Shown here: piece by piece, positions 1 to 64,000 of the stretch
Layout of the letters: every line of letters starts with the position of its first letter
How positions within the stretch are numbered: position 1 is the first letter of the stretch
Source: Leucobacter sp. Psy1
GTDB lineage: Bacteria; Actinomycetota; Actinomycetes; Actinomycetales; Microbacteriaceae
Direction: 5' to 3'
Assembly (NCBI RefSeq): GCF_020096995.1
Contig: NZ_CP083692.1
Coordinates: 620,001 to 684,000, forward strand
Length of the DNA stretch: 64,000 bases
Notes under the pieces: model-generated
What the model saw: only the letters and a program-made list of their open reading frames with translations
Told to the model about the DNA's origin: nothing
Database searches by the model: none
Made by a program: the position numbers and the translations under genes

Positions 1-758
1 CCGGAGATCTCGCGGCCGCATCCATCACGCGCCGGCTGTCCACTGTGCGGGGCATGCACCGGTTCCTCTTCGACGAGGGCCTGCTGCCCCAGTACGCGGG
101 GAGCGGGGTGCGCTCGCCCAAGAAGGCCAGGTCACTTCCGAAGGCGCTGCCGATCGCCGACGTCGAGGCGATGCTGCAGGCCGTCTCGGGTGACGACGCG
201 ACCGCGATTCGGGATCGGGCGCTGCTCGAACTCCTCTACGCCAGCGGGGCCCGCGTCAGCGAGGTGACCGCGCTCGACGTCGACGACCTCCTCGCGGGCC
301 CCGGCGGGGGAGAGGTGTGGGCTGATCCCGAACGCGCCCTCGGCGACGGCGGCTTCCTACTCGTCCGGGGTAAAGGTTCCAAGCAGCGCCTCGTGCCGTA
401 TGGGCGGTATGCGGGGAGCGCGCTCGCCGCATACCTCGTTCGGGTCAGACCGGACTTCGCATCGCGCGGGTCCGGTACCCCTGCGCTCTTCGTCGGGCCG
501 CGCGGCGGGCGCGTGTCACGGCAGACGGTCTGGCTCGTGATCCGGGCGGCAGCAGAGCGCGCCGGCGTCACGGCCGAGGTGTCGCCGCACACCCTGCGTC
601 ACTCGTTCGCGACCCACCTGCTCTCCGGTGGTGCGGACGTGCGCACGGTGCAGGAGTTGCTCGGCCACTCATCGGTGACGACGACGCAGATCTACACGCA
701 GGTCACTGCGGACACGCTGCGAGAGCGGTACCTCGACGCCCACCCGCGGGCGCGGTAG
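1..758 (+). CDS. xerD: Tyrosine recombinase XerD (5' end outside window)
   Basis: Site-specific recombinase that resolves chromosome dimers at dif with XerC. The reading frame is open to the first base, and the residues before the first GTG (position 45) still read like the XerD N-terminal helix region, so the gene starts upstream and about 250 codons are present. Seen: the first catalytic Arg in the segment ASGARVSEV, the Lys in GKGSKQR, the [12 protein letters not shown] block carrying His-x-x-Arg, LGHSS with the later His, and the Tyr nucleophile in QIYTQV. XerD rather than XerC is inferred from the actinobacterial order xerD-parA-scpA-scpB, although here parA lies 9 kb away. Confidence 0.9.
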
Positions 759-903
759 CCGCCTCACCCAGCGACGCCCACTCAGGCCACGCAGCCCAAC
801 CGGTGTTGGGAAGTGTTGGGGGCGCCGATCCAACGCATTCACCCCGCGTCCCCCACGCCGCGGCCCCGCGAAACCCCACACGCACCCCGTTCAAACGGTG
901 AGT

Positions 904-930
904 TTGCTGCGCTCCCGCGATCTCTAACGT
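904..930 (+). promoter_or_regulatory. Candidate promoter of the VWA surface gene
   Basis: In the 278-base gap 759-1036, TTGCTG (904-909) and TAACGT (925-930) are spaced 15 bases, slightly short for a sigma70-type promoter. The rest of the gap shows no gene and no strong hairpin. Transcription from here would give a leader of about 100 bases ahead of the GTG at 1037. Confidence 0.3.
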
Positions 931-1036
931 GATTCATGTGAGGTCCTCGAGAGTCGAGCGGCCACGGCAGCCGCCCAGGGGAAACACTCGAATCTCGGGA
1001 AAACGGGCGGTGCGCCAGCACCGAAAGGGGATTCGT

Positions 1037-3118
1037 GTGACGCGCTTCAACATGCCTGTCCGCCGCCCGCCGCACCGCGGAGCCGGTCGGCCCGCGGGCC
1101 GTCTGGTGGCACTGCTGCTGGCGACGGTGCTCATCGGCACGGCCGGTCAGGCCGGCGCGTTCGCGGTCGGCGATGACGCAGCGCTCAACGCCCCTGCCGT
1201 TGAGAAGACGGACCCCGGCGCGACTCCAGCGCCCGAGGAAGCGGCACCGGTGCCGGCCCCCGAGGAGACTCAGTCGACGCCCGCCCCCGAGCAGGCGGAG
1301 GAGGCACCCGAGGAGGCTCCTGCGAAGGCTCCGGCGCCGAAAGCGGCGCGATCCCAGGTCGCGCCCCTGTCCGTACCCGCTCCTGGCGCGAACGAAGCGG
1401 TCATCACCGTGAAGGTCGGCGGAGACCGGACCGGGAGCGCTGCCGCGAGCAACCTCGCCGGGGTGAAGCTGCGTCTGCACGATGGCGACGCGAACAACCT
1501 CGGTGCTGCAAGAACTGAAGCTTGGGCAACCTGTACTTCTGACGCGCAGGGCGACTGCTCGTTCCGCGTGCCCGATACGCAGAATCGTGGGGCGAACCGC
1601 GACCGTCGGTTCTGGGTTGTGGCCTCGTCCGCTCCCGAGGGGTGGTACCTCAATTCGCCGCTCGTGACCAGTGGAGTGAACGAGTATCGCTTCCGTACCG
1701 GCGCGAACTTGCGTTCTGGGAACACCTACAGCTCACGAGTCGACTTCATGAACGATGCTTCATACTCGATTGGTTCGTGGCTGTTGAATGCAAGCGCCAG
1801 CGACTCGAGTGGGACGTGGCAGACCTCGCGTATGAATCCCCAGCTTCCACTGACCTGTGAGACCGGGCTGAAAGTCGCGCTGATCCTAGATCTTTCTGGC
1901 TCAGTCTCGTCGGATCTCGGCAACCTCAAGAAAGCGGCCAACGGAATGGTCGATTCGCTCGCGGGAACAGGATCCTCGATTGCGCTTTTCACCTTCGCGG
2001 ACATCGCGCCCAGGAGTTCCGGAGCCGACGGACGCAACTACGCTTCGATGGCGATCGACACCGGCACGAACCGCAAGACGATCAAAGATCGAATCGACGC
2101 ATATGCGACGGGCGGAGGTACGAACTGGGACCAGGGCATCTGGCAGGTCGCGAATGATGCCGCCAAGTACGATCTCGCTATCGTCGTGACTGACGGGCAG
2201 CCCACCTTTTACGGCCCGTCTGCCAGCGGGCCAGGCAACGCCACCCGCTTCATCGAGAACGAGCGCGCGATCTTCTCCGCGAACGCGTTGAAGGCGAAGG
2301 GCACTCGGGTGCTCGCGGTCGGTGTCGGGGAAGGCATCAAGGGGAACCCCGCGAACCTGCGCGCGGTCTCCGGAGTCAGCGGCTACGCATCGGGTGGGAA
2401 CGCGAACGAAGCGGATTACTTCCAAGCGGACTGGAACCAGCTCGCCGGCGTCCTCTCGAGCGTCGCGAAGGGCGCGACGTGCCAGGCCGACATCGACATC
2501 ACGAAGCATACCCACGCCTACGGCACGAGCGGTCCCGTGCAGGGCGGCGCCGGCTGGGGGTTCAATGCCACGGCCACACAGGGCAAGCTCAGCCGCACGG
2601 GTACCCAGCAGACCAACTCGTCGGGCCAGGTCTCGTACGATCTCGGCTTCTCGTCGCCCACGGGTACGTCCGAGGTCACCCTCACGGAGACCATGAGCAC
2701 CGCGCAGACGCGCGACGGCTGGGACCTCACGAAAATCACCTGCACGGTGAACGGGACGAACGTGCCCGTCTCCTCGCCGAACGCGAAGATCTCGGTGACC
2801 GCGGGCGACCAGGTCGACTGCACCTTCCTGAACACCCAGACGCTGAAGCCCGGGCTGACGATCGAGAAGAGCGCCTGGGACACCCCGACGAGCGCAGGAC
2901 TCGAGAACGCCCGCGAGCTTCCCGATGGTGGTTCGGTGCCGAGCGGGACGCAAATCACGTGGAAGTACCTCGTCACCAACACGGGCCAGACGAAGCTCAC
3001 CGGTATCGCCGTCGTCGACGATCAACTCGCCGCGAACGCTGTCTCGTGCCCCGGCACCGTGCTCGACGCCGGCAAGTCCATGACCTGCACCGCCTCCGGC
3101 CCCGTCACCGCACGGTAG
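1037..3118 (+). CDS. Secreted VWA-domain surface protein with truncated DUF11-like C-terminus
   Basis: Predicted exported adhesin-like protein of 693 aa. GTG at 1037 is chosen over the in-frame GTG at 929 because GAAAGGGG lies 6 bases upstream. Order: signal peptide with an Ala-rich core (about 22-42), Pro/Ala/Glu-rich spacer (about 50-110), a prealbumin-like beta domain (about 115-200), a von Willebrand A domain with MIDAS motif DLSGS near 285 and TDG near 383, then a DUF11-like repeat from about 603. That last domain stops one strand early at a TAG, and no LPxTG motif or C-terminal membrane segment follows in any frame. Codon use is less GC-biased around 1720-1900. It heads the signal-peptidase module and may be the tip or adhesive part of the same surface structure (inference). 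Confidence 0.7.
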   Translation: MTRFNMPVRRPPHRGAGRPAGRLVALLLATVLIGTAGQAGAFAVGDDAALNAPAVEKTDPGATPAPEEAAPVPAPEETQSTPAPEQAEEAPEEAPAKAPAPKAARSQVAPLSVPAPGANEAVITVKVGGDRTGSAAASNLAGVKLRLHDGDANNLGAARTEAWATCTSDAQGDCSFRVPDTQNRGANRDRRFWVVASSAPEGWYLNSPLVTSGVNEYRFRTGANLRSGNTYSSRVDFMNDASYSIGSWLLNASASDSSGTWQTSRMNPQLPLTCETGLKVALILDLSGSVSSDLGNLKKAANGMVDSLAGTGSSIALFTFADIAPRSSGADGRNYASMAIDTGTNRKTIKDRIDAYATGGGTNWDQGIWQVANDAAKYDLAIVVTDGQPTFYGPSASGPGNATRFIENERAIFSANALKAKGTRVLAVGVGEGIKGNPANLRAVSGVSGYASGGNANEADYFQADWNQLAGVLSSVAKGATCQADIDITKHTHAYGTSGPVQGGAGWGFNATATQGKLSRTGTQQTNSSGQVSYDLGFSSPTGTSEVTLTETMSTAQTRDGWDLTKITCTVNGTNVPVSSPNAKISVTAGDQVDCTFLNTQTLKPGLTIEKSAWDTPTSAGLENARELPDGGSVPSGTQITWKYLVTNTGQTKLTGIAVVDDQLAANAVSCPGTVLDAGKSMTCTASGPVTAR

Positions 3119-3211
3119 CGGCCCCTCTTCTCTCCCGACCACCATTCATCACGCTCACCACCACCCACCTCGCCCAGACCGAAGTGTCGGGCCACTTCGA
3201 AGGAGAAACTC

Positions 3212-3817
3212 ATGAACAAGAAGACCACCGGAATCATTGCGGGCGCGGCCGGAGCAGCCCTGCTCCTCGCCGGATCGACCTTCGCACTCTGGAGCGACAG
3301 CGGGAAGGCCCCCGGCGGGGTCATCACCTCGGGCAACCTCGACGTCGACGTCGTGGGCACGCAGTGGAAGGACGTGTCGGCCGACCGCGCAGACAGCCCC
3401 CACAACATCGATCTCGCGTCGTTCAAGATCGTACCCGGCGACACGATCCAGGGCGAGTACGCCGTCGACGCCGGACTCCAGGGCGACAACCTTGTCGCGA
3501 ATCTCGCGCTGAAGGATGGCGGCGCGCTGACGGGAGCGCTCAAGAGCGGACTCGTCGACGTCGAGTACACGGTGCTCGACTCCGACCGTAATGAGGTGGC
3601 TACGGGCTCCTCCAGCGGCGTCGACGTCACCCTCGCGTCGAGCGACAACAGTGCCCCGGGCACGCTCGCGAAGCTTCCCTCCGCCACCGACGGCACCACC
3701 GACTTCACGGTCGTCGTCTCCGTGACCTTCGACCAGTCGACCAGCGATCGTGACCTGGTGCAGGCGCAGGCCGAACTTGCGGGTTCCACCATCCAGCTGT
3801 CCCAGGTCAGGGCCTGA
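3212..3817 (+). CDS. Alternate-signal-peptide exported protein (SipW-dependent), copy A
   Basis: A 201-aa exported protein of the camelysin/TasA-like class processed by SipW-type peptidases. The start has a strong AAGGAGAA site. The N-terminus is MNKKTTG, then a Gly/Ala core and AGSTFALWSDS; the (T/S)xALW(S/N) motif just after the hydrophobic core marks this class. The body is beta-rich, with a GGVITSGNLDVDV segment echoed in the two proteins downstream. It is likely the main structural subunit because it is first and a hairpin follows it. Polymerisation into fibres is known for TasA-type relatives and is only inferred here. Confidence 0.8.
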   Translation: MNKKTTGIIAGAAGAALLLAGSTFALWSDSGKAPGGVITSGNLDVDVVGTQWKDVSADRADSPHNIDLASFKIVPGDTIQGEYAVDAGLQGDNLVANLALKDGGALTGALKSGLVDVEYTVLDSDRNEVATGSSSGVDVTLASSDNSAPGTLAKLPSATDGTTDFTVVVSVTFDQSTSDRDLVQAQAELAGSTIQLSQVRA

Positions 3818-3834
3818 ACACGGCCCATTAAGCC

Positions 3835-3866
3835 GGGTGCCGGAGGGTTCCCCCTCTCCGGCACCC
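3835..3866 (+). terminator. Intercistronic hairpin, likely attenuator
   Basis: A perfect 11-bp stem (GGGTGCCGGAG, 3835-3845; CTCCGGCACCC, 3856-3866) with a 10-base loop lies between copy A and the signal peptidase, with only two T after it. It probably lowers read-through, so that the structural protein is made in excess over its peptidase, and it may protect the 3' end of the upstream message. Confidence 0.6.
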
Positions 3867-3882
3867 TTCCCCAGGAGCGATC

Positions 3883-4452
3883 ATGAAGAGCACCGCACAG
3901 GACACCCAGCACACCCAGGGACGCGCGATCCGCTCCGGCGCGTTCGCTGTGGTGCTCCTGGCGGTGCTCGCACTCGCCGCAGCAGTCGCAGTGGTCCCCC
4001 GAGTTCTCGGAGGATCGGCGCTCACGGTGCTGACCGGGTCGATGGAGCCCACCTATTCGCCAGGCGACATGGTGATCTCGGCCCCAGAGGACCGGTACAG
4101 CATCGGTGACGTCATCACATTCCAGCCGGTCTCGGACGATCCCACGCTGATCACCCACCGTATCGTCGCGGTGAGCGAGGGCACCGATGGCGCCGAGTAC
4201 GTCACCCGGGGCGACGCCAACGGCAGCGATGACGATCCGATCGTCGCCGACCAGGTGATGGGATCGGTGAGGTACTCGATCCCATACCTCGGTCATGCGG
4301 CCATGCTGGTCGGCGAGCACCGCAGCACGCTCATCATCATCGCCGGTGCCGGACTGATCGGATACGGCATCTTCGCCACCGCGAGCGGTGCGCTCGCATC
4401 AGGACGAGCGCGCGGTCGCCACCGTCTGCAGACCAGGAGAATCACATGCTGA
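3883..4452 (+). CDS. Signal peptidase I, SipW-type (S26B, Ser/His)
   Basis: Membrane signal peptidase of 189 aa. The nucleophile Ser53 sits in TGSMEPT, and the second active-site position is His92 (LITHRIVAV) rather than the Lys of ordinary bacterial LepB, the mark of the SipW/ER-type branch. A conserved RGDAN segment follows near 109. Membrane segments at about 20-40 and 149-168 give an N-in topology with a second anchor. The start is supported by CAGGAG eight bases upstream. The stop overlaps the next gene (ATGCTGA), so production is coupled to its probable substrates on either side. It likely cleaves the three alternate signal peptides encoded here. Confidence 0.9.
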   Translation: MKSTAQDTQHTQGRAIRSGAFAVVLLAVLALAAAVAVVPRVLGGSALTVLTGSMEPTYSPGDMVISAPEDRYSIGDVITFQPVSDDPTLITHRIVAVSEGTDGAEYVTRGDANGSDDDPIVADQVMGSVRYSIPYLGHAAMLVGEHRSTLIIIAGAGLIGYGIFATASGALASGRARGRHRLQTRRITC

Positions 4453-5039
4453 ACAGAACGCAGTGGCCGTTGCCGCTCATCGCGATCGCCGCGCTGGTCG
4501 GGGGCGTGGGGCTCTCCGGCGGTACCCTCGCGGTCTGGAACGCCGCGCAACCGGCTCAGGGGATGACGGTGACCTCGGGGGATCTCGAGGTCGCGTCGGT
4601 CGACGACCCGGTGTGGACCGAGACGTCGGCGGATGTCGCCGATGCGCCGAAGCCGATCGACCCCGACACCTTCCTGGTACGGCGGGGCGACACCATGACC
4701 GCGACATACGATTTCTCCGTCGCCTTCGAGGGGGACAACATGCGTGCAGAGGCGCTGGTCGACTGGACCCGCGCGCCCCAGCTTCCGGCGGGCGTCACCG
4801 GGACGTACACCGTGGTCGGCTCCGACGGAACGCCGCACCCGATCGGAACGGCATCGCAGGGTGAGACCTTCGATCTCACCGGGACCGGAGCCGAGGACGG
4901 CACCGTGACCCTCGCCTTCACTCTCGACTTCTCGGGGCTCAACGACCGTTTCGGTGTCGAGAGCGCCGCCCAGGTCACCGACCTCGGTGACTTCACCGTC
5001 GACCTGCAGCAGGTCCGTACCGGGGGAGCATTCCAGTGA
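4446..5039 (+). CDS. Alternate-signal-peptide exported protein, copy B
   Basis: A 197-aa relative of copy A. The N-terminal core leads to GGTLAVWNAA, and the mature part repeats the MTVTSGDLEVASV theme, so copies A, B and C are diverged paralogues. ATG at 4446 overlaps the sipW stop and has AGGAGA before it. No membrane anchor or sortase motif is present, so it is presumably released and assembled outside the cell. The specific job (minor subunit, anchor or accessory) cannot be told from sequence. Confidence 0.75.
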   Translation: MLNRTQWPLPLIAIAALVGGVGLSGGTLAVWNAAQPAQGMTVTSGDLEVASVDDPVWTETSADVADAPKPIDPDTFLVRRGDTMTATYDFSVAFEGDNMRAEALVDWTRAPQLPAGVTGTYTVVGSDGTPHPIGTASQGETFDLTGTGAEDGTVTLAFTLDFSGLNDRFGVESAAQVTDLGDFTVDLQQVRTGGAFQ

Positions 5040-5746
5040 GCACCGACACTCCGATCCGATCGCGTCGCAGGGGCATGGCCGTTGTCGCCGTCGCGGCACT
5101 CGCCGGCATTCTCCTCGGCGCAGGGGGCAGCACCCTGGCGCTGTGGAACGCGAGCGCCTCGCGCACGGGAAGCATTTCGAGCGGCGCGGAGTTCTTCGCG
5201 GCGGGCCGGCCGGGAGCGACGCAGGCCGCGCAGGGGAACCGCATCTCGGTCTCGGTGGGCGAGGCAGAGGCGAAGACCCTCGTCGCCGAGGGGAAGGTGG
5301 CGGTGCCCTTCCAGACCGACTCGCTCAGCCAGGGCAATCTGGGGCTGCGGTACACCGTCGAGGGTCCTGCGGACTGGGGTGACGGCGTATTCGGCGCCTC
5401 CGACACCGTGATCTTCCCGGTCGCCGGTGCCGCGGACTGCTCCGTATCACGGGCCCCGCAGCAGCAGCCGGGACTCACCTCGACACCGGTGGACGCGGCC
5501 TACTCCAGCACCGAGACGCCGACGACCGAGTTCTGGTGTCTCGTGGCGACGGTGGATCGCCTCCCCGGAGAGGGGGCGTACGCGAACACCGCGACCGCTA
5601 CGGCGAAGGCCCCCGATGCGTCCCGGGTCACGGCGAAGGACCAGTGGGCCACCCAGGTGAGCACCTCGGTCGACCCCGCCGATGAGCCAGACCACCAGAT
5701 CACGTTCACGTACGAGACATTCAGGCCAGGAGAGGTGACCCCGTGA
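5036..5746 (+). CDS. Alternate-signal-peptide exported protein, copy C
   Basis: A 236-aa exported protein starting at GTG 5036, overlapping the previous stop (GTGA). It carries the third signal of this type, GGSTLALWNAS, at about 29-39. Unlike A and B it has two cysteines (CSVS and FWCLV), which could form a disulfide outside the cell. The body is beta-rich and the C-terminus runs into the next gene by another GTGA overlap. A minor subunit role is a guess. Confidence 0.7.
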   Translation: MSTDTPIRSRRRGMAVVAVAALAGILLGAGGSTLALWNASASRTGSISSGAEFFAAGRPGATQAAQGNRISVSVGEAEAKTLVAEGKVAVPFQTDSLSQGNLGLRYTVEGPADWGDGVFGASDTVIFPVAGAADCSVSRAPQQQPGLTSTPVDAAYSSTETPTTEFWCLVATVDRLPGEGAYANTATATAKAPDASRVTAKDQWATQVSTSVDPADEPDHQITFTYETFRPGEVTP

Positions 5747-6570
5747 ACACGCTGACGAGACACCGCACCATCACGGGTGCCGCGGCCGTCGCGGTAGCGG
5801 CAGTCGCACTGTTCGGGCCGGTCGCACCTGCGCTCGCCGCTCCGCAGACGGACACCGGAGCCGACGCGATCCAGCTGTCATGGGACGGCTCCGAGTACGG
5901 CGCAGTGATGACCGAGTCGTTCGTCGGGACACCGGTGTCGGTGCCGGGAGATCACGCGATGCGCACCCTTCACGTGCGCAATGACGGCCCTACTGCAGGG
6001 ACGCTCCGCGCGAAGATCACCGACGTCGTCCTCAAGGATCCGGACAGCCCCGACGTGCACCACGAACCCGAGCATCAGGTCTCCGACGCGGGTTCCTCGG
6101 GCAGCGGCGGCGACCAGGGAAACTTCTACGACGACGTCGAATTGCGCTGGGACGGGGGAGCGGCGAGTCTCAGCGCTCTCGCGGCCAACGGGGAGACCCC
6201 GATCCTGGAGATCCCGCTCGACCGGGGCGCGAGTACGGAGGTCTCGATCGGCTACGTCTTCGACGCCTCCGCGACCTCAGGGAACCGTGCGAACGTGGCG
6301 CCGCGCGAGGCTTCCTTCGACGTGGTGCTGACATTGGGAGGGGACGCAGATCCGGAGCCACCGATCACACCGGCTGACCCTTTCCTGCCGACACCGTCTG
6401 AGCGCCCCGAATCGGGTTCTCCGGTGACCACGGCGACTGAACGGGCGGACACGCTCGTCAACACCGGAGGGTCGCTGCTCTGGGGAGCGCTCGCCGCGGC
6501 CGTGCTGGTTCCGCTCGGCCTTCTTGCCGGGCGGGCAGGGCTGCGGCGCAGTCGCGCGGGACGCGCCTGA
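5743..6570 (+). CDS. Exported, C-terminally anchored surface protein
   Basis: A 275-aa protein with a conventional signal peptide ending in PALAAP (about residue 28), unlike its three neighbours. A beta-rich domain is followed by a Pro/Ser/Thr-rich linker (about 205-235), LVNTGG, a hydrophobic segment (about 243-262) and a basic tail. This resembles a degenerate sortase motif or a simple membrane anchor. Translationally coupled to copy C, it is a good candidate for the cell-envelope base of the structure. Confidence 0.65.
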   Translation: MNTLTRHRTITGAAAVAVAAVALFGPVAPALAAPQTDTGADAIQLSWDGSEYGAVMTESFVGTPVSVPGDHAMRTLHVRNDGPTAGTLRAKITDVVLKDPDSPDVHHEPEHQVSDAGSSGSGGDQGNFYDDVELRWDGGAASLSALAANGETPILEIPLDRGASTEVSIGYVFDASATSGNRANVAPREASFDVVLTLGGDADPEPPITPADPFLPTPSERPESGSPVTTATERADTLVNTGGSLLWGALAAAVLVPLGLLAGRAGLRRSRAGRA

Positions 6571-6583
6571 ACGTGCGGATCGG

Positions 6584-9385
6584 TTACGGGGTGCGGAGGG
6601 GGCCGCGCAGCACCCGCGACACCTCGTTCCGACTGGAGACCTGGAGCTTGCGCAGGACATTGGCGACGTGGAAGCGCACAGTCGCCGGGGAGACGAACAG
6701 CGCCTCGGAGATGAACTTCGTCGAACGTCCGTCCGCGAGGTACTTGGCGATCTCGTCCTCGCGCGGGGTCAGTGTCGCCAGGAGATCCAGGTGCACGGTG
6801 CCCTCGTGCTCCCCGATCTCGGTGGGGTGATCGGTGAGCCGGGGGAGATAGGCGTGCGCACCGATGCGCGACACGATCTCTCTAGCGCGGTGCATCTGCG
6901 CCCGGGCATCACCGGCGCGGCCTCGAGACACGAGATAGGCCGCGTAGTCCGCGCGTGTGAGGGCCTCGACGAGTGGCGTGTTCTCACCATCGAGCGCGGT
7001 CCGGTAGTGGTGGTCGGGCAGCTCTGAGCTCTCGTCGTGGCGCACCACCCGTGCCTCCGCGATGCGCGCCCGGAGCCACTCGAGTGACCCCCAGAACTCG
7101 AACCAGCGATTTCCCCTGAGGTCCGAGAGCGCCGCAACGAGCTCCTCGGCCTCCGGGAGCCGGCCAACGTCGATCAGGGCGTGCGCGCGATAGGTCAGGT
7201 AGCCGTGCTGCGTCGTGGTCAGGTGCTGTACGCGCTTGGGTTCGGTCGCAGTGATGACGGCGTGGGGGTCCCCGCTCGACCGGGCGGCTTCGCACTCGGC
7301 CATGATCGCGAGATCGGCCCCATAGCTCTCCCAGGGCAGATCGGGGAGTCGGGACGCGACGACGAGCAGCTGCTGCGGGTCCTCGCTTCCCGTGATCGCC
7401 GCGATCGACGCGCGGAGTGCCGACGATGTCAGTCGCACTCCGACCTCGAGTGAACCGTAAATGACTTCCTCGGCATCGCTCAGCGAGCTGCGTGCCTCCT
7501 GCAGACGACCTGACAGCATGAGCGAGTGGGCATGGATGATCCGGATCGTCCCGGCAGCCCACGGGGGCTCCCCGTGCTCGGACGAGGCGATCGCTTCGCC
7601 CGAGAGTTCGCGCGCGAGGTCGAGGTCGCCGAGCGACATCGCGAGCTGCGCGAGCGGCGCCAGCGCATCGGCGCGGTGCGCTCCGAGAGGGAGTGCGCGC
7701 GCACGCGCGATGAGGGCCATCAACTCCACTCTGGCGTTACCGGGGTGCTGATGCTTCAGCGTGCGTGCGGCGTGGTGGCTTTCCAGGATGAGCGCGTAGG
7801 CCCGCGGCGCGATCATCCATGCGAGGCGGGCGTCAGCGAGGTCGGCCGGCTCCTCCGGGGCCTGCTCCCAGAGCTTATGTGCGCGTTCGAGGAGGGGAGT
7901 CAACTCATGCGCCGCCCGACTTCGTGCCGAGATGATGACCGCGATCGACGCGAGGAAGGCCCGTAGCGTGCGGGTGTCAGCGTCGTCATCGGCGTTGCTC
8001 CCTGAAAGCGCCCGGTCAAGTCGTTCGAGTTCCGGCTCGTCCTCGAACCGGTACATGCCCAGGGCGATCGCAACGCATTCCCGAAGGAGGGACGGGGGAA
8101 GCGTCTCGATCTCCGGGAGGAACTCGAGAACGGCGAACCCGGTCTTGTTTCGCAGATTGAGGAGCACGAGGTCGAGCAGGAGCCGCTCACGCTCCGCTCC
8201 GGATGCGAGCCCGAGAGCACCACGGATCGCCTCGTCGGCGTGGTCAAACCGACCGCGCCGAATAGCATCCTCAACGTACTCGTTCACTGTTTCGGCGAGC
8301 CCGGCGTCCCAACCCGAGGCGCCGTCGAGGGCGTGGGCCACGGCGACGAACCCGTCGGTGACCCCCGCCAAGGCTCGAGAGATCAGCTGGGAGCGTTCCG
8401 TGCTCAGCCGCTGGCGGAGAGAGCACGAGATCAGTGCGTGAGCGGGCGCCAGTGTGGTGCCGAATCCGGATTCGACGATGAGTGCGGCCGAGGTGGCCGC
8501 CGAGATGTCCACCTCTCCGCCGAGGCTGCGGGCGACGGCAAGCACTTCAGCGGCGCTGAGTTCTTGCGAGGCGAGGGCGACGATCTCCGTCGCGAGCCGT
8601 CCGGCGTCATCGAGTTCGGTGTACGGTCTGAGCGTCGGATCCTCGTCCATGGGAACCCACTCGCGAATCGGGACGTCCCAGGTCAGGTGCAACTGGCGGA
8701 TCTCATCCGATGTGAGCTGGCCGAACACGCGCTCGACACCGGAGAACGTTCCTCCGGTGGCCCCGAGAATCTTCTCCGCTGCGGCGGTTGAAATGCCGGT
8801 GCCGAGGCGCTCGATCGCGAGGCCCTTGATGTGGGAGACGGTCAACGGCTCGAAATCGAAGCGGCGATGCTGGGGGTTCGCATCGGTCACTCGGCTCAGG
8901 TGGGCAGCGAAGGACTCGGGGTGGTCGCGATAGCGCGTCGCGAACGCCAGGACCACCCGCTGCTGCACCACGCGGGGAATGATGTATCTGAGGACACGCA
9001 CCGAAGCGCTGTCGATCCAGTGCGCGTTGTCGATGAGCACCGTCCGGAGCGCGCCGTCGGGGAGGTCGACGAGGGCGTGCAAGAGACGGGTCGCCACCTC
9101 TGCCGACGGGGTGGACGGATCGATCTGCGCGTTCCGGGTCAGGCCAGCGCTCAGGATGCGTTCGATGAAGCTGAACGGGATCTCGTGCTCGAATTCGTCC
9201 GCGCTCACGTAGTGGACTGGGCCGACGTTCTCGCGATCGATGTGCTCACCGAGCCTGCGGAGGAAGGTCGTCTTGCCGGTGCCGGTCACACCGGTCACCA
9301 GGAGGAGCATCCCGTCGCTTCGCAGCGCATCGGCCGTCAGCTCCTCGGCTTGGCGGCCGCGGATCTGCGAAATGTTCTGCGGCAT
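6584..9385 (-). CDS. Large ATP-binding LuxR-family regulator (LAL type)
   Basis: A 933-aa transcription factor. The N-terminus has an AAA/STAND ATPase with Walker A GVTGTGKTT (32-40) and Walker B-like VLIDNAHW near 120. The middle is a long helical, TPR-like region, and the C-terminus (about 867-925) has a LuxR-type helix-turn-helix beginning LTPREDEIAKYL. AAGGGGT precedes the ATG. It converges on the SipW module with 13 bases between stops, so it is a candidate regulator of that module. The inducer is unknown. Such proteins usually respond to a small ligand through the central region. Confidence 0.85.
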   Translation of the reverse strand: MPQNISQIRGRQAEELTADALRSDGMLLLVTGVTGTGKTTFLRRLGEHIDRENVGPVHYVSADEFEHEIPFSFIERILSAGLTRNAQIDPSTPSAEVATRLLHALVDLPDGALRTVLIDNAHWIDSASVRVLRYIIPRVVQQRVVLAFATRYRDHPESFAAHLSRVTDANPQHRRFDFEPLTVSHIKGLAIERLGTGISTAAAEKILGATGGTFSGVERVFGQLTSDEIRQLHLTWDVPIREWVPMDEDPTLRPYTELDDAGRLATEIVALASQELSAAEVLAVARSLGGEVDISAATSAALIVESGFGTTLAPAHALISCSLRQRLSTERSQLISRALAGVTDGFVAVAHALDGASGWDAGLAETVNEYVEDAIRRGRFDHADEAIRGALGLASGAERERLLLDLVLLNLRNKTGFAVLEFLPEIETLPPSLLRECVAIALGMYRFEDEPELERLDRALSGSNADDDADTRTLRAFLASIAVIISARSRAAHELTPLLERAHKLWEQAPEEPADLADARLAWMIAPRAYALILESHHAARTLKHQHPGNARVELMALIARARALPLGAHRADALAPLAQLAMSLGDLDLARELSGEAIASSEHGEPPWAAGTIRIIHAHSLMLSGRLQEARSSLSDAEEVIYGSLEVGVRLTSSALRASIAAITGSEDPQQLLVVASRLPDLPWESYGADLAIMAECEAARSSGDPHAVITATEPKRVQHLTTTQHGYLTYRAHALIDVGRLPEAEELVAALSDLRGNRWFEFWGSLEWLRARIAEARVVRHDESSELPDHHYRTALDGENTPLVEALTRADYAAYLVSRGRAGDARAQMHRAREIVSRIGAHAYLPRLTDHPTEIGEHEGTVHLDLLATLTPREDEIAKYLADGRSTKFISEALFVSPATVRFHVANVLRKLQVSSRNEVSRVLRGPLRTP

Positions 9386-9409
9386 GCCGCACCCCTTTTC
9401 AGCGTGTGT

Positions 9410-9423
9410 ATCACCGAAGTGAT
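9410..9423. promoter_or_regulatory. Palindrome ahead of the LuxR-type gene
   Basis: ATCAC-CGAA-GTGAT lies 25-38 bases upstream of the regulator start, flanked by TTCAGCGT (9398-9405) and its complement ACGCTGAA (9446-9453). It may be an autoregulatory operator or a leader hairpin. A TAAAAT box on the minus strand (9494-9499) is a possible -10 for this gene, without a clear -35. Confidence 0.3.
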
Positions 9424-9619
9424 GCCCGTCTGCGTTCGTGTGTCGACGCTGAAACCCGAAGTCCGCGACAGGCCCTATTGTTCCCCGGCTCGAATTTTAC
9501 ACCGAGGCGTAACAGTTCGCCGAGTATGACGGACCCGCGCGGGAGTGTGACGACTGCTCTCGGAAAGCCTGCGCTCCCGCTCCCTCGGCACGCCTCCAGT
9601 GGCGGGTCCGGGTGCACGA

Positions 9620-9625
9620 TAGGAT
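9620..9625 (+). promoter_or_regulatory. Candidate -10 box of the parA-scpAB operon
   Basis: TAGGAT lies 29 bases before the parA GTG, fitting an extension-free actinobacterial -10. No convincing -35 is present. The remaining 269-base divergent gap (9386-9654) shows no gene. Confidence 0.4.
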
Positions 9626-9654
9626 GGAGCGTCAGCGGAACGAGAGGGGCGAGA

Positions 9655-10509
9655 GTGGCGACCAACGCGGCGAAACCCGGCCCGACGGGGCGACCCGACC
9701 GATTCATCCCGGTTCCGCCGAAGCTCGACCGTCACGGGCCCGCGCGCATCATCGCGATGTGCAACCAGAAGGGCGGCGTCGGCAAGACGACGAGCACCAT
9801 CAACCTCGCTGCCGCTCTCGCGCGCTACGGTCGTCGCGTCCTCGCCGTCGACTTCGATCCGCAGGGCGCGCTGTCCGCTGGACTCGGGGTGCCAGCGCAC
9901 GACGTACCCACCATCTACGACCTCATGCTCGGCAAGGAGAAGGACCCGCGCGACGTGGTCCAGCACACCGATACGCCGCGTCTCGACGTGATTCCGGCGA
10001 ACATCGATCTCTCGGCCGCCGAAGTGCACCTCGTGACCGAGGTCGCGCGCGAGCAGATCCTTGCCGGTGTGCTGCGGAAGCTCGCGCCCGATTACGACGT
10101 GATCCTGGTCGACTGCCAGCCCTCGCTCGGCCTGCTCACCGTCAACGCGCTGACCGCGAGCCACGGCGTTCTGATCCCGCTCGCGTGCGAGTACTTCGCT
10201 CTTCGCGGCGTCGCGTTGCTCATCGAGACGATCGACAAGGTGCGCGACCGATTGAACCCGATGCTCGAGCTCGACGGAATCGTCGCCACCATGTACGACC
10301 CCCGGACGCTCCACGCCCGCGAGGTGCTCGAGCGGGTCGTCGATACGTTCGGCGACAAGGTCTTCGACACCGTCATCGGCCGCACCGTGAAGTTGCCGGA
10401 CGCGCAGATCGCGGCGAAGAGCGTGCTCGACTACGCTCCGAGCAACTCCGCCGCTGAGGCGTACCTGCGGCTGTCACGCGAACTCGTCGAGCGGAAGCTC
10501 TGCGCGTAG
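9655..10509 (+). CDS. parA: ParA-family ATPase of the scpAB operon
   Basis: A 284-aa P-loop ATPase with the deviant Walker A KGGVGKTT (39-46), the DFDPQGALS motif and VDCQPS. GTG at 9655 is chosen because GAGAGGGG precedes it; the open frame extends to 9406, but that part is not ParA-like and crosses the promoter. This is the second, ScpAB-linked actinobacterial ParA (as in the mycobacterial parA-scpA-scpB-rluB-cmk-der run), not the parB-linked one. It probably helps chromosome organisation or segregation; its exact role is less well known than that of canonical ParA. Confidence 0.85.
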   Translation: MATNAAKPGPTGRPDRFIPVPPKLDRHGPARIIAMCNQKGGVGKTTSTINLAAALARYGRRVLAVDFDPQGALSAGLGVPAHDVPTIYDLMLGKEKDPRDVVQHTDTPRLDVIPANIDLSAAEVHLVTEVAREQILAGVLRKLAPDYDVILVDCQPSLGLLTVNALTASHGVLIPLACEYFALRGVALLIETIDKVRDRLNPMLELDGIVATMYDPRTLHAREVLERVVDTFGDKVFDTVIGRTVKLPDAQIAAKSVLDYAPSNSAAEAYLRLSRELVERKLCA

Positions 10510-10514
10510 AGCCG

Positions 10515-11342
10515 ATGGCCGCGCAGCAGACGGAAGAAGGGCTGGGCGCGGGGGCCGCGCCCGGATTCCACGTCACCCTCGACTCATTCGACGGGCCGTT
10601 CGACCTGCTGCTCAACCTCATCGGCAAGCACGAGCTCGACATCACCGAGGTGTCGCTCAGCCTCGTGACGGACGAGTTCATCTCGTACCTCTCCGGTCTG
10701 GAAGGGCAGGGGCTCGTCGAACTTGACCAGGCCTCCGAGTTCCTCGTCGTGGCGGCCACGCTCCTCGACCTCAAGATCGCGAGCCTCCTCCCGCAGGGCG
10801 AGGTCGTCGACGCCGATGACGTCGCGCTGCTCGAAGCCAGGGATCTCCTGTTCGCCCGGTTGCTGCAGTACCGCGCCTTCAAACAGGCGAGCGACTGGTT
10901 CCGGGGCAGACTCGCGACCGAGGCCGCCAGGCATCCGCGGCAGACGCCGCTCGACCACCAGTACCGCAATCGCGGCCCCGAACTCGTGTGGACGCTCTCG
11001 CCCGAGGACTTCGCCGCCATCGCGACGCTGGCATTCACCCCGCGAGAGATCCCGACGGTCGGACTCGAGCACCTCCACGCGCCGCTCGTCTCGATCCGCG
11101 AGCAGGCGGCGATCGTCGTGTCCCTGCTCCGCACTGCCGGTCGGCAGTCGTTCCGTGAGATGATCGCCGGAGTGACCGAGCAGGGCGTCATCGTCGCGAG
11201 GTTCCTCGCGATCCTGGAACTCTACCGGCGATCCGCCGTCACGTTCGAACAACTCGAACCGCTCGGCGAGCTGACCGTGACGTGGACCGGTGAGCACTGG
11301 TCCGACGACGACCTCGCAACCCTGGGAACCGACTATGACTGA
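10515..11342 (+). CDS. scpA: Segregation and condensation protein A
   Basis: Kleisin subunit (275 aa) that bridges SMC heads. The N-terminal segment FDGPFDLLLNLI (about 28-39) is the family signature that binds the SMC neck, followed by the helical region with LDLKIASLLPQ. It starts five bases after parA, and its last eight bases overlap scpB (ATGACTGA), consistent with co-translation of the ScpA-ScpB complex. Confidence 0.93.
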   Translation: MAAQQTEEGLGAGAAPGFHVTLDSFDGPFDLLLNLIGKHELDITEVSLSLVTDEFISYLSGLEGQGLVELDQASEFLVVAATLLDLKIASLLPQGEVVDADDVALLEARDLLFARLLQYRAFKQASDWFRGRLATEAARHPRQTPLDHQYRNRGPELVWTLSPEDFAAIATLAFTPREIPTVGLEHLHAPLVSIREQAAIVVSLLRTAGRQSFREMIAGVTEQGVIVARFLAILELYRRSAVTFEQLEPLGELTVTWTGEHWSDDDLATLGTDYD

Positions 11343-12018
11343 AGACGTGAACACGCTCGAGACCGATACCGAGACTGACACCGAGAGCGAGCTCGACCGC
11401 GTGCGCAGTCGGCACACGCTCGAGCAGCAGCTCGAGGCCGTGCTGATCGTCGCGGATGAGCCGCTCAGTGCCGTCGCGCTCGCCACCGCCACCAATCGTC
11501 CGGTGCGCGAGGTGAAGCGTGCGGTCGCGGCGCTCATCGCCGACTACGACGGCGGCGCCGACGGGGAGCCCAGGGGCTTCGAGTTGCGCGAGGTCGCCGG
11601 AGGGTTCCGCTTCTACGTCCGCGCGAGCCTCGACCCCGTCATCGCCGATTTCGTGCAGCAGCAGAGCCCGGCGAAGCTGTCGCAGGCCGCGCTCGAGACG
11701 CTCGCCGTCATCGCCTACCGGCAGCCCATCTCACGCGGAGCGATCGCCTCGATCCGCGCCGTCGGTGTCGACTCCGTTGTGCGCACACTGGTCGGGAGAG
11801 GACTCATCACCGAGGTCGGGCAGGACCCCGAAACAGGCGCCTTCCTGTACGGCACGACCGACGAGTTGCTGCGGCACCTCGGCATCGGTTCGATCGAGGA
11901 GCTGCCCCCGATCTCACCGCTGCTCGACGACGGCAGCGACGGCTTCGACGCGGAAGGGCTCCACGCTGCGCCCAGTCCCGTACCATCGCTCGACGACGCG
12001 GAACGGAGCGACGCGTGA
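11335..12018 (+). CDS. scpB: Segregation and condensation protein B
   Basis: A 227-aa winged-helix dimer that binds ScpA and stabilises the condensin complex. ATG at 11335 overlaps the scpA stop; the longer open frame from 11290 is unlikely. The acidic N-terminal leader (about 1-25) is followed by LEAVLIVADEPLS and the LAVIAYRQPISR segment typical of ScpB. The acidic C-terminal tail is variable in the family. Confidence 0.93.
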   Translation: MTEDVNTLETDTETDTESELDRVRSRHTLEQQLEAVLIVADEPLSAVALATATNRPVREVKRAVAALIADYDGGADGEPRGFELREVAGGFRFYVRASLDPVIADFVQQQSPAKLSQAALETLAVIAYRQPISRGAIASIRAVGVDSVVRTLVGRGLITEVGQDPETGAFLYGTTDELLRHLGIGSIEELPPISPLLDDGSDGFDAEGLHAAPSPVPSLDDAERSDA

Positions 12019-12920
12019 GCGAAGCACCCCAGGATCAGAGGCCCCGCCTGCAGAAGGCGCTCGCCCACGCCGGTGTCGCCTCGCGGCGCGCGTGCGAGAC
12101 GCTCATCGCCAGCGGCCGAGTCGAGGTGAACGGCGAACCCGTGTTCGAGCTGGGCAGCCGCATCGACATCGCGCACGACGAGGTGCGGGTCGACGGCGTC
12201 GTCGTGCAGCTCGACGTCTCCAAGCGTTACTTCATGCTGAACAAGCCGCGGGGCGTCGTCTCCACCATGAGCGACGAGCAGGGCCGACCCGACCTCCGCG
12301 AGTTCACCGACCGCTTCGAGGAGCGGCTGTACAACGTCGGCCGACTCGACACGGACACGAGCGGCCTGCTCATCCTCACCAACGACGGGGAGTTGGCCCA
12401 CGCACTCGCGCACCCGAAATTCGGCGTCGAGAAGACCTATATCGCGAAGGTGCGCGGGCGGGTGACGCCCGCCGTGATCCAGCGGCTGCGCGACGGTATC
12501 GAACTCGCCGACGGGCCGATCCACGCGGATCACGCGAAGATTCTGCCTGGCGGCCGCGGCGCGAGCCACTCGCTCGTCGAGCTCACCCTCCACTCGGGTC
12601 GCAACCGCATCGTGCGCCGCATGCTCGCCGAAGTCGGGCACCCCGTCGTGGAACTGGTGCGGCGGCGCTTCGGTCCGCTCTCGCTCGGCACACTCGGCAT
12701 CGGCGAGATGCGCGAACTCTCCTCGGGGGAGCGCGGGGCGCTGCTCAGTGCGACTCAACCGAGTGACGGCGTCACTGCCACCGGCGGACGGCCGGGGGAC
12801 GGCAAGGGCGCGAAGGGCATGCGCGGCGTCGCCGCCCGTGGCAACCCGCACGGGCGAGGCCCGCGACCGGACGAACGCGGGGCGAACACCCGACGAGACG
12901 AGAAGGGCTCGGACCGATGA
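12015..12920 (+). CDS. rluB: Pseudouridine synthase (RluB/RsuA family)
   Basis: A 301-aa ribosomal RNA pseudouridine synthase. The S4 RNA-binding domain is at the N-terminus (RLQKALAHAGVASRRACE), and the catalytic Asp is in GRLDTDTSGLLILTNDG near 115-130. The basic, Gly/Arg-rich tail (about 255-301) is likely disordered and RNA-binding. It overlaps scpB by GTGA, the usual actinobacterial order. The exact target base (the large-subunit rRNA site of RluB) is inferred from the family. Confidence 0.88.
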   Translation: MSEAPQDQRPRLQKALAHAGVASRRACETLIASGRVEVNGEPVFELGSRIDIAHDEVRVDGVVVQLDVSKRYFMLNKPRGVVSTMSDEQGRPDLREFTDRFEERLYNVGRLDTDTSGLLILTNDGELAHALAHPKFGVEKTYIAKVRGRVTPAVIQRLRDGIELADGPIHADHAKILPGGRGASHSLVELTLHSGRNRIVRRMLAEVGHPVVELVRRRFGPLSLGTLGIGEMRELSSGERGALLSATQPSDGVTATGGRPGDGKGAKGMRGVAARGNPHGRGPRPDERGANTRRDEKGSDR

Positions 12921-14017
12921 GCGAAATCCGTGGAGCCCGTACCGCGCGTACCGCGGGACCCGTGCACATCGTGGGCGCCGGACTGCTCGGCGCCAGCGTC
13001 GGCCTCGGCCTGCGCGAACTCGGCGTCGATGTCACCCTCGAAGACCTGTCTCCGACCACCGTCGCGCTCGCCGCGGACTACGGAGCTGGGCGGGTACGGG
13101 AAGCCTCCGATCCCGAACCAGCGCTCGTCGTCGTGGCGACTCCGCCAGACGTCACCGCCGACGCAGTCGAAGCCGCGCTCGCGCGCTTCACCGCTTCCAC
13201 CGTCACCGACGTCGCCAGCGTGAAACTCGCTCCGTACAAGGCGCTCCGAGCGCGCGGCGTCGACCTCACCCGCTACGTGGGGTCGCACCCGATGGCGGGG
13301 CGCGAGCGCGGCGGCGCCATCATGGCCCGCGCCGACCTCTTCACCGCGCGCCCGTGGATCATCTGCCGAGACGGTGAAACCCCGGCGACATCGCTCGCAC
13401 TCGTGGAGGCCGTGGCACTCGACCTGGGAGCCTCGCCGCTCGAGATGACTCCCGAGGACCACGACCGCGCCGTCGGCGTCGTCTCCCACCTTCCCCAGAT
13501 CGTCTCGAGCCTGCTCGCGGGGCGTCTGCTCCCCGCCGCTGACCAGGCCGTCGGACTCGCCGGGCAGGGCCTGCGCGACACGACGCGCATCGCATCGAGC
13601 GATCCGGAGCTCTGGGTGCAGATCCTCACCGCCAACCGCGGTCCCGTCGTCGAACTCCTCGAAGGGGTGCAGGCCGATCTCACCGCGCTAACGGGTGCCC
13701 TCCGAGACACTGACGCCCCCGGCGCGAAGCGCGCCATCGCGGGGTTCCTCGCGGACGGTAACCGCGGCGTCGCGCGGATCCCCGGTAAGCACGGCTCCTC
13801 CGAGCGGTTCGTGCGTCTCACGGTGCTCGTCGACGATCAACCCGGCGAACTCGGACGTCTGCTCACCGAACTCGGAGAGCTGGGGGTTAACATGGAAGAC
13901 TTGCGCCTCGAGCACTCGCCGGGCGCCCAGATCGGCTTCGCCGAGATCGCGGTCCTTCCGGAAGTGGTCGAGAGCGCGAGGCGAGACCTCACCGAGCGCG
14001 GATGGAGAACGCTGTGA
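12917..14017 (+). CDS. tyrA: Prephenate dehydrogenase
   Basis: A 366-aa enzyme oxidising prephenate to 4-hydroxyphenylpyruvate for tyrosine synthesis. Rossmann motif GAGLLGASVG at the start, GSHPMAGRERGG with the substrate-side His near 119, and a C-terminal ACT domain from about 295 (VLVDDQPGELGRLL) that probably senses tyrosine. Coupled to rluB by ATGA. Its place between rluB and cmk fits Microbacteriaceae better than mycobacteria. Confidence 0.9.
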   Translation: MSEIRGARTARTAGPVHIVGAGLLGASVGLGLRELGVDVTLEDLSPTTVALAADYGAGRVREASDPEPALVVVATPPDVTADAVEAALARFTASTVTDVASVKLAPYKALRARGVDLTRYVGSHPMAGRERGGAIMARADLFTARPWIICRDGETPATSLALVEAVALDLGASPLEMTPEDHDRAVGVVSHLPQIVSSLLAGRLLPAADQAVGLAGQGLRDTTRIASSDPELWVQILTANRGPVVELLEGVQADLTALTGALRDTDAPGAKRAIAGFLADGNRGVARIPGKHGSSERFVRLTVLVDDQPGELGRLLTELGELGVNMEDLRLEHSPGAQIGFAEIAVLPEVVESARRDLTERGWRTL

Positions 14018-14739
14018 CCGACGCCCCGATCCTCGTCGCCATCGACGGGCCTGCCGGCAGCGGCAAGTCGAGCGTATCCCGCGCCGCAGCCGAGCGACTC
14101 GAGTTCGGCATCCTCGATACCGGCGCCGCCTATCGCGCACTTGCCTGGACCGCGCTCGAGACAGGGGTGGACCTGGACTCGGCCGAAGCAGTTGCTGACG
14201 TGCTCGGCTCGTGGCGCTACGAGACCACGCTGCGCGGGCCGCAGCAGGTCACGGTTCAGGTGCCGGATCGCAGCCGCTCGGATGTCACCACCGCCATCCG
14301 TGAACCGGGTATCAGCGCGCAGGTCAGCCGAGTGTCGAAGCACTCGCGCGTCCGCGACGAATTGAACGCCATGTTCCGCCGGATCGTCGCCGAGTCCGGG
14401 CTCCCCGGTGTGGTGATCGAGGGCCGCGACATCACCACGGTGGTGGCCCCGGACGCGCCGGTCCGAATCCTGATGACCGCCTCCCCTGACGTGCGCGCGC
14501 AGCGCCGCGCCGGTGAGCTCCCCGGCATGACCCACGAGCAAGTGCTCGCCGACATCGAAGCCCGCGACGCGAAAGATGCGCTCGTCGTCGACTTCTTCAC
14601 CGCAGCGCCAGGCGTGACGCTCATCGACACGAGCGATCTCGATTTCGACGGCTCCGTCGACGCCGTGATCGACGTGGTCCGCGGCGCCCAGAACGAACTG
14701 GCGGACTCCACGTCCGCCGCGAACGGAGACACCCCATGA
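14014..14739 (+). CDS. cmk: Cytidylate kinase
   Basis: A 241-aa CMP/dCMP kinase. P-loop GPAGSGKSS near 11-19, the [10 protein letters not shown] substrate segment, and [12 protein letters not shown] at 14014 is preferred: it overlaps the tyrA stop (GTGA) and has GGAG six bases before it, whereas the in-frame ATG at 14002 lacks a ribosome site. It overlaps der by ATGA. Confidence 0.92.
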
Positions 14740-16298
14740 CCGACCAGCACACCGGACCGGACGGGACCGACGCCGAGGGGGCGTTCGACCCGTCGCAGAT
14801 CGACGAGAACGACGTGATCGTCGGCGGCGAATACGATGCGGCCTTCGACAGCGACGACGTGACCGACGAGGAGCGTCTCGCGGCCATGCGCTCGAACCTC
14901 GAGGGGTACGAGCTCGAGGAAGAAGACGCGTTCCTCGTGAACGCCGACGGCGAGTTCATCGGATTCACGGAGCCCTCGGCCGAGGCGCTGCCGGTCGTCG
15001 CCATCGTCGGACGCCCGAACGTCGGCAAGTCCGCGCTCGTGAACCGGATCCTCGGCCGCCGCGAGGCCGTCGTCGAGGACGTGCCTGGTGTCACTCGCGA
15101 CCGCGTGAGCTACCCGGCCGAGTGGGTCGGCAAGCGCTTCACCGTCGTCGATACGGGCGGCTGGGAGCCCGATGCGCGCGGCATCGACGCCGCCGTCGCG
15201 CAGCAGGCGGAGGTCGCGATCGAGCTGTGCGACGCCGTGATGTTCGTGGTCGACTCCCGAGTCGGCCCGACCGCGACCGACGAGCACGTCGTCGGTCTTC
15301 TGCGCCGCACGAACAAGCCGGTTTTCCTGGTCGCCAACAAGGTCGACGACGCCATCCAGGAGCCTGAGGCCGCAGCGCTCTGGTCGCTCGGCCTCGGTGA
15401 GCCGCACCCCGTCTCGGCGCTGCACGGCCGCGGTGTTGCCGACCTGCTCGATGAGGTCATCTCCGCCCTGCCCGACGAGTCTGCGGTCGCGCAGCCGAAG
15501 CTCGGCGGGCCCCGCCGCGTCGCGATCCTCGGGCGACCGAACGTCGGCAAGTCGAGCCTGCTGAACAAGGCTGCCGGTTCCGAGCGCGCCGTCGTCAGCG
15601 ACATCGCCGGCACCACGCGCGACCCGATCGACGAGCAGGTCGAGATCGCCGGGCGCGTGTGGACGTTCGTCGATACGGCGGGCATTCGCCGCAGGGTGCA
15701 CCTGCAGAAGGGCGCGGACTTCTACGCTTCGCTGCGCACCTCGACGGCCCTCGAGAAGGCAGAGGTCGCGATCGTCGTGCTCGACGTCTCCGAGCCGATC
15801 AGCGATCAGGATCTGCGGATCATCGACCTTGTGCTCGAGTCGGGCCGGGCCCTCGTGCTCGCCTTCAACAAGTGGGATCTGCTCGACGATGATCGTCGCC
15901 GCTACCTCGAGCGCGAGATCGAACAGGATCTCTCGCACGTCGACTGGGCCCCTCGCGTCAACATCTCGGCCAGGACCGGGCGCCACCTCGAGAAGCTCGT
16001 GCCAGCGCTCGAGACCGCGCTCGAGTCGTGGGACACCCGCATTCCGACCGGCAAGTTCAACGCCTTCGTCGCCGAACTCGTGCAGGCTCATCCCCACCCC
16101 CTGCGTGGCGGTAAGCAGCCGCGCATCCTCTTCGGCACGCAGGTGCAGAACCGACCGCCGACGTTCGTGCTCTTCACATCCGGATTCCTGGATCCCGGTT
16201 ACCGCCGCTTCATCCAGCGACGCCTGCGCGAGCGCTACGGATTCGAGGGGTCACCTCTCGTCATCAACATGCGCATTCGCGAGAAGCGGCGTCGATGA
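14736..16298 (+). CDS. der: Ribosome-assembly GTPase Der (EngA)
   Basis: A 520-aa double GTPase for 50S subunit maturation. G-domain 1: [11 protein letters not shown] near 91, DTGG and NKVD. G-domain 2: [11 protein letters not shown] near 268, DTAGI and NKWD. A C-terminal KH-like domain with [15 protein letters not shown] follows. The 85-residue acidic N-terminal extension is common in actinobacterial Der. It overlaps both neighbours by four bases. Confidence 0.95.
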
Positions 16299-17041
16299 GC
16301 CAGCCCCTTCCTCCGAAGAATTTCGACCCCTCGCGGTACCGGGACAAGCCGGTGTCGTTCGTGCGACGCAGCGGTCGCATGACGCCCTCCCAGGAGCGAG
16401 CGTGGGAGGAACTGCGTCACGGCTACCTCGTCGACGTGCCGCGCGGCCCTGCGGCGACCAGTGTCGCCGATGATGCAGCGACCGATCCCGCGCAGCTCTT
16501 CGGCCGCGAGGCGAAGCTCGTCGTCGAGGTCGGGTCGGGGCAGGGGCACGCGATCCTGCACGCGGCCGAGGCGCACCCCGAGACGAACTTCCTCGCGATC
16601 GAGGTGTTCCGCGCCGGCCTCGCCCGCACCATGATCCGCGCCGAGCAGGCAGGCCTCGCCAACCTGAAGCTGGCAGAGGCGAACGCGCCAGAGGTCATCG
16701 AGCGGTTTCTCCCCTCGGGCAGCGTCGACGAGATCTGGGTCTTCTTCCCCGACCCGTGGGCGAAGGCGAAGCACCACAAACGGCGCCTCATCGCGCCGGA
16801 TTTCGCGGCGATCGCGCACCGCGCACTGCGCCCGGGAGGAGTGCTCCGCCTGGCCACGGACTGGGAGGACTACGCCGTGCAAATGCGCGAGGTGCTCGAC
16901 GGCGCCCCGGGGTTCGACCGCGGCTTCGACGGCGAATGGGCCGAACGGTTCGAAGGCCGCGTGCTCACCGCCTTCGAGAAGAAGGGGCAGGATCGGGGCC
17001 GCTCGATCCGCGACCTCTCCTACGTGCGCGAGTCGCTCTGA
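16295..17041 (+). CDS. trmB: tRNA (guanine-N7-)-methyltransferase
   Basis: A 248-aa SAM-dependent enzyme making m7G46 in tRNA. SAM motif [11 protein letters not shown] near 76-86, and the signature [15 protein letters not shown] near 150-164. ATG overlaps the der stop. Its 3' end overlaps the convergent mog gene by 22 bases. Confidence 0.93.
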
Positions 17042-17553
17042 CGGTTCCGCGCACCGTGCGCGTGGTGGTCGCGCGGGTTCACGCCCGCGCGCTGCTGCAG
17101 CGCGTGCTCGAGCACGGTGTCGAGCACCGCGAGTCCGTCCCGAACGCCACCGGGTGAGCCGGGGAGGTTCACGACGAGGGTGCGGCCGGCGAACCCGGCG
17201 ACCCCTCGGGTGAGGATCGCGGTCGGCACCTGCTCGGCGCCGACCCGGCGCAGCTCCTCGATGATGCCGGGGAGGTGGATGTCGATGATCCGTTCGGTCT
17301 CCTCAGGCGTCCGGTCGCTGGGGGAGACACCGGTCCCGCCGGTCGTCAGCACGACGGCAGGCTGCGCGTCGATGGCCTCGCGGAGGGCAGCACCCACAGC
17401 CGCGCCGTCGGAGACGACGACGGGTGCCGAGGTCTCGAACTCCCGCTCCTGCAGCCACCGGCGCAGCACGGGTCCCGTCGTATCGTCCGCCTCGCCGGCG
17501 GCGGCGCTCGTCGATGCGACGATGACGACGGCGTGCCGCCCCGACCGGTTCAC
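17020..17553 (-). CDS. mog: Molybdopterin adenylyltransferase, Mog/MoaB family
   Basis: A 177-aa MogA/MoaB-family protein that adenylylates molybdopterin before metal insertion. Motif [16 protein letters not shown] lies near 70-85. GTG at 17553 overlaps the moaC stop (GTGA on the minus strand); the open frame extends upstream, but that part is the shadow of moaC. Last gene of the moaD-moeA-moaC-mog operon. Confidence 0.87.
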
Positions 17554-18026
17554 TCGGCGCTCCAGTCGCCGCTCTTGCCGCCCGACTTCGCGAGTACACG
17601 GGTGTCGGTGATGCGCGCGTGCTTGTCGACGGCCTTGATCATGTCGTAGAGCGTGAGCGCGGCCACGCTCGATGCCGTGAGCGCCTCCATCTCGACACCG
17701 GTGACTCCCTTGGTGGTGACGGTGGCGGTGACGCGGACGCGATCGTCTTCGGCCGCGAAGTCGATCGCGAGCTTCGTGAGGGGGAGCGGATGGCACAGCG
17801 GGATGAGCTCCCAGGTGCGCTTCGCCGCCATGATGCCGGCGATGCGGGCGGTGCCGAGCGCTTCGCCCTTCGGCAGGTCGCCCGTCATCAGCTGGCCGAC
17901 GACGTCCGGGCGCGTGACGAGTACTGACTCCGCGCGCGCGGTGCGCTTCGTCGTCGCCTTCTCGGTCACGTCGACCATGTGGGCGCTGCCGTCGGCACGG
18001 AGGTGGGTGAGTCGATCTTCAGGCAT
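17550..18026 (-). CDS. moaC: Cyclic pyranopterin monophosphate synthase
   Basis: A 158-aa enzyme that, with MoaA, converts GTP to cyclic pyranopterin monophosphate. Seen: HMVDVTEK, the segment [13 protein letters not shown] and GVEMEALTA, all core MoaC motifs. ATG overlaps the end of moeA by eight bases. Coupled to mog. Confidence 0.95.
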
Positions 18027-19284
18027 GGAGCCTCCAGGTGGTGACGGGGGTGCCGGCGGGTGCGAACGCGACCCCGGCGGGGATTTGCGCGATCACATCG
18101 GCCTCGGCGAGGTCGTGGAGCAGGTGCGAACCGGGCGGCAGAGGCGTGACGCTGCCGTCCGCCTCGACGATGCCCCGGCGCAGCTGGAGTTTGTGCTCGG
18201 GGGAGTGGGTGTCCACGGCGAGCGGCCGCACACGGGTCGTCGACTCCCTGGGCATGCCGGCGAGTTCGCGGAGCGTCGGCAACAGGAACAGCGACGCGGA
18301 GAGAACGGTGCTGACCGGGTTGCCAGGAAAGCACAGGGTGGGAAGCGGCCGTTCCGCGCGGGGAATCTCCAGTGCGCCGAGTCCCTGGGGCCCGCCGGGC
18401 TGCATGGCGACGCCGATGAAGCGGGCTCCGAGTGGAGCGAGCGCATCGCGCACGACCTCGTACGCGCCTGCGCTGATCCCTCCCGAGGTGACGAGGAGAT
18501 CGGTGCGCGGGGCCTCGACGGTGATGAGGTCGCGGAGAGCTTCGGCGCGGTCGTCGCTGTGGAGCAGCCGAACCTCGGCCCCCGTCGATCGGAGCAGCGC
18601 GGCGAGCATCGGGCCGTTGGCGTCGTGGATTCGCCCGGGTGGCAGGGCGCCCGATTCGACGAGTTCGTCACCGGTCGTGCAGACGAGCACCCTCACGCGT
18701 CGCAGCACCGGTGCCGTCGCGACGCCGGCCGAAGCCAGCGCTCCGATGCGGGTCGGGGTCAACACGGTGCCGGCGTCGACGATGACGGCTCCGTCGGCGA
18801 GGTCCTCGGCGGTACTGCGGATGAAGGTGCCCGGTTCGACCGGAGCGGCGAAGGTGATGTCGCTCGGCACGAAGCGCTCGCCCGAACGACTGAGGGCGGG
18901 GAAGGCGGCCGGCAGGGTGCGCTCGACCGGCACGACGGCGTCGGCGCCGATGGGAATCGCCGCGCCGGTCATGACGGGAGACGCCGTCCCCGGAACGTGG
19001 TGCACCGGAGTGTCCCCGGCCGCCGTCGTCACCCCGATCGGGAGTGCCACGTGCTCCTGCCCGGACGCGCGTGCGAGGTCCTGGGCGCGCACCGCGTACC
19101 CGTCCATCTGGGAGTTGTCGAACGGGGGGAGCGGGATCCGGGTCCGCACGGCCTCGGCGACCACCCGGCCGGCCAGTGCGGGGTCGCCGATCGAGACGAG
19201 TTCGGGGTCGGAGGCGCGCACCCTGTCGACGACGGGGTCCAGCAGTTCGGCGACGCTGAGGAGATGGGCTTCGACGGAGACCAC
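18019..19284 (-). CDS. moeA: Molybdopterin molybdenumtransferase (first copy)
   Basis: A 421-aa MoeA that inserts molybdate into molybdopterin-AMP. [13 protein letters not shown] (about 50-62), [37 protein letters not shown] and FPGNPVS are all present. GTG at 19284 is preferred, four bases after the moaD stop; GTG at 19296, overlapping that stop, is possible. A second moeA lies at 33794, so the cell carries two divergent copies. Confidence 0.9.
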
Positions 19285-19288
19285 GGGT

Positions 19289-19543
19289 CTACCCACCCGC
19301 GAACGGGGGGAGCACGTCGACGACGGGCGAGGCCTCGAGCAGCGCGCCGCCGTCGCGACGGACGGTACCGTCGACGAGGAACGACCCGGCACGCAGTACA
19401 CGCGCCATGTCCGTTCCGTAGCGCTCGGAGAGGTGGGCCCGCAGACGGTCGAGCGACGGGGCAGGACCGAGGTCGATCTGCTCCTCCGCGACGCCGGCAG
19501 CCTCCGCCGCAGCGGCGAAATATCTCACGGTGATCTGCGACAT
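19289..19543 (-). CDS. moaD: Molybdopterin synthase small subunit
   Basis: An 84-aa ubiquitin-fold sulfur carrier ending in FAGG; the terminal Gly-Gly is adenylylated and thiocarboxylated by the MoeB-type enzyme encoded next to it. The ATG at 19543 follows a TACGAT box by six bases, so the message is probably leaderless. First gene of the minus-strand Moco operon. Confidence 0.92.
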   Translation of the reverse strand: MSQITVRYFAAAAEAAGVAEEQIDLGPAPSLDRLRAHLSERYGTDMARVLRAGSFLVDGTVRRDGGALLEASPVVDVLPPFAGG

Positions 19544-19576
19544 ACCGACATCGTAGCTGGCCGGTACACTGGGCGC
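19544..19576. promoter_or_regulatory. Divergent leaderless promoters of moaD and moeB
   Basis: The whole gap is 33 bases. On the minus strand TACGAT (19555-19550) is followed by exactly six bases and the moaD ATG. On the plus strand TACACT (19565-19570) is followed by exactly six bases and the moeB ATG. Both therefore start transcription at or next to the start codon. The two boxes are nine bases apart, and each -35 region would fall in or beside the other gene's start, so the two polymerases must compete. Confidence 0.7.
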
Positions 19577-20761
19577 ATGTGTCCAGCGACCACCCCGCGG
19601 CCCGGTGCGCTCGTGGAACCCGTCGCCGCCCTCACGGATGAGCAGTCCGCCCGCGCGGCCAGGCAGATCGTACTGCCTGGGTTCGGCGACGAAGCGCAGC
19701 GACGCCTCGCCGCAGCCAGGGTGCTGGTCATCGGTGCTGGCGGGCTCGGCAGCGCCTGCGTTCCCTATCTCGTCGGCTCGGGCGTCGGCCTCATCGGCGT
19801 CGTCGACGACGACCGGGTCGAGTTGTCGAACCTGCACCGCCAGATCGCGCACGGCACCGCCGATATCGGCAGGCCCAAGGTCGACTCCCTCGGCGAGACC
19901 GCCGAGCGTCTCGACCCGGGCGTGCGCTTCGTGGCGCACGACTGCACCCTGACGGCCGAAAACGCACTCCAGCTCTTCGCGGACTACGACCTCGTCATCG
20001 ACGGCAGCGACAACTTTCCGACCCGATACCTCAGCAACGATGCCGCTCAGATCACCGACACCCCGCTCGTGTGGGGGGCGATCCTGCAGTTCCACGGTCA
20101 GGTGTCGGTCGCGTGGCACCGATTCGGTCCCGGCTACCGCGACCTCTTCCCTCAGCCGCCGGCACCCGAGGACGTGCTCAGCTGCGGCACCGGGGGTGTG
20201 CTCCCCGGCCTCTGCGGCACCATCGGCTCCCTGCTGGCCACGGAAGCGATGAAGCTCATCACCGGGGTGGGCGAGCCGCTCATCGGCCGCGCGCTCCTCT
20301 ACGACGCCCTGGCAGCCACCACCCGTGAACTGCCCTACACCCGAGACCCGGAGGCTCCGCCCGTGAACGAACTCACCGACTACGAACGCTTCTGCAACGG
20401 ACCCGAGGATGGGCCGCGAGGCATCACCTCGGCCGATCTCGTGCGCATGGTGCAGAAGGACGAGACGTTCGCCCTGCTCGACGTCCGCAACCCAGACGAG
20501 CGTGCACGCGTGCTCATCTCAGGATCTTCGTTCCTCCCGCTGCCGGAGCTCGAAGCCGACCCCGCGCTCGCGATCGAACGACCGGCCGAGCTTCCGCCCG
20601 AAGCCCCGATCGTCGTGTACTGCGGCGTCCAGCCGCGGTCGATCCGGGCCGTGAAGCTGCTGCAGGAGCGCGGCGTGCAGAACCTCGTCTACCTGCAGGG
20701 CGGCATCACCGAGATCGCGCAGGTGGCTCCCGAACTGCTCGAGGCCGGTCGCGATGAGTGA
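19577..20761 (+). CDS. moeB: MoaD adenylyltransferase with rhodanese domain (MoeB/MoeZ type)
   Basis: A 394-aa E1-like enzyme that activates the MoaD C-terminus and donates sulfur. ThiF domain: VIGAGGLGS near 46-54, VDDDRVELSNLHRQ, and the catalytic-type Cys in VLSCGTGG. Rhodanese domain from about 285, with YCGVQPRS carrying the persulfide Cys. The two CxxC zinc pairs of E. coli MoeB are absent (YRDLFP in place of YRCLFP), as in mycobacterial MoeZ, so MoeZ-like is the closer name. ATG at 19577 fits the leaderless promoter. Confidence 0.9.
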   Translation: MCPATTPRPGALVEPVAALTDEQSARAARQIVLPGFGDEAQRRLAAARVLVIGAGGLGSACVPYLVGSGVGLIGVVDDDRVELSNLHRQIAHGTADIGRPKVDSLGETAERLDPGVRFVAHDCTLTAENALQLFADYDLVIDGSDNFPTRYLSNDAAQITDTPLVWGAILQFHGQVSVAWHRFGPGYRDLFPQPPAPEDVLSCGTGGVLPGLCGTIGSLLATEAMKLITGVGEPLIGRALLYDALAATTRELPYTRDPEAPPVNELTDYERFCNGPEDGPRGITSADLVRMVQKDETFALLDVRNPDERARVLISGSSFLPLPELEADPALAIERPAELPPEAPIVVYCGVQPRSIRAVKLLQERGVQNLVYLQGGITEIAQVAPELLEAGRDE

Positions 20762-21179
20762 TCGGGGCGCTGCGCCCCTCGCACGCATCACCGAACAGCC
20801 GATCGACGAGACCGCCGTTCACGCCGCCGTCGACGGCCCGGAGTGCGGGGCGATCCTCGTCTTTCGCGGGGTCATCCGCAACCACGACGGCGGGCAGAGC
20901 GTCTCCTCGCTCGAGTACAGCTCGCACCCCGATGCCGAGCGCTTCCTCGCCGACGTGGTCGCCGAAGAGGCTCAGCGATCAGGTGTGGCGCTCGCCGCAG
21001 TACACCGCGTCGGAGCGCTCGAGATCGGCGACGCCGCGCTCGTCGCCGCCTCGGCCGCACCGCACCGGGGCGAGGCGTTCGCCGCGCTCGAGCGGCTCGT
21101 CGAGCGGATCAAGCACGAGATCCCGATCTGGAAGCGCCAGCACTTCGCTTCCGGCTCCTCCGAGTGGGTCGGGCTGTAG
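20754..21179 (+). CDS. moaE: Molybdopterin synthase large subunit
   Basis: A 141-aa catalytic subunit that transfers sulfur from MoaD to cyclic pyranopterin. FRGVIRNHDGG, LEYSSHPDAE, HRVGALEIGD and the active-site Lys in KHEIPIWKRQHF are the family marks. The last eight bases of moeB overlap it. Confidence 0.93.
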   Translation: MSDRGAAPLARITEQPIDETAVHAAVDGPECGAILVFRGVIRNHDGGQSVSSLEYSSHPDAERFLADVVAEEAQRSGVALAAVHRVGALEIGDAALVAASAAPHRGEAFAALERLVERIKHEIPIWKRQHFASGSSEWVGL

Positions 21180-21279
21180 CGCGCCTGGCCCGCGCTGCTT
21201 CCTGTGGCCGGTGGTCAGACTGCACGGCTACGGTGGTTCCCGCACACTGTGCATTTTCTTTGCCTTCGACGGAGTATCC

Positions 21280-22302
21280 ATGAACGGAAACGCGGTCAGC
21301 CGCTACAGCAACGTGGCGCTGCTGTCGGTCGCGAGCGTCCTGCCGAGCCGTGTCACCACATCGGAAGATATCGAGAGCCGGCTCGGGTCAGCACTCTCGC
21401 GACTGCGACTGCGCCCCGGCATGCTGCGCCGCGTGGCCGGCGTGCTCGAGCGGCGCAACTGGGCAGACGGCGAGACGGCCGACAGCGCCACGATCGCCGC
21501 GGGTGAGCGGGCGCTCGCCGAGGCCGGCGTCGACGCATCGCAGGTCGGGCTGCTCATCAACACCTCGGTGACGCGGAAGCACCTCGAACCTTCGGTGGCG
21601 GTCGCACTTCACCACGGGCTCGGGCTGCCCTCATCTGCGATCAACTTCGATGTCGCGAACGCCTGCCTCGGGTTCATCAACGGAATGAGTCTCGCGAGCG
21701 GCATGATCGAGTCCGGGCAGATCGACTACGCGATCGTGGTGAACGGTGAAGACGCCGACGACATCCAGACGAACACGATCGACCGCCTGCTGCGCGACGA
21801 CATCGACCGCGACGGATTCATGAGCGAGTTCGCGTCGCTCACGCTCGGCTCCGGTTCGGCGGCGGCCGTCCTCGGGCGCGCGGACCACCACCCCGACGGG
21901 CACCGGCTGCTCGGAGGGGTCACTCGGGCAGGAACCCAGTACCACGGCCTCTGCGTCGGCAGCGTCGAGGGGATGTTCACCGACGCGAAGGCGCTGCTCG
22001 AGGGCGGCCTCGACCTCGTCGTCTCCGCCTGGCGCGAAGCGCAGCCCGAGTGGAAGTGGAAGGCGGCCGACCGCTTCATCACCCACCAGGTCTCTGCGGT
22101 GCACACCAGATCGATCATCGGGGCGACCGGGATCGACCGCAAACGCGTCCCCACCACCTTCCCCAGGTACGGCAACGTCGGACCGGCATCCATCCCCATC
22201 ACGCTGGCGGAGGAACAGGCATCGCTGCACCGCGGCGACCGCGTCGTGCTCATGGGCGTCGGATCGGGCCTCAACACCGCCATGATGGAGCTCGCGTGGT
22301 GA
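21280..22302 (+). CDS. oleA: Head-to-head acyl-CoA condensing thiolase OleA
   Basis: A 340-aa thiolase-fold enzyme joining two fatty acyl-CoAs to a 2-alkyl-3-keto acid in long-chain olefin synthesis. Catalytic triad as in OleA: Cys129 (NACLGF), His269 (FITHQ) and Asn299 (YGNVG); spacing matches the Xanthomonas enzyme. A KAS III enzyme was considered, but the downstream oleBC and oleD fix the call. ATG at 21280 has GGAG five bases upstream. The 100-base gap before it has TACGGT at 21229 as a weak -10 candidate. Confidence 0.92.
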   Translation: MNGNAVSRYSNVALLSVASVLPSRVTTSEDIESRLGSALSRLRLRPGMLRRVAGVLERRNWADGETADSATIAAGERALAEAGVDASQVGLLINTSVTRKHLEPSVAVALHHGLGLPSSAINFDVANACLGFINGMSLASGMIESGQIDYAIVVNGEDADDIQTNTIDRLLRDDIDRDGFMSEFASLTLGSGSAAAVLGRADHHPDGHRLLGGVTRAGTQYHGLCVGSVEGMFTDAKALLEGGLDLVVSAWREAQPEWKWKAADRFITHQVSAVHTRSIIGATGIDRKRVPTTFPRYGNVGPASIPITLAEEQASLHRGDRVVLMGVGSGLNTAMMELAW

Positions 22303-25010
22303 CGCATCGCGCGTCCCTGCCGCCTGAGGGCCTCCCCGGTCTCGACCACGCCTGGAGTCGCGTGGCCGCGGTTCCCGGTCGTCTCGCCGATGCCGGGCAG
22401 ACCCGCGAGTGGCACTTCCTCGACACCGGAGCAGAGCTCGCGCGCCGCGGGCACGCACCGCGCGGCACGATTCTCGCGGTGCACGGCAACCCGACCTGGT
22501 CGTACCTCTGGCGCGAGCTCGCCGCAGCGTCGCTCCGGGCAGCCGACGCTGGCGAGACGCCGTGGAGGGTCGTCGCCGTCGATCAGCTCGAGATGGGCTT
22601 CTCAGAACGCACCGGCATGCGACGCTCGCTCGCCCAGCGGGTCGCCGACCTCGCGGGGTTCACCGAGACGATCGCACTCGACGGCCCCGTGGTCACCCTC
22701 GGACACGACTGGGGCGGCGTCGTGTCCCTCGGCTGGGCGGTCGATCATCCCGACGAGGCCGTCGCCGTAGCGCTGCTGAACACCGCGGTCCACCACCCGG
22801 CGGACAGGCCGATCCCCGCGCCCCTCCGCCTGGCCGGGTTCCGCGGCGTGCTCGGGGCATCAACGATCACCACACCGGGCTTCCTCGACACGGTGCTCCG
22901 CCTCGCGGACCCGCCGCTCGACCCCGAGGTGCAGCGGGCCTTCCGCAGCCCCTATCTGAGCGCGGATCGGCGCGGCGGGATCGGGGACTTCGTCGCTGAC
23001 ATCCCCGCGGATGCGGGGCACCGCAGCTTCCGCGAGCTCGAGCGAATCGCGACAGGGGTCGCCGCGCTGCGAGTCCCGGCGCTCATGCTCTGGGGTCCCC
23101 GCGACCCGATCTTCAGCGACCGCTACCTCGACGACCTCGTCGACCGACTGCCCCACGCCGATGTGCACCGTTTCGAGGGTGCCGGGCACCTCGTCGCCGA
23201 GGAACGGCCGTACGCGACCGCGATCCTCGACTGGCTCTCGGATCGGCTCGTCGAGGGGACGGAGGTCGCGGAGATGCGGGCCGAGGAATCGGAGGCCGAG
23301 GAGCCGTCTGGCTCGCCTGAGCCGTTCGTGCCGCTGTGGGCCGGTCTCGACGCTCGTGCCGACGACTCTGATGTCGCGATCATCGACATGTCGGCGGGCG
23401 CAGGCGAGCGCGCCCTCCGGGTGAGCTGGGAACTGCTCGACACCCAGGTGCGCCGGATCGCCGCCGGCCTGCACCGGATCGGCGTGCGACGCGGCGACCG
23501 CGTGTCGCTGCTCGTGCAGCCCGGTCCGACCCTGACCGCGGTCACTTACGCCTGCCTGCGCATCGGGGCCGTCGTGGTCGTCGCCGACGCGGGACTCGGC
23601 ATCCGCGGGCTGACGCGCGCTGTGCGCGGCGCCTGGCCCGACGTGATCATCGGCGAGCGGGCGGGGCTTGCGGCGTCCCGTGTGCTCGGCTGGCCGGGCA
23701 CACGGATCTCGACGGAACGGTTGCCCGGTGCCGCGGCCGCGGCTCTCGGCGTCTCGCACTGCCTGGCCGATGTCGCAGCTCGCGGCCGAGCGGATCTGAG
23801 CACCGGCGGCGCCATGCCTCCCGAGCCCGTGGCCGAGGATCACGCGGCGATCCTCTTCACCTCCGGTTCGACCGGGCCGGCGAAGGGGGTCCTGTACACG
23901 CACGGGCAGCTGAGCGCGCTGCGCGACGTGCTCGCCAAGCACCTCGACGTCGATGCGGAGAGCGGCCTCGTCACCGGTTTCGCCCCGTTCGCCCTGCTCG
24001 GCCCCGCGCTCAGCACGCGGTCGGCGACCCCCGATATGAACGTCTCGGCGCCCAGAACTCTCACAGCAAAGGCCGTCGCGGCAGCGGTGAGGGAGTGCGC
24101 CGCCGGCATCGTGTTCCTCTCGCCCGCGGCGATCCTGAACGTCGTCGCGACCGCCGACGCGCTCACCGATGAGGATCGGCAGGCGCTCGCCGAGGTGCAC
24201 ACCGTGCTGTCCACCGGCGCCCCTATCGGGGCCGGCCTGCTGACCTCGATCGCCGACCTCATGCCGAACGCCACGCCCCACACGCCCTACGGGATGACGG
24301 AGTGCCTGCTGGTCTCCGACATCACTCTCGCGGGGGTGCGCGACGCCGCGGAGGCGCCCGACAGCGGAGTGTGCGTCGGGGCGCCGATCGGGGAGAACCG
24401 GGTGCGCATCAGTGCGCTCGACTCCGACGGTCGCGCGACCGGAACGCCCGCGTCCGATGCCGGGGTGCTCGGGGAGATCCTGATCTCCGCTCCTCATCTC
24501 AAACAGCGTTACGACCGGCTGCGGCTCACCGACCGCGAGGCGTCGCGTGGCACCGACGCGGACGCGTTGATGCGAGACGGCGGGTCGCCCTCGTCGCGCT
24601 GGCACCGCACGGGCGACGTCGGCCACCTCGACGCGGAGGGTCGACTCTGGGTCGAGGGCAGGGTGCCGCACGTGATCGTCACCGAGTCCGGTCCGGTCGC
24701 CCCTGTCGGTCCCGAGCAGGCGGTCGAGTCCCTCGCAGCGGTGCGACGCGCGGCCGTGGTCGGGGTCGGGCCGCGCGGGCTCCAGCAGCTCGTCGTTGTG
24801 ACGGAGACCGTTCCGCAGGCGCGGCGTCCCGGGCTCGCGGGGCCGGAGCTGACGGCAGCCGTCCGCGCAGCCACTTCGCAGCCGATCGCCGCCGTGTACG
24901 CGGTGCCGCAGCTGCCGACCGACATCCGCCACAACTCGAAGATCGATCGATCGCGCCTCGCCGACTGGGCTGAACGCTCGCTCGCCGGTCGCACGCCTGG
25001 AGCCCCATGA
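22299..25010 (+). CDS. oleBC: OleBC fusion: beta-lactone decarboxylase plus beta-lactone synthetase
   Basis: A 903-aa natural fusion. Residues about 1-320: alpha/beta hydrolase of the haloalkane dehalogenase family (OleB), with HGNPTWSYLW and nucleophile Asp137 in GHDWGG; it turns the beta-lactone into the cis-alkene plus CO2. From about 340: AMP-ligase-like OleC with P-loop ILFTSGSTGPAKG near 518-530 and YGMTE near 664; it closes the beta-hydroxy acid to the beta-lactone. GTG at 22299 overlaps the oleA stop (GTGA). Fused OleBC is known from Actinobacteria. Confidence 0.92.
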   Translation: MTHRASLPPEGLPGLDHAWSRVAAVPGRLADAGQTREWHFLDTGAELARRGHAPRGTILAVHGNPTWSYLWRELAAASLRAADAGETPWRVVAVDQLEMGFSERTGMRRSLAQRVADLAGFTETIALDGPVVTLGHDWGGVVSLGWAVDHPDEAVAVALLNTAVHHPADRPIPAPLRLAGFRGVLGASTITTPGFLDTVLRLADPPLDPEVQRAFRSPYLSADRRGGIGDFVADIPADAGHRSFRELERIATGVAALRVPALMLWGPRDPIFSDRYLDDLVDRLPHADVHRFEGAGHLVAEERPYATAILDWLSDRLVEGTEVAEMRAEESEAEEPSGSPEPFVPLWAGLDARADDSDVAIIDMSAGAGERALRVSWELLDTQVRRIAAGLHRIGVRRGDRVSLLVQPGPTLTAVTYACLRIGAVVVVADAGLGIRGLTRAVRGAWPDVIIGERAGLAASRVLGWPGTRISTERLPGAAAAALGVSHCLADVAARGRADLSTGGAMPPEPVAEDHAAILFTSGSTGPAKGVLYTHGQLSALRDVLAKHLDVDAESGLVTGFAPFALLGPALSTRSATPDMNVSAPRTLTAKAVAAAVRECAAGIVFLSPAAILNVVATADALTDEDRQALAEVHTVLSTGAPIGAGLLTSIADLMPNATPHTPYGMTECLLVSDITLAGVRDAAEAPDSGVCVGAPIGENRVRISALDSDGRATGTPASDAGVLGEILISAPHLKQRYDRLRLTDREASRGTDADALMRDGGSPSSRWHRTGDVGHLDAEGRLWVEGRVPHVIVTESGPVAPVGPEQAVESLAAVRRAAVVGVGPRGLQQLVVVTETVPQARRPGLAGPELTAAVRAATSQPIAAVYAVPQLPTDIRHNSKIDRSRLADWAERSLAGRTPGAP

Positions 25011-25975
25011 TCGTCCTCATCACCGGTGCGTCCGGGTTCCTCGGTCGCGCCGTCGCATCCGAGCTCGTCGCGGCAGGCCACGAAGTGCGCGCACTGCAGC
25101 GCACCCCCTCAGGAGTGCCCGGGGTGACCGACGTCCTCGGTTCCGTCGCCGACGCACCGCACGTCGCGGATGCCATCGACGGTGCGGAGGGCGTCGTGCA
25201 CCTCGCCGCCAAGGTGTCGTTGACCGGCGACCCTGAGGAGTTCCACGCCGTGAACGTGGGTGGCACGCGGACACTGCTCGATGCGGCAGAGGCTGCCGGG
25301 GTCTCGCGGTTCGTGCAGGTCTCCTCGCCCTCGGTCGCGCACTCGGGGAGCGCGCTCGCCGGAGTCGGGGCCGAAGCGGCGTCCCCAGGAGACGCACGGG
25401 GCATGTACGCCCGCACGAAAGCGGAATCCGAGTTGCTCGCCCTCTCCCGCGATTCCGCGACCTTGCGGGTCGTCGCCGTGCGGCCGCACCTGGTCTGGGG
25501 GCCGGGAGACACCCAGCTCATCGAACGGATCGTGGATCGTGCGAGACAGGGCAGGCTTCCGCTCCTCAGCGGCGGCACCGCACTCATCGACACCACCTAC
25601 GTCGAGAACGCAGCGTCCGGCATCGTCGCGGCGCTGCATCGCTCCGATGCCGCGCATGGCAACGCCTACGTGATCACCAACGGCGAGCCCCGCCCCGTCG
25701 CCGACCTGCTGACGGACATCTGCCTCGCGGCCGGGGTGAGTCCGCCCCGCATCAGTATTCCCGCAGGGGTGGGGCGCGCCGTCGGCGGTGTCATCGAGCG
25801 GCTCTGGGCGATCCGTCCTGGCGCCGACGAACCGCCCATGACGCGGTTCCTGGCGGAGCAGCTCTCCACGGCGCACTGGTTCGATCAGCGCGACACTCGA
25901 CGGGACCTCGACTGGAGACCGACGGTGTCACTCGACGAGGGGCTTCGCCGCCTCGCCGAGCACTACGCCGCGTAG
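25007..25975 (+). CDS. oleD: NADPH-dependent 2-alkyl-3-ketoacid reductase OleD
   Basis: A 322-aa extended SDR that reduces the OleA product to the beta-hydroxy acid. GASGFLG nucleotide motif at 7-13, catalytic Tyr and Lys in MYARTKAESE near 127-136, and upstream Ser residues in VQVSSPSVAHSG. ATGA overlap with oleBC. The stop is six bases from the convergent moaA stop. Confidence 0.92.
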   Translation: MIVLITGASGFLGRAVASELVAAGHEVRALQRTPSGVPGVTDVLGSVADAPHVADAIDGAEGVVHLAAKVSLTGDPEEFHAVNVGGTRTLLDAAEAAGVSRFVQVSSPSVAHSGSALAGVGAEAASPGDARGMYARTKAESELLALSRDSATLRVVAVRPHLVWGPGDTQLIERIVDRARQGRLPLLSGGTALIDTTYVENAASGIVAALHRSDAAHGNAYVITNGEPRPVADLLTDICLAAGVSPPRISIPAGVGRAVGGVIERLWAIRPGADEPPMTRFLAEQLSTAHWFDQRDTRRDLDWRPTVSLDEGLRRLAEHYAA

Positions 25976-25981
25976 CGCCGG

Positions 25982-27040
25982 TCAGCCGCCGATGTAGGAC
26001 ATCTCGATGCGCTGCGGCCGCGATCCGTCGCCGCGCTCGGTGAACTCGGCCCGGCGCTCGGAGTATCGGTCGTCCCGGCGACGCCAGATGCCGCCGAGCG
26101 CGTCGGCGATGTCGTCATCGCTCGCTTCGCTCCGCAGGAGTGCCCGGATATCGTGGCCTGAGCTCGCGAACAGGCAGGTGAAGAGCTGCCCCTCCGCCGA
26201 AATGCGAGCACGGGAGCAGTCGCCGCAGAACGCGTTCGTGACACTCGAGATGACCCCGATCTCACCCGACCCGTCACGGTAGCGCCAGCGCTTCGCCGTA
26301 TCGCTGGGGTGACGCGGGGCCACCGGATCGAGCGGGTGGACGGCGCCGATGCGGTCGACGATCTCCTGCGAAGGGACGACCTCGTCCAGCTGCCAGCCGT
26401 TGGAGGAGCCGACGTCCATGAACTCGATGAAGCGGAGCGTGTGACCCGTTCCCTTGAAGTGCTCGGCCAGCGGAAGGATCTCATCCTCGTTGGCCGACCG
26501 CTTCACGACGGTGTTGATCTTCACCGGTCCGAGCCCCGCGGCGTCGGCCGCGGCGATGCCGTCGAGCACGCGCGACACCGGGAAGCGCACATCGTTGATC
26601 GCCTGGAACCGCTCCTCGTCGAGCGAGTCGAGGGACACCGTCACCCGGCCGAGCCCCGCCGCCTTCAACGCTTCGGCCTTCACTGGGAGCGCCGACCCGT
26701 TCGTGGTGAGCGCGAGGTCGAGCGGTTGCCCGTCGAGGGTGCGCAGTTCGGCCAGCATGCCGATGAGCTCTTCGATGCCGCGGCGCAGCAGCGGCTCGCC
26801 GCCCGTCAGCCGGAGCTTCCGCACCCCGAGCCCCGTCGCGATCCGCGCAACCCGGGTGATCTCCTCGAATGTGAGCAGCTCTTTGCGGTCGAGGAACTGG
26901 TAGTCGCGACCGAAGATCTCGCGCGGCATGCAGTAGACGCAGCGGAAGTTGCACCGATCCGTGATCGATATCCGCAGGTCCGTGAGAGGGCGACGCATCC
27001 GGTCCGTGACGCCGCTGGCAGCGATCTTGCGTGCAGGCAT
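25982..27040 (-). CDS. moaA: GTP 3',8-cyclase (radical SAM)
   Basis: A 352-aa first enzyme of Moco synthesis. The radical-SAM cluster motif CNFRCVYC is near the N-terminus, the second cluster cysteines are in FCGDCSR and the later FTCLF segment, and the protein ends with the Gly-Gly needed for activity. ATG at 27040 is chosen because GAGGGGAGG lies six bases upstream; a TTG at 27067 is the only longer option. It sits 71 bases after modC and may belong to that operon; TACTGT in the gap could also start it separately. Confidence 0.93.
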   Translation of the reverse strand: MPARKIAASGVTDRMRRPLTDLRISITDRCNFRCVYCMPREIFGRDYQFLDRKELLTFEEITRVARIATGLGVRKLRLTGGEPLLRRGIEELIGMLAELRTLDGQPLDLALTTNGSALPVKAEALKAAGLGRVTVSLDSLDEERFQAINDVRFPVSRVLDGIAAADAAGLGPVKINTVVKRSANEDEILPLAEHFKGTGHTLRFIEFMDVGSSNGWQLDEVVPSQEIVDRIGAVHPLDPVAPRHPSDTAKRWRYRDGSGEIGVISSVTNAFCGDCSRARISAEGQLFTCLFASSGHDIRALLRSEASDDDIADALGGIWRRRDDRYSERRAEFTERGDGSRPQRIEMSYIGG

Positions 27041-27111
27041 CGGCACCCTCCCCTCGTGAAGCGTCAATTTTCCACAGTAACAGTCGTGAGCCGTTCGTGG
27101 CGAGGGGAACG

Positions 27112-28233
27112 TCAGTAGCCGGCGACTCGCGGGGTAGCAAACGTGAGATCGGCCCGCGCGAGTTCGAGTCGCACGCGGTCACCGACCTCCACCTGCTGAT
27201 CCACTGCGCGCGACACGGGAAGCTCGGCGATGAACTCCGGCCACCCGGCGCAGGTCACGCGAACGCCGGTGCGGCTCGCGAACACGGCGGCGACGGTGCC
27301 CGTCCAGCTCGCGGCGAGAGAAGAGTCAGCCATGATCGGGGAGTCCGCGTGCGAGAGCCTCACCGCAGCCGGGTCGAAGCTCGCCACGGCGGCGGCACCC
27401 GGTGCGGGCAGTTGCCCGACGCCGGAGACCTCGGCGAGCGGCGCTCCGGCGACGAGCAGGGTGCCCCGGTCGGACGCCCGCCCGTGGAGGAGGGCGCGAC
27501 CGGCGAACTCGGCCGCGAACGGCGTGGAGGGGGCGCCGAGCACCTCGGGGACGGACCCGAGCTGGCCGATCCTGCCCGCTTCGAGCACCAGCACGCGATC
27601 CGCGAGCGCAATCAGGTCGACGGGATCGTGCGTCACCAGGATCGTCGGTACGCCGAGACGCTGCACCTCTGCGGCGAGGAGGTGCCTGAGTTCTGCGCTG
27701 CTGGAGACATCGAGTGCCGCGAACGGCTCGTCCAGGAGGAGGAGGGCTGGATCGGCGGCGAGGGTCCGCCCGATCGCAATGCGCTGCTGCTGGCCGCCGG
27801 AGAGCTGATCGGCGCGCGCGGAGCCCCGATCGCCGAGCCCGACGCGCTCGAGCCACTCGTGGGCGGCGCGCTCGGCCGCGCGTCGACCGTGGCCCTGCGC
27901 TCGCGGCCCGAAGGCGACGTTCGCGATGGCATCGAGGTGCGGGAACAAGCGGGCACGCTGATCGAGATAGCCGATTCTCCGTGCCGCACGGGGCAGGCTG
28001 ACCCGAGCGTCGCCGTCGATCCGGGTCAGCGTGCGACCGCCGAGCGCGACACTGCCTGAGGTCAGGCTCAGGGTGCCGGCGAGAGCTCCGAGCAGCGTCG
28101 ACTTGCCCGCGCCGTTCGCTCCGATGAGGCCGAGGATCTCGCCCGGGGCGACCTGTACATCGGCAGCGAGGGTGAACGCTCCGCGCTCGACGCGGATGCG
28201 AGCATCGAGCGGACCGCCCGCGCCGCCGGTCAT
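27112..28233 (-). CDS. modC: Molybdate ABC transporter ATP-binding protein
   Basis: A 373-aa ATPase that powers molybdate import. Walker A GANGAGKST, signature LSGGQQQR, Walker B LLLLDEPFAALD, and a C-terminal TOBE (molybdate-binding) region from about 305. The open frame extends to 28512, but ATG at 28233 overlaps the modB stop (ATGA) and fits the family length. Confidence 0.92.
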   Translation of the reverse strand: MTGGAGGPLDARIRVERGAFTLAADVQVAPGEILGLIGANGAGKSTLLGALAGTLSLTSGSVALGGRTLTRIDGDARVSLPRAARRIGYLDQRARLFPHLDAIANVAFGPRAQGHGRRAAERAAHEWLERVGLGDRGSARADQLSGGQQQRIAIGRTLAADPALLLLDEPFAALDVSSSAELRHLLAAEVQRLGVPTILVTHDPVDLIALADRVLVLEAGRIGQLGSVPEVLGAPSTPFAAEFAGRALLHGRASDRGTLLVAGAPLAEVSGVGQLPAPGAAAVASFDPAAVRLSHADSPIMADSSLAASWTGTVAAVFASRTGVRVTCAGWPEFIAELPVSRAVDQQVEVGDRVRLELARADLTFATPRVAGY

Positions 28234-29057
28234 CGGGCAACCCCAGCGACGCGCGAGCGCATGCAGAGCAGTGCGACGACGGCCACGAACACCAGGAGCA
28301 GGGACAGGGTGATCGCGACGTCCTGCGTGACGCCGGCGCCGTTGAACGCCGTGTAGATGGCCAGCGGCATGGTGCGCGTGGTGCCCTCCGCGTTGCCTGC
28401 GAAGAGGGCGGTCGCCCCGAACTCCCCGAGTGCTCGGGTGAAGCAGAGAATCGCTCCTGCCACCAGGCTGGGGGCGAGGAGGGGGAGCGTGACGCGGCCG
28501 AGTACCGTCCACGGTTTCGCACCCAGGCTCTCGGCGACACGTTCGTACCCGGAGTCGAGACCCCGGAGTGCGCCCTCGACCGAGATGACCAGGAAGGGTA
28601 GCGCAACGAAGGTCTGGGCGAGCACCACGGCCGGAGTCGTGAAGGGGACCCGGATTCCCAGATCGAGGAGCCAGTCGCCGAGCAAACCGCCGCGGCCGAG
28701 CAGGGTCAGGAGCGCCAGACCACCGACGAGCGGCGGGAGCACGAGCGGGAGCGTGGTGAGCGCCCGCAGGACCGTCGCCAGCGCCCCCTCGGCGCGCGCG
28801 ATGACGAGTGCGAGCGGCACGCCGAGGACGACGCAGAGCCCCGTCGCGATCGTCGCCGTGAGCAGCGAGAGGCCCAGAGCGCTGCGGGTCGCGGGTTCCG
28901 CGAGGGTGCCTGGGACCGAGGCCCAGTCCACGCGGAGGATCAGCGCCGCGAGCGGCAGTACCAGCGTGGCGATCGCGACGCAGGCGGGAACCAGCACGCC
29001 GAGGGGGAGCCGAGCGCGTATGGTGCTGCCGTTCGCGTTCCGTCGGGGGGTCATCAT
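28230..29057 (-). CDS. modB: Molybdate ABC transporter permease
   Basis: A 275-aa membrane protein with about six hydrophobic segments and the EAA-type loop ESLGAKPWTVLGRVTLP that docks on ModC. FTRALGEFGATALFAGN is typical of ModB. Start at 29057 or the adjacent ATG at 29054. Follows modA by 13 bases. Confidence 0.92.
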   Translation of the reverse strand: MMTPRRNANGSTIRARLPLGVLVPACVAIATLVLPLAALILRVDWASVPGTLAEPATRSALGLSLLTATIATGLCVVLGVPLALVIARAEGALATVLRALTTLPLVLPPLVGGLALLTLLGRGGLLGDWLLDLGIRVPFTTPAVVLAQTFVALPFLVISVEGALRGLDSGYERVAESLGAKPWTVLGRVTLPLLAPSLVAGAILCFTRALGEFGATALFAGNAEGTTRTMPLAIYTAFNGAGVTQDVAITLSLLLVFVAVVALLCMRSRVAGVAR

Positions 29058-29070
29058 GCCTGTGCGAGCC

Positions 29071-29901
29071 CTAGTCGCGAGCAGGCCCGAAGCCGAGCTC
29101 GCCGAGGAGCTCCTGCGCTTCTTCCGAGTTCAGATAGGCGATCCATGCCTCCGCGGCTTCGGGGGAGGCCGTGCCATCGATGGCGGCGATCATGTACGCG
29201 CCCGCGGCTTCCTCGGCGTCCACGATGTCGATGCCCTCGACCTCGCCGCCGGTGCTCAGCACATCGGAGCGGTAGACGAGCCCGGCGTCGGCCTCGCCCT
29301 CGCGCACCTTCGTGAGCACTGCGGTCACGTTCTGCTCCTCGCTCGCCGGCGTGACCTCGACACCGTCGCGATCGAGCAACTGCCGGGAGGCGTTGCCGCA
29401 CGGTACCTCAGCCGCGCACACCACGACCACGGGGTCGTCACCGTCGGGGCCGGGCGCGGCGAGGTCGGCGAGCGACTCGATGCCGAACGGGTTGCCGGGC
29501 TGCACCGCGATCACGAGCTCGCTCGTGGCGAAGGCGTCCGGTTCGCCGAGCGTCAGGCCCTCGTCGGTGATCTTCGCCATGTTCGGCTCGTCGGCCGAAG
29601 CGAAGACGTCGACCGGGGCGCCGCTCAGAATCTGCGTCGCGAGCACGGATGAGCCGTCGAACGAGAACGTGAGGTTCGTGTTGGGGTGCGCCTCCATGAA
29701 GGAATCTCCGAGCTGGTCGAACGCGCCCTGCAGCGACGCCGCCGCGTACACCGTGAGGTCGCCGGAGACGTCGCTCGCCTGGTCGTCGGTCTCCGCCCCT
29801 GAATCCGCTCCTGAATCCGTGGTGCCCCCGGAGCAGCCGGCGAGCACGAGTGCGCCGATGGCCAGTGCGGAGGCGGCCAGGGTATTGACGGTGCGTCGCA
29901 T
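29071..29901 (-). CDS. modA: Molybdate-binding lipoprotein
   Basis: A 276-aa solute-binding lipoprotein. Signal peptide with lipobox LAGC (Cys23), then an acidic Gly/Ser linker and the ModA-type domain with VYAAASLQGAFDQL and FDGSSVLATQI. AGGAG seven bases before the ATG. It delivers molybdate or tungstate to ModBC; sequence cannot tell which is preferred. Confidence 0.93.
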   Translation of the reverse strand: MRRTVNTLAASALAIGALVLAGCSGGTTDSGADSGAETDDQASDVSGDLTVYAAASLQGAFDQLGDSFMEAHPNTNLTFSFDGSSVLATQILSGAPVDVFASADEPNMAKITDEGLTLGEPDAFATSELVIAVQPGNPFGIESLADLAAPGPDGDDPVVVVCAAEVPCGNASRQLLDRDGVEVTPASEEQNVTAVLTKVREGEADAGLVYRSDVLSTGGEVEGIDIVDAEEAAGAYMIAAIDGTASPEAAEAWIAYLNSEEAQELLGELGFGPARD

Positions 29902-29905
29902 CCGT

Positions 29906-30319
29906 TTACTCCTGCGTATCGATCGGGCGAGCTGCCTCGAGAATGACCTGGGTGGCTTTCACGATGGCGGTGGCGCGCGACCCGACTTCGAGGGCGAGAT
30001 CCTCGCAAGCCTCCGCCGTCATGAGCGAGACGACGCGGTTCGGGCCCGCCTGCAACTCCACCAGTGCCACCAGGCCCTCGACCTGGATGCCGGTCACGAT
30101 GCCGGTGAAGCGGTTGCGAGCGCTGCGCACGATCGGGTCGCTGGTGTCCGCCCCCGGGGCGAGCTGCGTGATGCGCTGGGCGAGCGAGCGGCCAGTCACG
30201 ACCTGCACGCCGGCGTCGTCCCGGCTCGCTTCGAGGAGTCCGTCGTGCGCCCATCGGCGAATGGTGTCGTCGCTGACTCCGAGGAGCTGTGCAGCCTCGC
30301 GCATACGAAAGTGCGTCAT
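29906..30319 (-). CDS. HTH-TOBE regulator of molybdate genes
   Basis: About 137 aa: an N-terminal excisionase/MerR-like helix-turn-helix (MREAAQLLGVSDDTIRRWA) and a C-terminal TOBE/Mop molybdate-binding domain (about 68-132). It is not classical ModE but the short actinobacterial counterpart, probably a molybdate-responsive regulator of the mod genes. ATG at 30319 is preferred because a -10 box lies seven bases before it; GTG at 30328 is the longer option. Stops four bases before modA. Confidence 0.8.
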   Translation of the reverse strand: MTHFRMREAAQLLGVSDDTIRRWAHDGLLEASRDDAGVQVVTGRSLAQRITQLAPGADTSDPIVRSARNRFTGIVTGIQVEGLVALVELQAGPNRVVSLMTAEACEDLALEVGSRATAIVKATQVILEAARPIDTQE

Positions 30320-30356
30320 AAAGTGCACTCTATCTCCGCAGATGCGGACGGATCAA
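30320..30356 (-). promoter_or_regulatory. Promoter and operator of the mod operon
   Basis: TTGATC (30356-30351), 18 bases, TAGAGT (30332-30327), then seven bases to the ATG at 30319: a leaderless arrangement. The 8-bp perfect palindrome AGTGCACT (30322-30329) straddles the end of the -10 and the transcription start, an ideal place for a repressor such as the HTH-TOBE protein to bind. A second small palindrome, CCGCA-GA-TGCGG, lies at 30336-30347 between the boxes. Confidence 0.55.
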
Positions 30357-30397
30357 GCGTCGGCTGTGCTCGAGACGGCGCGCTGCGCGACGTTCAC

Positions 30398-30462
30398 CCG
30401 TTCGGTGGTCGGTTTCGCATGCTTCCGAGGCCGAATAGCGTGCGAAGCCGACCACCGAACGG
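30398..30462 (-). terminator. Long hairpin after the molybdoenzyme gene
   Basis: Arms of 25 bases (30398-30422 and 30438-30462) around a 15-base loop. Only two positions differ and both can pair as G-U on the plus strand. It begins 17 bases after the molybdoenzyme stop and ends before the mod promoter, so it probably ends the fdhD-fdh message. There is no U tract. A hairpin of the same size lies at 56963-57028. Confidence 0.6.
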
Positions 30463-30478
30463 ACGGCGAGGGTCGTCG

Positions 30479-32803
30479 CTACACGACCGCGGGTCGGCCC
30501 ACTCCGACCGGCGTGGTCGACGGCTCGAGACGCACGATGACCGCCTTCGAGACAGGCGTATTGCTCTCGAGCGCGGCGCTGTCGAGCGGCACGAGCACGT
30601 TCGCCTCAGGGAAGTAGGCGGCGGCGCACCCGCGGGCGGTGGGGTAGGAGACGGCGCGGAAACCGCGCAGCACGCGGTCCGGCTCGTCCTGCCACTCGCT
30701 GAAGATGTCGACGATCTGACCGTCCTCGATGCCGAGTTCCGCGAGATCCTCGGGGTTCACGAAGATCACCGACCGCCCCTTCTTGATGCCGCGGTAGCGG
30801 TCGTTGAGGCTGTAGATCGTGGTGTTGAACTGGTCGTGGGAGCGCAGCGTCTGCAGGATCAGACGTCCGGGCGGGCACTCCACCGGCTCGAGCTCGTTGA
30901 CGGTGATGCGGGCCTTGCCGGTCTCGGTGTGGAAGGTGCGGGAGTCTCGCGGACCGTTCGGCAGGACGAATCCGTCGCGGCGTCGCGTCTTCGCGTTGTA
31001 GTCTTCGCAACCGGGCACGACCCTGGCGATGCGATCCCTGATGCGATCGTAGTTCTCGGCGAATGAGAGCCAGTCGATGCCGTAGCGGTCGCCGAGTGCG
31101 GCGTGCGCCATGCCGGCGATGACCGCGACCTCGGAGCGCGCGTCCGGTGAGATCGGGGGGATCTGACCGTGGGAGGCGTGGACGGCGCAGACGGTGTCCT
31201 CGACGGTCACGTACTGCGGGCCCGATGCCTGCACGTCGATCTCGGTGCGGCCGAGCACCGGCAGGATCAGTGCCTCCTCACCGGTGATCACGTGCGAGCG
31301 GTTGAGTTTGGTGGAGAGCTGCACGCTGAGCTGGGTGCCCCGCATGCCCGCTTCGGCGAGGTTCGTGTCCGAGATCGCGCCGAGCAGGTTGCCGCCGAGC
31401 CCGACCCACACCTTCAGCTTTCCCTCCGCGAGTGCGCGGATGCCGTCGACGGCGTCGTACCCGTGCTTGCGCGGGGGTTCGAACCCGAACTCCGCGCCGA
31501 GGGCGTCCATGAACGACTCTGGCATCTTCTCCCAGACGCCCATGGTGCGGTCGCCCTGCACGTTGCTGTGCCCGCGAATCGGTGATGCGCCTGCTCCCGG
31601 CTTGCCGATGTTGCCGCGGAGGAACAGGAGGTTCATGATCTCGCGGATCGTGTCGACCGCCTTGCGGTGCTGCGTGATGCCCATAGCCCAGCAGATGATG
31701 ACGCGATCCGAGGTCAGGTAGCGGTCGGCGAGCTCGTCGATCTCGGCGACGGGCACCGCAGCGGCCTGCTCGACCTCCCGCTCGTCGAGCTGCGCGATGT
31801 GCTCCGCGAACGCCTCGAAACCGTCGCAGTGCGCCGCGATGAACTCGTGATCCAGTACGGTGCCCGGTGCGCGGTCCTCCGCTTCGAGCACGCGCTTCGA
31901 CACGGCCTGCAGCAGCGCCATGTCTCCGCCGCTGCGCACCTGGATGAACTGGTCGGCAAGCTTGATCGCCTTGCCGAGGTAGCCCTTCACCGACTGGGGA
32001 TCCTTGTACCCCATGAGCCCGGCCTCCGGCAGCGGATTGATGGCGACGATCTTGGCGCCGTTCTCCTTCGCCTCCTGCAACGCCGTGAGCATGCGCGGGT
32101 GGTTGGTACCGGGGTTCTGCCCCATGATGATGATCAGGTCGGACTTGCCGAAGTCGTTGTAGGCGATCGTCGACTTGCCGATCCCGACGGTTTCAACCAT
32201 CGCGGTGCCGGTGGATTCGTGGCACATGTTGGAGCAGTCAGGCAGATTGTTCGTGCCGAGGACCCGCGCGAACAGCTGGTAGAGGAACGCTGCCTCGTTC
32301 GAGGCGCGTCCGCTCGTGTAGAACGCGGCTTCATCGGCGCTCTCGAGCTCGCGCAGGTGCGTGCCGACGATGTCGAACGCGCGGTCCCAGCTGATCGGCG
32401 CGTAGTGGTCGGAGCCCTTCGGCTTGTACACGGGCTCGGTGATGCGCCCCTGCATGCCGAGCCAGTACTCGGTCTTGTCCTCCAGCGAGGTGAGCGAGTG
32501 CTCCTCCCAGAACGACCGCGGAATCTTCAGCGGCGTTGCCTCCCACGTGACCGCTTTCGCGCCGTTCTCGCAGAACTCGGCGGGCTTCCGGCGATCAGGG
32601 TCGGGCCAGGCGCAGCTCATGCAGTCGAACCCGTCCTTGTGGTTCATCTTGAGCAGCAGTTTCGCGGTGCGCGCTGGACCCATCTGCGTGAGCGCGGGCT
32701 CCATGGAGTGCACGACGCCGCCAAGACCAGCGGCGTAGTCCTTGGGCTCCGTGATCTTCATGTCCTCGTCGGAGAAGTCTTCCCGAGGGGCTTTCGGTGT
32801 CAT
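30479..32803 (-). CDS. Molybdopterin oxidoreductase, FdhF/YdeP family (formate dehydrogenase-like)
   Basis: A 774-aa molybdenum enzyme of the FdhF/YdeP (formate dehydrogenase alpha-like) group. Seen: GLGG near the start, CMSCAWPDPDRRKPAEFC as the modified N-terminal Cys region, SNMCHESTGTA with the Cys expected to ligate molybdenum, GQNPGTNHPRML, and a C-terminal molybdopterin-dinucleotide domain. No signal peptide, so it is cytoplasmic. Translational coupling to fdhD (ATGA) and nearby formate-producing genes favour formate oxidation, but YdeP members have also been linked to acid resistance and their substrate is often unproved. Confidence 0.82.
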   Translation of the reverse strand: MTPKAPREDFSDEDMKITEPKDYAAGLGGVVHSMEPALTQMGPARTAKLLLKMNHKDGFDCMSCAWPDPDRRKPAEFCENGAKAVTWEATPLKIPRSFWEEHSLTSLEDKTEYWLGMQGRITEPVYKPKGSDHYAPISWDRAFDIVGTHLRELESADEAAFYTSGRASNEAAFLYQLFARVLGTNNLPDCSNMCHESTGTAMVETVGIGKSTIAYNDFGKSDLIIIMGQNPGTNHPRMLTALQEAKENGAKIVAINPLPEAGLMGYKDPQSVKGYLGKAIKLADQFIQVRSGGDMALLQAVSKRVLEAEDRAPGTVLDHEFIAAHCDGFEAFAEHIAQLDEREVEQAAAVPVAEIDELADRYLTSDRVIICWAMGITQHRKAVDTIREIMNLLFLRGNIGKPGAGASPIRGHSNVQGDRTMGVWEKMPESFMDALGAEFGFEPPRKHGYDAVDGIRALAEGKLKVWVGLGGNLLGAISDTNLAEAGMRGTQLSVQLSTKLNRSHVITGEEALILPVLGRTEIDVQASGPQYVTVEDTVCAVHASHGQIPPISPDARSEVAVIAGMAHAALGDRYGIDWLSFAENYDRIRDRIARVVPGCEDYNAKTRRRDGFVLPNGPRDSRTFHTETGKARITVNELEPVECPPGRLILQTLRSHDQFNTTIYSLNDRYRGIKKGRSVIFVNPEDLAELGIEDGQIVDIFSEWQDEPDRVLRGFRAVSYPTARGCAAAYFPEANVLVPLDSAALESNTPVSKAVIVRLEPSTTPVGVGRPAVV

Positions 32804-33711
32804 GGCTGCTCCACTTCGTTGAGGGCTGCCTCGCGAGGCGCGCCCGCGAGGTCCGCTGGTGTCGAGGATTCGGCCTCGAGTGCCGGGTCGATCACCCGGT
32901 CAGGGCGACTGTATATGACCATGGAGGGTCCGCGCAGGAACCCCACCAGGGTGAGTCCCATTTCGTCCGCCAGGTCGGCGGCGAGTGAGGACGGTGCCGA
33001 GACGGCGGTGAGCATCGGGATCCCCGCCATGAGCGCTTTCTGCGTGAGTTCGAAGCTCGCGCGTCCCGAGACCTGCAGCACGAGCCCGCGACCCGGGAGG
33101 CGTCCGTTCTGTAGGGCCCAGCCGATGACCTTGTCGACCGCGTTGTGCCGGCCGACGTCTTCGCGCAGCACGAGCATCTCGCCGGTGGCGCCGTCGAAGA
33201 GAGCGGCGGCGTGGATGCCGCCCGTCCGCTCGAACACCGCCTGCCCGGCACGGAGGGTATCGGGGAACCCGGCGATGAGTCCGGCGTCCACGACCAGCGG
33301 ATCGTCGGCGACGACGTAGCGGGACTGCGTGCGCACGCTGTCGATGCTCGCCTTGCCGCACAGACCGCACGAGCTGTTCGTCAGGAAATTCCGCTCGACG
33401 CTCGGGTCTGGCGGGGCGACTCCCGGTGCGAGCGCGACGTCGAGAACGTTGTAGGTGTTGACGTTGTCCACAGCGCCGGCGCAGTAGCGGGCGGTCAGCA
33501 TCTCGTCGGGAGACGCAATCACGCCCTCGGAGACCAGGAACCCCGCGGCGAGTTCGACATCGTGCCCCGGCGTGCGCATGGTGACGGCGAGCGACCGCCC
33601 CTGGACGCGAATCTCCAGTGGCTCCTCAACCGTCAGGGAGTCGCTCCGGGAGTTGCGGTACTCACCCAGCTTGATACGGGTGACCCTGCGGCGGGCCGCG
33701 ATACGAGACAT
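32800..33711 (-). CDS. fdhD: Formate dehydrogenase accessory sulfurtransferase
   Basis: A 303-aa protein that passes sulfur to the Mo-bis-MGD cofactor of formate dehydrogenases. The key pair is in SSCGLCGKAS; FYSEGVI-type N-terminal features, DVGRHNAVDKVIG and SGRASFELTQKA are also present. ATG at 33711 is chosen; the open frame upstream to 34287 is a shadow of moeA2. TTGCTT-N17-TATCCA lies just upstream as a weak promoter. Confidence 0.92.
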   Translation of the reverse strand: MSRIAARRRVTRIKLGEYRNSRSDSLTVEEPLEIRVQGRSLAVTMRTPGHDVELAAGFLVSEGVIASPDEMLTARYCAGAVDNVNTYNVLDVALAPGVAPPDPSVERNFLTNSSCGLCGKASIDSVRTQSRYVVADDPLVVDAGLIAGFPDTLRAGQAVFERTGGIHAAALFDGATGEMLVLREDVGRHNAVDKVIGWALQNGRLPGRGLVLQVSGRASFELTQKALMAGIPMLTAVSAPSSLAADLADEMGLTLVGFLRGPSMVIYSRPDRVIDPALEAESSTPADLAGAPREAALNEVEQP

Positions 33712-33793
33712 GCTTCCTGGATAGCATTGAACGGGCGCGTAAGCAATGCCGCGCCGAAGTCCGAGTGCCTGTATGCGCGGAGCGGGGGATGCG
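33712..33793. promoter_or_regulatory. Divergent control region between fdhD and second moeA
   Basis: GCATTG (33724-33729) and its complement CAATGC (33744-33749) form an inverted repeat with 14 bases between, overlapping the predicted -35 (TTGCTT, minus strand) of fdhD. It could be an operator shared by both operons. No gene is seen in these 82 bases. Confidence 0.35.
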
Positions 33794-35107
33794 ATGACGG
33801 AACCGACGCGACCGGACACCGTGGCGGAGAGCGCCGGGGCGGAGGACGCCGATGCGCGTGCCGATCGCCCCTCGAGATGGCTGGTCGATGACTGGCTGCA
33901 TCGTCTCGTCGAGCGCGCGCCCGTGACGCCGGTGGTCGAACTGCCGATCACCGAGGCGTTCGGGCACGTGCTCGCCGAAGATGTGACGTCGGGGCACCCG
34001 CTCCCGCTGTGGTCGAACTCCGCCATGGACGGGTACGCGCTGCGCGCAGCCGACGCGGAGCACGGATTCGAGAGGACGCTCCGCATCATCGGCGAGGTCG
34101 CCGCGGGCAGCTCGGACGATCCCGCTCTTGGTGCTGGAGAGGCGGTCAGGATCATGACCGGCGCTCCCGTCCCCTCCGACGCGGACGCCGTGGTCCCCGT
34201 CGAACAGACGAACGGCGACGACCGCGGCGTGGGCGAGTGGGGCGAGCGGACCGTCCGGATCCTCGCGCCGGTCGACGCGGGCGCCAACGTCCGTGCTCGG
34301 GGTGAGGATGTGGGTCAGGGCGCGACGATCGCGCAGCGCGGGTGGAGGCTGACGGCCGCGGGAGTGTCGGCGCTCGCCGCAGCGGGTACGGCAGCCGTGC
34401 GCGTGCACCGGCAACCCAGGGTCGCGGTCGTTGCCACGGGCTCGGAGCTCCTCCCGCCAGGGGCGACGCTCGCCAGGGGCCAGATCCCCGAGTCGAACTC
34501 GCTCCTCATGGCGGGCATGCTGCGTGAGGCGGGGATCGAGCCCGTCGAGGTGCGGCACTCCCGCGACGACGTCATCGGCCTCACTCGGATGCTCGCGCGG
34601 CTCGGGGAGATGTGCGATGCGGTCATCACGACGGGAGGCGTGGGGCCAGGCACGCACGACATCGTACGGATCGCGCTCGAACCCGAGCCGGGCGTGATCG
34701 GCGTGCGCGTCGCGATGAAGCCGGGGCAGCACCAACGAGCGGGGGTGCTGGCGGGCGGCGCGTGCGTGTTCGCCCTCCCGGGGAATCCGGTGAGCGCAGC
34801 CGTGAGCTTCGAACTCTTCGTGCGCCCGACGCTCCTGGCGATGCAGGGCGCGGCGCGGATCCAGCGCCACCGCGTGCATGCGCGTGCGGCGGTGGGCTGG
34901 CGGGGTTCCGCCGGCCGCCTCCAGGTGCTGCCGGTGATCCTTCGCGATACCGAGGACGGTCTCGCGTGCGAACCCGCCGTGCACGCGCGTCGCGTCTCGC
35001 ACTCGGTCGGCGGGTACGGCGCGAGCGACGCATACGCGATCGTGGGCGAGGAGCGCGGCGACGTCGAAGCGGGGGAGACGGTCACGGTGATCCAGGTGGG
35101 CGCATGA
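33794..35107 (+). CDS. moeA: Molybdopterin molybdenumtransferase (second copy)
   Basis: A 437-aa MoeA paralogue, diverged from the copy at 18019. LWSNSAMDGYALR near 76-88, [39 protein letters not shown] and LPGNPVSA are intact, so it should be active. ATG at 33794 has GGGGG six bases upstream. It overlaps mobA by ATGA. It may serve the bis-MGD formate-dehydrogenase branch, or handle tungsten (inference only). Confidence 0.88.
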   Translation: MTEPTRPDTVAESAGAEDADARADRPSRWLVDDWLHRLVERAPVTPVVELPITEAFGHVLAEDVTSGHPLPLWSNSAMDGYALRAADAEHGFERTLRIIGEVAAGSSDDPALGAGEAVRIMTGAPVPSDADAVVPVEQTNGDDRGVGEWGERTVRILAPVDAGANVRARGEDVGQGATIAQRGWRLTAAGVSALAAAGTAAVRVHRQPRVAVVATGSELLPPGATLARGQIPESNSLLMAGMLREAGIEPVEVRHSRDDVIGLTRMLARLGEMCDAVITTGGVGPGTHDIVRIALEPEPGVIGVRVAMKPGQHQRAGVLAGGACVFALPGNPVSAAVSFELFVRPTLLAMQGAARIQRHRVHARAAVGWRGSAGRLQVLPVILRDTEDGLACEPAVHARRVSHSVGGYGASDAYAIVGEERGDVEAGETVTVIQVGA

Positions 35108-35700
35108 CGTCGCTCGATGCCGTCGTGCTCGCAGGCGGCCGCGCACGGCGCCTCGGGGGAGTCCAGAAGGCCGACGTCGAGCTCGGGGGCGTCCGCCTGG
35201 TGGATCGGGTGGCCGCGGCGGCACGTGCCGTCGGTGCGGAACGGGTCGTGGTCGTCGGGCCGGATCGCGCGGCGTCCGCCGGAGCGGTGCTCGTGCGCGA
35301 GGATCCGCCGTTCTCGGGTCCGCTCGCCGCGGTCGCCACGGCACTCCCGTCCGTCGATGCCGAATGGACACTGCTGCTCTCCTGCGATCTCGTGCACCCG
35401 CAGCGCGTGTGCCGCCGTCTCGAACGTGCACGCCGTGCTGCGGGCCCCGATGCCGGCGGGTTCGTGCTCCGCGACGGCGACGGAAGGGCCCAGTGGCTCT
35501 CGGGGGTGCATCGCACCGGCGTGCTCAGGGCCGGGATCGCCGCGCTCGGCGGGGACGTGGTCGATCGGCCCCTCAAGCGGGTGTTCCCGGAGGAAGGCCT
35601 GCGATTCGTCGATGCGCCGACCTGGGAAACCGCCGACATCGACAGCGCCGAGGATCTCGATGCGGCGCAGCGGGTGACTAGAGTGGATGGCGGCCGTTGA
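35104..35700 (+). CDS. mobA: Molybdenum cofactor guanylyltransferase-like NTP transferase
   Basis: A 198-aa MobA-like enzyme that makes MGD from Moco and GTP, as needed by the neighbouring FDH-type enzyme. VVLAGGRARRLGGVQKADVE carries the nucleotide loop and Lys, and LLLSCDLVHP is the metal-binding segment. Coupled to moeA. Confidence 0.85.
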   Translation: MTSLDAVVLAGGRARRLGGVQKADVELGGVRLVDRVAAAARAVGAERVVVVGPDRAASAGAVLVREDPPFSGPLAAVATALPSVDAEWTLLLSCDLVHPQRVCRRLERARRAAGPDAGGFVLRDGDGRAQWLSGVHRTGVLRAGIAALGGDVVDRPLKRVFPEEGLRFVDAPTWETADIDSAEDLDAAQRVTRVDGGR

Positions 35701-35736
35701 TTGCGGCCCCACCGATGCGAGGAGCTGCCCACCGCC

Positions 35737-36744
35737 ATGGATGACGCCGTTTCGACCCGCGTGCCGACCGATGAGGAGGTCGCGAGTGCCGCGGCCCTGA
35801 TCGAGCGGGTGACGCGCGCCTACTCCGCGAAGATGGTCGGGCAGGATCGCTTGCGGACCAGCCTCCTCGTCGCGCTCATCGCCGGCGGACACGTGCTCCT
35901 CGAGAGCGTGCCTGGCCTGGCCAAGACCACGGCGGCGAGCACGCTCGCCGACACCGTCAGGGCGAAGTTCAAGCGCATCCAGTGCACGCCCGACCTGCTG
36001 CCGAGCGACATCACGGGGAACCAGATCTACGACGCGGCGACGAGCGAGTTCCGCACCGTGCTCGGACCGGTGCACGCGAACTTCGTGCTGCTCGATGAGA
36101 TCAACCGTTCGAGCGCCAAGACTCAGAGCGCCATGCTCGAGGCGATGCAGGAGCACCAGACGACCATCGGCGGAGAGGTGCACCGCCTGCCGAAGCCGTT
36201 CCTCGTCATCGCGACGCAGAACCCGATCGAGCAGGAGGGTACCTACGAGCTGCCTGAAGCGCAGATGGACCGATTCCTGCTGAAGGAGATCGTCGACTAC
36301 CCGAGCCCGAACGAGGAGCTCGCGATCCTCGACCGCATCGACTCGGGAGTGCTCGACGCCGACAACCACGTCGCGAGCGAGGTCACGATAGACGACGTGC
36401 TGGCGCTGCAGGAGGTGGCGAGCCGCATCTACGTCGACCCTGCCGTGCGCCAGTACATCGTGCAGCTGGTCTACGTGACCCGTCAGCCGGCGGCCTACAT
36501 CGGCGAGGAACTCGCCAGGTTCGTCGGCACCGGAGCCAGCCCGCGCGCGAGCATCGCGTTCCTGCAAGCCGCGCGGGCCCTCGCACTGTTGAGCGGGCGG
36601 AACTACGTGACCCCCGACGATGTGCGGAACCTCCGCTACGTGGTGCTGCGACACCGCGTCCTCATGAACTTCGAGGCCGACGCCGAAGGCGTTCGCAGCG
36701 AGCAGATCATCGACGCGGTCTTCGGAGCCGTGCCCACCCCCTGA
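35737..36744 (+). CDS. MoxR-family AAA ATPase
   Basis: A 335-aa AAA+ ATPase. LLESVPGLAKTT is the Walker A (about 51-62), VLLDEINRSSAKTQ the Walker B, and ATQNPIEQEGTYELPEAQ the sensor region. ATG at 35737 is preferred to TTG 35701. MoxR proteins act as chaperones or remodelling motors with VWA partners, which follow here. It starts 36 bases after mobA, so a joint transcript is possible. Confidence 0.92.
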   Translation: MDDAVSTRVPTDEEVASAAALIERVTRAYSAKMVGQDRLRTSLLVALIAGGHVLLESVPGLAKTTAASTLADTVRAKFKRIQCTPDLLPSDITGNQIYDAATSEFRTVLGPVHANFVLLDEINRSSAKTQSAMLEAMQEHQTTIGGEVHRLPKPFLVIATQNPIEQEGTYELPEAQMDRFLLKEIVDYPSPNEELAILDRIDSGVLDADNHVASEVTIDDVLALQEVASRIYVDPAVRQYIVQLVYVTRQPAAYIGEELARFVGTGASPRASIAFLQAARALALLSGRNYVTPDDVRNLRYVVLRHRVLMNFEADAEGVRSEQIIDAVFGAVPTP

Positions 36745-36749
36745 GCCGT

Positions 36750-37643
36750 ATGCCCACCCTGATCGAGCAGGTGAAGAGCCGGCTCTTTATCGCCTCCTCC
36801 CGACCGTCGCAGGACGCCCTGGAGGGTGCCTATCCGTCGATCCTGCGCGGGCGCAGCCTCGACTTCGAGGATCTGCACCGCTACGAGTTCGGCGACGACA
36901 TCCGCGACATCGACTGGCGGGCGACCGCGCGGCTCGGCACCCCGCTGGTGAAACGATCGCGGGCGGAGCGGGCGCAGACGGTGCTCTTCGCCGTCGACAC
37001 CGGCAGGTCCATGGCCGCACTCGCGGCGGACCAGGCGCCGAAACGCGACCTCGCGATCCTCGCCACGGGCGTGCTCGCCTACCTGTCGATCCGCCACGGT
37101 GATCGGTTCGCGCTCGTGCACGGCGACGCGGCAGGGGTCACCCGGACACCCGCCAGGCGTACGGAGGGTGCACTGGAAACGGTGCTGCGTGCGATCCGAG
37201 ACGCGGTCTCGCCGGCAAGCGCGCCGAGCGACCGGGATCGAGTGCTGGACTTCATCGTCCGGACCGTGCGCCGGCGGTGCATCCTCGTCGTCATCAGCGA
37301 CCGGGCCCCCGTGACGGAGGAGACGGGGCGGCTGGTGCGACGGCTCAGGGCGCAGCACGACCTGCTGTGGGTCACCCTCTCCGATGCCGATCCCGTGTCC
37401 GATGAACGGCACCCGCGCGCTTCACGTGCCGACGTCGATACGGGGTGGCGGATCCCCGACTTCCTGGCGGGCGATGACGATGTCGTCGCAGAGATCCGCG
37501 CGGCAGATCGTGCGGAGGATGCGGCCCGCGATGCCCTGCTCGAGGGATCGCGCGTCACCCACATCGCCCTGGATGGACAGGCTACGGCGGTGCCGGCGCT
37601 GCTGGCGGCGCTCGATCGGAGGTCGCGTGTCCGAGATCGATGA
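36750..37643 (+). CDS. DUF58 domain protein of the MoxR operon
   Basis: A 297-aa protein with the DUF58 signature RGRSLDFEDLHRY followed by GDDIRDIDW (about 34-55) and a VWA-like fold with FAVDTGRSM. Cytoplasmic or peripheral, with no membrane segment. It is the usual partner encoded straight after MoxR, five bases away. Function beyond the MoxR complex is not known. Confidence 0.85.
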   Translation: MPTLIEQVKSRLFIASSRPSQDALEGAYPSILRGRSLDFEDLHRYEFGDDIRDIDWRATARLGTPLVKRSRAERAQTVLFAVDTGRSMAALAADQAPKRDLAILATGVLAYLSIRHGDRFALVHGDAAGVTRTPARRTEGALETVLRAIRDAVSPASAPSDRDRVLDFIVRTVRRRCILVVISDRAPVTEETGRLVRRLRAQHDLLWVTLSDADPVSDERHPRASRADVDTGWRIPDFLAGDDDVVAEIRAADRAEDAARDALLEGSRVTHIALDGQATAVPALLAALDRRSRVRDR

Positions 37644-38118
37644 GCTCTTCCCTCCGGTCCAGTACGGCATGGGATGGGTGCTGCTGGCGTTCGGTGTGCT
37701 CGTCGCACTGCTCGCCGCGGCGTTCCTCCTGATCTGGTTCACCCGCCCCCGCACGACGTTCACGCGGCGGGTGTCCGGCTCCGCCACGACGGAAGCCCCG
37801 GCAGACGTGCTCGCCGCGTTGCGCGGGGAGTACCTCGACCGGTTGCAGGGCATCGAGGATCGTTACCGCGACGGTGCGCTCGACGCGCGCGCGGCGAACC
37901 GGGAACTGAGTCGTGAGGTCCGCGCGTTCGTGCAGGACTACAGCGGGTTCGAGGCCCCGGTGCTCGGCCTCCAGGACCTCGTCGCGCAGGGCGTGCATCC
38001 CGCCCTCGTCGACGCCATGGGCCGGCACTACTACCCCAGCATGTTCCGCAGCGCTGTCGATCTCGACCCGGTCGCGGGCGTCGAGGCCGGACGGACGGTG
38101 GTGACGACGTGGCACTGA
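37627..38118 (+). CDS. Single-pass membrane protein of the MoxR operon
   Basis: A 163-aa protein starting at GTG 37627 inside the end of the DUF58 gene (17-base overlap). One membrane segment at about 15-37, then a soluble helical domain with DRYRDGALDARAANRELSREVR. Position and design match the small DUF4381-like membrane component found in such operons; the identity is inferred from context. Confidence 0.65.
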   Translation: MSEIDELFPPVQYGMGWVLLAFGVLVALLAAAFLLIWFTRPRTTFTRRVSGSATTEAPADVLAALRGEYLDRLQGIEDRYRDGALDARAANRELSREVRAFVQDYSGFEAPVLGLQDLVAQGVHPALVDAMGRHYYPSMFRSAVDLDPVAGVEAGRTVVTTWH

Positions 38119-39098
38119 GCCAGGCGTGGGTGCTCTGGGTCGCACTCGCCGTCGCGATCGCGGCGGTCGGGGGCGGCATACTGCTCGCTCGTCGTCGTGA
38201 CCGGCGCACCGAGCGCGAGGCTCCCGCCGCGTACGTCTCCCGAGCCGAGCGCGTGCGCGCGCTTCCCAGCTACACGCGAGCGCTCCGGCGGAGGCGAGCC
38301 GTTCTCGCGGGTCTCGTGGTCGTCGGCCTCGCTGCGCTCGCTGTCGGGGCGATCACCGCCGCGCGCCCCGTCGCGAAGCAGATCGTGCAGCCCGAGAACA
38401 CGAGCCGCGACATCATGCTCTGTCTCGATGTCTCCGGCTCCATGACCGATGTCGATGTCGAGACGATCGAGGTGTTCGAGGAGATGCTGCCGGAGCTCCG
38501 CGGCGAGCGCATCGGGTTGACCATCTTCAACAGCTCCCCGGTCCAGGTGTTCCCGCTGACCGACGATTACGCGTTCATCGAGCGCGAGCTGGCGCGAGTC
38601 AAGCAGAGCTTCGACTTCGTCGACGCGTACCCCGAGCACTGGGCCGGCACGCTGCTCGGTTCTGGGTCCTCGCTGATCGGCGACGGGTTCGCCTCGTGCG
38701 TCATGCGGTTTGATCACGAGGGTGAGGACCGGTCGCGCTCGGTGATCCTGGCGACGGACAACGAGGAGCTCGGCGCTCCGGTACTCACGCTGCAGGAGGC
38801 CGCTGATCTCGCGGCGAGCCGTGGCGTGCGGGGGTACTCGATCAATCCGGCCGAGGGTGTCAGCGAGGAGCAGGCCGCAGGTCTCTCCGAGGCGATGGAG
38901 CGCACCGGCGGGGAGGCGTACGGGTTGCAGGACACCGTGACGGTGGCGGGGATCGTCGCCGATGTGCAGGCGCAGGAGGCGCGAGCGCTGCAGGGGCAGG
39001 CGCAGATGGTCGAGACCGATGATCCGAACCTGTGGATCGCGCTCTTCGCCGTCGGCGGGCTCGTGGTCGTTGCGGCGCTTTGGAGGTTGCGACTGTGA
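38109..39098 (+). CDS. VWA-domain membrane protein (BatA-like)
   Basis: A 329-aa protein with membrane segments near 8-27, 66-86 and the C-terminus (about 307-325), enclosing a VWA domain with a full MIDAS motif DVSGSM near 107. Typical BatA/VWA partner of MoxR, probably displayed on the membrane. Overlaps both neighbours. Confidence 0.85.
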   Translation: MALSQAWVLWVALAVAIAAVGGGILLARRRDRRTEREAPAAYVSRAERVRALPSYTRALRRRRAVLAGLVVVGLAALAVGAITAARPVAKQIVQPENTSRDIMLCLDVSGSMTDVDVETIEVFEEMLPELRGERIGLTIFNSSPVQVFPLTDDYAFIERELARVKQSFDFVDAYPEHWAGTLLGSGSSLIGDGFASCVMRFDHEGEDRSRSVILATDNEELGAPVLTLQEAADLAASRGVRGYSINPAEGVSEEQAAGLSEAMERTGGEAYGLQDTVTVAGIVADVQAQEARALQGQAQMVETDDPNLWIALFAVGGLVVVAALWRLRL

Positions 39099-40171
39099 CG
39101 TTCTCGCCCGTGGTCCACCCGCTGCTGCTCGTCGTGATCGGCGCGGCGGCGCTGACGCTCTGCGGTGTCGCGCTCGCCCGCACCCGGAGCGGCCGCGAGC
39201 GCCTGCTATGGGGTGCGCGCGTCGGATTCGTGCTGGCGTGCGTGATCATGCTCGCGCGGCCGGGGATTCCCGGCGGGCAGTCGGAGACGTACGCGACCGA
39301 CGCCGACGTCTTCATCGTGCTCGACACGACCGCGAGCATCGTCGCGGAGGACTGGGCGGACGGGGAGCCGCGGCTCGTCGGCGCGCGCGCCGACGTCGAG
39401 GCGATCGCCGAGCAGTATCCTGGTGCCCGCTTCTCGCTGATCACCTTCGATTCGACGACCGAGGTGCGCCTGCCGCTGACCACCGACACGGCCGCCCTCG
39501 AGTCCGCCATGTCGGTGCTGTCGCCCGAGGTCACATCCCGGTCGGCGGGATCGTCGATCTCCCAGGCGCAGAGCGTGTTGCGCGACGTGCTGCGGGGTGC
39601 AGCGGACAGCGGTCAGGATCGATCCCGAATCGTCTTCTACCTCGGCGACGGCGAGCAGACGGCGGCCTCCGAACCGGGCTCCTTCGCCGACTCGGCGCAG
39701 TTCGTGGACGAGGGGCGCGTGCTCGGGTACGGTACCGCGGCCGGTGGGCCCATGCGGGAGACGACCGCGAGCCCGTCGGTCTCCACCGACCCGTTCGCAG
39801 GCGATGCGCCGCCCAGCGATGACGGGTACATCGAGTACCAGGGGGCACCGGCGCTCTCCGTCATCGATGAGGAGAACCTGGAGCGGATCGCGGCCGAACT
39901 CGGCGTCGACTACGAGCTCCGTTCCGCTGATGAGCCGGTCGACCTGCCCGAGGCGCCGCCGGTGACGGTGCAGCAGTCGGCCGGGCAGGTGGGCAACGTG
40001 ATCGAGCTCTACTGGATCCCCGCGATCATCGCGGGTCTCTGGTTGGCGTTCGAGGTGGCCAGAATCGTCGCCGCCGTCGTGCGCCTGCGGGACTCCTCTG
40101 GCGATCGCGATACCCGCCAGGCGGACGGCGCCGCTGCTGGGAGCGCCACTGCTGAGAGGGGGCGCGCATGA
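39095..40171 (+). CDS. Second VWA-domain membrane protein (BatB-like)
   Basis: A 358-aa protein beginning at GTG 39095 (GTGA overlap, GGAGG upstream). Two N-terminal membrane segments (about 7-24, 37-57), then a VWA domain with a variant MIDAS DTTAS, and a C-terminal membrane segment near 310-333. Threonine in place of the first Ser keeps metal binding possible. It pairs with the VWA protein before it. Confidence 0.82.
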   Translation: MTFSPVVHPLLLVVIGAAALTLCGVALARTRSGRERLLWGARVGFVLACVIMLARPGIPGGQSETYATDADVFIVLDTTASIVAEDWADGEPRLVGARADVEAIAEQYPGARFSLITFDSTTEVRLPLTTDTAALESAMSVLSPEVTSRSAGSSISQAQSVLRDVLRGAADSGQDRSRIVFYLGDGEQTAASEPGSFADSAQFVDEGRVLGYGTAAGGPMRETTASPSVSTDPFAGDAPPSDDGYIEYQGAPALSVIDEENLERIAAELGVDYELRSADEPVDLPEAPPVTVQQSAGQVGNVIELYWIPAIIAGLWLAFEVARIVAAVVRLRDSSGDRDTRQADGAAAGSATAERGRA

Positions 40172-40956
40172 GCGGGGAACCGCTGACCGCGATGCAGGAG
40201 CTGCTGGCGCGGAACCGGACGCGACGACGTGTCCGGTTCTGGACCGGCATCGCCGCGATTCCCGTAGTCCTTCTGGCGCTGCTGCTCGTCGCGAAGCTCC
40301 TCAGTATGGTGATCTTCGCGCAGCAGTCGATTCGCGCTTTCGTTGCCGAGGACGCCGCAGGGGCCGTGGCGGCCGCGGAATGGCAGAGCCCGCTGAACTT
40401 CTTCGAACCGTACAAGGCGCACTTCAACCGGGGTACCGCTCTCGCGGAGACCGGCGAGCTCGACGGTGCGCGTCGGGCGCTGGAGCGGGCGGTGCCGCTC
40501 GCCCCAGGGCTCGAGGTCTGCGCCGTCCGCTACAACCTCGCCACGGTCGTCGAGCGGCAAGGGGACACGGCCACGGCCGACGGTGACGCGGACGGGGGCC
40601 AGGACCTCTACCGGGAGGCGCTCGGCATCCTCGCCGAGAACCCCGAAGAGTGCCGCACCGACGCGGCTGATGCGGTGTCGCCCGACCCCGCCCGCTCCAC
40701 CCCTGAGAGCCTCGACGAACTCGAGCGTCGAATCCTCTCGAAGTTGCAGCAGGATCCACCGCAGGAGCAGCAGCCGGACGACGGATCGGATGATCCGGAG
40801 GACTCCGAGCAGGAACCGCCCGAAGCCGAAGAGGGACCGAGCGACTCGCAATTGGAGGAACTCGAGCGCAGACTGGAAGAGGGCGAACGCGAGCGCCAGG
40901 AGCGTGAGCAGGGCAGCTCGGACGGCGCGCCGGGAGGAACGGACAAACCATGGTGA
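40168..40956 (+). CDS. TPR-like membrane protein of the MoxR operon
   Basis: A 262-aa protein: a basic N-terminus, one membrane segment (about 26-50), a TPR-like helical part (FNRGTALAETGELDGARRALERA), then a long Asp/Glu/Pro-rich disordered and coiled tail (about 180-262). It probably acts as the scaffold of the VWA complex, as the BatC-like subunit does. ATGA overlaps on both sides. Confidence 0.72.
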   Translation: MSGEPLTAMQELLARNRTRRRVRFWTGIAAIPVVLLALLLVAKLLSMVIFAQQSIRAFVAEDAAGAVAAAEWQSPLNFFEPYKAHFNRGTALAETGELDGARRALERAVPLAPGLEVCAVRYNLATVVERQGDTATADGDADGGQDLYREALGILAENPEECRTDAADAVSPDPARSTPESLDELERRILSKLQQDPPQEQQPDDGSDDPEDSEQEPPEAEEGPSDSQLEELERRLEEGERERQEREQGSSDGAPGGTDKPW

Positions 40957-42038
40957 ACGACTTCAGCGACGGTGCACCGCCGCTGCCGCCACCCGGCGGG
41001 TACCGTGGATCCAGCAGGCTCGCTCGGTCCGAGGAGGCCGCACGCTCTGACGCTCGAGGGAGCGCGCCTGCGGCAGTCCTCGAGACGGCGACCCTGGAAC
41101 GCCCCAGACGCAGACCGCACTGGCTCGGCTGGGTATCGCTCGGCGCCGCTGTCTGCTTCGCTCTCGGACTCACCGGACTCGTGCTCGCCGGTCGCGGAGA
41201 CCTCGTGCTCACCGTCTCGGCGCTCGCCGCCCAGGTGCTGGTCGTCGCCGCGATCGTCGCCGCGATCGCCACGCCGCGGGCCAGACGCCTCGGGGTCATC
41301 GCGCTCGGCATCGCGCTCCTCGGCAACGTCGCGACCATCGGCGGGGCGGCCGCGCTCAGCGCTCCGGACCCCGCGGCGCTCGCCGCCGGTCAGACGCCGC
41401 AGGAACAGCACTGGGCCGAGTACCCCGGCGTGGAGGACTTCAGTGCGGACGAGATCCTCGCCCAACCGTCGCTCGAGTCCGAGCGGGCAGCAACGGACGC
41501 TCTGTTCTCCGATATTCGCGATGCGCTCACCGACGAGTTCGGGTACACCTGGACCCAGGTCGCTGACGAGAATCTCCGGCCTGAACGCAACGGGCACGGC
41601 GGCGAATCCATGCTCGTCGACGCTCAGTTCGGCGCCTGGAGCACCAACGAGCCGATCCATGACCTCACCCGTAAGCGCGAGGTGTATTCGGTGATCGACG
41701 GTGTCCTCGCTGAGCACGGCATACCGACGCTCCTCCCGCTCAACGAGGCCGACGGGACGGTGCCTGAGGCAAGCCTCGAGAACATGTACGGCAGCGCTGA
41801 CCCGTCCCAGCAGGTCGTGTGGGAGTGGGCGACCTGGTCGTGGGGGACGCCCAGCCAGTACTACGCCGTCATCACCGACCTGTCGCGAGACGAGAGCGGC
41901 AGCTTCCGGGCGGCAGCGGAGGCGCAGCGCAGTGACCCGGAGGATCCTCTCGAGGGTCTGACGCTGCAGTCGCGGAGCCGCCCGCTTCTCTCCGAGGCCG
42001 ACGTCGAGGAGTTCACCGAGCGCATGAGTGAGTACTGA
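40950..42038 (+). CDS. Multi-pass membrane protein, unknown function
   Basis: A 362-aa protein with a Pro-rich N-terminus, three closely spaced membrane segments (about 58-81, 85-107, 111-135) and an exported domain of about 225 residues rich in acidic and aromatic residues (for example WEWATWSWGTPSQYY). No family recognised. It is the last gene of the MoxR operon by overlap, so it may be a client or a sensor of that complex. Confidence 0.6.
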   Translation: MVNDFSDGAPPLPPPGGYRGSSRLARSEEAARSDARGSAPAAVLETATLERPRRRPHWLGWVSLGAAVCFALGLTGLVLAGRGDLVLTVSALAAQVLVVAAIVAAIATPRARRLGVIALGIALLGNVATIGGAAALSAPDPAALAAGQTPQEQHWAEYPGVEDFSADEILAQPSLESERAATDALFSDIRDALTDEFGYTWTQVADENLRPERNGHGGESMLVDAQFGAWSTNEPIHDLTRKREVYSVIDGVLAEHGIPTLLPLNEADGTVPEASLENMYGSADPSQQVVWEWATWSWGTPSQYYAVITDLSRDESGSFRAAAEAQRSDPEDPLEGLTLQSRSRPLLSEADVEEFTERMSEY

Positions 42039-42075
42039 CCAGGCGTCGCCCGACGCCCGCATCGAAGGAGATCAC

Positions 42076-42378
42076 ATGAGCAACCCGAAGCACCTGCCGC
42101 CGCAAGCACTCGACGCGTGGCTCGCCGAGGCGGCTGAGCACCTCGAACTCGACTCGGACCTGGTGTCGATCGCGACGGTGCTGAACGTTGCGAAAGAGGT
42201 CGCGCACGGCGTCGCACGCCCCGCGGCCCCGCTCACGACGTTCCTCCTCGGCATGGCGATCGCGCGCACCGATGATCCGCGCGCTGCCCTCGCGGAACTC
42301 GCCCCGCAGATCAACGACCTGGCGCGAGCCTGGGACGGCACTGACCTCGGTGGTTCGCCCGCGAACACGCAGCCCTGA
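42076..42378 (+). CDS. DUF6457 small helical protein
   Basis: A 100-aa protein with a strong AAGGAG site. The sequence (LPPQALDAWLAEAAEHLELD, VAKEVAHGVARPAAPLTTFLLG) fits the DUF6457 group, which in Actinobacteria is often linked to or fused with MobA. If so, this is a Moco-linked gene separated from mobA by the MoxR operon. Function unknown. Confidence 0.65.
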   Translation: MSNPKHLPPQALDAWLAEAAEHLELDSDLVSIATVLNVAKEVAHGVARPAAPLTTFLLGMAIARTDDPRAALAELAPQINDLARAWDGTDLGGSPANTQP

Positions 42379-42472
42379 ACCGCGGCTCGCCGAGCCCCAC
42401 CGGTGGCATCGGACCCTCGCTCCTCGGTAGCCTGAGGGGAACGAGCAGAGCAGCCGACGAAAGGGAGCATCG

Positions 42473-43573
42473 ATGGTCTATCGAGTGCAAGGAGTGGTCG
42501 CGCGCGAGAAGAACGCGCCCGTCACGATCGAGACGGTGCTGGTGCCGGATCCCGGCCCGGGTGAGGCCGTGGTCGACATCATCAGCTGCGGAGTCTGTCA
42601 CACCGACCTCCACTATCAGCAGGGCGGCATCAACGACGAGTTCCCCTTCCTGCTCGGGCACGAGGCCACGGGCCGAGTCGCCGCGGTCGGGGAGGGCGTC
42701 ACCGAGGTTGAGATCGGGGATCGCGTGATCCTGAACTGGCGCGCCGTGTGCGGCGAGTGCCGTGCGTGCGCCAAGGGCAAGCCGCAGTACTGCTTCGCCA
42801 CGCACAACGCGCAGCAGAAGATGACGCTCGAGGACGGCACCGAACTCTCAGCCGCGCTCGGGATCGGCGCGTTCATCGAGAAGACGCTCGTCGCCGCCGG
42901 CCAGTGCACGAAGATCGACGAGGAGTCGGACGCCGCGGCGGTCGGCTTGCTCGGGTGCGGGGTTATGGCGGGCATCGGCGCTGCGATCAACACCGGTGAG
43001 GTGCAGCGCGGCGAGTCCGTCGCCGTCATCGGGTGCGGCGGCGTGGGCACGGCGGCCATCGCGGGGGCCCAGCTCGCCGGTGCGACCACCATCATCGCGG
43101 TCGACATCGACGACGCGAAGCTGGAGCAGGCGAAGCGGTTCGGCGCCACGCACACGGTGAACTCGCGCGAGGCTGATCCGGTCGAGGCTATCCGCAACCT
43201 CACAGGCGGTTTCGGGGCGGACGTCGTCATCGACGCGGTCGGGCGCCCGGAGACCTACCGGCAGGCGTTCTACGCGCGGGATCTCGCGGGGCGCGTCGTG
43301 CTCGTCGGCGTGCCGACCCCCGAGATGACCCTCGAGCTCCCGCTGCTCGACGTGTTCGGGCGAGGCGGATCGCTGAAGTCCTCCTGGTACGGCGACTGCC
43401 TCCCGAGCCGCGACTTCGCGATGCTGATCGATCAGTACAAGCTCGGCCGGCTCGATCTGGACGGCTTCGTCTCCGAGCGGGTCGGTCTCGGCGACGTCGA
43501 GGCCGCCTTCGCCAAGATGGGCGAGGGCACGATCCTCCGCTCCGTCGTCGAACTCAAGGGAGCGGACGCATGA
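42473..43573 (+). CDS. mscR: S-(hydroxymethyl)mycothiol dehydrogenase
   Basis: A 366-aa zinc alcohol dehydrogenase that oxidises the formaldehyde-mycothiol adduct to S-formylmycothiol. Catalytic zinc ligands in SCGVCHTD and GHEATG, structural zinc cysteines in [15 protein letters not shown], and the NAD motif GCGGVGTAA. The sequence and the metallo-hydrolase next door match the mycobacterial mscR pair. AAGGGAG before the ATG; TAGCCT at 42428 is a possible -10. Confidence 0.88.
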
Positions 43574-44199
43574 GCGACGCACGCATCGAACACCTCGAGA
43601 CCCACGGCACGTTCTCGCTGGACGGCGGTACGTGGGAGGTCGACAACAACGTCTGGATCGTCGGCAATGACGACGAGGTCGTCGTGATCGACCCGGCCCA
43701 CGACGCCGACGCCGTCGCCGAGGCAGTGGGGGAGCGCAACGTGCTCGGCATCCTGCTCACGCACGGGCACGACGATCACATCCGCGCCGCGGTGGAGACG
43801 GCACGCCGTCTGGACGCCCACCTCTACCTGCACCCCGCCGACCACATGCTGTGGGAGAAGGTCCACCAGACGCTGCCCGATTTCGAACTCGCTGACGAGG
43901 CGGAGTTCGTCGTCGCGGGAACCCCGCTGACGGTTCTGCACACCCCAGGTCACTCACCCGGCTCCGTCTGCGTTTACGCCCCGACGCTCGGCGCGGTGTT
44001 CACGGGGGACACGCTCTTCCAGGGTGGCCCAGGTGCGACGGGCCGCTCCTACAGCGACTTCCCGACCATCATCGAGTCGATCAGGAAGACGCTCCTGACG
44101 CTTCCCGGAGAGACGGTGGTGTACCCGGGCCACGGCGCCCAGACCACTGTCGCCGATGAAGCGCCCCACCTGCAGGAATGGATCGACCGCGGGCACTGA
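43570..44199 (+). CDS. MBL-fold hydrolase, partner of mscR
   Basis: A 209-aa metallo-beta-lactamase-fold enzyme with the dinuclear metal motif THGHDDH near 63-69, [10 protein letters not shown] and the last ligand in YPGHG. ATGA overlap with mscR. Likely hydrolyses S-formylmycothiol to formate and mycothiol; this is inferred from fixed pairing with mscR and from its glyoxalase II-like fold. Confidence 0.82.
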
Positions 44200-44227
44200 T
44201 CCCGTTCGGAATCGGCGCCCGCGGTCG
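44184..44227 (+). terminator. Hairpin spanning the stop of the MBL gene
   Basis: A perfect 11-bp stem (CGACCGCGGGC, 44184-44194; GCCCGCGGTCG, 44217-44227) encloses a 22-base loop with the stop codon. It probably ends the mscR operon, facing a convergent gene. No U tract follows. Confidence 0.5.
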
Positions 44228-44259
44228 CAGGCTCGTTCAGGCGTCGGCCCCCGGGAGGA

Positions 44260-44514
44260 CTAGTTGTCCTCGTCGGGGGTCGGCGTCTTCTTGCCGGTCT
44301 CGGTGTCGCGCACGAGACCCGGATCCTCCATACCGCGGCGGGGATTATCGACGTCGTGCTCTTCGCTCGAGGACTGCGTCGACCCGTCCATGATCGGCCG
44401 CTGCTGCACGTCGCCCTTCGGCGGCCCCGAGACCGTGCCCTGACCGTTGCCGGCGTCGAACTCGGTGGCCTCGTGCGGTTCCGAGGACTCCCGCTGCTCG
44501 CGTTCGTCTGACAT
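44260..44514 (-). CDS. Small acidic disordered protein
   Basis: An 84-aa hydrophilic protein, rich in Glu, Asp, Ser, Gly and Pro, with no predicted fold or membrane segment. A GGAGGGAG site precedes the ATG, and the codon third positions are GC-rich like real genes here. TACATT (44571-44566) may be its -10. It resembles small stress-linked disordered proteins of Microbacteriaceae. Function unknown. Confidence 0.6.
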   Translation of the reverse strand: MSDEREQRESSEPHEATEFDAGNGQGTVSGPPKGDVQQRPIMDGSTQSSSEEHDVDNPRRGMEDPGLVRDTETGKKTPTPDEDN

Positions 44515-44628
44515 AGTGTCTCCCTCCGCTCGTGGTCTGCCGGTCGCTCCGGCCTCACTCTTCCGAATGTAGCGGATCGCGGGCCTGGACGGCGGGTTCG
44601 CGGGGCGGGTTGACAGGGAGGCGTCAGG

Positions 44629-45741
44629 CTAGGCGCGGCGGTACTGCGCCGTGATCGGGCACTCGAACGGATCGCGGGCGGCGAGCCCGACCCGGTTGAG
44701 GTACTCGACCACGATCGCGTAGGAGCGCCACAGCGACGTCTCGGTGTACGGTACGTCGTGCTCGCGGCAGAACTCCCGCACGATCCGACGTGCGCGGGAG
44801 AGGTTCGGTCGCGCCATATTGGGGAAGAGGTGGTGTTCCACCTGGTAGTTCAGCCCGCCCATCAGCCAGGTCGCCCACCATCCTCCGCGGATGTTTCGCG
44901 AGGTGCGCACCTGCTTGGTGAAGAAGTCGAGGCGCGCATCCGATGCGATCACCGGCATGCCCTTGTGATTCGGGGCGAAAGAGGCGCCCATGTAGACGCC
45001 GAAGACGGCGAGCTGCACGCCGATGAAGGCGCACGCCATGCCGAAGGGGAGGAAGAAGAATACCGGGGTGAGCAGCACTGCGAACCGCGCGGCGATCAGC
45101 CCGATCTCGATCCAACGGCCCTTGACCGGGCCCCGGCTCGCCAGGTGGCGCGCACTGTGGAAGTGGAGGTTCAGGCCCTCGAGCGTGAGGAGCGGGAAGA
45201 AGAGCCACCCCTGACGGCGCGTGATCGCTCCGCGGAGACCGCGGGCCTCCTCGGCGTCCTCCTCGATGAAGGAGATGGTGTCGACCTCGATATCCGGATC
45301 CTTGCCCACCCGGTTCGGGTTGGCGTGGTGGCGGCTGTGCTTCGAGTCCCACCAGGAGTAGCTCATGCCCACGAGGGCGGTGAGCACGCGGGCGAGCCTG
45401 TCGTTCGCTGGGCCGGTCGACAGGATCTGGCGGTGCGCGGCCTCGTGGGCGAGGAACGCGAGCTGCGTGAAGATGATGCCGAGCGCACCCGCGATGAGTA
45501 GCTGGAACCAGGAGGCTCCGAGCAGCACGAAACCGGTCACGGCGCCGCCGAAGGCGAGCGCGATACCGATGCCGACGAGGAGGTAGAACACCGGGGCGCG
45601 ATCGAACAGACCGGCCTTTCTGACTTCCTGGGAAACGCGGGTGAACGCCTTGGCGACCGGAGGGAAGTCAGTTGCGCGTGCCCGCGTCGGACGGAATCCC
45701 GTCGAGATCGGCGGGGCGTGAGCGGGTACCGCAGTCGTCAT
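44629..45741 (-). CDS. Membrane fatty-acid desaturase (acyl-lipid/acyl-CoA type)
   Basis: A 370-aa di-iron desaturase. The three His boxes are HEAAH, HSRHH and QVEHH, and four or so membrane segments lie between them. Close in layout to DesA3/linoleoyl-CoA desaturase-like proteins of Actinobacteria; the double-bond position cannot be told. ATG at 45741 is preferred to the frame's 45768 because AAAGG lies eight bases upstream. Its ribosome site is inside a stable hairpin (45742-45783). Confidence 0.88.
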   Translation of the reverse strand: MTTAVPAHAPPISTGFRPTRARATDFPPVAKAFTRVSQEVRKAGLFDRAPVFYLLVGIGIALAFGGAVTGFVLLGASWFQLLIAGALGIIFTQLAFLAHEAAHRQILSTGPANDRLARVLTALVGMSYSWWDSKHSRHHANPNRVGKDPDIEVDTISFIEEDAEEARGLRGAITRRQGWLFFPLLTLEGLNLHFHSARHLASRGPVKGRWIEIGLIAARFAVLLTPVFFFLPFGMACAFIGVQLAVFGVYMGASFAPNHKGMPVIASDARLDFFTKQVRTSRNIRGGWWATWLMGGLNYQVEHHLFPNMARPNLSRARRIVREFCREHDVPYTETSLWRSYAIVVEYLNRVGLAARDPFECPITAQYRRA

Positions 45742-45783
45742 GATCGGCGCCTTTCGTGGGGGAGCCAAAGGCGGGTGCCGATC
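45742..45783 (-). promoter_or_regulatory. Leader hairpin hiding the desaturase ribosome site
   Basis: On the minus strand GATCGGC (45783-45777) pairs with GCCGATC (45748-45742), which directly touches the ATG. Inside, GCCTTT (45772-45767) pairs with AAAGGC (45754-45749), which contains the Shine-Dalgarno. A four-base bulge and a 12-base loop complete the 42-base structure. It should block initiation unless melted or remodelled. Confidence 0.6.
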
Positions 45784-45852
45784 GCTGTTCCGAGGCTAAC
45801 GGGGTCACCATGGCGCGAGCTGCATGTATCGACACCTGTAGTCAATAACGTG

Positions 45853-45889
45853 TGGCAAATCATTGCGGAATGGGCTATTATGCATTCCG
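45853..45889 (+). promoter_or_regulatory. Promoter with overlapping operator, propeller surface gene
   Basis: TATTAT (45876-45881) is a near-consensus -10, with TGGCAA (45853-45858) 17 bases upstream as a weak -35. The inverted repeat CGGAATG-N10-CATTCCG (45866-45889) is centred on the -10, as expected for a repressor site. This 184-base divergent region (45742-45925) holds no other gene. Confidence 0.55.
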
Positions 45890-45925
45890 GGGGGAGTGAC
45901 ACCTACGTGAAACGGAGACACTCGC

Positions 45926-48469
45926 ATGTTGAAACCCCCTCGGGCTGCCCTCGCGGCCGCCCTCGGCGCCGCGCTGGTGGTCGGCGCCCCATTCGCCGCA
46001 GGCGCTGCGGCAGCACCACTCGAATTGCAGGAAGAGCAGAAGTTCGGCAGCGGCGCAGCGCGCAGCGGTGGACGAGCCATCGATCTCGTCGGTGACCACG
46101 CTGCGGTCACGAACGCCGTGGGCAGCGCGATGGACTTCACGCACCGGACCGAGTCGGGGGTGTGGGAGACGCAGACGGTCGAGGCCCCGCAGGCCGATGC
46201 GCAGTTCGGCGAGGCCGTCGTCTTCGACGACGACGCCGGGCGGGCATTTGTGAGTGCACCGCGTGCGCAGAGCGTGCACGTGTACGAGCGCTCAGGTGAG
46301 AACGACTGGTCGCTACAGCGCACGCTCGTGGCCCCTGCGAAGCCGGATCGGGTCTCCGACTACGGTTCCGACGACCGGAACTTCGCTGAGGCCCTCGACT
46401 TTTCGGACGGCATACTCGCGGTCGGCGTGCCGAACGCCACGGTGGATCGCAAGTCCCACGCCGGGTTCGTTTTCACGGTCGACGTCGACGCGCCGGGGGA
46501 GCCGCAGTGGGTCCCGCACATTCCCGAGCGAGTCATCGGGGACAGCATCACGGGGCAGTCCGTCGCTCTTGACGGCGACCGGCTGGCGGTCAGCGCGATT
46601 CAGAACCGGGAAGACCACGTCGGAGTGCGCGCAGCTCGCGTCGGCGGGCTCTACCTCTGGGACCTCGCGGGCAACACCGAGCCCCGCTTCCGGAGCATGC
46701 CGAAGGAGGACGAGAAAGTGTGCCTGTCGAACGCGGGCTCAGGCGGCACCTTCGGCGTCTCGGTGTCGTTCTTCGGCGAGACGCTGGCGGTCGGGTCGCC
46801 CCACGAGATCACCTACACCGCCGACACCGCGGAAGCGGGCTGCACGGGTGGCGCCGTCGCGCGCGGGGAGACAACGCAGGGCGCCGTCTACTTCTTCGAC
46901 GGCGAGCTAAACCAACTCGGCGGCAAGCTCACCCCGCCGGCGCAGTCGATGAGCTTCGGCTACAGCACCGCCGTTGACGGCTCGACGCTCTACGCGTACT
47001 CGGATCATGCGCCGCGGTACACGGGCGAAGTGCACGCCTACGACCTCGACGCGCTCAGCCTCTCGGGCACCGGAGACGAGAACCGGCGACAGCACGTCGA
47101 TCCCCTGCGCACCTTGACGGCCTCTGACGCGACGCCGAACCAGCTGTTCGGGTACCAGGCGTACGGGCAGGGCCTGCGTGCGGACAGCGGTAGGCTCCTC
47201 GTCGGTTCGACGATGACGGGCGCGGCGTACGCGTTCGCGCCGGCCGCGGCACAGCAGCCGATCGCTCTCGCGATCGCCGAGGTACAGGACTCCGAGATCA
47301 CCCTCGGCGCGTCCGGGGTGGTGCGTGCCCGGGTCACGCCCGGATCCGCGTCGCTCGAGGGTGCGCACGCCATCTTCACCGTCGGAGACACGGGCCTCGC
47401 CCCGGTCCCGATCGAGGGGGATCTGGTCGAGGCGGAGATCGCCGCGAACGCCTTCCCCGAGGGCGAGCACGAGGTCACCGTCAGGCTCGTCAACGCATCG
47501 GGTCAGGAGCTCGCCGCGGAGACGACGCCGGGCATCCTGACGGTGGTGCCGCGACACGAAGGTCCGGAGGGACCGGGTGGCTTCGAGCCGGACACCCAGG
47601 GGGCAGCGCGTGAGGCTCGGGTGGATACGGCAGTCTCCTCGGCATCTTCGGGCACAGCCACCCCAGCGCTGGTGACCGCGTCGCTCCAGAAAGAGAAGTC
47701 GGAGGATCGGTCGGCCACGCTCGGAGAGCCAGGGGGCTTCGAACCGGCACCTCCCGTGAGCGGCATTACGCTTCGAGGTGCCTCGCCCGATGCGCAGAGT
47801 GCTGCCGAGGAGACGCCGATGATCACCGGAACTCTCTGGGGGCACATCGTTGGTAACCCGTTCCAGCTGGATCGGGGATACATTCCGACCGGCACCGTAG
47901 ACATCTACTGGGGAGATCAGCACCTGTGTACGAGTGAGGTGGTCCCCTACGACGAGAAGATGTCGCGTTGGCTGTGCCGCGGCGTATCGCTTCCCGCCGG
48001 TCAGACCGTGACGCTCAAGGTCGTGTGGTCTGGAGACGATAATTACGATCCGAGCGAGAAGTTTCAGGACTTCGTCATCCCGGATCTTCCTGAGCCGGTG
48101 AACCCCGGTACGGAGAACCCGGGAACTGAGAACCCCGGTACGGAGGACCCGGGCACGGAGAACCCTGGTACGGAGAACCCCGGTACGGAAAACCCGGGCA
48201 CCGAGAACCCGGGCACGGAGAACCCGGGCACGGAGAACCCGGGCACGGAGAACCCGGTTGAGCCGAAGCCGACCGAGCCCACGACGCCCGTGGATCCGAC
48301 GGAGAAACCGTCGGAAAAACCGGGAGCGACGAAGGCTGCCGAACCACGGCAGAAGCTCGCCCAAACGGGTGGCGGCGCTCCGCTCGCGCTCGGCGCGGTA
48401 GCGGTGACGGCGTTGCTCGCGGGCGGCTCCATGCTCGTCCTCCGACGCAGAGCGGCTGCGCAGGAGTAA
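45926..48469 (+). CDS. Beta-propeller cell-wall surface protein with NPGTE repeats
   Basis: An 847-aa exported protein. Signal peptide (about 1-34), then seven FG-GAP-like repeats (about 36-450; blades recur as FG-x-S/A...LAVG...GxVYxF), consistent with a seven-bladed propeller. Two Ig-like beta domains follow (about 450-545 and 630-715), each preceded by a GGFEP linker. Then come ten NPGTE repeats (about 726-775), a Pro/Glu/Lys spacer, LAQTGG, a hydrophobic segment and RRR. LAxTG is the motif favoured by class E sortases. Likely an adhesin or a wall-spanning display protein; the ligand is unknown. Confidence 0.82.
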   Translation: MLKPPRAALAAALGAALVVGAPFAAGAAAAPLELQEEQKFGSGAARSGGRAIDLVGDHAAVTNAVGSAMDFTHRTESGVWETQTVEAPQADAQFGEAVVFDDDAGRAFVSAPRAQSVHVYERSGENDWSLQRTLVAPAKPDRVSDYGSDDRNFAEALDFSDGILAVGVPNATVDRKSHAGFVFTVDVDAPGEPQWVPHIPERVIGDSITGQSVALDGDRLAVSAIQNREDHVGVRAARVGGLYLWDLAGNTEPRFRSMPKEDEKVCLSNAGSGGTFGVSVSFFGETLAVGSPHEITYTADTAEAGCTGGAVARGETTQGAVYFFDGELNQLGGKLTPPAQSMSFGYSTAVDGSTLYAYSDHAPRYTGEVHAYDLDALSLSGTGDENRRQHVDPLRTLTASDATPNQLFGYQAYGQGLRADSGRLLVGSTMTGAAYAFAPAAAQQPIALAIAEVQDSEITLGASGVVRARVTPGSASLEGAHAIFTVGDTGLAPVPIEGDLVEAEIAANAFPEGEHEVTVRLVNASGQELAAETTPGILTVVPRHEGPEGPGGFEPDTQGAAREARVDTAVSSASSGTATPALVTASLQKEKSEDRSATLGEPGGFEPAPPVSGITLRGASPDAQSAAEETPMITGTLWGHIVGNPFQLDRGYIPTGTVDIYWGDQHLCTSEVVPYDEKMSRWLCRGVSLPAGQTVTLKVVWSGDDNYDPSEKFQDFVIPDLPEPVNPGTENPGTENPGTEDPGTENPGTENPGTENPGTENPGTENPGTENPGTENPVEPKPTEPTTPVDPTEKPSEKPGATKAAEPRQKLAQTGGGAPLALGAVAVTALLAGGSMLVLRRRAAAQE
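48101..48250 (+). repeat. Ten tandem 15-base units encoding NPGTE
   Basis: Ten in-frame 15-base units; unit four encodes DPGTE. The last three are identical (AACCCGGGCACGGAG), others differ at synonymous sites, so recent slippage or recombination is likely at the 3' end. The number is probably variable between strains and would set the length of the wall spacer. Confidence 0.9.
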
Positions 48470-48476
48470 ACCTCTC

Positions 48477-48532
48477 CAGCGGTGCTCGTCCACAGGTCCC
48501 GCCCCCGGGGTCCCGAAGGGCGGGCACCGCTG
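48477..48532 (+). terminator. Compound hairpin after the propeller gene
   Basis: Outer arms CAGCGGTGC (48477-48485) and GCACCGCTG (48524-48532), inner arms CCCGCCC (48498-48504) and GGGCGGG (48518-48524, sharing one G). Starts eight bases after the stop and precedes a new promoter. Probable factor-independent terminator without a long U tract. Confidence 0.6.
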
Positions 48533-48537
48533 AAGGT

Positions 48538-48543
48538 TATACT
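48538..48543 (+). promoter_or_regulatory. -10 box of the histidine kinase gene
   Basis: TATACT lies 31 bases before the GTG at 48575, followed by an AT-richer leader and AAAGGAG (48563-48569). No clear -35; the position is occupied by the terminator stem. Confidence 0.5.
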
Positions 48544-48574
48544 CGAACACGTAAATATTCAGAAAGGAGTCGCT

Positions 48575-49423
48575 GTGCTGCACAGCATCGACCGCAGACC
48601 CGCGCCGGCGCGCCGGGTGCGAGCGCAGCACTCCGAAGCCCGCTTCCTCCTGCGAACCTTCGTGATCGCGTGCACCCTTGGACTGCTCGCACTCGCTGCC
48701 GCGGTCGACGGGCTCCAGGTCTTCCCGGTGCTCCTCGTGCTCTCCGCCATGCCCCTGCTCGGCTGGTGGCTCGTCAACGCGGCTCAGGCGCGCATCCGTA
48801 CTGCGATCCATGCGGCAGTCAGTGCTGAACGCAAGCGCATCGCAGACGAACTCCACGACTTCGTCGCGCACGACATGGCCGTAGTGGTGGTGCACGCTCA
48901 GGTGCTCGCCGTCAGCGCAAATGCGGCAGAAGCGGAGCAGGCCAGGCAAGCGATCTCCCGATCGGCGTCGCGAGCCCTCAACAGTATGCGGCAGACGATC
49001 GGCACGGTGCAGCGGGGCGACGGTGTGGTCACCCGTCTGCGTTCGGTCAGCGACGAACTCCAGCAGCTCGGCTATCGCGTGCGCTGCGACATCCGCGCCA
49101 TCAACGGACTGTCCCCGGCGTCGGCTTCGGCGCTCGAACACGTCGCCAGCGAGAGCGCCACGAACATCATCAAGCACTGCCCGCGGCCAGCCGACGTGCG
49201 GCTCTCCGTGAGCGAGGGGGCCGACCATCTCCTCCTCTCCATCTGGAACGGCGGCCCGGACGATGCAGGGCGCACCGGCACGGTCTCCACGCCGCGGATT
49301 CCCTCGAGCGGCACCGGACTCCACCGCCTCAGAGAACTCCTCGGCACCGACGGCGGCACGCTGACGGCGGGTCCTTCCGGAGCTGGCTGGGTGGTGACGG
49401 CGTCGGTTCCCCGACGTCGGTGA
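48575..49423 (+). CDS. Orphan NarL-type sensor histidine kinase
   Basis: A 282-aa kinase. Two membrane segments (about 25-44 and 48-68) with almost no outside loop, then HisKA_3 with the phospho-acceptor His94 in RIADELHDFVAHD, and a HATPase_c domain with ESATNIIKH (N box) and GTGLHRLRELL (G box). GTG at 48575 has AGGAG five bases before it; the frame upstream to 48482 is non-coding. No response regulator is encoded nearby. Such short-loop kinases usually sense cell-envelope stress. Confidence 0.85.
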   Translation: MLHSIDRRPAPARRVRAQHSEARFLLRTFVIACTLGLLALAAAVDGLQVFPVLLVLSAMPLLGWWLVNAAQARIRTAIHAAVSAERKRIADELHDFVAHDMAVVVVHAQVLAVSANAAEAEQARQAISRSASRALNSMRQTIGTVQRGDGVVTRLRSVSDELQQLGYRVRCDIRAINGLSPASASALEHVASESATNIIKHCPRPADVRLSVSEGADHLLLSIWNGGPDDAGRTGTVSTPRIPSSGTGLHRLRELLGTDGGTLTAGPSGAGWVVTASVPRRR

Positions 49424-49435
49424 TCGACGTTCCGA

Positions 49436-50188
49436 CTACCCTCCGATACCGCCGAACAGGATGGACACCGTCATCGCGACGATCACGGTGTTGAACACGA
49501 ACGCGAGGATGACGTTCGTCCGTATGATCCTCCACGCAGCACGCGACGCGATCCGGCCGGGCACCGCCACCGCCATCGTCGCGACCATGATCGCGAAAGT
49601 GAGATAGTCCGAGAACTGCGGCTCCTCATCGAAGTCGAAATCGATGTGCGGGCGCACCGACGCCCCGATCGGATTCGTGCGCTCCTGAGCGAGATCCAGG
49701 TGAAGGTAGTCGAGCGCGAACGCATAGACCATCATCGCCCAGGAGCACGCGACCGTGACCAGCCCCAACACCACGACCAGTGCACTCGTCTTCAACCCGG
49801 GCGTCACCGCGATCGCCACTGTCACCCCGACTGCGAAGAGGGCGGCACTGATCGTCCAGTCGGCCGGGCCGCCGAACCCGAGTGCGATGAAGTACCACCT
49901 GCGTTTGGATGAGGCTTCGCGCACGGAGACGCTGCGGAGCTCCTCGCGTGAGCGTCGACTGTAGGCAACGTGGGTCCAGGCGACGTAGGTGATGCTGAAG
50001 ATCGGCCAGAAGATCAGGTAGTACAGGACGACCTGGTTGACACGATCCTCCGGGATCCCGCTCCCGAAGATGGCGATCGTCAGGAAGATGATGACCCCGC
50101 CCAGGCCGCCGATGACTCCGCTCCAGTTCGCCCGCCACCCGGTGCTGCGGAGGGGGCGGAGTCGAGACTCGGTCGCGGGTTCCGTCAT
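49436..50188 (-). CDS. DUF1345 integral membrane protein
   Basis: A 250-aa protein with about five hydrophobic segments. SDYLTFAIMVATMAV and the end region LAFVFNTVIVAMTVSILF match the DUF1345 group; conserved Tyr/His residues in MMVYAFALDYLHLD are typical. ATG at 50188 is chosen, with GTG at 50197 possible; the open frame further up overlaps the next gene. Converges on the kinase with 12 bases between stops. Function unknown. Confidence 0.7.
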   Translation of the reverse strand: MTEPATESRLRPLRSTGWRANWSGVIGGLGGVIIFLTIAIFGSGIPEDRVNQVVLYYLIFWPIFSITYVAWTHVAYSRRSREELRSVSVREASSKRRWYFIALGFGGPADWTISAALFAVGVTVAIAVTPGLKTSALVVVLGLVTVACSWAMMVYAFALDYLHLDLAQERTNPIGASVRPHIDFDFDEEPQFSDYLTFAIMVATMAVAVPGRIASRAAWRIIRTNVILAFVFNTVIVAMTVSILFGGIGG

Positions 50189-50226
50189 CGGTGCCACCGT
50201 GCTTTCTCGACAGGGGTGCTGGGCGT

Positions 50227-52167
50227 TCAGCGTCCTCCGAGTGTAACGGGGTGCGCTGCCATGCCCGTCGGTTCCCGAGTGGCGGACCGCGCTGCGGTGC
50301 AGAGGAGTTCCCCGGCGAGGTGGTCCGCGCGGCGGAGTGGCAATGCGTTGATGCCCGGGCGGGTGAACGCGCCGGCCTGGATCTCCGACGTGAAGGGGCC
50401 GATGGCGAATCGGCGATCCGAACCGCCGATCCTGCCCTGTTCGACGACGACGGAACCGCTGCCGGGGAGTTCGGCGACCTGGTCGGTCGCCAGAAGTTGC
50501 CGGAGCAGGGGGTTGTCGCTGTCCGTCGCCTGTGCGGCGGGAAGCCAGGCGTCGATCAGGATCCGACTCTGCACGCTCGTCGTGCGCTCCCCCTGATCGG
50601 TGAGGGCCGTTCCCCTCGCGACGAAGACTCCGTGATCCTCCACGGCTTCGAGCCGGAGCTCGCCACCGAGGAAGTGCACGATGCCCGCATCGGAGAGTGC
50701 GATGAGCTCGCGCAGGCGGTCCCCGGGAGGCCCGCTGGCGACGTAGCTGAAGTACGTGTGCCACGCACGGGGGAGGGAGTGGATACGGCTGCGGTCGTTC
50801 CAACGCTCGAGCGGGATATCGCTCACGGCGATGTGGGATCTGAGGAGCGTGAGGAACAGCGCCTGCGTCGCGCTGTGCTCCTGCCGCGTCCGCTGCCTGA
50901 GGTCCTGCTCGATGTGCGCGTGCACCCGCTCATGCACGGACTCGCCAGCGCCCGGTACGGTGAGGGGCCGATCGAACGCCTCGAGCTCAAGTCGGTCGTC
51001 CGGGTGCGGAACCGTGTGCTCGATGAGCTGAATGAGTGCGCGCGACCGGTATCCGTCGTCCTCGGCGAGGATACGGCGGAGGCGGGGCGCGAACCACGAC
51101 CAGTCGGCCGACACGCGTTCCGGGTGGCCGGTGAAGAGTTCGCGGTAGTACCCCGTGAGCATTTCGGAAGCGATGAGCGGCCAGACGTCCCGCTCGAAAT
51201 CGAGCGGGTGCGGTGACCGGAGGAGTCGCTCGCGCCCTTCGGGGTGCAAGTACTCGAGTTCGACGGGATCCCCGACCGGTCGGCTGGTGATCTTCGACCG
51301 GTAGGGTACGCCCCGGCGGGAGCCGAGGTGCAGACGCGGCTCGCGACCACTGGGGTGGTAGCGCAGTGATCCGTCCGCCTGCTCGAGGAAGCGACCGCCC
51401 CTGCCCTCGGTGAGGAGTACGGTCAGGTCGACCGCGGCGAGGCCCATCCCGCGGACGATCACGTCTTCTCCCGCGGCCAGCCAGTCGAGATCGATGTCCG
51501 CGGTGAACGCGGGAGCGACGTACGAGAGACCGTGTCGACCGGCGAAGCTCGCGAGGTGCGTCGACTCGGCCGAGGGGGCCGAGCCGTTGTGCCCGAGCGC
51601 GTAGAGCACGATGTCCGCGTGCAGGGTGCGGCCCGATGCCAGCCGCACGGTCGTCGCCGCGTCGCCGGATACGACGCCGTCGATGGGGTCCGGATCCACC
51701 GCGATCGCGACGTCCTCGTGCCACCGCACCGTCACCTCCGGTCGTGCGCGGCGCGCGGCATCGCGGTAGACCCAGCTGAGGTAGGCGTTCCCGAGCCGAC
51801 GCGTCGGGAATGCGCGGTCGTCCGGGTCGTCGATCTCGGCGTCGAGGATCGCGTCGCTCCAGTCGGGTTTCGCGATCTCGCCCCGACGCACGGCGCTCAC
51901 CCAGTCCGCGAGCGTGGGACCCGGCACCACGGGCCCGTCGATGACGCAGGAGTCGTCCGTGAACATCGTCACGTCCTCCCGCATCGAGTTGAGCTTCAGA
52001 AGTGGCGACTGCGCTCGCCGCCAGATGCGTCCCCCTCCGGGTTCGTGAGGGTCGACGAGGTGGTACTCGACCTCCAGCTCCGGGGTATCGCGAGCGTGGC
52101 GGGCGATGAATCGCTCGAGCACCAGGATCGCCGCGGGTCCGGCCCCGATGCTCACCACCCGGATCAC
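50227..52167 (-). CDS. FAD/NAD(P)-binding oxidoreductase (PF13454-type)
   Basis: A 646-aa flavoprotein. N-terminal dinucleotide fold SIGAGPAAILVLERF (6-20), then GGGRIWRRAQSPLLKLNSM, which is typical of the FAD/NAD(P)-binding group related to N-hydroxylating and S-oxidising monooxygenases, and a second Rossmann part with VRGMGLAAVDL near 240. GTG overlaps the GNAT stop, so the two are translated together. Likely oxidises the product of the acetyltransferase or an imported amino-acid derivative; substrate unproved. Confidence 0.75.
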   Translation of the reverse strand: MIRVVSIGAGPAAILVLERFIARHARDTPELEVEYHLVDPHEPGGGRIWRRAQSPLLKLNSMREDVTMFTDDSCVIDGPVVPGPTLADWVSAVRRGEIAKPDWSDAILDAEIDDPDDRAFPTRRLGNAYLSWVYRDAARRARPEVTVRWHEDVAIAVDPDPIDGVVSGDAATTVRLASGRTLHADIVLYALGHNGSAPSAESTHLASFAGRHGLSYVAPAFTADIDLDWLAAGEDVIVRGMGLAAVDLTVLLTEGRGGRFLEQADGSLRYHPSGREPRLHLGSRRGVPYRSKITSRPVGDPVELEYLHPEGRERLLRSPHPLDFERDVWPLIASEMLTGYYRELFTGHPERVSADWSWFAPRLRRILAEDDGYRSRALIQLIEHTVPHPDDRLELEAFDRPLTVPGAGESVHERVHAHIEQDLRQRTRQEHSATQALFLTLLRSHIAVSDIPLERWNDRSRIHSLPRAWHTYFSYVASGPPGDRLRELIALSDAGIVHFLGGELRLEAVEDHGVFVARGTALTDQGERTTSVQSRILIDAWLPAAQATDSDNPLLRQLLATDQVAELPGSGSVVVEQGRIGGSDRRFAIGPFTSEIQAGAFTRPGINALPLRRADHLAGELLCTAARSATREPTGMAAHPVTLGGR

Positions 52168-52742
52168 GGGGTATCGCCGCCCAGCGGCTTTCCGAAGCCG
52201 TGCACGCCGAAGCCTCGTGAGCCGCGCTGCACGTCGTCCTCCGGCGTGTACAGGTGGGTGTATCCGGCACTCCGGTAGAGCGCGACGGCCTCGGGTTGCC
52301 GCGGGCCGGTCGTCAGGAAGACGTCCGAATAGCCGAGTGCGCGTGCCCGTGCTTCGAGCTCGACGAGCACTCGTTTGCCGAGGCCGCGGCCGCGATGGTC
52401 GGTGCGGGTCCAGATGCGCTTGAATTCGGCGGTGCGGTCGTCGTAGCGCATGAAGGCACCACCCGCGACGACCTGGCCGTCGTCGATGAGCACGACGAAC
52501 GCGCCCACCGGTGCGAGGAAGAGTTCAGCGGGATAGCGGTTCATCTCGGTGGAGGCTGAGTCGCCCCCGACGGTGCCGTAACGGGTGTCGTACTCGCGCT
52601 CGAGGTCGTGGAGGAGCGGTGCTGCGATCGGGTCGCGGGGGTCGACGATGCGGAACTCGCCGCGGGGGAGTGCCACTGAATCCGGCGAGGGGGACCGGGC
52701 CGGCTCCTGCGCGTCCAGGTAACCTTGGGTAATGGCTGACAT
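52164..52742 (-). CDS. GNAT-family N-acetyltransferase
   Basis: A 192-aa acetyltransferase. The acetyl-CoA loop is in TDHRGRGLGKRVLVE (about 130-145), followed by FLTTGPRQPEAVALYRSAGY. Leaderless: TAACCT lies six bases before the ATG. Beside an amino-acid importer and flavin monooxygenases, it may N-acetylate an S-substituted cysteine, as the GNAT member of the Bacillus ytmI operon does (inference). Heads the minus-strand GNAT-flavoprotein operon. Confidence 0.83.
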   Translation of the reverse strand: MSAITQGYLDAQEPARSPSPDSVALPRGEFRIVDPRDPIAAPLLHDLEREYDTRYGTVGGDSASTEMNRYPAELFLAPVGAFVVLIDDGQVVAGGAFMRYDDRTAEFKRIWTRTDHRGRGLGKRVLVELEARARALGYSDVFLTTGPRQPEAVALYRSAGYTHLYTPEDDVQRGSRGFGVHGFGKPLGGDTP

Positions 52743-52759
52743 GACTCCAGGTTATGGAT
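52743..52759 (-). promoter_or_regulatory. Leaderless promoter of the GNAT operon
   Basis: Minus strand: ATCCATAACCT, six bases, then ATGTC. The 11-base part is identical to that before the monooxygenase gene at 59937. TGTCATGC occurs 35 bases before TAACCT (52789-52782). No -35, so an activator is likely. Confidence 0.6.
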
Positions 52760-52866
52760 GATTTGTCCCTGCGGGCGACCTGCATGACAAAGAATGACGG
52801 CAGTATCGCCAGGGTCCCGGGTTACGTTTTCTTGCAGTCGACCTTGCGGGTGTCGGCGGGTTTCCC

Positions 52867-52880
52867 AATAACCTCTCCGT
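52867..52880 (+). promoter_or_regulatory. Leaderless promoter of the amino-acid transporter
   Basis: AATAACCT (52867-52874), six bases, then ATGTC. Same geometry as at 52743 and 59938. TTGCGG (52844-52849) is a -35 at the long spacing of 19. ATGAC occurs twice ten bases apart at 52784 and 52794, a possible activator site shared with the divergent GNAT operon. Confidence 0.55.
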
Positions 52881-53909
52881 ATGTCTCCCATAACCACACC
52901 CAATGCTCCGGCGGTTGATCAGACCCGCGACGCCGCCGCGGCGACCCGCGGCGTGCCGCTGGATGTCGTCCCCCTGAAGCACTGGACGCGCTGGATCATC
53001 AGCGCGATCGCGATCTTCCTGGTCGCCCAGCTCGTCTGGACCTTCTTCACGAATGAGCAGTGGCGCTGGAACATCTTCGCCGAGTACTTCTTCGACCCTG
53101 CGGTACTCCGTGGACTCTGGCTCACCCTGTGGCTCACCGCGGCCTCCGCCATCATCGGGTTCGTGCTCGGGGCGCTGCTCGCGCTCGCGCGGCTCTCAGG
53201 CTCGCCGCTGCTGAGTTCGTTCGCGTGGAGCTTCACCTGGTTCTTCCGCTCGGTTCCACTGATCGTGCAGCTCGTGATCTGGTACAACCTCGGGTATCTG
53301 TTCCCGACTCTCGGACTCGGCTGGCCCTTCACCTACGACTTCTGGATCGTCGAGTTCGATCCCGTCAGGCTCATCTCCTCGACCGTCGCGGCGATCCTCG
53401 GGCTTTCGCTCCACCAGGCGGCCTACTCCGCCGAGATCATCCGCGGCGGCCTGCTCTCAGTCGATCAGGGGCAGCTCGAGGCGGCGAAGGCGCTCGGCAT
53501 TCCGAGAGGGCGTCGGTTCTTCCGCATCGTGCTTCCGCAGGCTGCGCGGGCGATCCTGCCCAACGCCTTCAACGAGGTCATCGGACTCCTGAAGGGAACG
53601 TCTGTGGCGTTCATCGTCGCGCTGCCCGAACTCTTCTACACCGTCCAGGTGATCTACAACCGCAACAGCCAGGTGATCCCGCTGCTGCTCGTCGCCGCGG
53701 TCTGGTACACGATCTTCACGACGATCCTGAGTATCGGTCAGTACTACCTCGAGCGCTACTACGCTCGCGGCACGGCCCGCGAACTGCCCCCGACTCCGCT
53801 GCAGCGTGCCCGTCGAGCGATCGGCCGACTGCGCGGCAGCCGAGACACCCCACCGACCGCGCAGACTCCGGAGTCCGTCATCGCGGCGCTGAACGCCGAA
53901 CAGCGCTGA
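52881..53909 (+). CDS. Polar amino-acid ABC transporter permease
   Basis: A 342-aa HisM-type permease with about five to six membrane segments (for example 40-60, 78-100, 115-135) and the EAA loop QLEAAKALGIPRGRRFFRIVLP near 195-216. A single permease serving with one ATPase suggests a homodimer. Together with two cysteine-locus neighbours, cystine or another sulfur amino acid is the favoured cargo, but the sequence alone only supports a polar amino acid. Confidence 0.87.
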   Translation: MSPITTPNAPAVDQTRDAAAATRGVPLDVVPLKHWTRWIISAIAIFLVAQLVWTFFTNEQWRWNIFAEYFFDPAVLRGLWLTLWLTAASAIIGFVLGALLALARLSGSPLLSSFAWSFTWFFRSVPLIVQLVIWYNLGYLFPTLGLGWPFTYDFWIVEFDPVRLISSTVAAILGLSLHQAAYSAEIIRGGLLSVDQGQLEAAKALGIPRGRRFFRIVLPQAARAILPNAFNEVIGLLKGTSVAFIVALPELFYTVQVIYNRNSQVIPLLLVAAVWYTIFTTILSIGQYYLERYYARGTARELPPTPLQRARRAIGRLRGSRDTPPTAQTPESVIAALNAEQR

Positions 53910-53943
53910 TCCCATCTGCTCACCCCGTCCCCAGGAGAACGCC

Positions 53944-54765
53944 ATGACCACCACCGCTCCGCCCCAGGCGCCCCGGAAGACCATCCCGCCCGTCACCGAG
54001 AAGACCGCTGGACTCGTCGAGATCAGCGGGGTGCACAAGTCCTACGGCGCCCACGAAGTGCTCCACGACATCTCGCTCACCGTGCAACCGGGCGAGGTCG
54101 TCGCGCTGCTCGGCCGGTCGGGTTCGGGCAAGTCCACCCTGCTGCGCGCCATCAATCATCTCGAGACCATCGATGCCGGGTCCATCACGATCGACGGCGA
54201 CCACATCGGATACGAGCGTCGCGGCGAACGGCTCTACGAACTCCGCGAGAAGGACGTGCTGCAGCGGCGCACTCGCGTCGGCATGGTGTTCCAGAACTTC
54301 AACCTCTTCCCGCACCTCACGGCGCTCGAGAACATCGTCGAGGCGCCACTGGCGCTGAAGCGCGCGACCAAGGCGGAAGCCGAAGCGCAGGCGCGGACCC
54401 TGCTGGCCCGAGTCGGACTCTCTGACCGTGCCGGTCACTACCCGCGGCAGCTGTCCGGTGGACAGCAGCAGCGCGTCGCGATCGCCCGCGCGCTCGCACT
54501 GGAACCCGATGTTCTGCTGTTCGACGAGCCCACTTCGGCGCTCGACCCCGAACTGGTGGGCGAGGTGCTGAGCGTCATCAAGGATCTCGCACACAGCGGC
54601 CGCACGCTCATCATCGTCACCCACGAGGTCGGCTTCGCTGCCGAGGTCTCAGACCACGTCGTCTTCCTCGACGCCGGCCGCATCATCGAGCAGGGCACCC
54701 CCGATCGCGTCCTGCGCGCGCCGGAACAGGCCCGTACCCAAGAATTCCTCGACTGGGTCATCTGA
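53944..54765 (+). CDS. Amino-acid ABC transporter ATP-binding protein
   Basis: A 273-aa ATPase of the GlnQ/TcyN group. Walker A GRSGSGKSTLL, Q loop VFQNFNLFPH, signature LSGGQQQR, Walker B VLLFDEPTSALDP, and His switch IIVTHEVGF. CAGGAGAA precedes the ATG, 34 bases after the permease. Confidence 0.92.
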   Translation: MTTTAPPQAPRKTIPPVTEKTAGLVEISGVHKSYGAHEVLHDISLTVQPGEVVALLGRSGSGKSTLLRAINHLETIDAGSITIDGDHIGYERRGERLYELREKDVLQRRTRVGMVFQNFNLFPHLTALENIVEAPLALKRATKAEAEAQARTLLARVGLSDRAGHYPRQLSGGQQQRVAIARALALEPDVLLFDEPTSALDPELVGEVLSVIKDLAHSGRTLIIVTHEVGFAAEVSDHVVFLDAGRIIEQGTPDRVLRAPEQARTQEFLDWVI

Positions 54766-54802
54766 CCCGACACCCTCCTCACATAGACAGGACCGATCAC
54801 CC

Positions 54803-55816
54803 ATGCACACTCCCACTCGCACGTCCGGACCCCGGGCGTCGCGACTCATCGTCGCCTCGCTCGCAGCACTCGCGATCGTCGGCCTCACCGCCTGCAGCTC
54901 GGCCTCGAGCGCGACACCCGGCGAGACCTCCGAGCCCGCCGCGAACGAGTCCCCGTTCGATCTGACCTCGGCGAACGTCGAGGACCGCGTGCGCATCGAT
55001 CCGGTGCCCGAAGCGGTGGAGGCGCTCGAGGAGAGTGGTTTCGCCCCGGTCCAGGACGGGAAGCTCACCGTCGCCCACTCGGCTTACGAGCCGCCGCTCG
55101 GATTCCTCGCCGAAGATGACAACCGCACGCTGCTCGGCGTCGAACCCGACATCGCGCAGCTCGTCGCTGACGGACTCGGCCTCGAGTACGCCCCCGAGAA
55201 CGTCGCCTGGGCCGACTGGCCGCTCGGCGTGGAATCGGGCAAGTACGACGCCGTCGTCTCGAACGTCACCGTGACCGAGGAGCGGAAAGACATCTTCGAC
55301 TTCGCCGTGCACCGCAACGACGTCATCGCGTTCGCCGTGCAGGCCGACAGCGAGATCGACGCGATCGACGGGCCCGAGGACGTCGCCGGTCTGAAGGTTG
55401 CCGTGGGCAGTGGAACCAACCAGGAGAAGATCCTGCTCGACTGGTTCGCCGAGAATGAGAAGAACGGCCTCGAGCCCGGCGAGCCCGTCTACTTCGAGGA
55501 CAACGCCGCAGCAAATCTCGCGCTCGCCTCAGGCCGGATCGATGCGACCTTCGGCCCGAACCCCACGGCGGCCTACCGGGTCGCGACGACGGGAGAGTCG
55601 AAGATCGTCGGCTCCCTCAACGGCGGGTTCCCCGAGAACGCGCAGATCGGCGTCACGACGGCGAAGGGCAACGGACTCGTCGACCCCGTCGCCATCGTGT
55701 TGAACCATGCCATCGAGAGCGGCGACTACGCGAAGGTCCTCGAACGCTGGGAGCTGGAGGACGAGAGCGTCGACGAGGCCCTCGTGAACCCGCCGGGCCG
55801 GCCGCGCGAAGACTGA
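54803..55816 (+). CDS. Amino-acid ABC transporter binding lipoprotein 1
   Basis: A 337-aa lipoprotein (lipobox LTAC, Cys31) of the family 3 solute-binding type. DIAQLVADGLGLE, WPLGVESGKYDAVVSNVTVTEER and AVGSGTNQEK are characteristic. It is longer than the family norm because of a 60-residue N-terminal linker shared with protein 2. The paralogue next door points to two related ligands. Confidence 0.88.
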   Translation: MHTPTRTSGPRASRLIVASLAALAIVGLTACSSASSATPGETSEPAANESPFDLTSANVEDRVRIDPVPEAVEALEESGFAPVQDGKLTVAHSAYEPPLGFLAEDDNRTLLGVEPDIAQLVADGLGLEYAPENVAWADWPLGVESGKYDAVVSNVTVTEERKDIFDFAVHRNDVIAFAVQADSEIDAIDGPEDVAGLKVAVGSGTNQEKILLDWFAENEKNGLEPGEPVYFEDNAAANLALASGRIDATFGPNPTAAYRVATTGESKIVGSLNGGFPENAQIGVTTAKGNGLVDPVAIVLNHAIESGDYAKVLERWELEDESVDEALVNPPGRPRED

Positions 55817-55827
55817 CCGGAACCATC

Positions 55828-55865
55828 GGGAGGGTCCTCGTCCACGCACGGACGAGGACCCTCCC
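55828..55865 (+). terminator. Hairpin between the two binding-protein genes
   Basis: A perfect 16-bp stem (55828-55843 with 55850-55865) and a six-base loop. It lies 12 bases after the first binding-protein stop and before an AGGAGA site for the second. Likely a strong terminator or mRNA-end stabiliser, allowing the first binding protein to be made in excess. Confidence 0.7.
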
Positions 55866-55892
55866 TGCCGCACCCACACCAGGAGACCACCC

Positions 55893-56912
55893 ATGGCCCA
55901 GACCTCACTGCTCACCTCGCGCTCGTCGCGCACCCGCCGCCTGGCGGCCCTCAGCGCCGGGATCGGGGCGCTCTCGCTCGTTCTCACCGGATGCGGATCC
56001 GCTGCGACGGGTCCCGGCGCCCCGACGACCGAATCGGCGGGCGAGTCGCCGTTCGACCTCTCCACGGCGAATCTTGACGGACGCCCCCACATCGAACCCG
56101 TTCCGGAGGCCGTGGAAGCTCTCGAGGAGAGCGGCTTCACCCCGACGCAGGAGGGGCAGTTGACCGTCGCGCACAACGGGGCGGGGGAGCCGCCCATCTC
56201 GTTCTTCGCCGAGGACGACAACCGGACGATCCTCGGGAGCGACGCCGATATGGCCTCCCTCGTGGCGGAGGGCCTCGGACTCGAGTACGCGCCGCAGAAC
56301 GTCGCCTGGGCCGACTGGCCGCTCGGAGTCGAGTCGGGGAAGTACGACCTCGTGCTCTCGAACGTCGGGGTCACGGAGGAGCGCAAGGAGATCTTCGACT
56401 TCGCGACGTATCGCGATGCCGTGATGGGCTTCGTCGTGGCGGCCGACAGCGAGATCGAGGCCGTCGACGAGGCCGCCGATATCTCAGGGCTCCGCGTGAT
56501 CGTCGGGAGCGGCACGAACCAGGAGCAGTACCTGCTCGACTGGATCGCCGAGAACGAGGAGGCCGGCATCGACCCGGGAGAACCCGTCTACTACGAGGAC
56601 AGCGCCGCAGGACTTCTGGCGTTGAAGTCGGGGCGTGCGGACGCGTTCATCATGCCGTACCCGCAGGCCGCGTTCCAGACCGAGCTGCTCGGTGAGACGA
56701 AGGTCGTCGGCAAGTTCAACAGCGCCTACCCCGTCGACGGGCAGGTCGGCGTCGCGACGGCGAAGGGGAACGGTCTCGCCGAACCCGTGTCGATCGTGAT
56801 CGACCACCTCATCGAGACCGGCGTGTACGACGAGGTGCTCGCGCGCTGGGGCGAAGAAGAGGAAGCGGTGTCGGAATCGCTGATCAATCCGCCCGGCCTC
56901 CCGAAGCCGTAA
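55893..56912 (+). CDS. Amino-acid ABC transporter binding lipoprotein 2
   Basis: A 339-aa lipoprotein (lipobox LTGC, Cys34), clearly a tandem paralogue of protein 1: both share the ESPFDL start of the mature part, PVPEAVEALEESGF, AWADWPLGVESGKYD and the final NPPG. Binding-site stretches differ (for example AHNGAGEPPISF against AHSAYEPPLGF), so ligand preference may differ. CAGGAGA before the ATG. Confidence 0.88.
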   Translation: MAQTSLLTSRSSRTRRLAALSAGIGALSLVLTGCGSAATGPGAPTTESAGESPFDLSTANLDGRPHIEPVPEAVEALEESGFTPTQEGQLTVAHNGAGEPPISFFAEDDNRTILGSDADMASLVAEGLGLEYAPQNVAWADWPLGVESGKYDLVLSNVGVTEERKEIFDFATYRDAVMGFVVAADSEIEAVDEAADISGLRVIVGSGTNQEQYLLDWIAENEEAGIDPGEPVYYEDSAAGLLALKSGRADAFIMPYPQAAFQTELLGETKVVGKFNSAYPVDGQVGVATAKGNGLAEPVSIVIDHLIETGVYDEVLARWGEEEEAVSESLINPPGLPKP

Positions 56913-56962
56913 CCGACGATGCGGTCGCCGCGTTCGAGGTGTGGTCGGGGTCCGACCGGCTG

Positions 56963-57028
56963 CACATCGGTTCGCGCAGTGCACATCCGATAGCGCACTT
57001 TTCGATGTGCACGGCGCGAACCGATGTG
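56963..57028. repeat. Long 25-bp hairpin downstream of the transporter
   Basis: Arms 56963-56987 and 57004-57028 pair at 24 of 25 positions around a 16-base loop. Size and a CCGA(A)TAGCG motif near the apex are shared with the hairpin at 30398-30462. It may end the transporter message; it may also be one copy of a dispersed hairpin element. Confidence 0.6.
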
Positions 57029-57112
57029 TTCCTCGTGGTGAACCGATCGCGGACCGAGCATGGCGCACCGGCGCTTTGGTGAGGCCCCGCGGAAAACCCA
57101 TAGATCTGAGGG

Positions 57113-57359
57113 GTGCACAATCCCATCCGAACGGCGACGCTCGAAGACATCCCCGGAGCAGCTGCGACACTGGCTGAGGCCTTCGACGACTATCCGTGGA
57201 CGCGCTGGAGCCTCTCGGCTGCAGATTACTCGGTTCGGCTTCGCGGTCGCTCACCGCACGCAGATCGTCGACGGGCCGATGGTCACCACCATGGGCGTCG
57301 AGCTCGAGTTCGGGATCACGCGCGAGGCGGACGAGTCGCCCGCCCCGCGCGCCCGCTAG
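57113..57359 (+). pseudogene. Remnant of a GNAT acetyltransferase gene
   Basis: From GTG 57113 about 40 codons read as a GNAT N-terminus (IRTATLEDIPGAAATLAEAF, then DDYPWTRWS). From about 57228 a different frame reads as a GNAT C-terminus (FGFAVAHRTQIVDGPMVTTM) to the TAG at 57357. The middle, including the acetyl-CoA site, is missing, so an internal deletion joined the two ends and shifted the frame. It lies beside a locus whose intact GNAT gene is at 52164, so it may be the lost second enzyme. Confidence 0.7.
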
Positions 57360-58744
57360 GCGACCGCGAGGTCGAGCGATGCCGGCGGTTGGGGTGCCGG
57401 CAGCCCCAGGACCGAGCGCAGGGTCGGTCGCGGGTTCGCGGGTGACTCGTATGCCGTCCGATACACGCCGCGCTCCTGCAGAATCGGAACGACGCGATCG
57501 ACGAAGACGTCGAGACCCGTCGGAACGAGGTGCGGCACGAGTACGAAGCCGTCCGAGGCGCGTCCCTGCACGTATCGGTTGATCTCATCCGCGACCGTCT
57601 CCGCAGAGCCGACGAACGTGTGCTGGGCCGTCTCGGCGATCACCACTTCGCGTGCCGACAGACCCTCGGCTTCTGCGCGCTCGCGCAGGCGGGCGGCGTG
57701 CGCGCGGCGGTCGATCGCCGTGGATGTCTGCCCCTGGCGGAGCACCGTCTCTTCGGGCTCGTCCGCCGGCAGCGGGCCGTCGAGATCGATGTCGGAGAGG
57801 TCTCTGCCCCAGATCGCTTCCAGCCACGCGAGCGCCGTCTGCGGGCTGATCTGGGCGTGCGCCACCTCGCGGGAGAGGTCACGGGCCTCGGCGTCCGTGT
57901 CGCCGACGATGAACGTCGCACCCGGCATGATGAGCAGTGAGTCGCTGCTCCGTCCCGCTGCGGCGAGCCGCTCCTGCACGTCGGCATAGAACGCGCGTCC
58001 CTCTGCGTACTCGCTGTGCCGGGTGAAGATCACCTCTGCGTTCGCCGCCGCGAAGTCCCGCCCGGCCGGCGAGTCCCCGGCCTGCACGATCACCGGGTAC
58101 CCCTGCGGGCTTCGGGGCACCGTCGGGGTCGTATCGACGGCGAAGTGCTTGCCCTGATGCGCGACCCGCGCGATCCGATCCGGGTCGGCGAATCTCCCGC
58201 GCCTGGCGTCCGCGACGAGCGCGTCGTCCGCCCAGGAATCCCAGAGATGCTTCGCGACCCGCACGAACTCCTCGGCCCGTTCGTAGCGCTCCGGGTAGGG
58301 AAGGTATCCGCCTCGCCGGAAGTTGCCGCCGTGGAACGCGTCCGATGAGGTGACGACGTTCCACCCCACGCGTCCGCCGGAGAGATGGTCGATCGAGGCG
58401 AGCTGCCTGGCGAGTTCGACGGGCTCGTTGAAGGTACTGCTCAGCGTGCCGACGACGCCGATGCGCTCGGTCACCGCCGCCATCGCCGTGATGATGGCGA
58501 GTGTCGCCGGTCGGCCGGCCACGTCGAGGTCGTGGATCTTCCCGGCGTGCTCCCGCACGCGCAGTCCCTCGGCGAGGAAGACGTAGTCGAACAGCCCGCG
58601 TTCCGCCGTTTGCGCGAAGTGCCGGAACGATGCGAAGTCGATCTGACTGCCCGCGGCGGGGTCACTCCACACTGTCGTGCTGTTCACGCCGGGGAAGTGG
58701 GCGACGAGATGGATCTGGCGCTGCGCGCCGTCTGCTGCGGTCAT
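57356..58744 (-). CDS. FMN-dependent monooxygenase, NtaA/SnaA/DszA family
   Basis: A 462-aa two-component monooxygenase needing reduced FMN. FPGVNSTTVWSDPAAGSQIDF at the N-terminus, VGTLSSTFNEP, the segment GRVGWNVVTS and PQGYPVIVQAGDS are family hallmarks. This family includes nitrilotriacetate and sulfur-compound monooxygenases and Bacillus YtnJ/CmoJ, which acts in cysteine salvage. ATGA overlap with the monooxygenase gene before it. The flavin reductase is divergent at 60004. Confidence 0.87.
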   Translation of the reverse strand: MTAADGAQRQIHLVAHFPGVNSTTVWSDPAAGSQIDFASFRHFAQTAERGLFDYVFLAEGLRVREHAGKIHDLDVAGRPATLAIITAMAAVTERIGVVGTLSSTFNEPVELARQLASIDHLSGGRVGWNVVTSSDAFHGGNFRRGGYLPYPERYERAEEFVRVAKHLWDSWADDALVADARRGRFADPDRIARVAHQGKHFAVDTTPTVPRSPQGYPVIVQAGDSPAGRDFAAANAEVIFTRHSEYAEGRAFYADVQERLAAAGRSSDSLLIMPGATFIVGDTDAEARDLSREVAHAQISPQTALAWLEAIWGRDLSDIDLDGPLPADEPEETVLRQGQTSTAIDRRAHAARLRERAEAEGLSAREVVIAETAQHTFVGSAETVADEINRYVQGRASDGFVLVPHLVPTGLDVFVDRVVPILQERGVYRTAYESPANPRPTLRSVLGLPAPQPPASLDLAVA

Positions 58745-59937
58745 GCGTTGACCTCCTGAGAGTCGCGGGTCTGAACGTCCTGATCATCGCCTGCGCTGGG
58801 CTCCGATGCCGCGGCGAACCGGTGGGGTGCCGCGGCGAGACCGAGCCGCTGGCGGAGCGTGCGAGCGGGAGTTTCGACTCCTGACCTGGGAGCCGAAGCG
58901 GTGAGTCCGCGATGCCGCAGCTCGGGCAGCAGTGCCTCCGCGACCCACTCGAGGTCGCGGGGCAGCCGGGCGGGGCGAAGACGCACCCCGTCGGCCCCGG
59001 CGCGCTGGGCAGCGGCCACCTGATCCGCGAGTTCCGCCGGCCCTCGGGAGACGCCACGCTCCCCGCCGACCTCGAAGTCGACGACGATCCGCAACGGTTC
59101 GAGACCGCGCTCCTCGCGTGGGGCGGCAGCGGCAGCGGCATGGACCGCGCCGATGCGCTCGAGCGATGAGGCGAGCGTGTCCGCGGGCGGAATGAAGACG
59201 ACATCGGCGACTCGGATCGCGAGTGCCTCGGTCTCGGCGGTCTCAGCGAGGAGGGTGACCGGCAGCTGGCCCTGGGGCGAACGCGGCACGATCGACGGGC
59301 CGGCGATCGAGAAGAGGTCGCCGACGAAATTGACGTGGTGCAACCGGTCCCGGTCGAGGAATCGTCCGGTGGAGGTATCGCGGATCACCGCGTCATCCTC
59401 CCAGCTGTCCCAGAGTGCGCGCGCCACCTCCGCGACGTCCTCCGCTTCCCCGAGGAGCGCCTCCGGGGTCAGCGTCTCGGCTGATCGTCGCCCGAAGGCC
59501 GCCGCATCGGCGGGCGCCGGGGAGATGCGGAGCTGCCATCCGGCCCGGCCCAGGCTCACATGATCGAGCGTCTGCAGTGCCGTGGCGACGTGGAAGGGCT
59601 CGGTGTGGGTGACGGTGACGACCGGCACGACCCCGATCTGGTCGGTACGTGCGGCGACGGCCGTGAGCGTGAGGAGTGCATCGAGCCTGCCCTGCAGTGA
59701 GTCTGATCGAGCCGGATCGCCGACCTCGGAGGCACCCTGCAGGTGGAGGTCGTCCTCGAGGGTGACGTAGTCGATGCCCGCGAGTTCCGCGGTGCGGACG
59801 AGATCGGTCCAGTAGTCGGCGGTGAAGACCGCTGCGGGATCGGGGAGTTCGCGCCATGCGTCCGGGTCCCAACCCGCTCCGTCGAGCGCGACGCCGACCG
59901 TTAATACGGCGTCATGAAGTTTCGCAATATCTGACAT
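58741..59937 (-). CDS. LLM-class flavin monooxygenase
   Basis: A 398-aa luciferase-like monooxygenase, distantly related to the one downstream (VTHTEPFHVATALQTLDHVSLGRAGW; IVPRSPQGQLPV). It is shorter and lacks part of the C-terminal insertion. The ATG at 59937 (MSDIAK) is chosen over 59943 because TAACCT then lies exactly six bases upstream, as in the two other genes with this promoter. The pair resembles YtmO plus YtnJ. Confidence 0.78.
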   Translation of the reverse strand: MSDIAKLHDAVLTVGVALDGAGWDPDAWRELPDPAAVFTADYWTDLVRTAELAGIDYVTLEDDLHLQGASEVGDPARSDSLQGRLDALLTLTAVAARTDQIGVVPVVTVTHTEPFHVATALQTLDHVSLGRAGWQLRISPAPADAAAFGRRSAETLTPEALLGEAEDVAEVARALWDSWEDDAVIRDTSTGRFLDRDRLHHVNFVGDLFSIAGPSIVPRSPQGQLPVTLLAETAETEALAIRVADVVFIPPADTLASSLERIGAVHAAAAAAPREERGLEPLRIVVDFEVGGERGVSRGPAELADQVAAAQRAGADGVRLRPARLPRDLEWVAEALLPELRHRGLTASAPRSGVETPARTLRQRLGLAAAPHRFAAASEPSAGDDQDVQTRDSQEVNA

Positions 59938-59954
59938 GCCCATAGGTTATGGAT
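59938..59954 (-). promoter_or_regulatory. Leaderless promoter of the monooxygenase operon
   Basis: Minus strand: ATCCATAACCT, six bases, ATGTC. TGTCATGC lies 45 bases before TAACCT (59994-59987), one helical turn further than in the GNAT promoter. No -35 is recognisable. The possible ATG at 59943 would fall inside the spacer. Confidence 0.6.
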
Positions 59955-60003
59955 ATGGCCCGCAGCAGCGCGAGGTCTGTGACGCAGCATGACAGGAGCT
60001 TCC

Positions 60004-60534
60004 ATGGGATTCACGCAGTCCGCCCTCGCCGCGCAGCCGGGGGTCTTCGACCCGCGCGAGTACCGGGACGTGATGGGTGCGTTCCCGTCGGGCGTGACTG
60101 TCGTCGCGACCCACGGCCCCGACGGTCCGGTCGGGTTCACCTGCCAGTCCTTTGCGAGCGTTTCGCTTGACCCGCCCCTCGTGTCCATCTCGGTCACCCG
60201 GACGTCGCGCAGCATCTCGGCGGTTCGCGGGCACGGGCGCGTGGTCGTCAACGTGCTCAGCGCCGATCAGCGCCACCTGAGTGCGCAGTTCGCGCGATCC
60301 GGCACCGACAAGTGGGCGGGGGTCTCATGGGAACCAGACGAGACCAACGGGGCGCCCCGCCTCCACGGCGTCACCAGCTGGGTGGCCGGCGAGATCGAGC
60401 GGGAGATCGAAGCGGGGGACCACGTCATCTTCCTCATCCGCGTCACCGGCATCGGCGCGCACGCCGACCGAGAACCGCTCGTGTTCCTCCGCAGCGTCTA
60501 CCGGGAGCTCACAGGAGGTGACCGCCTCCCGTGA
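60004..60534 (+). CDS. Flavin reductase for two-component monooxygenases
   Basis: A 176-aa FMN reductase-like protein supplying reduced flavin to the monooxygenases. FPSGVTVVATHGPDG and GFTCQSFASVSLDPPLVSISV are family motifs. ATG at 60004 has CAGGAG six bases upstream and is preferred to ATG 59989. Diverges from the monooxygenase operon, and its end overlaps the convergent manC by 26 bases. Confidence 0.88.
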   Translation: MGFTQSALAAQPGVFDPREYRDVMGAFPSGVTVVATHGPDGPVGFTCQSFASVSLDPPLVSISVTRTSRSISAVRGHGRVVVNVLSADQRHLSAQFARSGTDKWAGVSWEPDETNGAPRLHGVTSWVAGEIEREIEAGDHVIFLIRVTGIGAHADREPLVFLRSVYRELTGGDRLP

Positions 60535-61663
60535 TCTTCATGCGGTTCACGAGTCCCTTCACGTCCTGAGCTCGGCTCTTCGACGTCACGAGCAGGACAT
60601 CAGCCGTGTCCACCACGACCATGTCGTCGACGCCGACGAGCGCCACCAGTCGATCGCTCTCCGAGACGACGATGCCGCTCGACGCATCCGAGAGCACCTG
60701 CGCCCCGTCGCCCAGCACTGCCAGGTCGCTCGTGCGGCCGCGGGTCAGGAGATTCGCCACTGACGCGAAGTCCCCGACGTCGTCCCACTCGAAGTGCGCC
60801 GCGACGCAGACCATGCGTCCAGCCGCAGCGGCGGGCTCGGCGACGGTGTAGTCGATCGCGATCTTCGGCAGCGTCGGCCACAGACGCTCCCGCACCTGCG
60901 CGCCCCGCTCGGTGTGCCACGCCGCCGCGATCTCGCGCAGGGCCGCCACCATCTCGGGCTGCGACTCCGCCATCTGCTCGAGCAGCACCGTCGCCTTCGC
61001 GATGAACATGCCGGCGTTCCAGAGATACTTGCCGCTCTCCAGGTAGCGCGCGGCGGTGGCTTCGTCCGGCTTCTCGACGAACTCCGACACATCGTGCACG
61101 TCGAACGGTGCGATGTCGTCTCTCGCCGCGCCGCAGGCGATGTAGCCGAAAGCCGTCGACGGGTGACCGGGGTGAATGCCGATCGTGGCGATCAGCCCGC
61201 GATCCGCCGCCTGCACGGCGGTTTTCACAGCGCGCTGGAAGAGCACCTCGCCGCGAATGACGTGGTCGGCGGCGAACGAGCCGAGAATCGCATCGGGATC
61301 CCGCAGCTCGAGCAGCGCCGCGGCGAGACCGATCGCGGCCGACGAATCCTTCGGTTCGCTTTCGGTGACCAGGTTCTCCTCGAGCAGCTCGGGGAGCTGA
61401 CGCGTCACCGAGGATCGGTGCGCTGCGCCGGTCACGACCATGACGCGGTCAGCGGGTGCGAGCGGAGCGAGCCGCATCCAGGTCGCACGGAGCAGCGAAT
61501 CACCGCTCCCCGTGAGGTCGAGCAGGAACTTCGGGGCGTTCGCGCGCGAGAGCGGCCACAAACGCGAACCCACCCCGCCAGCCGGGATCACACAGGTGAG
61601 GCGATCCATGGCGGACGGGGTGGGATGTCCGTTCCGTTCGGTGCTGCTCGGCGCATCATTCAT
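60509..61663 (-). CDS. manC: Mannose-1-phosphate guanylyltransferase
   Basis: A 384-aa enzyme making GDP-mannose for wall glycans and lipids. Nucleotide loop IPAGGVGSRLWPLSR with the pyrophosphorylase Arg, FGYIACG, VEKPDEATA and FEWDDVGDF are all intact. It is the short form, without the C-terminal isomerase domain. The ATG at 61663 is leaderless (TACACT seven bases upstream); the later ATG at 61609 starts nearer the catalytic core and remains possible. Confidence 0.9.
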   Translation of the reverse strand: MNDAPSSTERNGHPTPSAMDRLTCVIPAGGVGSRLWPLSRANAPKFLLDLTGSGDSLLRATWMRLAPLAPADRVMVVTGAAHRSSVTRQLPELLEENLVTESEPKDSSAAIGLAAALLELRDPDAILGSFAADHVIRGEVLFQRAVKTAVQAADRGLIATIGIHPGHPSTAFGYIACGAARDDIAPFDVHDVSEFVEKPDEATAARYLESGKYLWNAGMFIAKATVLLEQMAESQPEMVAALREIAAAWHTERGAQVRERLWPTLPKIAIDYTVAEPAAAAGRMVCVAAHFEWDDVGDFASVANLLTRGRTSDLAVLGDGAQVLSDASSGIVVSESDRLVALVGVDDMVVVDTADVLLVTSKSRAQDVKGLVNRMKITGGGHLL

Positions 61664-61676
61664 GAGACCGAGTGTA
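61664..61676 (-). promoter_or_regulatory. Leaderless promoter of manC
   Basis: TACACT (61676-61671) with seven bases to the ATG at 61663, the same box as before moeB. No good -35. Confidence 0.5.
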
Positions 61677-61691
61677 CCGAGCGTTGGGGGG

Positions 61692-63227
61692 TTACACGTT
61701 GACGGGCGTCTCCTCTGGAACGGTGCGCTTGCTGCGCACCCGGGCGAGGACCCGGTTGCTGACGGCGAAGACGAGCACCAGGGCGAGCAGGCCGTAGAGC
61801 ACCAGCGTGATCGGCCCCTGGAAGAGCACGCTGAAGTCCCCGTTCGCGCTCATCGCCGCGTCGCGGAGGCTCGTCTCGGCGAGCGGCCCGAGGACCATGC
61901 CGATGATGAGCGGTGCGAGGGGGAAGTCGACGGCACGCATGAGGAATCCGAGCAGGCCGATTCCGAGGAGGAGGAGCAAGTCGAACACCGACCCCGATGA
62001 CGCGTAGATGCCGAGCGCGCAGAACATCGTGATGCCCGCGTACAGGTACGGCCGGGGGATGAGCAGCAGCTTCGCCCACAGCATCGCGAACGGGAGGTTC
62101 AGGATGAGGAGGATGACCATCGCGATGAAGAAGCTCGCGAGCAGAGCCCAGACGAGGTCGGGGGAGCGCTCGAAGAGCAGCGGACCCGGCTGGAGGCCGT
62201 ACTGACGGAACGCGGCCAGCATGATCGCAGCCGTTGCCGAGATCGGCAGACCCAGTGCGAGCAGCGCGCCCATCGCCATACCGGTCGTCGAGTTGCCGGC
62301 TGCCTCGGGAGCGGCGAGACCGCGGATCGCGCCCTTGCCGAACATCGGCTTCTTCCGTCGTCCGTCGAGCTTCTTCTCGAGTCCGTACGCGAGGAAGGTC
62401 GGGATCTCGGATCCGCCGGCGGGAACCACGCCGAAGGGGAGGCCGATCGCCGTGCCGCGCGCCCAGGCCGGAGCCGCCTCACGGATTTCCTTCCGGGAAA
62501 GCCACGGACGGCCGGTCGGCTTGATCATATTGCCGCCCTTGACGTGCCTTTCGAGGCAGGCCACGTATATGACCTCTCCCAGTGCGAGGATCGCGACCGT
62601 CACCGTGACGAGCGAGATGCCATCGAACAGGAAGGGCGAGTCGAGCGTGAATCGCGGTGCGCCCGAAACGCCGTCGACGCCGACGACCGCGATGCCGAGG
62701 CCGATGAACAGCGAGGCGAGTCCCTTCACCGCATTGTCGGTGACCACGGACGATGTTGCGGCGAAGGCGAATACCGCGAGGGCGAAGAACTCGGCCGGTC
62801 CGAATCTCGTCGAGAAGTCGGCGAGGAGCGGAGCCATGAAGACCACCACGATCGAGGCGATGAAGCCGCCGATGAACGCGCCGATGGCCGCCGTCGCGAG
62901 GGCTTGCGCCGCCCGCCCGTTCAACGCCATCTTGTGGCCCTCGAACGTCGACGCGATCGCCGAGGCTTGGCCAGGGGTGTTCATCAGAATGCCCATGGTC
63001 GAATCGCCGAACAACCCGCCGAAGTACACGCCCGCGAACATGATGAACGCCGCCGTCGGCTCGAGCGCGAAGGTGACGGGGAGGAGGAGGGCGACGGCCA
63101 TCGACGACCCGAGGCCGGGCATGACGCCGACAGCGGTGCCGAGCAGACAGCCGATCACGACCCACATGAGGTTTTCGAGTGTCAGTGCGCCGGCGAAACC
63201 GTCGGCGAGCAGCTGCAGAGTTTCCAT
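61692..63227 (-). CDS. tctA: Tripartite tricarboxylate transporter large membrane subunit
   Basis: A 511-aa TctA-type permease with about 11-12 membrane segments. The N-terminal GVMPGLGSSMAVALLLP and central FGVVPAGGSEIPTFLAYG are conserved gating loops; NTPGQASAIASTFEGH is also typical. It starts three bases after tctB. Substrate (citrate-like or another carboxylate) cannot be told. Confidence 0.92.
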   Translation of the reverse strand: METLQLLADGFAGALTLENLMWVVIGCLLGTAVGVMPGLGSSMAVALLLPVTFALEPTAAFIMFAGVYFGGLFGDSTMGILMNTPGQASAIASTFEGHKMALNGRAAQALATAAIGAFIGGFIASIVVVFMAPLLADFSTRFGPAEFFALAVFAFAATSSVVTDNAVKGLASLFIGLGIAVVGVDGVSGAPRFTLDSPFLFDGISLVTVTVAILALGEVIYVACLERHVKGGNMIKPTGRPWLSRKEIREAAPAWARGTAIGLPFGVVPAGGSEIPTFLAYGLEKKLDGRRKKPMFGKGAIRGLAAPEAAGNSTTGMAMGALLALGLPISATAAIMLAAFRQYGLQPGPLLFERSPDLVWALLASFFIAMVILLILNLPFAMLWAKLLLIPRPYLYAGITMFCALGIYASSGSVFDLLLLLGIGLLGFLMRAVDFPLAPLIIGMVLGPLAETSLRDAAMSANGDFSVLFQGPITLVLYGLLALVLVFAVSNRVLARVRSKRTVPEETPVNV

Positions 63228-63230
63228 GGG

Positions 63231-63860
63231 TCAGAACCCCCAACCGAGCAGCCCCGAGGGCAACGAGAGCCCGAGGAGCATGTCAAACAAGATGTACGAG
63301 ATCGAACTCGCGGTGAGGCCCACGATGAGGCTTTGCACGAAGCGCTTCTCGCCGAAGCCGCGGGCGACGCACCAGAAGAGGAAAGCCGCGCCGATGATCC
63401 AGCCGAGGAAGGTCAGCAGGAGGGCGAAGCCCAGGAAGCCGCCGACCACCCAGGCGAGCGAGGCCGGATCGAGCCCTACGCGACGCTTGGGGGCGCCGGT
63501 GCCGAGATGCACTTCATCTTCCTCGACCGCGGGGAGCACAATGGCGCCGGTGCGGATCGCGGTGACGGTCTGCATCTTCTGCTTCACCGCACTGATGATG
63601 AGCAGCACGGCGAACAGGGTGAGCCCGCCCGCGATGATCGACGGGAAGAACTCCGGTCCCGGGAAGTCGGTACCCTCGGGGATCGCCATCGTGACGATCC
63701 CGTAGAAGAGGTAGCCGGCGAACGCCAGCAGCACGACCGGCATGATGAGGTTCTTCAGCAGCTCAAGCGTGCCGTTGTCACCCGGGCCGATCTCGATCTC
63801 CTCGCCGAGCGTCGCCGAGAGCGATGTCGGGTTGTTGGAGGCCATGTCAGAGAACGTCAC
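63231..63860 (-). CDS. tctB: Tripartite tricarboxylate transporter small membrane subunit
   Basis: A 209-aa TctB-type protein with four membrane segments (about 35-56, 72-91, 133-152, 158-205 in two passes). FPGPEFFPSIIAGGL is the usual signature. GTG at 63860 overlaps the tctC stop and has GAGGAG upstream; ATG 63845 lacks a site. Confidence 0.85.
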   Translation of the reverse strand: MTFSDMASNNPTSLSATLGEEIEIGPGDNGTLELLKNLIMPVVLLAFAGYLFYGIVTMAIPEGTDFPGPEFFPSIIAGGLTLFAVLLIISAVKQKMQTVTAIRTGAIVLPAVEEDEVHLGTGAPKRRVGLDPASLAWVVGGFLGFALLLTFLGWIIGAAFLFWCVARGFGEKRFVQSLIVGLTASSISYILFDMLLGLSLPSGLLGWGF

Positions 63861-64000
63861 TGTCCCATCTCCTCATACAGTCGCGCGATCCGCTCGTGCT
63901 CTTCCTCGAGGAAGGCGTCGAGCTCGTCGCCGGTCAGGAACTTCTCCGTCCAGTGGTAGCGCTCAACCGCTGCCTGCCACTCGGGCGTCTCGACACTCTC
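63857..64000 (-). CDS. tctC: Tripartite tricarboxylate transporter binding protein, C-terminal part
   Basis: Only the last 47 codons are inside the window. They read TPEWQAAVERYHWTEKFL and EEEHERIARLYEEMGQ, the usual end of TctC/Bug solute-binding proteins, and the TGA overlaps the tctB GTG. The start lies beyond 64000. Confidence 0.8.
   Translation of the reverse strand, partial: ESVETPEWQAAVERYHWTEKFLTGDELDAFLEEEHERIARLYEEMGQ

Follow-up and report, generated by a model that had tools for sequence, protein, structure and literature searches.

A putative organosulfur-salvage locus of Leucobacter sp. Psy1 that carries an FzmM-like flavoprotein

Does the nine-gene cluster at positions 50227-60534 of the analysed window (64,000 nucleotides of Leucobacter sp. 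Psy1) serve the salvage of organic sulfur in the manner of the Bacillus subtilis ytmI/cmo operon, and what would its flavoprotein contribute to such a pathway? Homology speaks well for sulfur salvage as the probable function, because one of two luciferase-like monooxygenases (LLM1) is 42% identical to the C-S-cleaving Bacillus protein YtnJ/CmoJ (171 of 407 aligned residues). What is new is that the PF13454 flavoprotein is an FzmM homologue without the aspartate-binding arginine cluster and that it alternates with MsnO8-family LLMs near LLM1.

Gene content, linkage and a shared start box

All nine genes are open, in place and of the families first assigned to them. The features of the locus, numbered from the first letter of the window, are:

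50227-52167, minus strand: flavoprotein (PF13454, 106.5 bits)
52164-52742, minus strand: GNAT N-acetyltransferase (PF00583, 55 bits)
52732-52756, minus strand: promoter/start box of the GNAT gene (MATAASYT-N6-ATG.., no mismatch)
52784-52798, minus strand: upstream element of the GNAT gene, GTCATTCTTTGTCAT (tandem GTCAY, 10-bp spacing)
52867-52891, plus strand: promoter/start box of the permease gene (no mismatch)
52881-53909, plus strand: ABC permease, cystine-type (PF00528; NF011680 131 bits, below the cut-off of 300)
53944-54765, plus strand: ABC ATPase, TcyN-like (best NCBIfam match NF008428, L-cystine TcyN, 314 bits, below the cut-off of 406)
54803-55816, plus strand: family-3 substrate-binding protein 1 (PF00497)
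55893-56912, plus strand: family-3 substrate-binding protein 2 (PF00497), 60% identical to the first
57113-57355, plus strand: decayed GNAT/acetyltransferase-like remnant (65% over 43 amino acids, E 4e-6)
57356-58744, minus strand: LLM1, YtnJ/CmoJ-like FMN monooxygenase of the NtaA/DmoA family (TIGR03860 432 bits, above the cut-off of 280)
58741-59943, minus strand: LLM2, divergent partner of LLM1 (TIGR03860 199 bits, below the cut-off)
59927-59951, minus strand: promoter/start box of the LLM2 gene (one mismatch)
59979-59993, minus strand: upstream element of the LLM2 gene, GTCATGCTGCGTCAC
59989-60534 (likely start 60004), plus strand: flavin reductase (PF01613, 137 bits)

The GNAT/flavoprotein and LLM2/LLM1 gene pairs overlap by 4 bp each. 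For the flavin reductase, 60004 is the probable start, since the ATG at 59989 falls within the conserved upstream element. The remnant at 57113-57355 has a counterpart ORF in L. tardus (L063:4622-5200). The preliminary description listed a FAD/NAD(P) oxidoreductase and, as an extra member, a PF13454 flavoprotein; one such protein was found in the interval, which is therefore not to be counted as both. The same description saw no deacetylase here, and indeed M20 genes occur at nine places in the genome but none of them in the cluster.

All 19 Leucobacter loci of the flavoprotein also contain GNAT, permease, binding protein and LLM1, and at least one of GNAT, permease and LLM1 lies beside it in 32 of 37 loci other than Leucobacter. 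Partner linkage was also present in 14 of 20 further loci, of which 20 all but one derive from other orders, and in none of the 14 control loci with flavoprotein paralogues (L123-L136). One of these control loci belongs to the Psy1 genome itself (C1:1509029). In one relative (L100), a Cys/Met-metabolism PLP enzyme follows the flavoprotein gene. SfnB-like neighbours, found by BLAST in four loci, were considered as further support for a sulfur context and rejected: the one that was scanned (L322) scores as an ordinary acyl-CoA dehydrogenase, and the L174 gene resembles SfnB with only 93 bits, where the cut-off is 431.

The shared promoter that had been suspected took the form of a 25-base box across the start codon, with three copies in the 3.25-Mb genome when up to two mismatches were allowed and none for the reversed-pattern control. 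The copies mark the starts of GNAT, permease and LLM2 and no other genomic place, and the upstream element of LLM2 lies about one helical turn farther from its box than that of GNAT. The transcription units might thus fire together via a common box-type promoter, which is probably leaderless; leaderless transcripts are described for ssuR and sulfonate-use genes of Corynebacterium glutamicum in a passage of PMC2580772. A repeat search over 146 bp of the divergent region gave nothing, and Rfam at gathering threshold gave zero matches across 49-62 kb of the window. Weak box matches precede a thioredoxin/DUF4395 gene pair (L171, G018) and a LysR gene of G265 (L172/L174), in one genome each. This LysR gene, with the box at its start, was rejected as a regulator candidate because no close counterpart exists in the Psy1 genome, whose LysR genes are all distant from it (33% at best); within the window, no LysR gene was found at E 1e-6 with the L174 gene as the one query or by eye in the ORF list.

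Comparison with known sulfur systems

The locus resembles the B. subtilis ytmI-ytnM (cmo) operon in its GNAT (at family level), family-3 binding proteins, cystine-type ABC importer, CmoJ/YtnJ-family LLM and in the proposed order of acetylation, oxidation and cleavage. These likenesses, together with the flavin reductase and the conserved linkage, uphold at the sequence level the original assignment to organosulfur salvage of the ytmI kind. Unlike the Bacillus operon, however, the Leucobacter locus has an FzmM-fold flavoprotein in place of a CmoO-type LLM, a near-constant partner (LLM2) beside LLM1, one permease gene and its own promoter box, whereas an M20 N-acetylcysteine deacetylase is absent from the cluster and no LysR activator (YtlI-type) was detected. 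The B. subtilis operon presumably has two permease genes, for TcyL and TcyM. The cluster contains no CmoO-type LLM, LLM2 being TIGR03860-like; with neither this enzyme nor M20 in the cluster and no LysR in the window, the locus falls outside the ytmI/cmo type proper on those features. The two paralogous binding proteins, by contrast, had wrongly been taken as a further difference from Bacillus. A Leucobacter binding protein also matches structure 2o1m (E 3e-4), by its name the binding protein YtmK, and we take TcyJ to be the second binding protein of the B. subtilis system. TcyJKLMN are listed for B. subtilis, and Listeria as being without tcyJ, in a passage of PMC9239247.

Two other systems share parts of this inventory. 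The B. subtilis yxe (scm) operon for S-(2-succino)cysteine has an ABC importer, an FMN monooxygenase and a logic of acetylation, cleavage and deacetylation, as described in parts of PMC9706529 and PMC12757645; YxeP (M20) and YxeQ are absent among the nine Leucobacter cluster proteins, which include an additional flavoprotein and LLM2. The sulfonate and sulfonate-ester genes ssu/seu of C. glutamicum are likewise actinobacterial sulfur-source genes with an FMNH2-dependent monooxygenase (passages of PMC2580772) but differ in their control by McbR/SsuR.

Among solved structures, LLM1 matches YtnJ/MoxC best (290 bits), followed by 3sdo (annotated as NTA monooxygenase, 265 bits), DszA (248 bits), DmoA (199 bits) and EDTA monooxygenase (5dqp, 182 bits). 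Membership in the NtaA/DmoA family and the second rank of 3sdo would also suit a locus that breaks down aminopolycarboxylates of the NTA/EDTA type or other N-alkyl amino acids, with LLM1 and LLM2 cutting C-N bonds; in line with this, 11 flavoprotein loci carry a DAO-family (sarcosine-oxidase-like) oxidase gene and 9 have a binding protein of the oligopeptide type. We consider such a function improbable, given the higher score of LLM1 with YtnJ than with EDTA monooxygenase and an importer ATPase that is nearest TcyN; to our knowledge, GNAT proteins play no part in NTA/EDTA breakdown. The cystine-type importer could, on the other hand, belong to an operon for cystine/cysteine uptake in which the oxidative genes serve detoxification instead of salvage, for example of mercapturates from mycothiol-dependent detoxification, and actinobacteria do turn mycothiol conjugates into mercapturic acids. 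An importer, though, points to scavenging from outside, and no efflux gene is among the nine cluster proteins, which makes this explanation very improbable.

LLM2 adjoins LLM1 in 67 of 73 loci; this adjacency count is used instead of earlier LLM2 counts at 100 bits, which were set aside as LLM1 copies themselves reach 102-108 bits. We propose that both proteins form one two-subunit enzyme. A precedent is the heterodimeric LLM NtfO1-NtfO2 (7e36; passage of PMC8027225), which similarly pairs a conserved FMN-binding partner with a fast-evolving one but serves polyketide biosynthesis.

A relative of N-hydroxylases as a proposed substitute for a sulfoxidase

The flavoprotein is a full-length homologue of the FzmM-type aspartate N-hydroxylase 8cp2 (phmmer 4e-61, profile 2e-141). 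Its predicted model (pLDDT 91.9) has 8cp2 as first-ranked Foldseek match (TM 0.79/0.85) and displays the class B NMO fold with a large helical substrate domain. No NCBIfam model matched the protein, and PF13454 had no match in the B. subtilis control genome. The equivalents of FzmM Asn62 and Arg577 are each present in 30 of 30 family members, and the position of Arg266 is Lys in all 30. Of the aspartate site, however, Arg409, Arg412, Asn413 and Arg416 are retained in 0 of 30 (position 416, like that of the further site residue Arg276, falls on gaps in the family alignment), and Arg13 is kept in 19 of 30, whereas each of the 10 Leucobacter rows has Ala there. Loss of these residues suggests that the substrate differs. 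Arg593 at the substrate entrance of FzmM-type enzymes is Arg in 22 of 30 members and Gly in the Psy1 protein. Compared with FzmM/CreE (8cp2, 8cp5), the flavoprotein thus shares full-length homology, fold, the catalytic Asn and the Arg577 equivalent, but lacks the substrate-binding Arg cluster and lies beside a transporter and LLMs rather than a nitrosuccinate-pathway lyase. The FzmM-type enzymes named in a passage of PMC10404684 oxidise nitrogen, not sulfur.

Of 61 plasmid records with flavoprotein homologues, the three examined show other contexts than this cluster: the Streptomyces homologue lies beside lyase-type and glutamine-synthetase genes, which fits an N-hydroxylase pathway, and those of Parageobacillus and Arthrobacter are in different contexts that say nothing on function. 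The literature passage on Klebsiella KPN_01858 gives no function, and no printed description of the flavoprotein in sulfur salvage was found in the open-licence literature.

The sulfoxidase CmoO/YtmO is, we assume, an MsnO8-family LLM. Among 73 LLM1 loci taken whole, 4 have both this LLM and the flavoprotein, 48 only the flavoprotein, 16 only MsnO8 and 5 neither, one of the last (L182) ending before the flavoprotein. Of the 52 loci that carry LLM1 and flavoprotein, 4 also have an MsnO8-like match, which in two of them is weak (139 and 152 bits). When each genus was given a single majority vote, the only step by which kinship was lowered, the counts were 2/16/8/2 in the same order (p 5e-4); species of genus g130 differ in their state. 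Flavoprotein loci had the flavoprotein at their centre and the other loci had LLM1 there, a difference for which equal-flank counts round LLM1 correct: these gave 0/17/16/6 within 4 kb (39 loci with that flank, p 2e-6), 0/14/16/3 within 6 kb (33 loci, p 1e-6) and 0/17/17/28 within 2.5 kb (62 loci, p 0.003). The 20 loci with LLM1 but without flavoprotein are a sample and not a census, because they were hand-picked from the upper part of the match list, one per genome, with flavoprotein loci excluded. Presence was counted by tblastn, after L076 (partial, 32%) and the duplicate records L077, L086 and L092 had been dropped; ORF calling missed LLM1 in four of these 20 loci (L312, L314, L317, L321).

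The Psy1 genome has six TIGR03558 (MsnO8) matches, none inside the cluster. The single one above cut-off (C1:713076) lies 29 kb outside the window, with no tested partner gene within about 9 kb, so a sulfoxidase may exist anyway. Such an enzyme, or LLM2, could oxidise the sulfur if the flavoprotein, still within organosulfur salvage, N-hydroxylated the amino group of an imported cysteine conjugate or its product, with the GNAT acylating the hydroxylamine or a competing amine. An NMO with a GNAT is the classic hydroxamate pair, and the sole solved sequence relative of the flavoprotein is an L-aspartate N-hydroxylase. PcxL, a related protein, acts as an N-oxygenase that forms oximes (passage of PMC10404684). 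The entrance arginine that persists in most of the family speaks against sulfur oxidation. This role is nevertheless unlikely: the altered aspartate site speaks for a different substrate, N-hydroxylation offers a CmoJ-type LLM no evident path to sulfur release, and the alternation with MsnO8 LLMs would be left unexplained.

We therefore prefer a sulfoxidation role for the flavoprotein, which is suggested by this alternation, by its overlap with the GNAT gene and by the fusion of both in L088 (PF13454 and PF00583 in one frame). CmoO (UniProt O34846 in a passage of PMC11354265) performs the sulfoxidation and CmoJ the C-S cleavage in Bacillus S-alkylcysteine salvage, according to part of PMC10863075. 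The flavoprotein had been suggested as a possible catalyst of a new step; it does appear to be an unusual oxygenase, but more likely replaces the known CmoO reaction with an unrelated enzyme of FzmM/SidA fold. A relative of a nitrogen-oxidising enzyme seems to have taken over the place of the usual sulfur-oxidising one.

Proposed pathway and implications

It is attractive to read the whole locus as an actinobacterial salvage system for S-substituted cysteines (thioether amino acids), with the flavoprotein as sulfur oxygenase and an LLM1-LLM2 heterodimer, a proposal to which we give a probability of about 0.5. Judging from their families, the two binding proteins and the TcyN-type ABC importer would bring in a thioether compound, whose amino group would be acetylated by the GNAT, as in the ytm/yxe precedent. 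As a class B monooxygenase of FzmM fold whose substrate pocket is altered, the FAD/NADPH-dependent flavoprotein could then oxidise the sulfur to the sulfoxide. The flavin reductase would supply FMNH2 to FMN-dependent LLM1, which, paired with LLM2 as a heterodimer, might split the C-S bond in a CmoJ-like reaction, and release of cysteine would be completed by an M20 deacetylase and thiol reduction encoded elsewhere in the genome.

Beyond this locus, the flavoprotein family might, more tentatively, constitute a new class B monooxygenase branch that oxygenates cysteine thioethers in concert with a GNAT encoded by an overlapping or fused gene, as a non-LLM sulfoxidase displacing CmoO in many Actinomycetes. 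In a bolder version, N-oxygenation of the free alpha-amine would activate the conjugate, which could then expel its thiol with no need for pyridoxal phosphate; we know no description of such a route of C-S cleavage.

The host belongs to a genus of soil-type actinobacteria. The proposal gives the widespread PF13454 flavoprotein family a concrete, assayable role and connects sulfur recovery with the N-hydroxylase fold of the fosfazinomycin type. On this view, the S-alkylcysteine pathway seems to have been rebuilt in actinobacteria, where another oxygenase and a C-S monooxygenase of two subunits came into use. If true, the proposal would help to predict by which means actinobacteria of the soil regain the sulfur of cysteine conjugates and of alkylation products.

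Gene layout and conservation of the cluster

The window spans C1:620001-684000 of the 3.25-Mb single-contig genome, and nine genes lie within 50227-60534: flavoprotein, GNAT, permease, ATPase, binding proteins SBP1 and SBP2, luciferase-like monooxygenases (LLM) 1 and 2, and flavin reductase. The oxygenase candidates are:

50227-52167, minus strand, flavoprotein (PF13454)
57356-58744, minus strand, LLM1
58741-59943, minus strand, LLM2

Strand and spacing suggest a leftward unit GNAT-flavoprotein and a rightward unit permease-ATPase-SBP1-SBP2, separated by a 138-bp divergent region, and a leftward unit LLM2-LLM1 from which the flavin reductase diverges. The 4-bp overlaps of GNAT with flavoprotein and of LLM2 with LLM1 suggest translational coupling within each pair. 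Between SBP2 and LLM1 lies a small acetyltransferase-like gene remnant (57113-57355), with a longer counterpart ORF at the equivalent position in L. tardus (L063:4622-5200). Read by eye, 45926-48469 encodes a protein that carries a stretch of GTENP/GTEDP repeats and, at its C-terminus, an LPXTG-like anchor (LAQTG), and genes resembling a tripartite tricarboxylate (TctA/TctB) transporter directly follow the cluster (61692-63860).

The nearest named relatives at the cluster are Leucobacter species (L. tardus flavoprotein, 78% identity). We compared 56 loci of flavoprotein orthologues, from which three duplicates and a partial hit had been removed, with 14 loci of paralogues, which are ~30-36% identical to the flavoprotein. 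LLM1, GNAT, permease and binding protein were all present in 19/19 Leucobacter loci, the ATPase exceeded the threshold in 18/19 and the flavin reductase was found in 13/19, some stretches ending before it. By our own count, 16 of the 19 share the one-strand order LLM2-LLM1-GNAT-permease-ATPase-SBP(-SBP)-flavoprotein (exceptions L063, L079 and L083), so the split arrangement, which the window and L. tardus (L063) have in common, is probably the derived one. In 32 of the 37 non-Leucobacter loci (33 Microbacteriaceae and four from three other families; misses L090, L103, L104, L106 and L114) the flavoprotein is accompanied by one or more of GNAT, permease and LLM1; the paralogue loci give 0/14. 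Twenty further loci, 19 from other orders and 12 from a single genus (g130), included 14 with LLM1, importer, GNAT or LLM3 (own count; misses L265-L268, L276 and L277).

Paired monooxygenases and a shared start element

LLM1 is 42% identical (171/407) to YtnJ, which we take to be CmoJ, the C-S-cleaving enzyme of the Bacillus subtilis ytmI/cmo operon for S-alkylcysteine salvage. LLM2 and LLM1 share 36% identity over 219 residues. LLM2 is the more variable of the two, with 46-53% identity between the window and Leucobacter excluding L. tardus, versus 68-74% for LLM1. It adjoins LLM1 on the same strand in 67 of 73 LLM1 loci, lies ~1.1 kb off in four (at L309 and L322 with a gene of the LLM family MsnO8, TIGR03558, in between) and is missing from two. 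Both proteins match chains of NtfO1-NtfO2, a heterodimer that has been crystallised and that pairs a conserved, FMN-binding LLM with a variable one (PMC8027225). We infer that LLM1 and LLM2 would be the two subunits of a single monooxygenase and not a CmoO-CmoJ pair.

The shared promoter proposed in the preliminary description was borne out as a box at GNAT, permease and LLM2. Its 25-base pattern has three genome-wide matches, all in the cluster (control, 0). Alignment of 21 sites in relatives gave the layout GCGTAAYGGTCATTNTTCGTCAY, a free spacer of ~25-30 bases, then CATAAGCT and, after exactly 6 bases, ATGTCTYCCATAA. A one-mismatch search of 54 Leucobacter genomes returned 32 places spread over 24 genomes (3 with the reversed control), and a sequence-only model built from the 21 sites, which match it by construction, returned 27 at E <= 1e-7. 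All but one of these 27 lie upstream of cluster genes, mostly LLM2 (assigned by coordinates for G032, G310 and the Psy1 sites); the exception lies before a lone paralogue of the binding protein in genome G005. This further copy (L151:1501-2621) has a 7-codon open frame between box and gene. One-mismatch boxes also occur at the start of a LysR gene whose surroundings include a sulfurtransferase and a weakly SfnB-like flavoprotein (Leucobacter genome G265, L174:5492-9335) and of a thioredoxin-DUF4395 gene pair (G018, L176:9036-10135).

The downstream bases of the box are kept before differing proteins (LLM2, GNAT, permease, a binding protein), most of which begin MS-I, and in G004 the box is kept and the ATG is not; the constraint thus seems to act on DNA or mRNA rather than on the peptide. 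A spacing of six bases to the ATG suggests leaderless transcripts, which PMC2580772 reports for C. glutamicum sulfur regulators. No regulator of the box was found.

The flavoprotein and the relation to the ytmI/cmo pathway

No NCBIfam model matches the flavoprotein. Among proteins of solved structure, only the L-aspartate N-hydroxylase from Streptomyces sp. V2 (8cp2/8cp5; phmmer 4e-61, profile 2e-141) is related to it in sequence. This enzyme also ranks first in a structure search with the AlphaFold2 model (pLDDT 91.9; TM 0.79/0.85), ahead of FMOs and lysine/ornithine hydroxylases (10-14% identity). Residues named in PMC10404684 were mapped onto the family by alignment (30 rows). Asn62 and Arg577 are invariant (30/30) and the Arg266 position is Lys throughout (30/30). 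Arg13 is kept in 19/30; it is Ala in one further row besides all 10 from Leucobacter. Arg593 is kept in 22/30 and Arg597 in 4/30, the window member lacking both. Arg276, Arg409, Arg412, Asn413 and Arg416 are kept in 0/30, with 276 and 416 aligning to gaps. Fold match and residue mapping together indicate that the flavoprotein is, by its predicted fold, a class B heteroatom monooxygenase whose putative substrate pocket differs from that of the aspartate N-hydroxylase. In one orthologue (L091:8949-11585), a PF03807 domain resembling F420-dependent NADP oxidoreductase is fused to the flavoprotein in a single open frame.

Among 20 LLM1 loci that lack the flavoprotein, an MsnO8-family LLM is a recurrent neighbour (three scanned: 341, 300 and 300 bits; cut-off 167). 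Among the 73 LLM1 loci, 48 have only the flavoprotein, 16 only MsnO8, four both and five neither, and votes per genus show alternation in the same direction. When the flanks on either side of LLM1 are made equal, no locus has both (0/62 at 2.5 kb, 0/39 at 4 kb, 0/33 at 6 kb); at 2.5 kb, 28/62 loci have neither, most Leucobacter flavoprotein genes being too distant to count. CmoO presumably belongs to the MsnO8 family. It is described in PMC10863075 as a sulfoxidase acting before CmoJ. The most straightforward interpretation is that the flavoprotein and the MsnO8 LLM serve the same function. Against it stands the genome of strain Psy1 itself, in which a single isolated MsnO8 gene lies 29 kb past the end of the window. 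A flavoprotein-GNAT fusion at L088 fits consecutive steps, acetylation and then oxidation. SfnB-like neighbours, a weak line of support for a sulfur role, were withdrawn, since the one scanned (L322) scores as an acyl-CoA dehydrogenase; the equal-flank counts were added as a stronger line.

Judged from its genes, the cluster works most like the ytmI/cmo pathway, and to this extent its earlier designation as an actinobacterial counterpart of the ytmI operon stands. Membership proper fails, however: the cluster contains no CmoO-type LLM and no M20 deacetylase, the lack of a deacetylase being already stated in the preliminary description, and a LysR query detected no LysR activator in the window. 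The cluster is an actinobacterial variant in which an unrelated enzyme seems to have replaced one ytmI/cmo step, and its substrates may be cysteine conjugates of the S-alkyl, the S-(2-succino) or another type.
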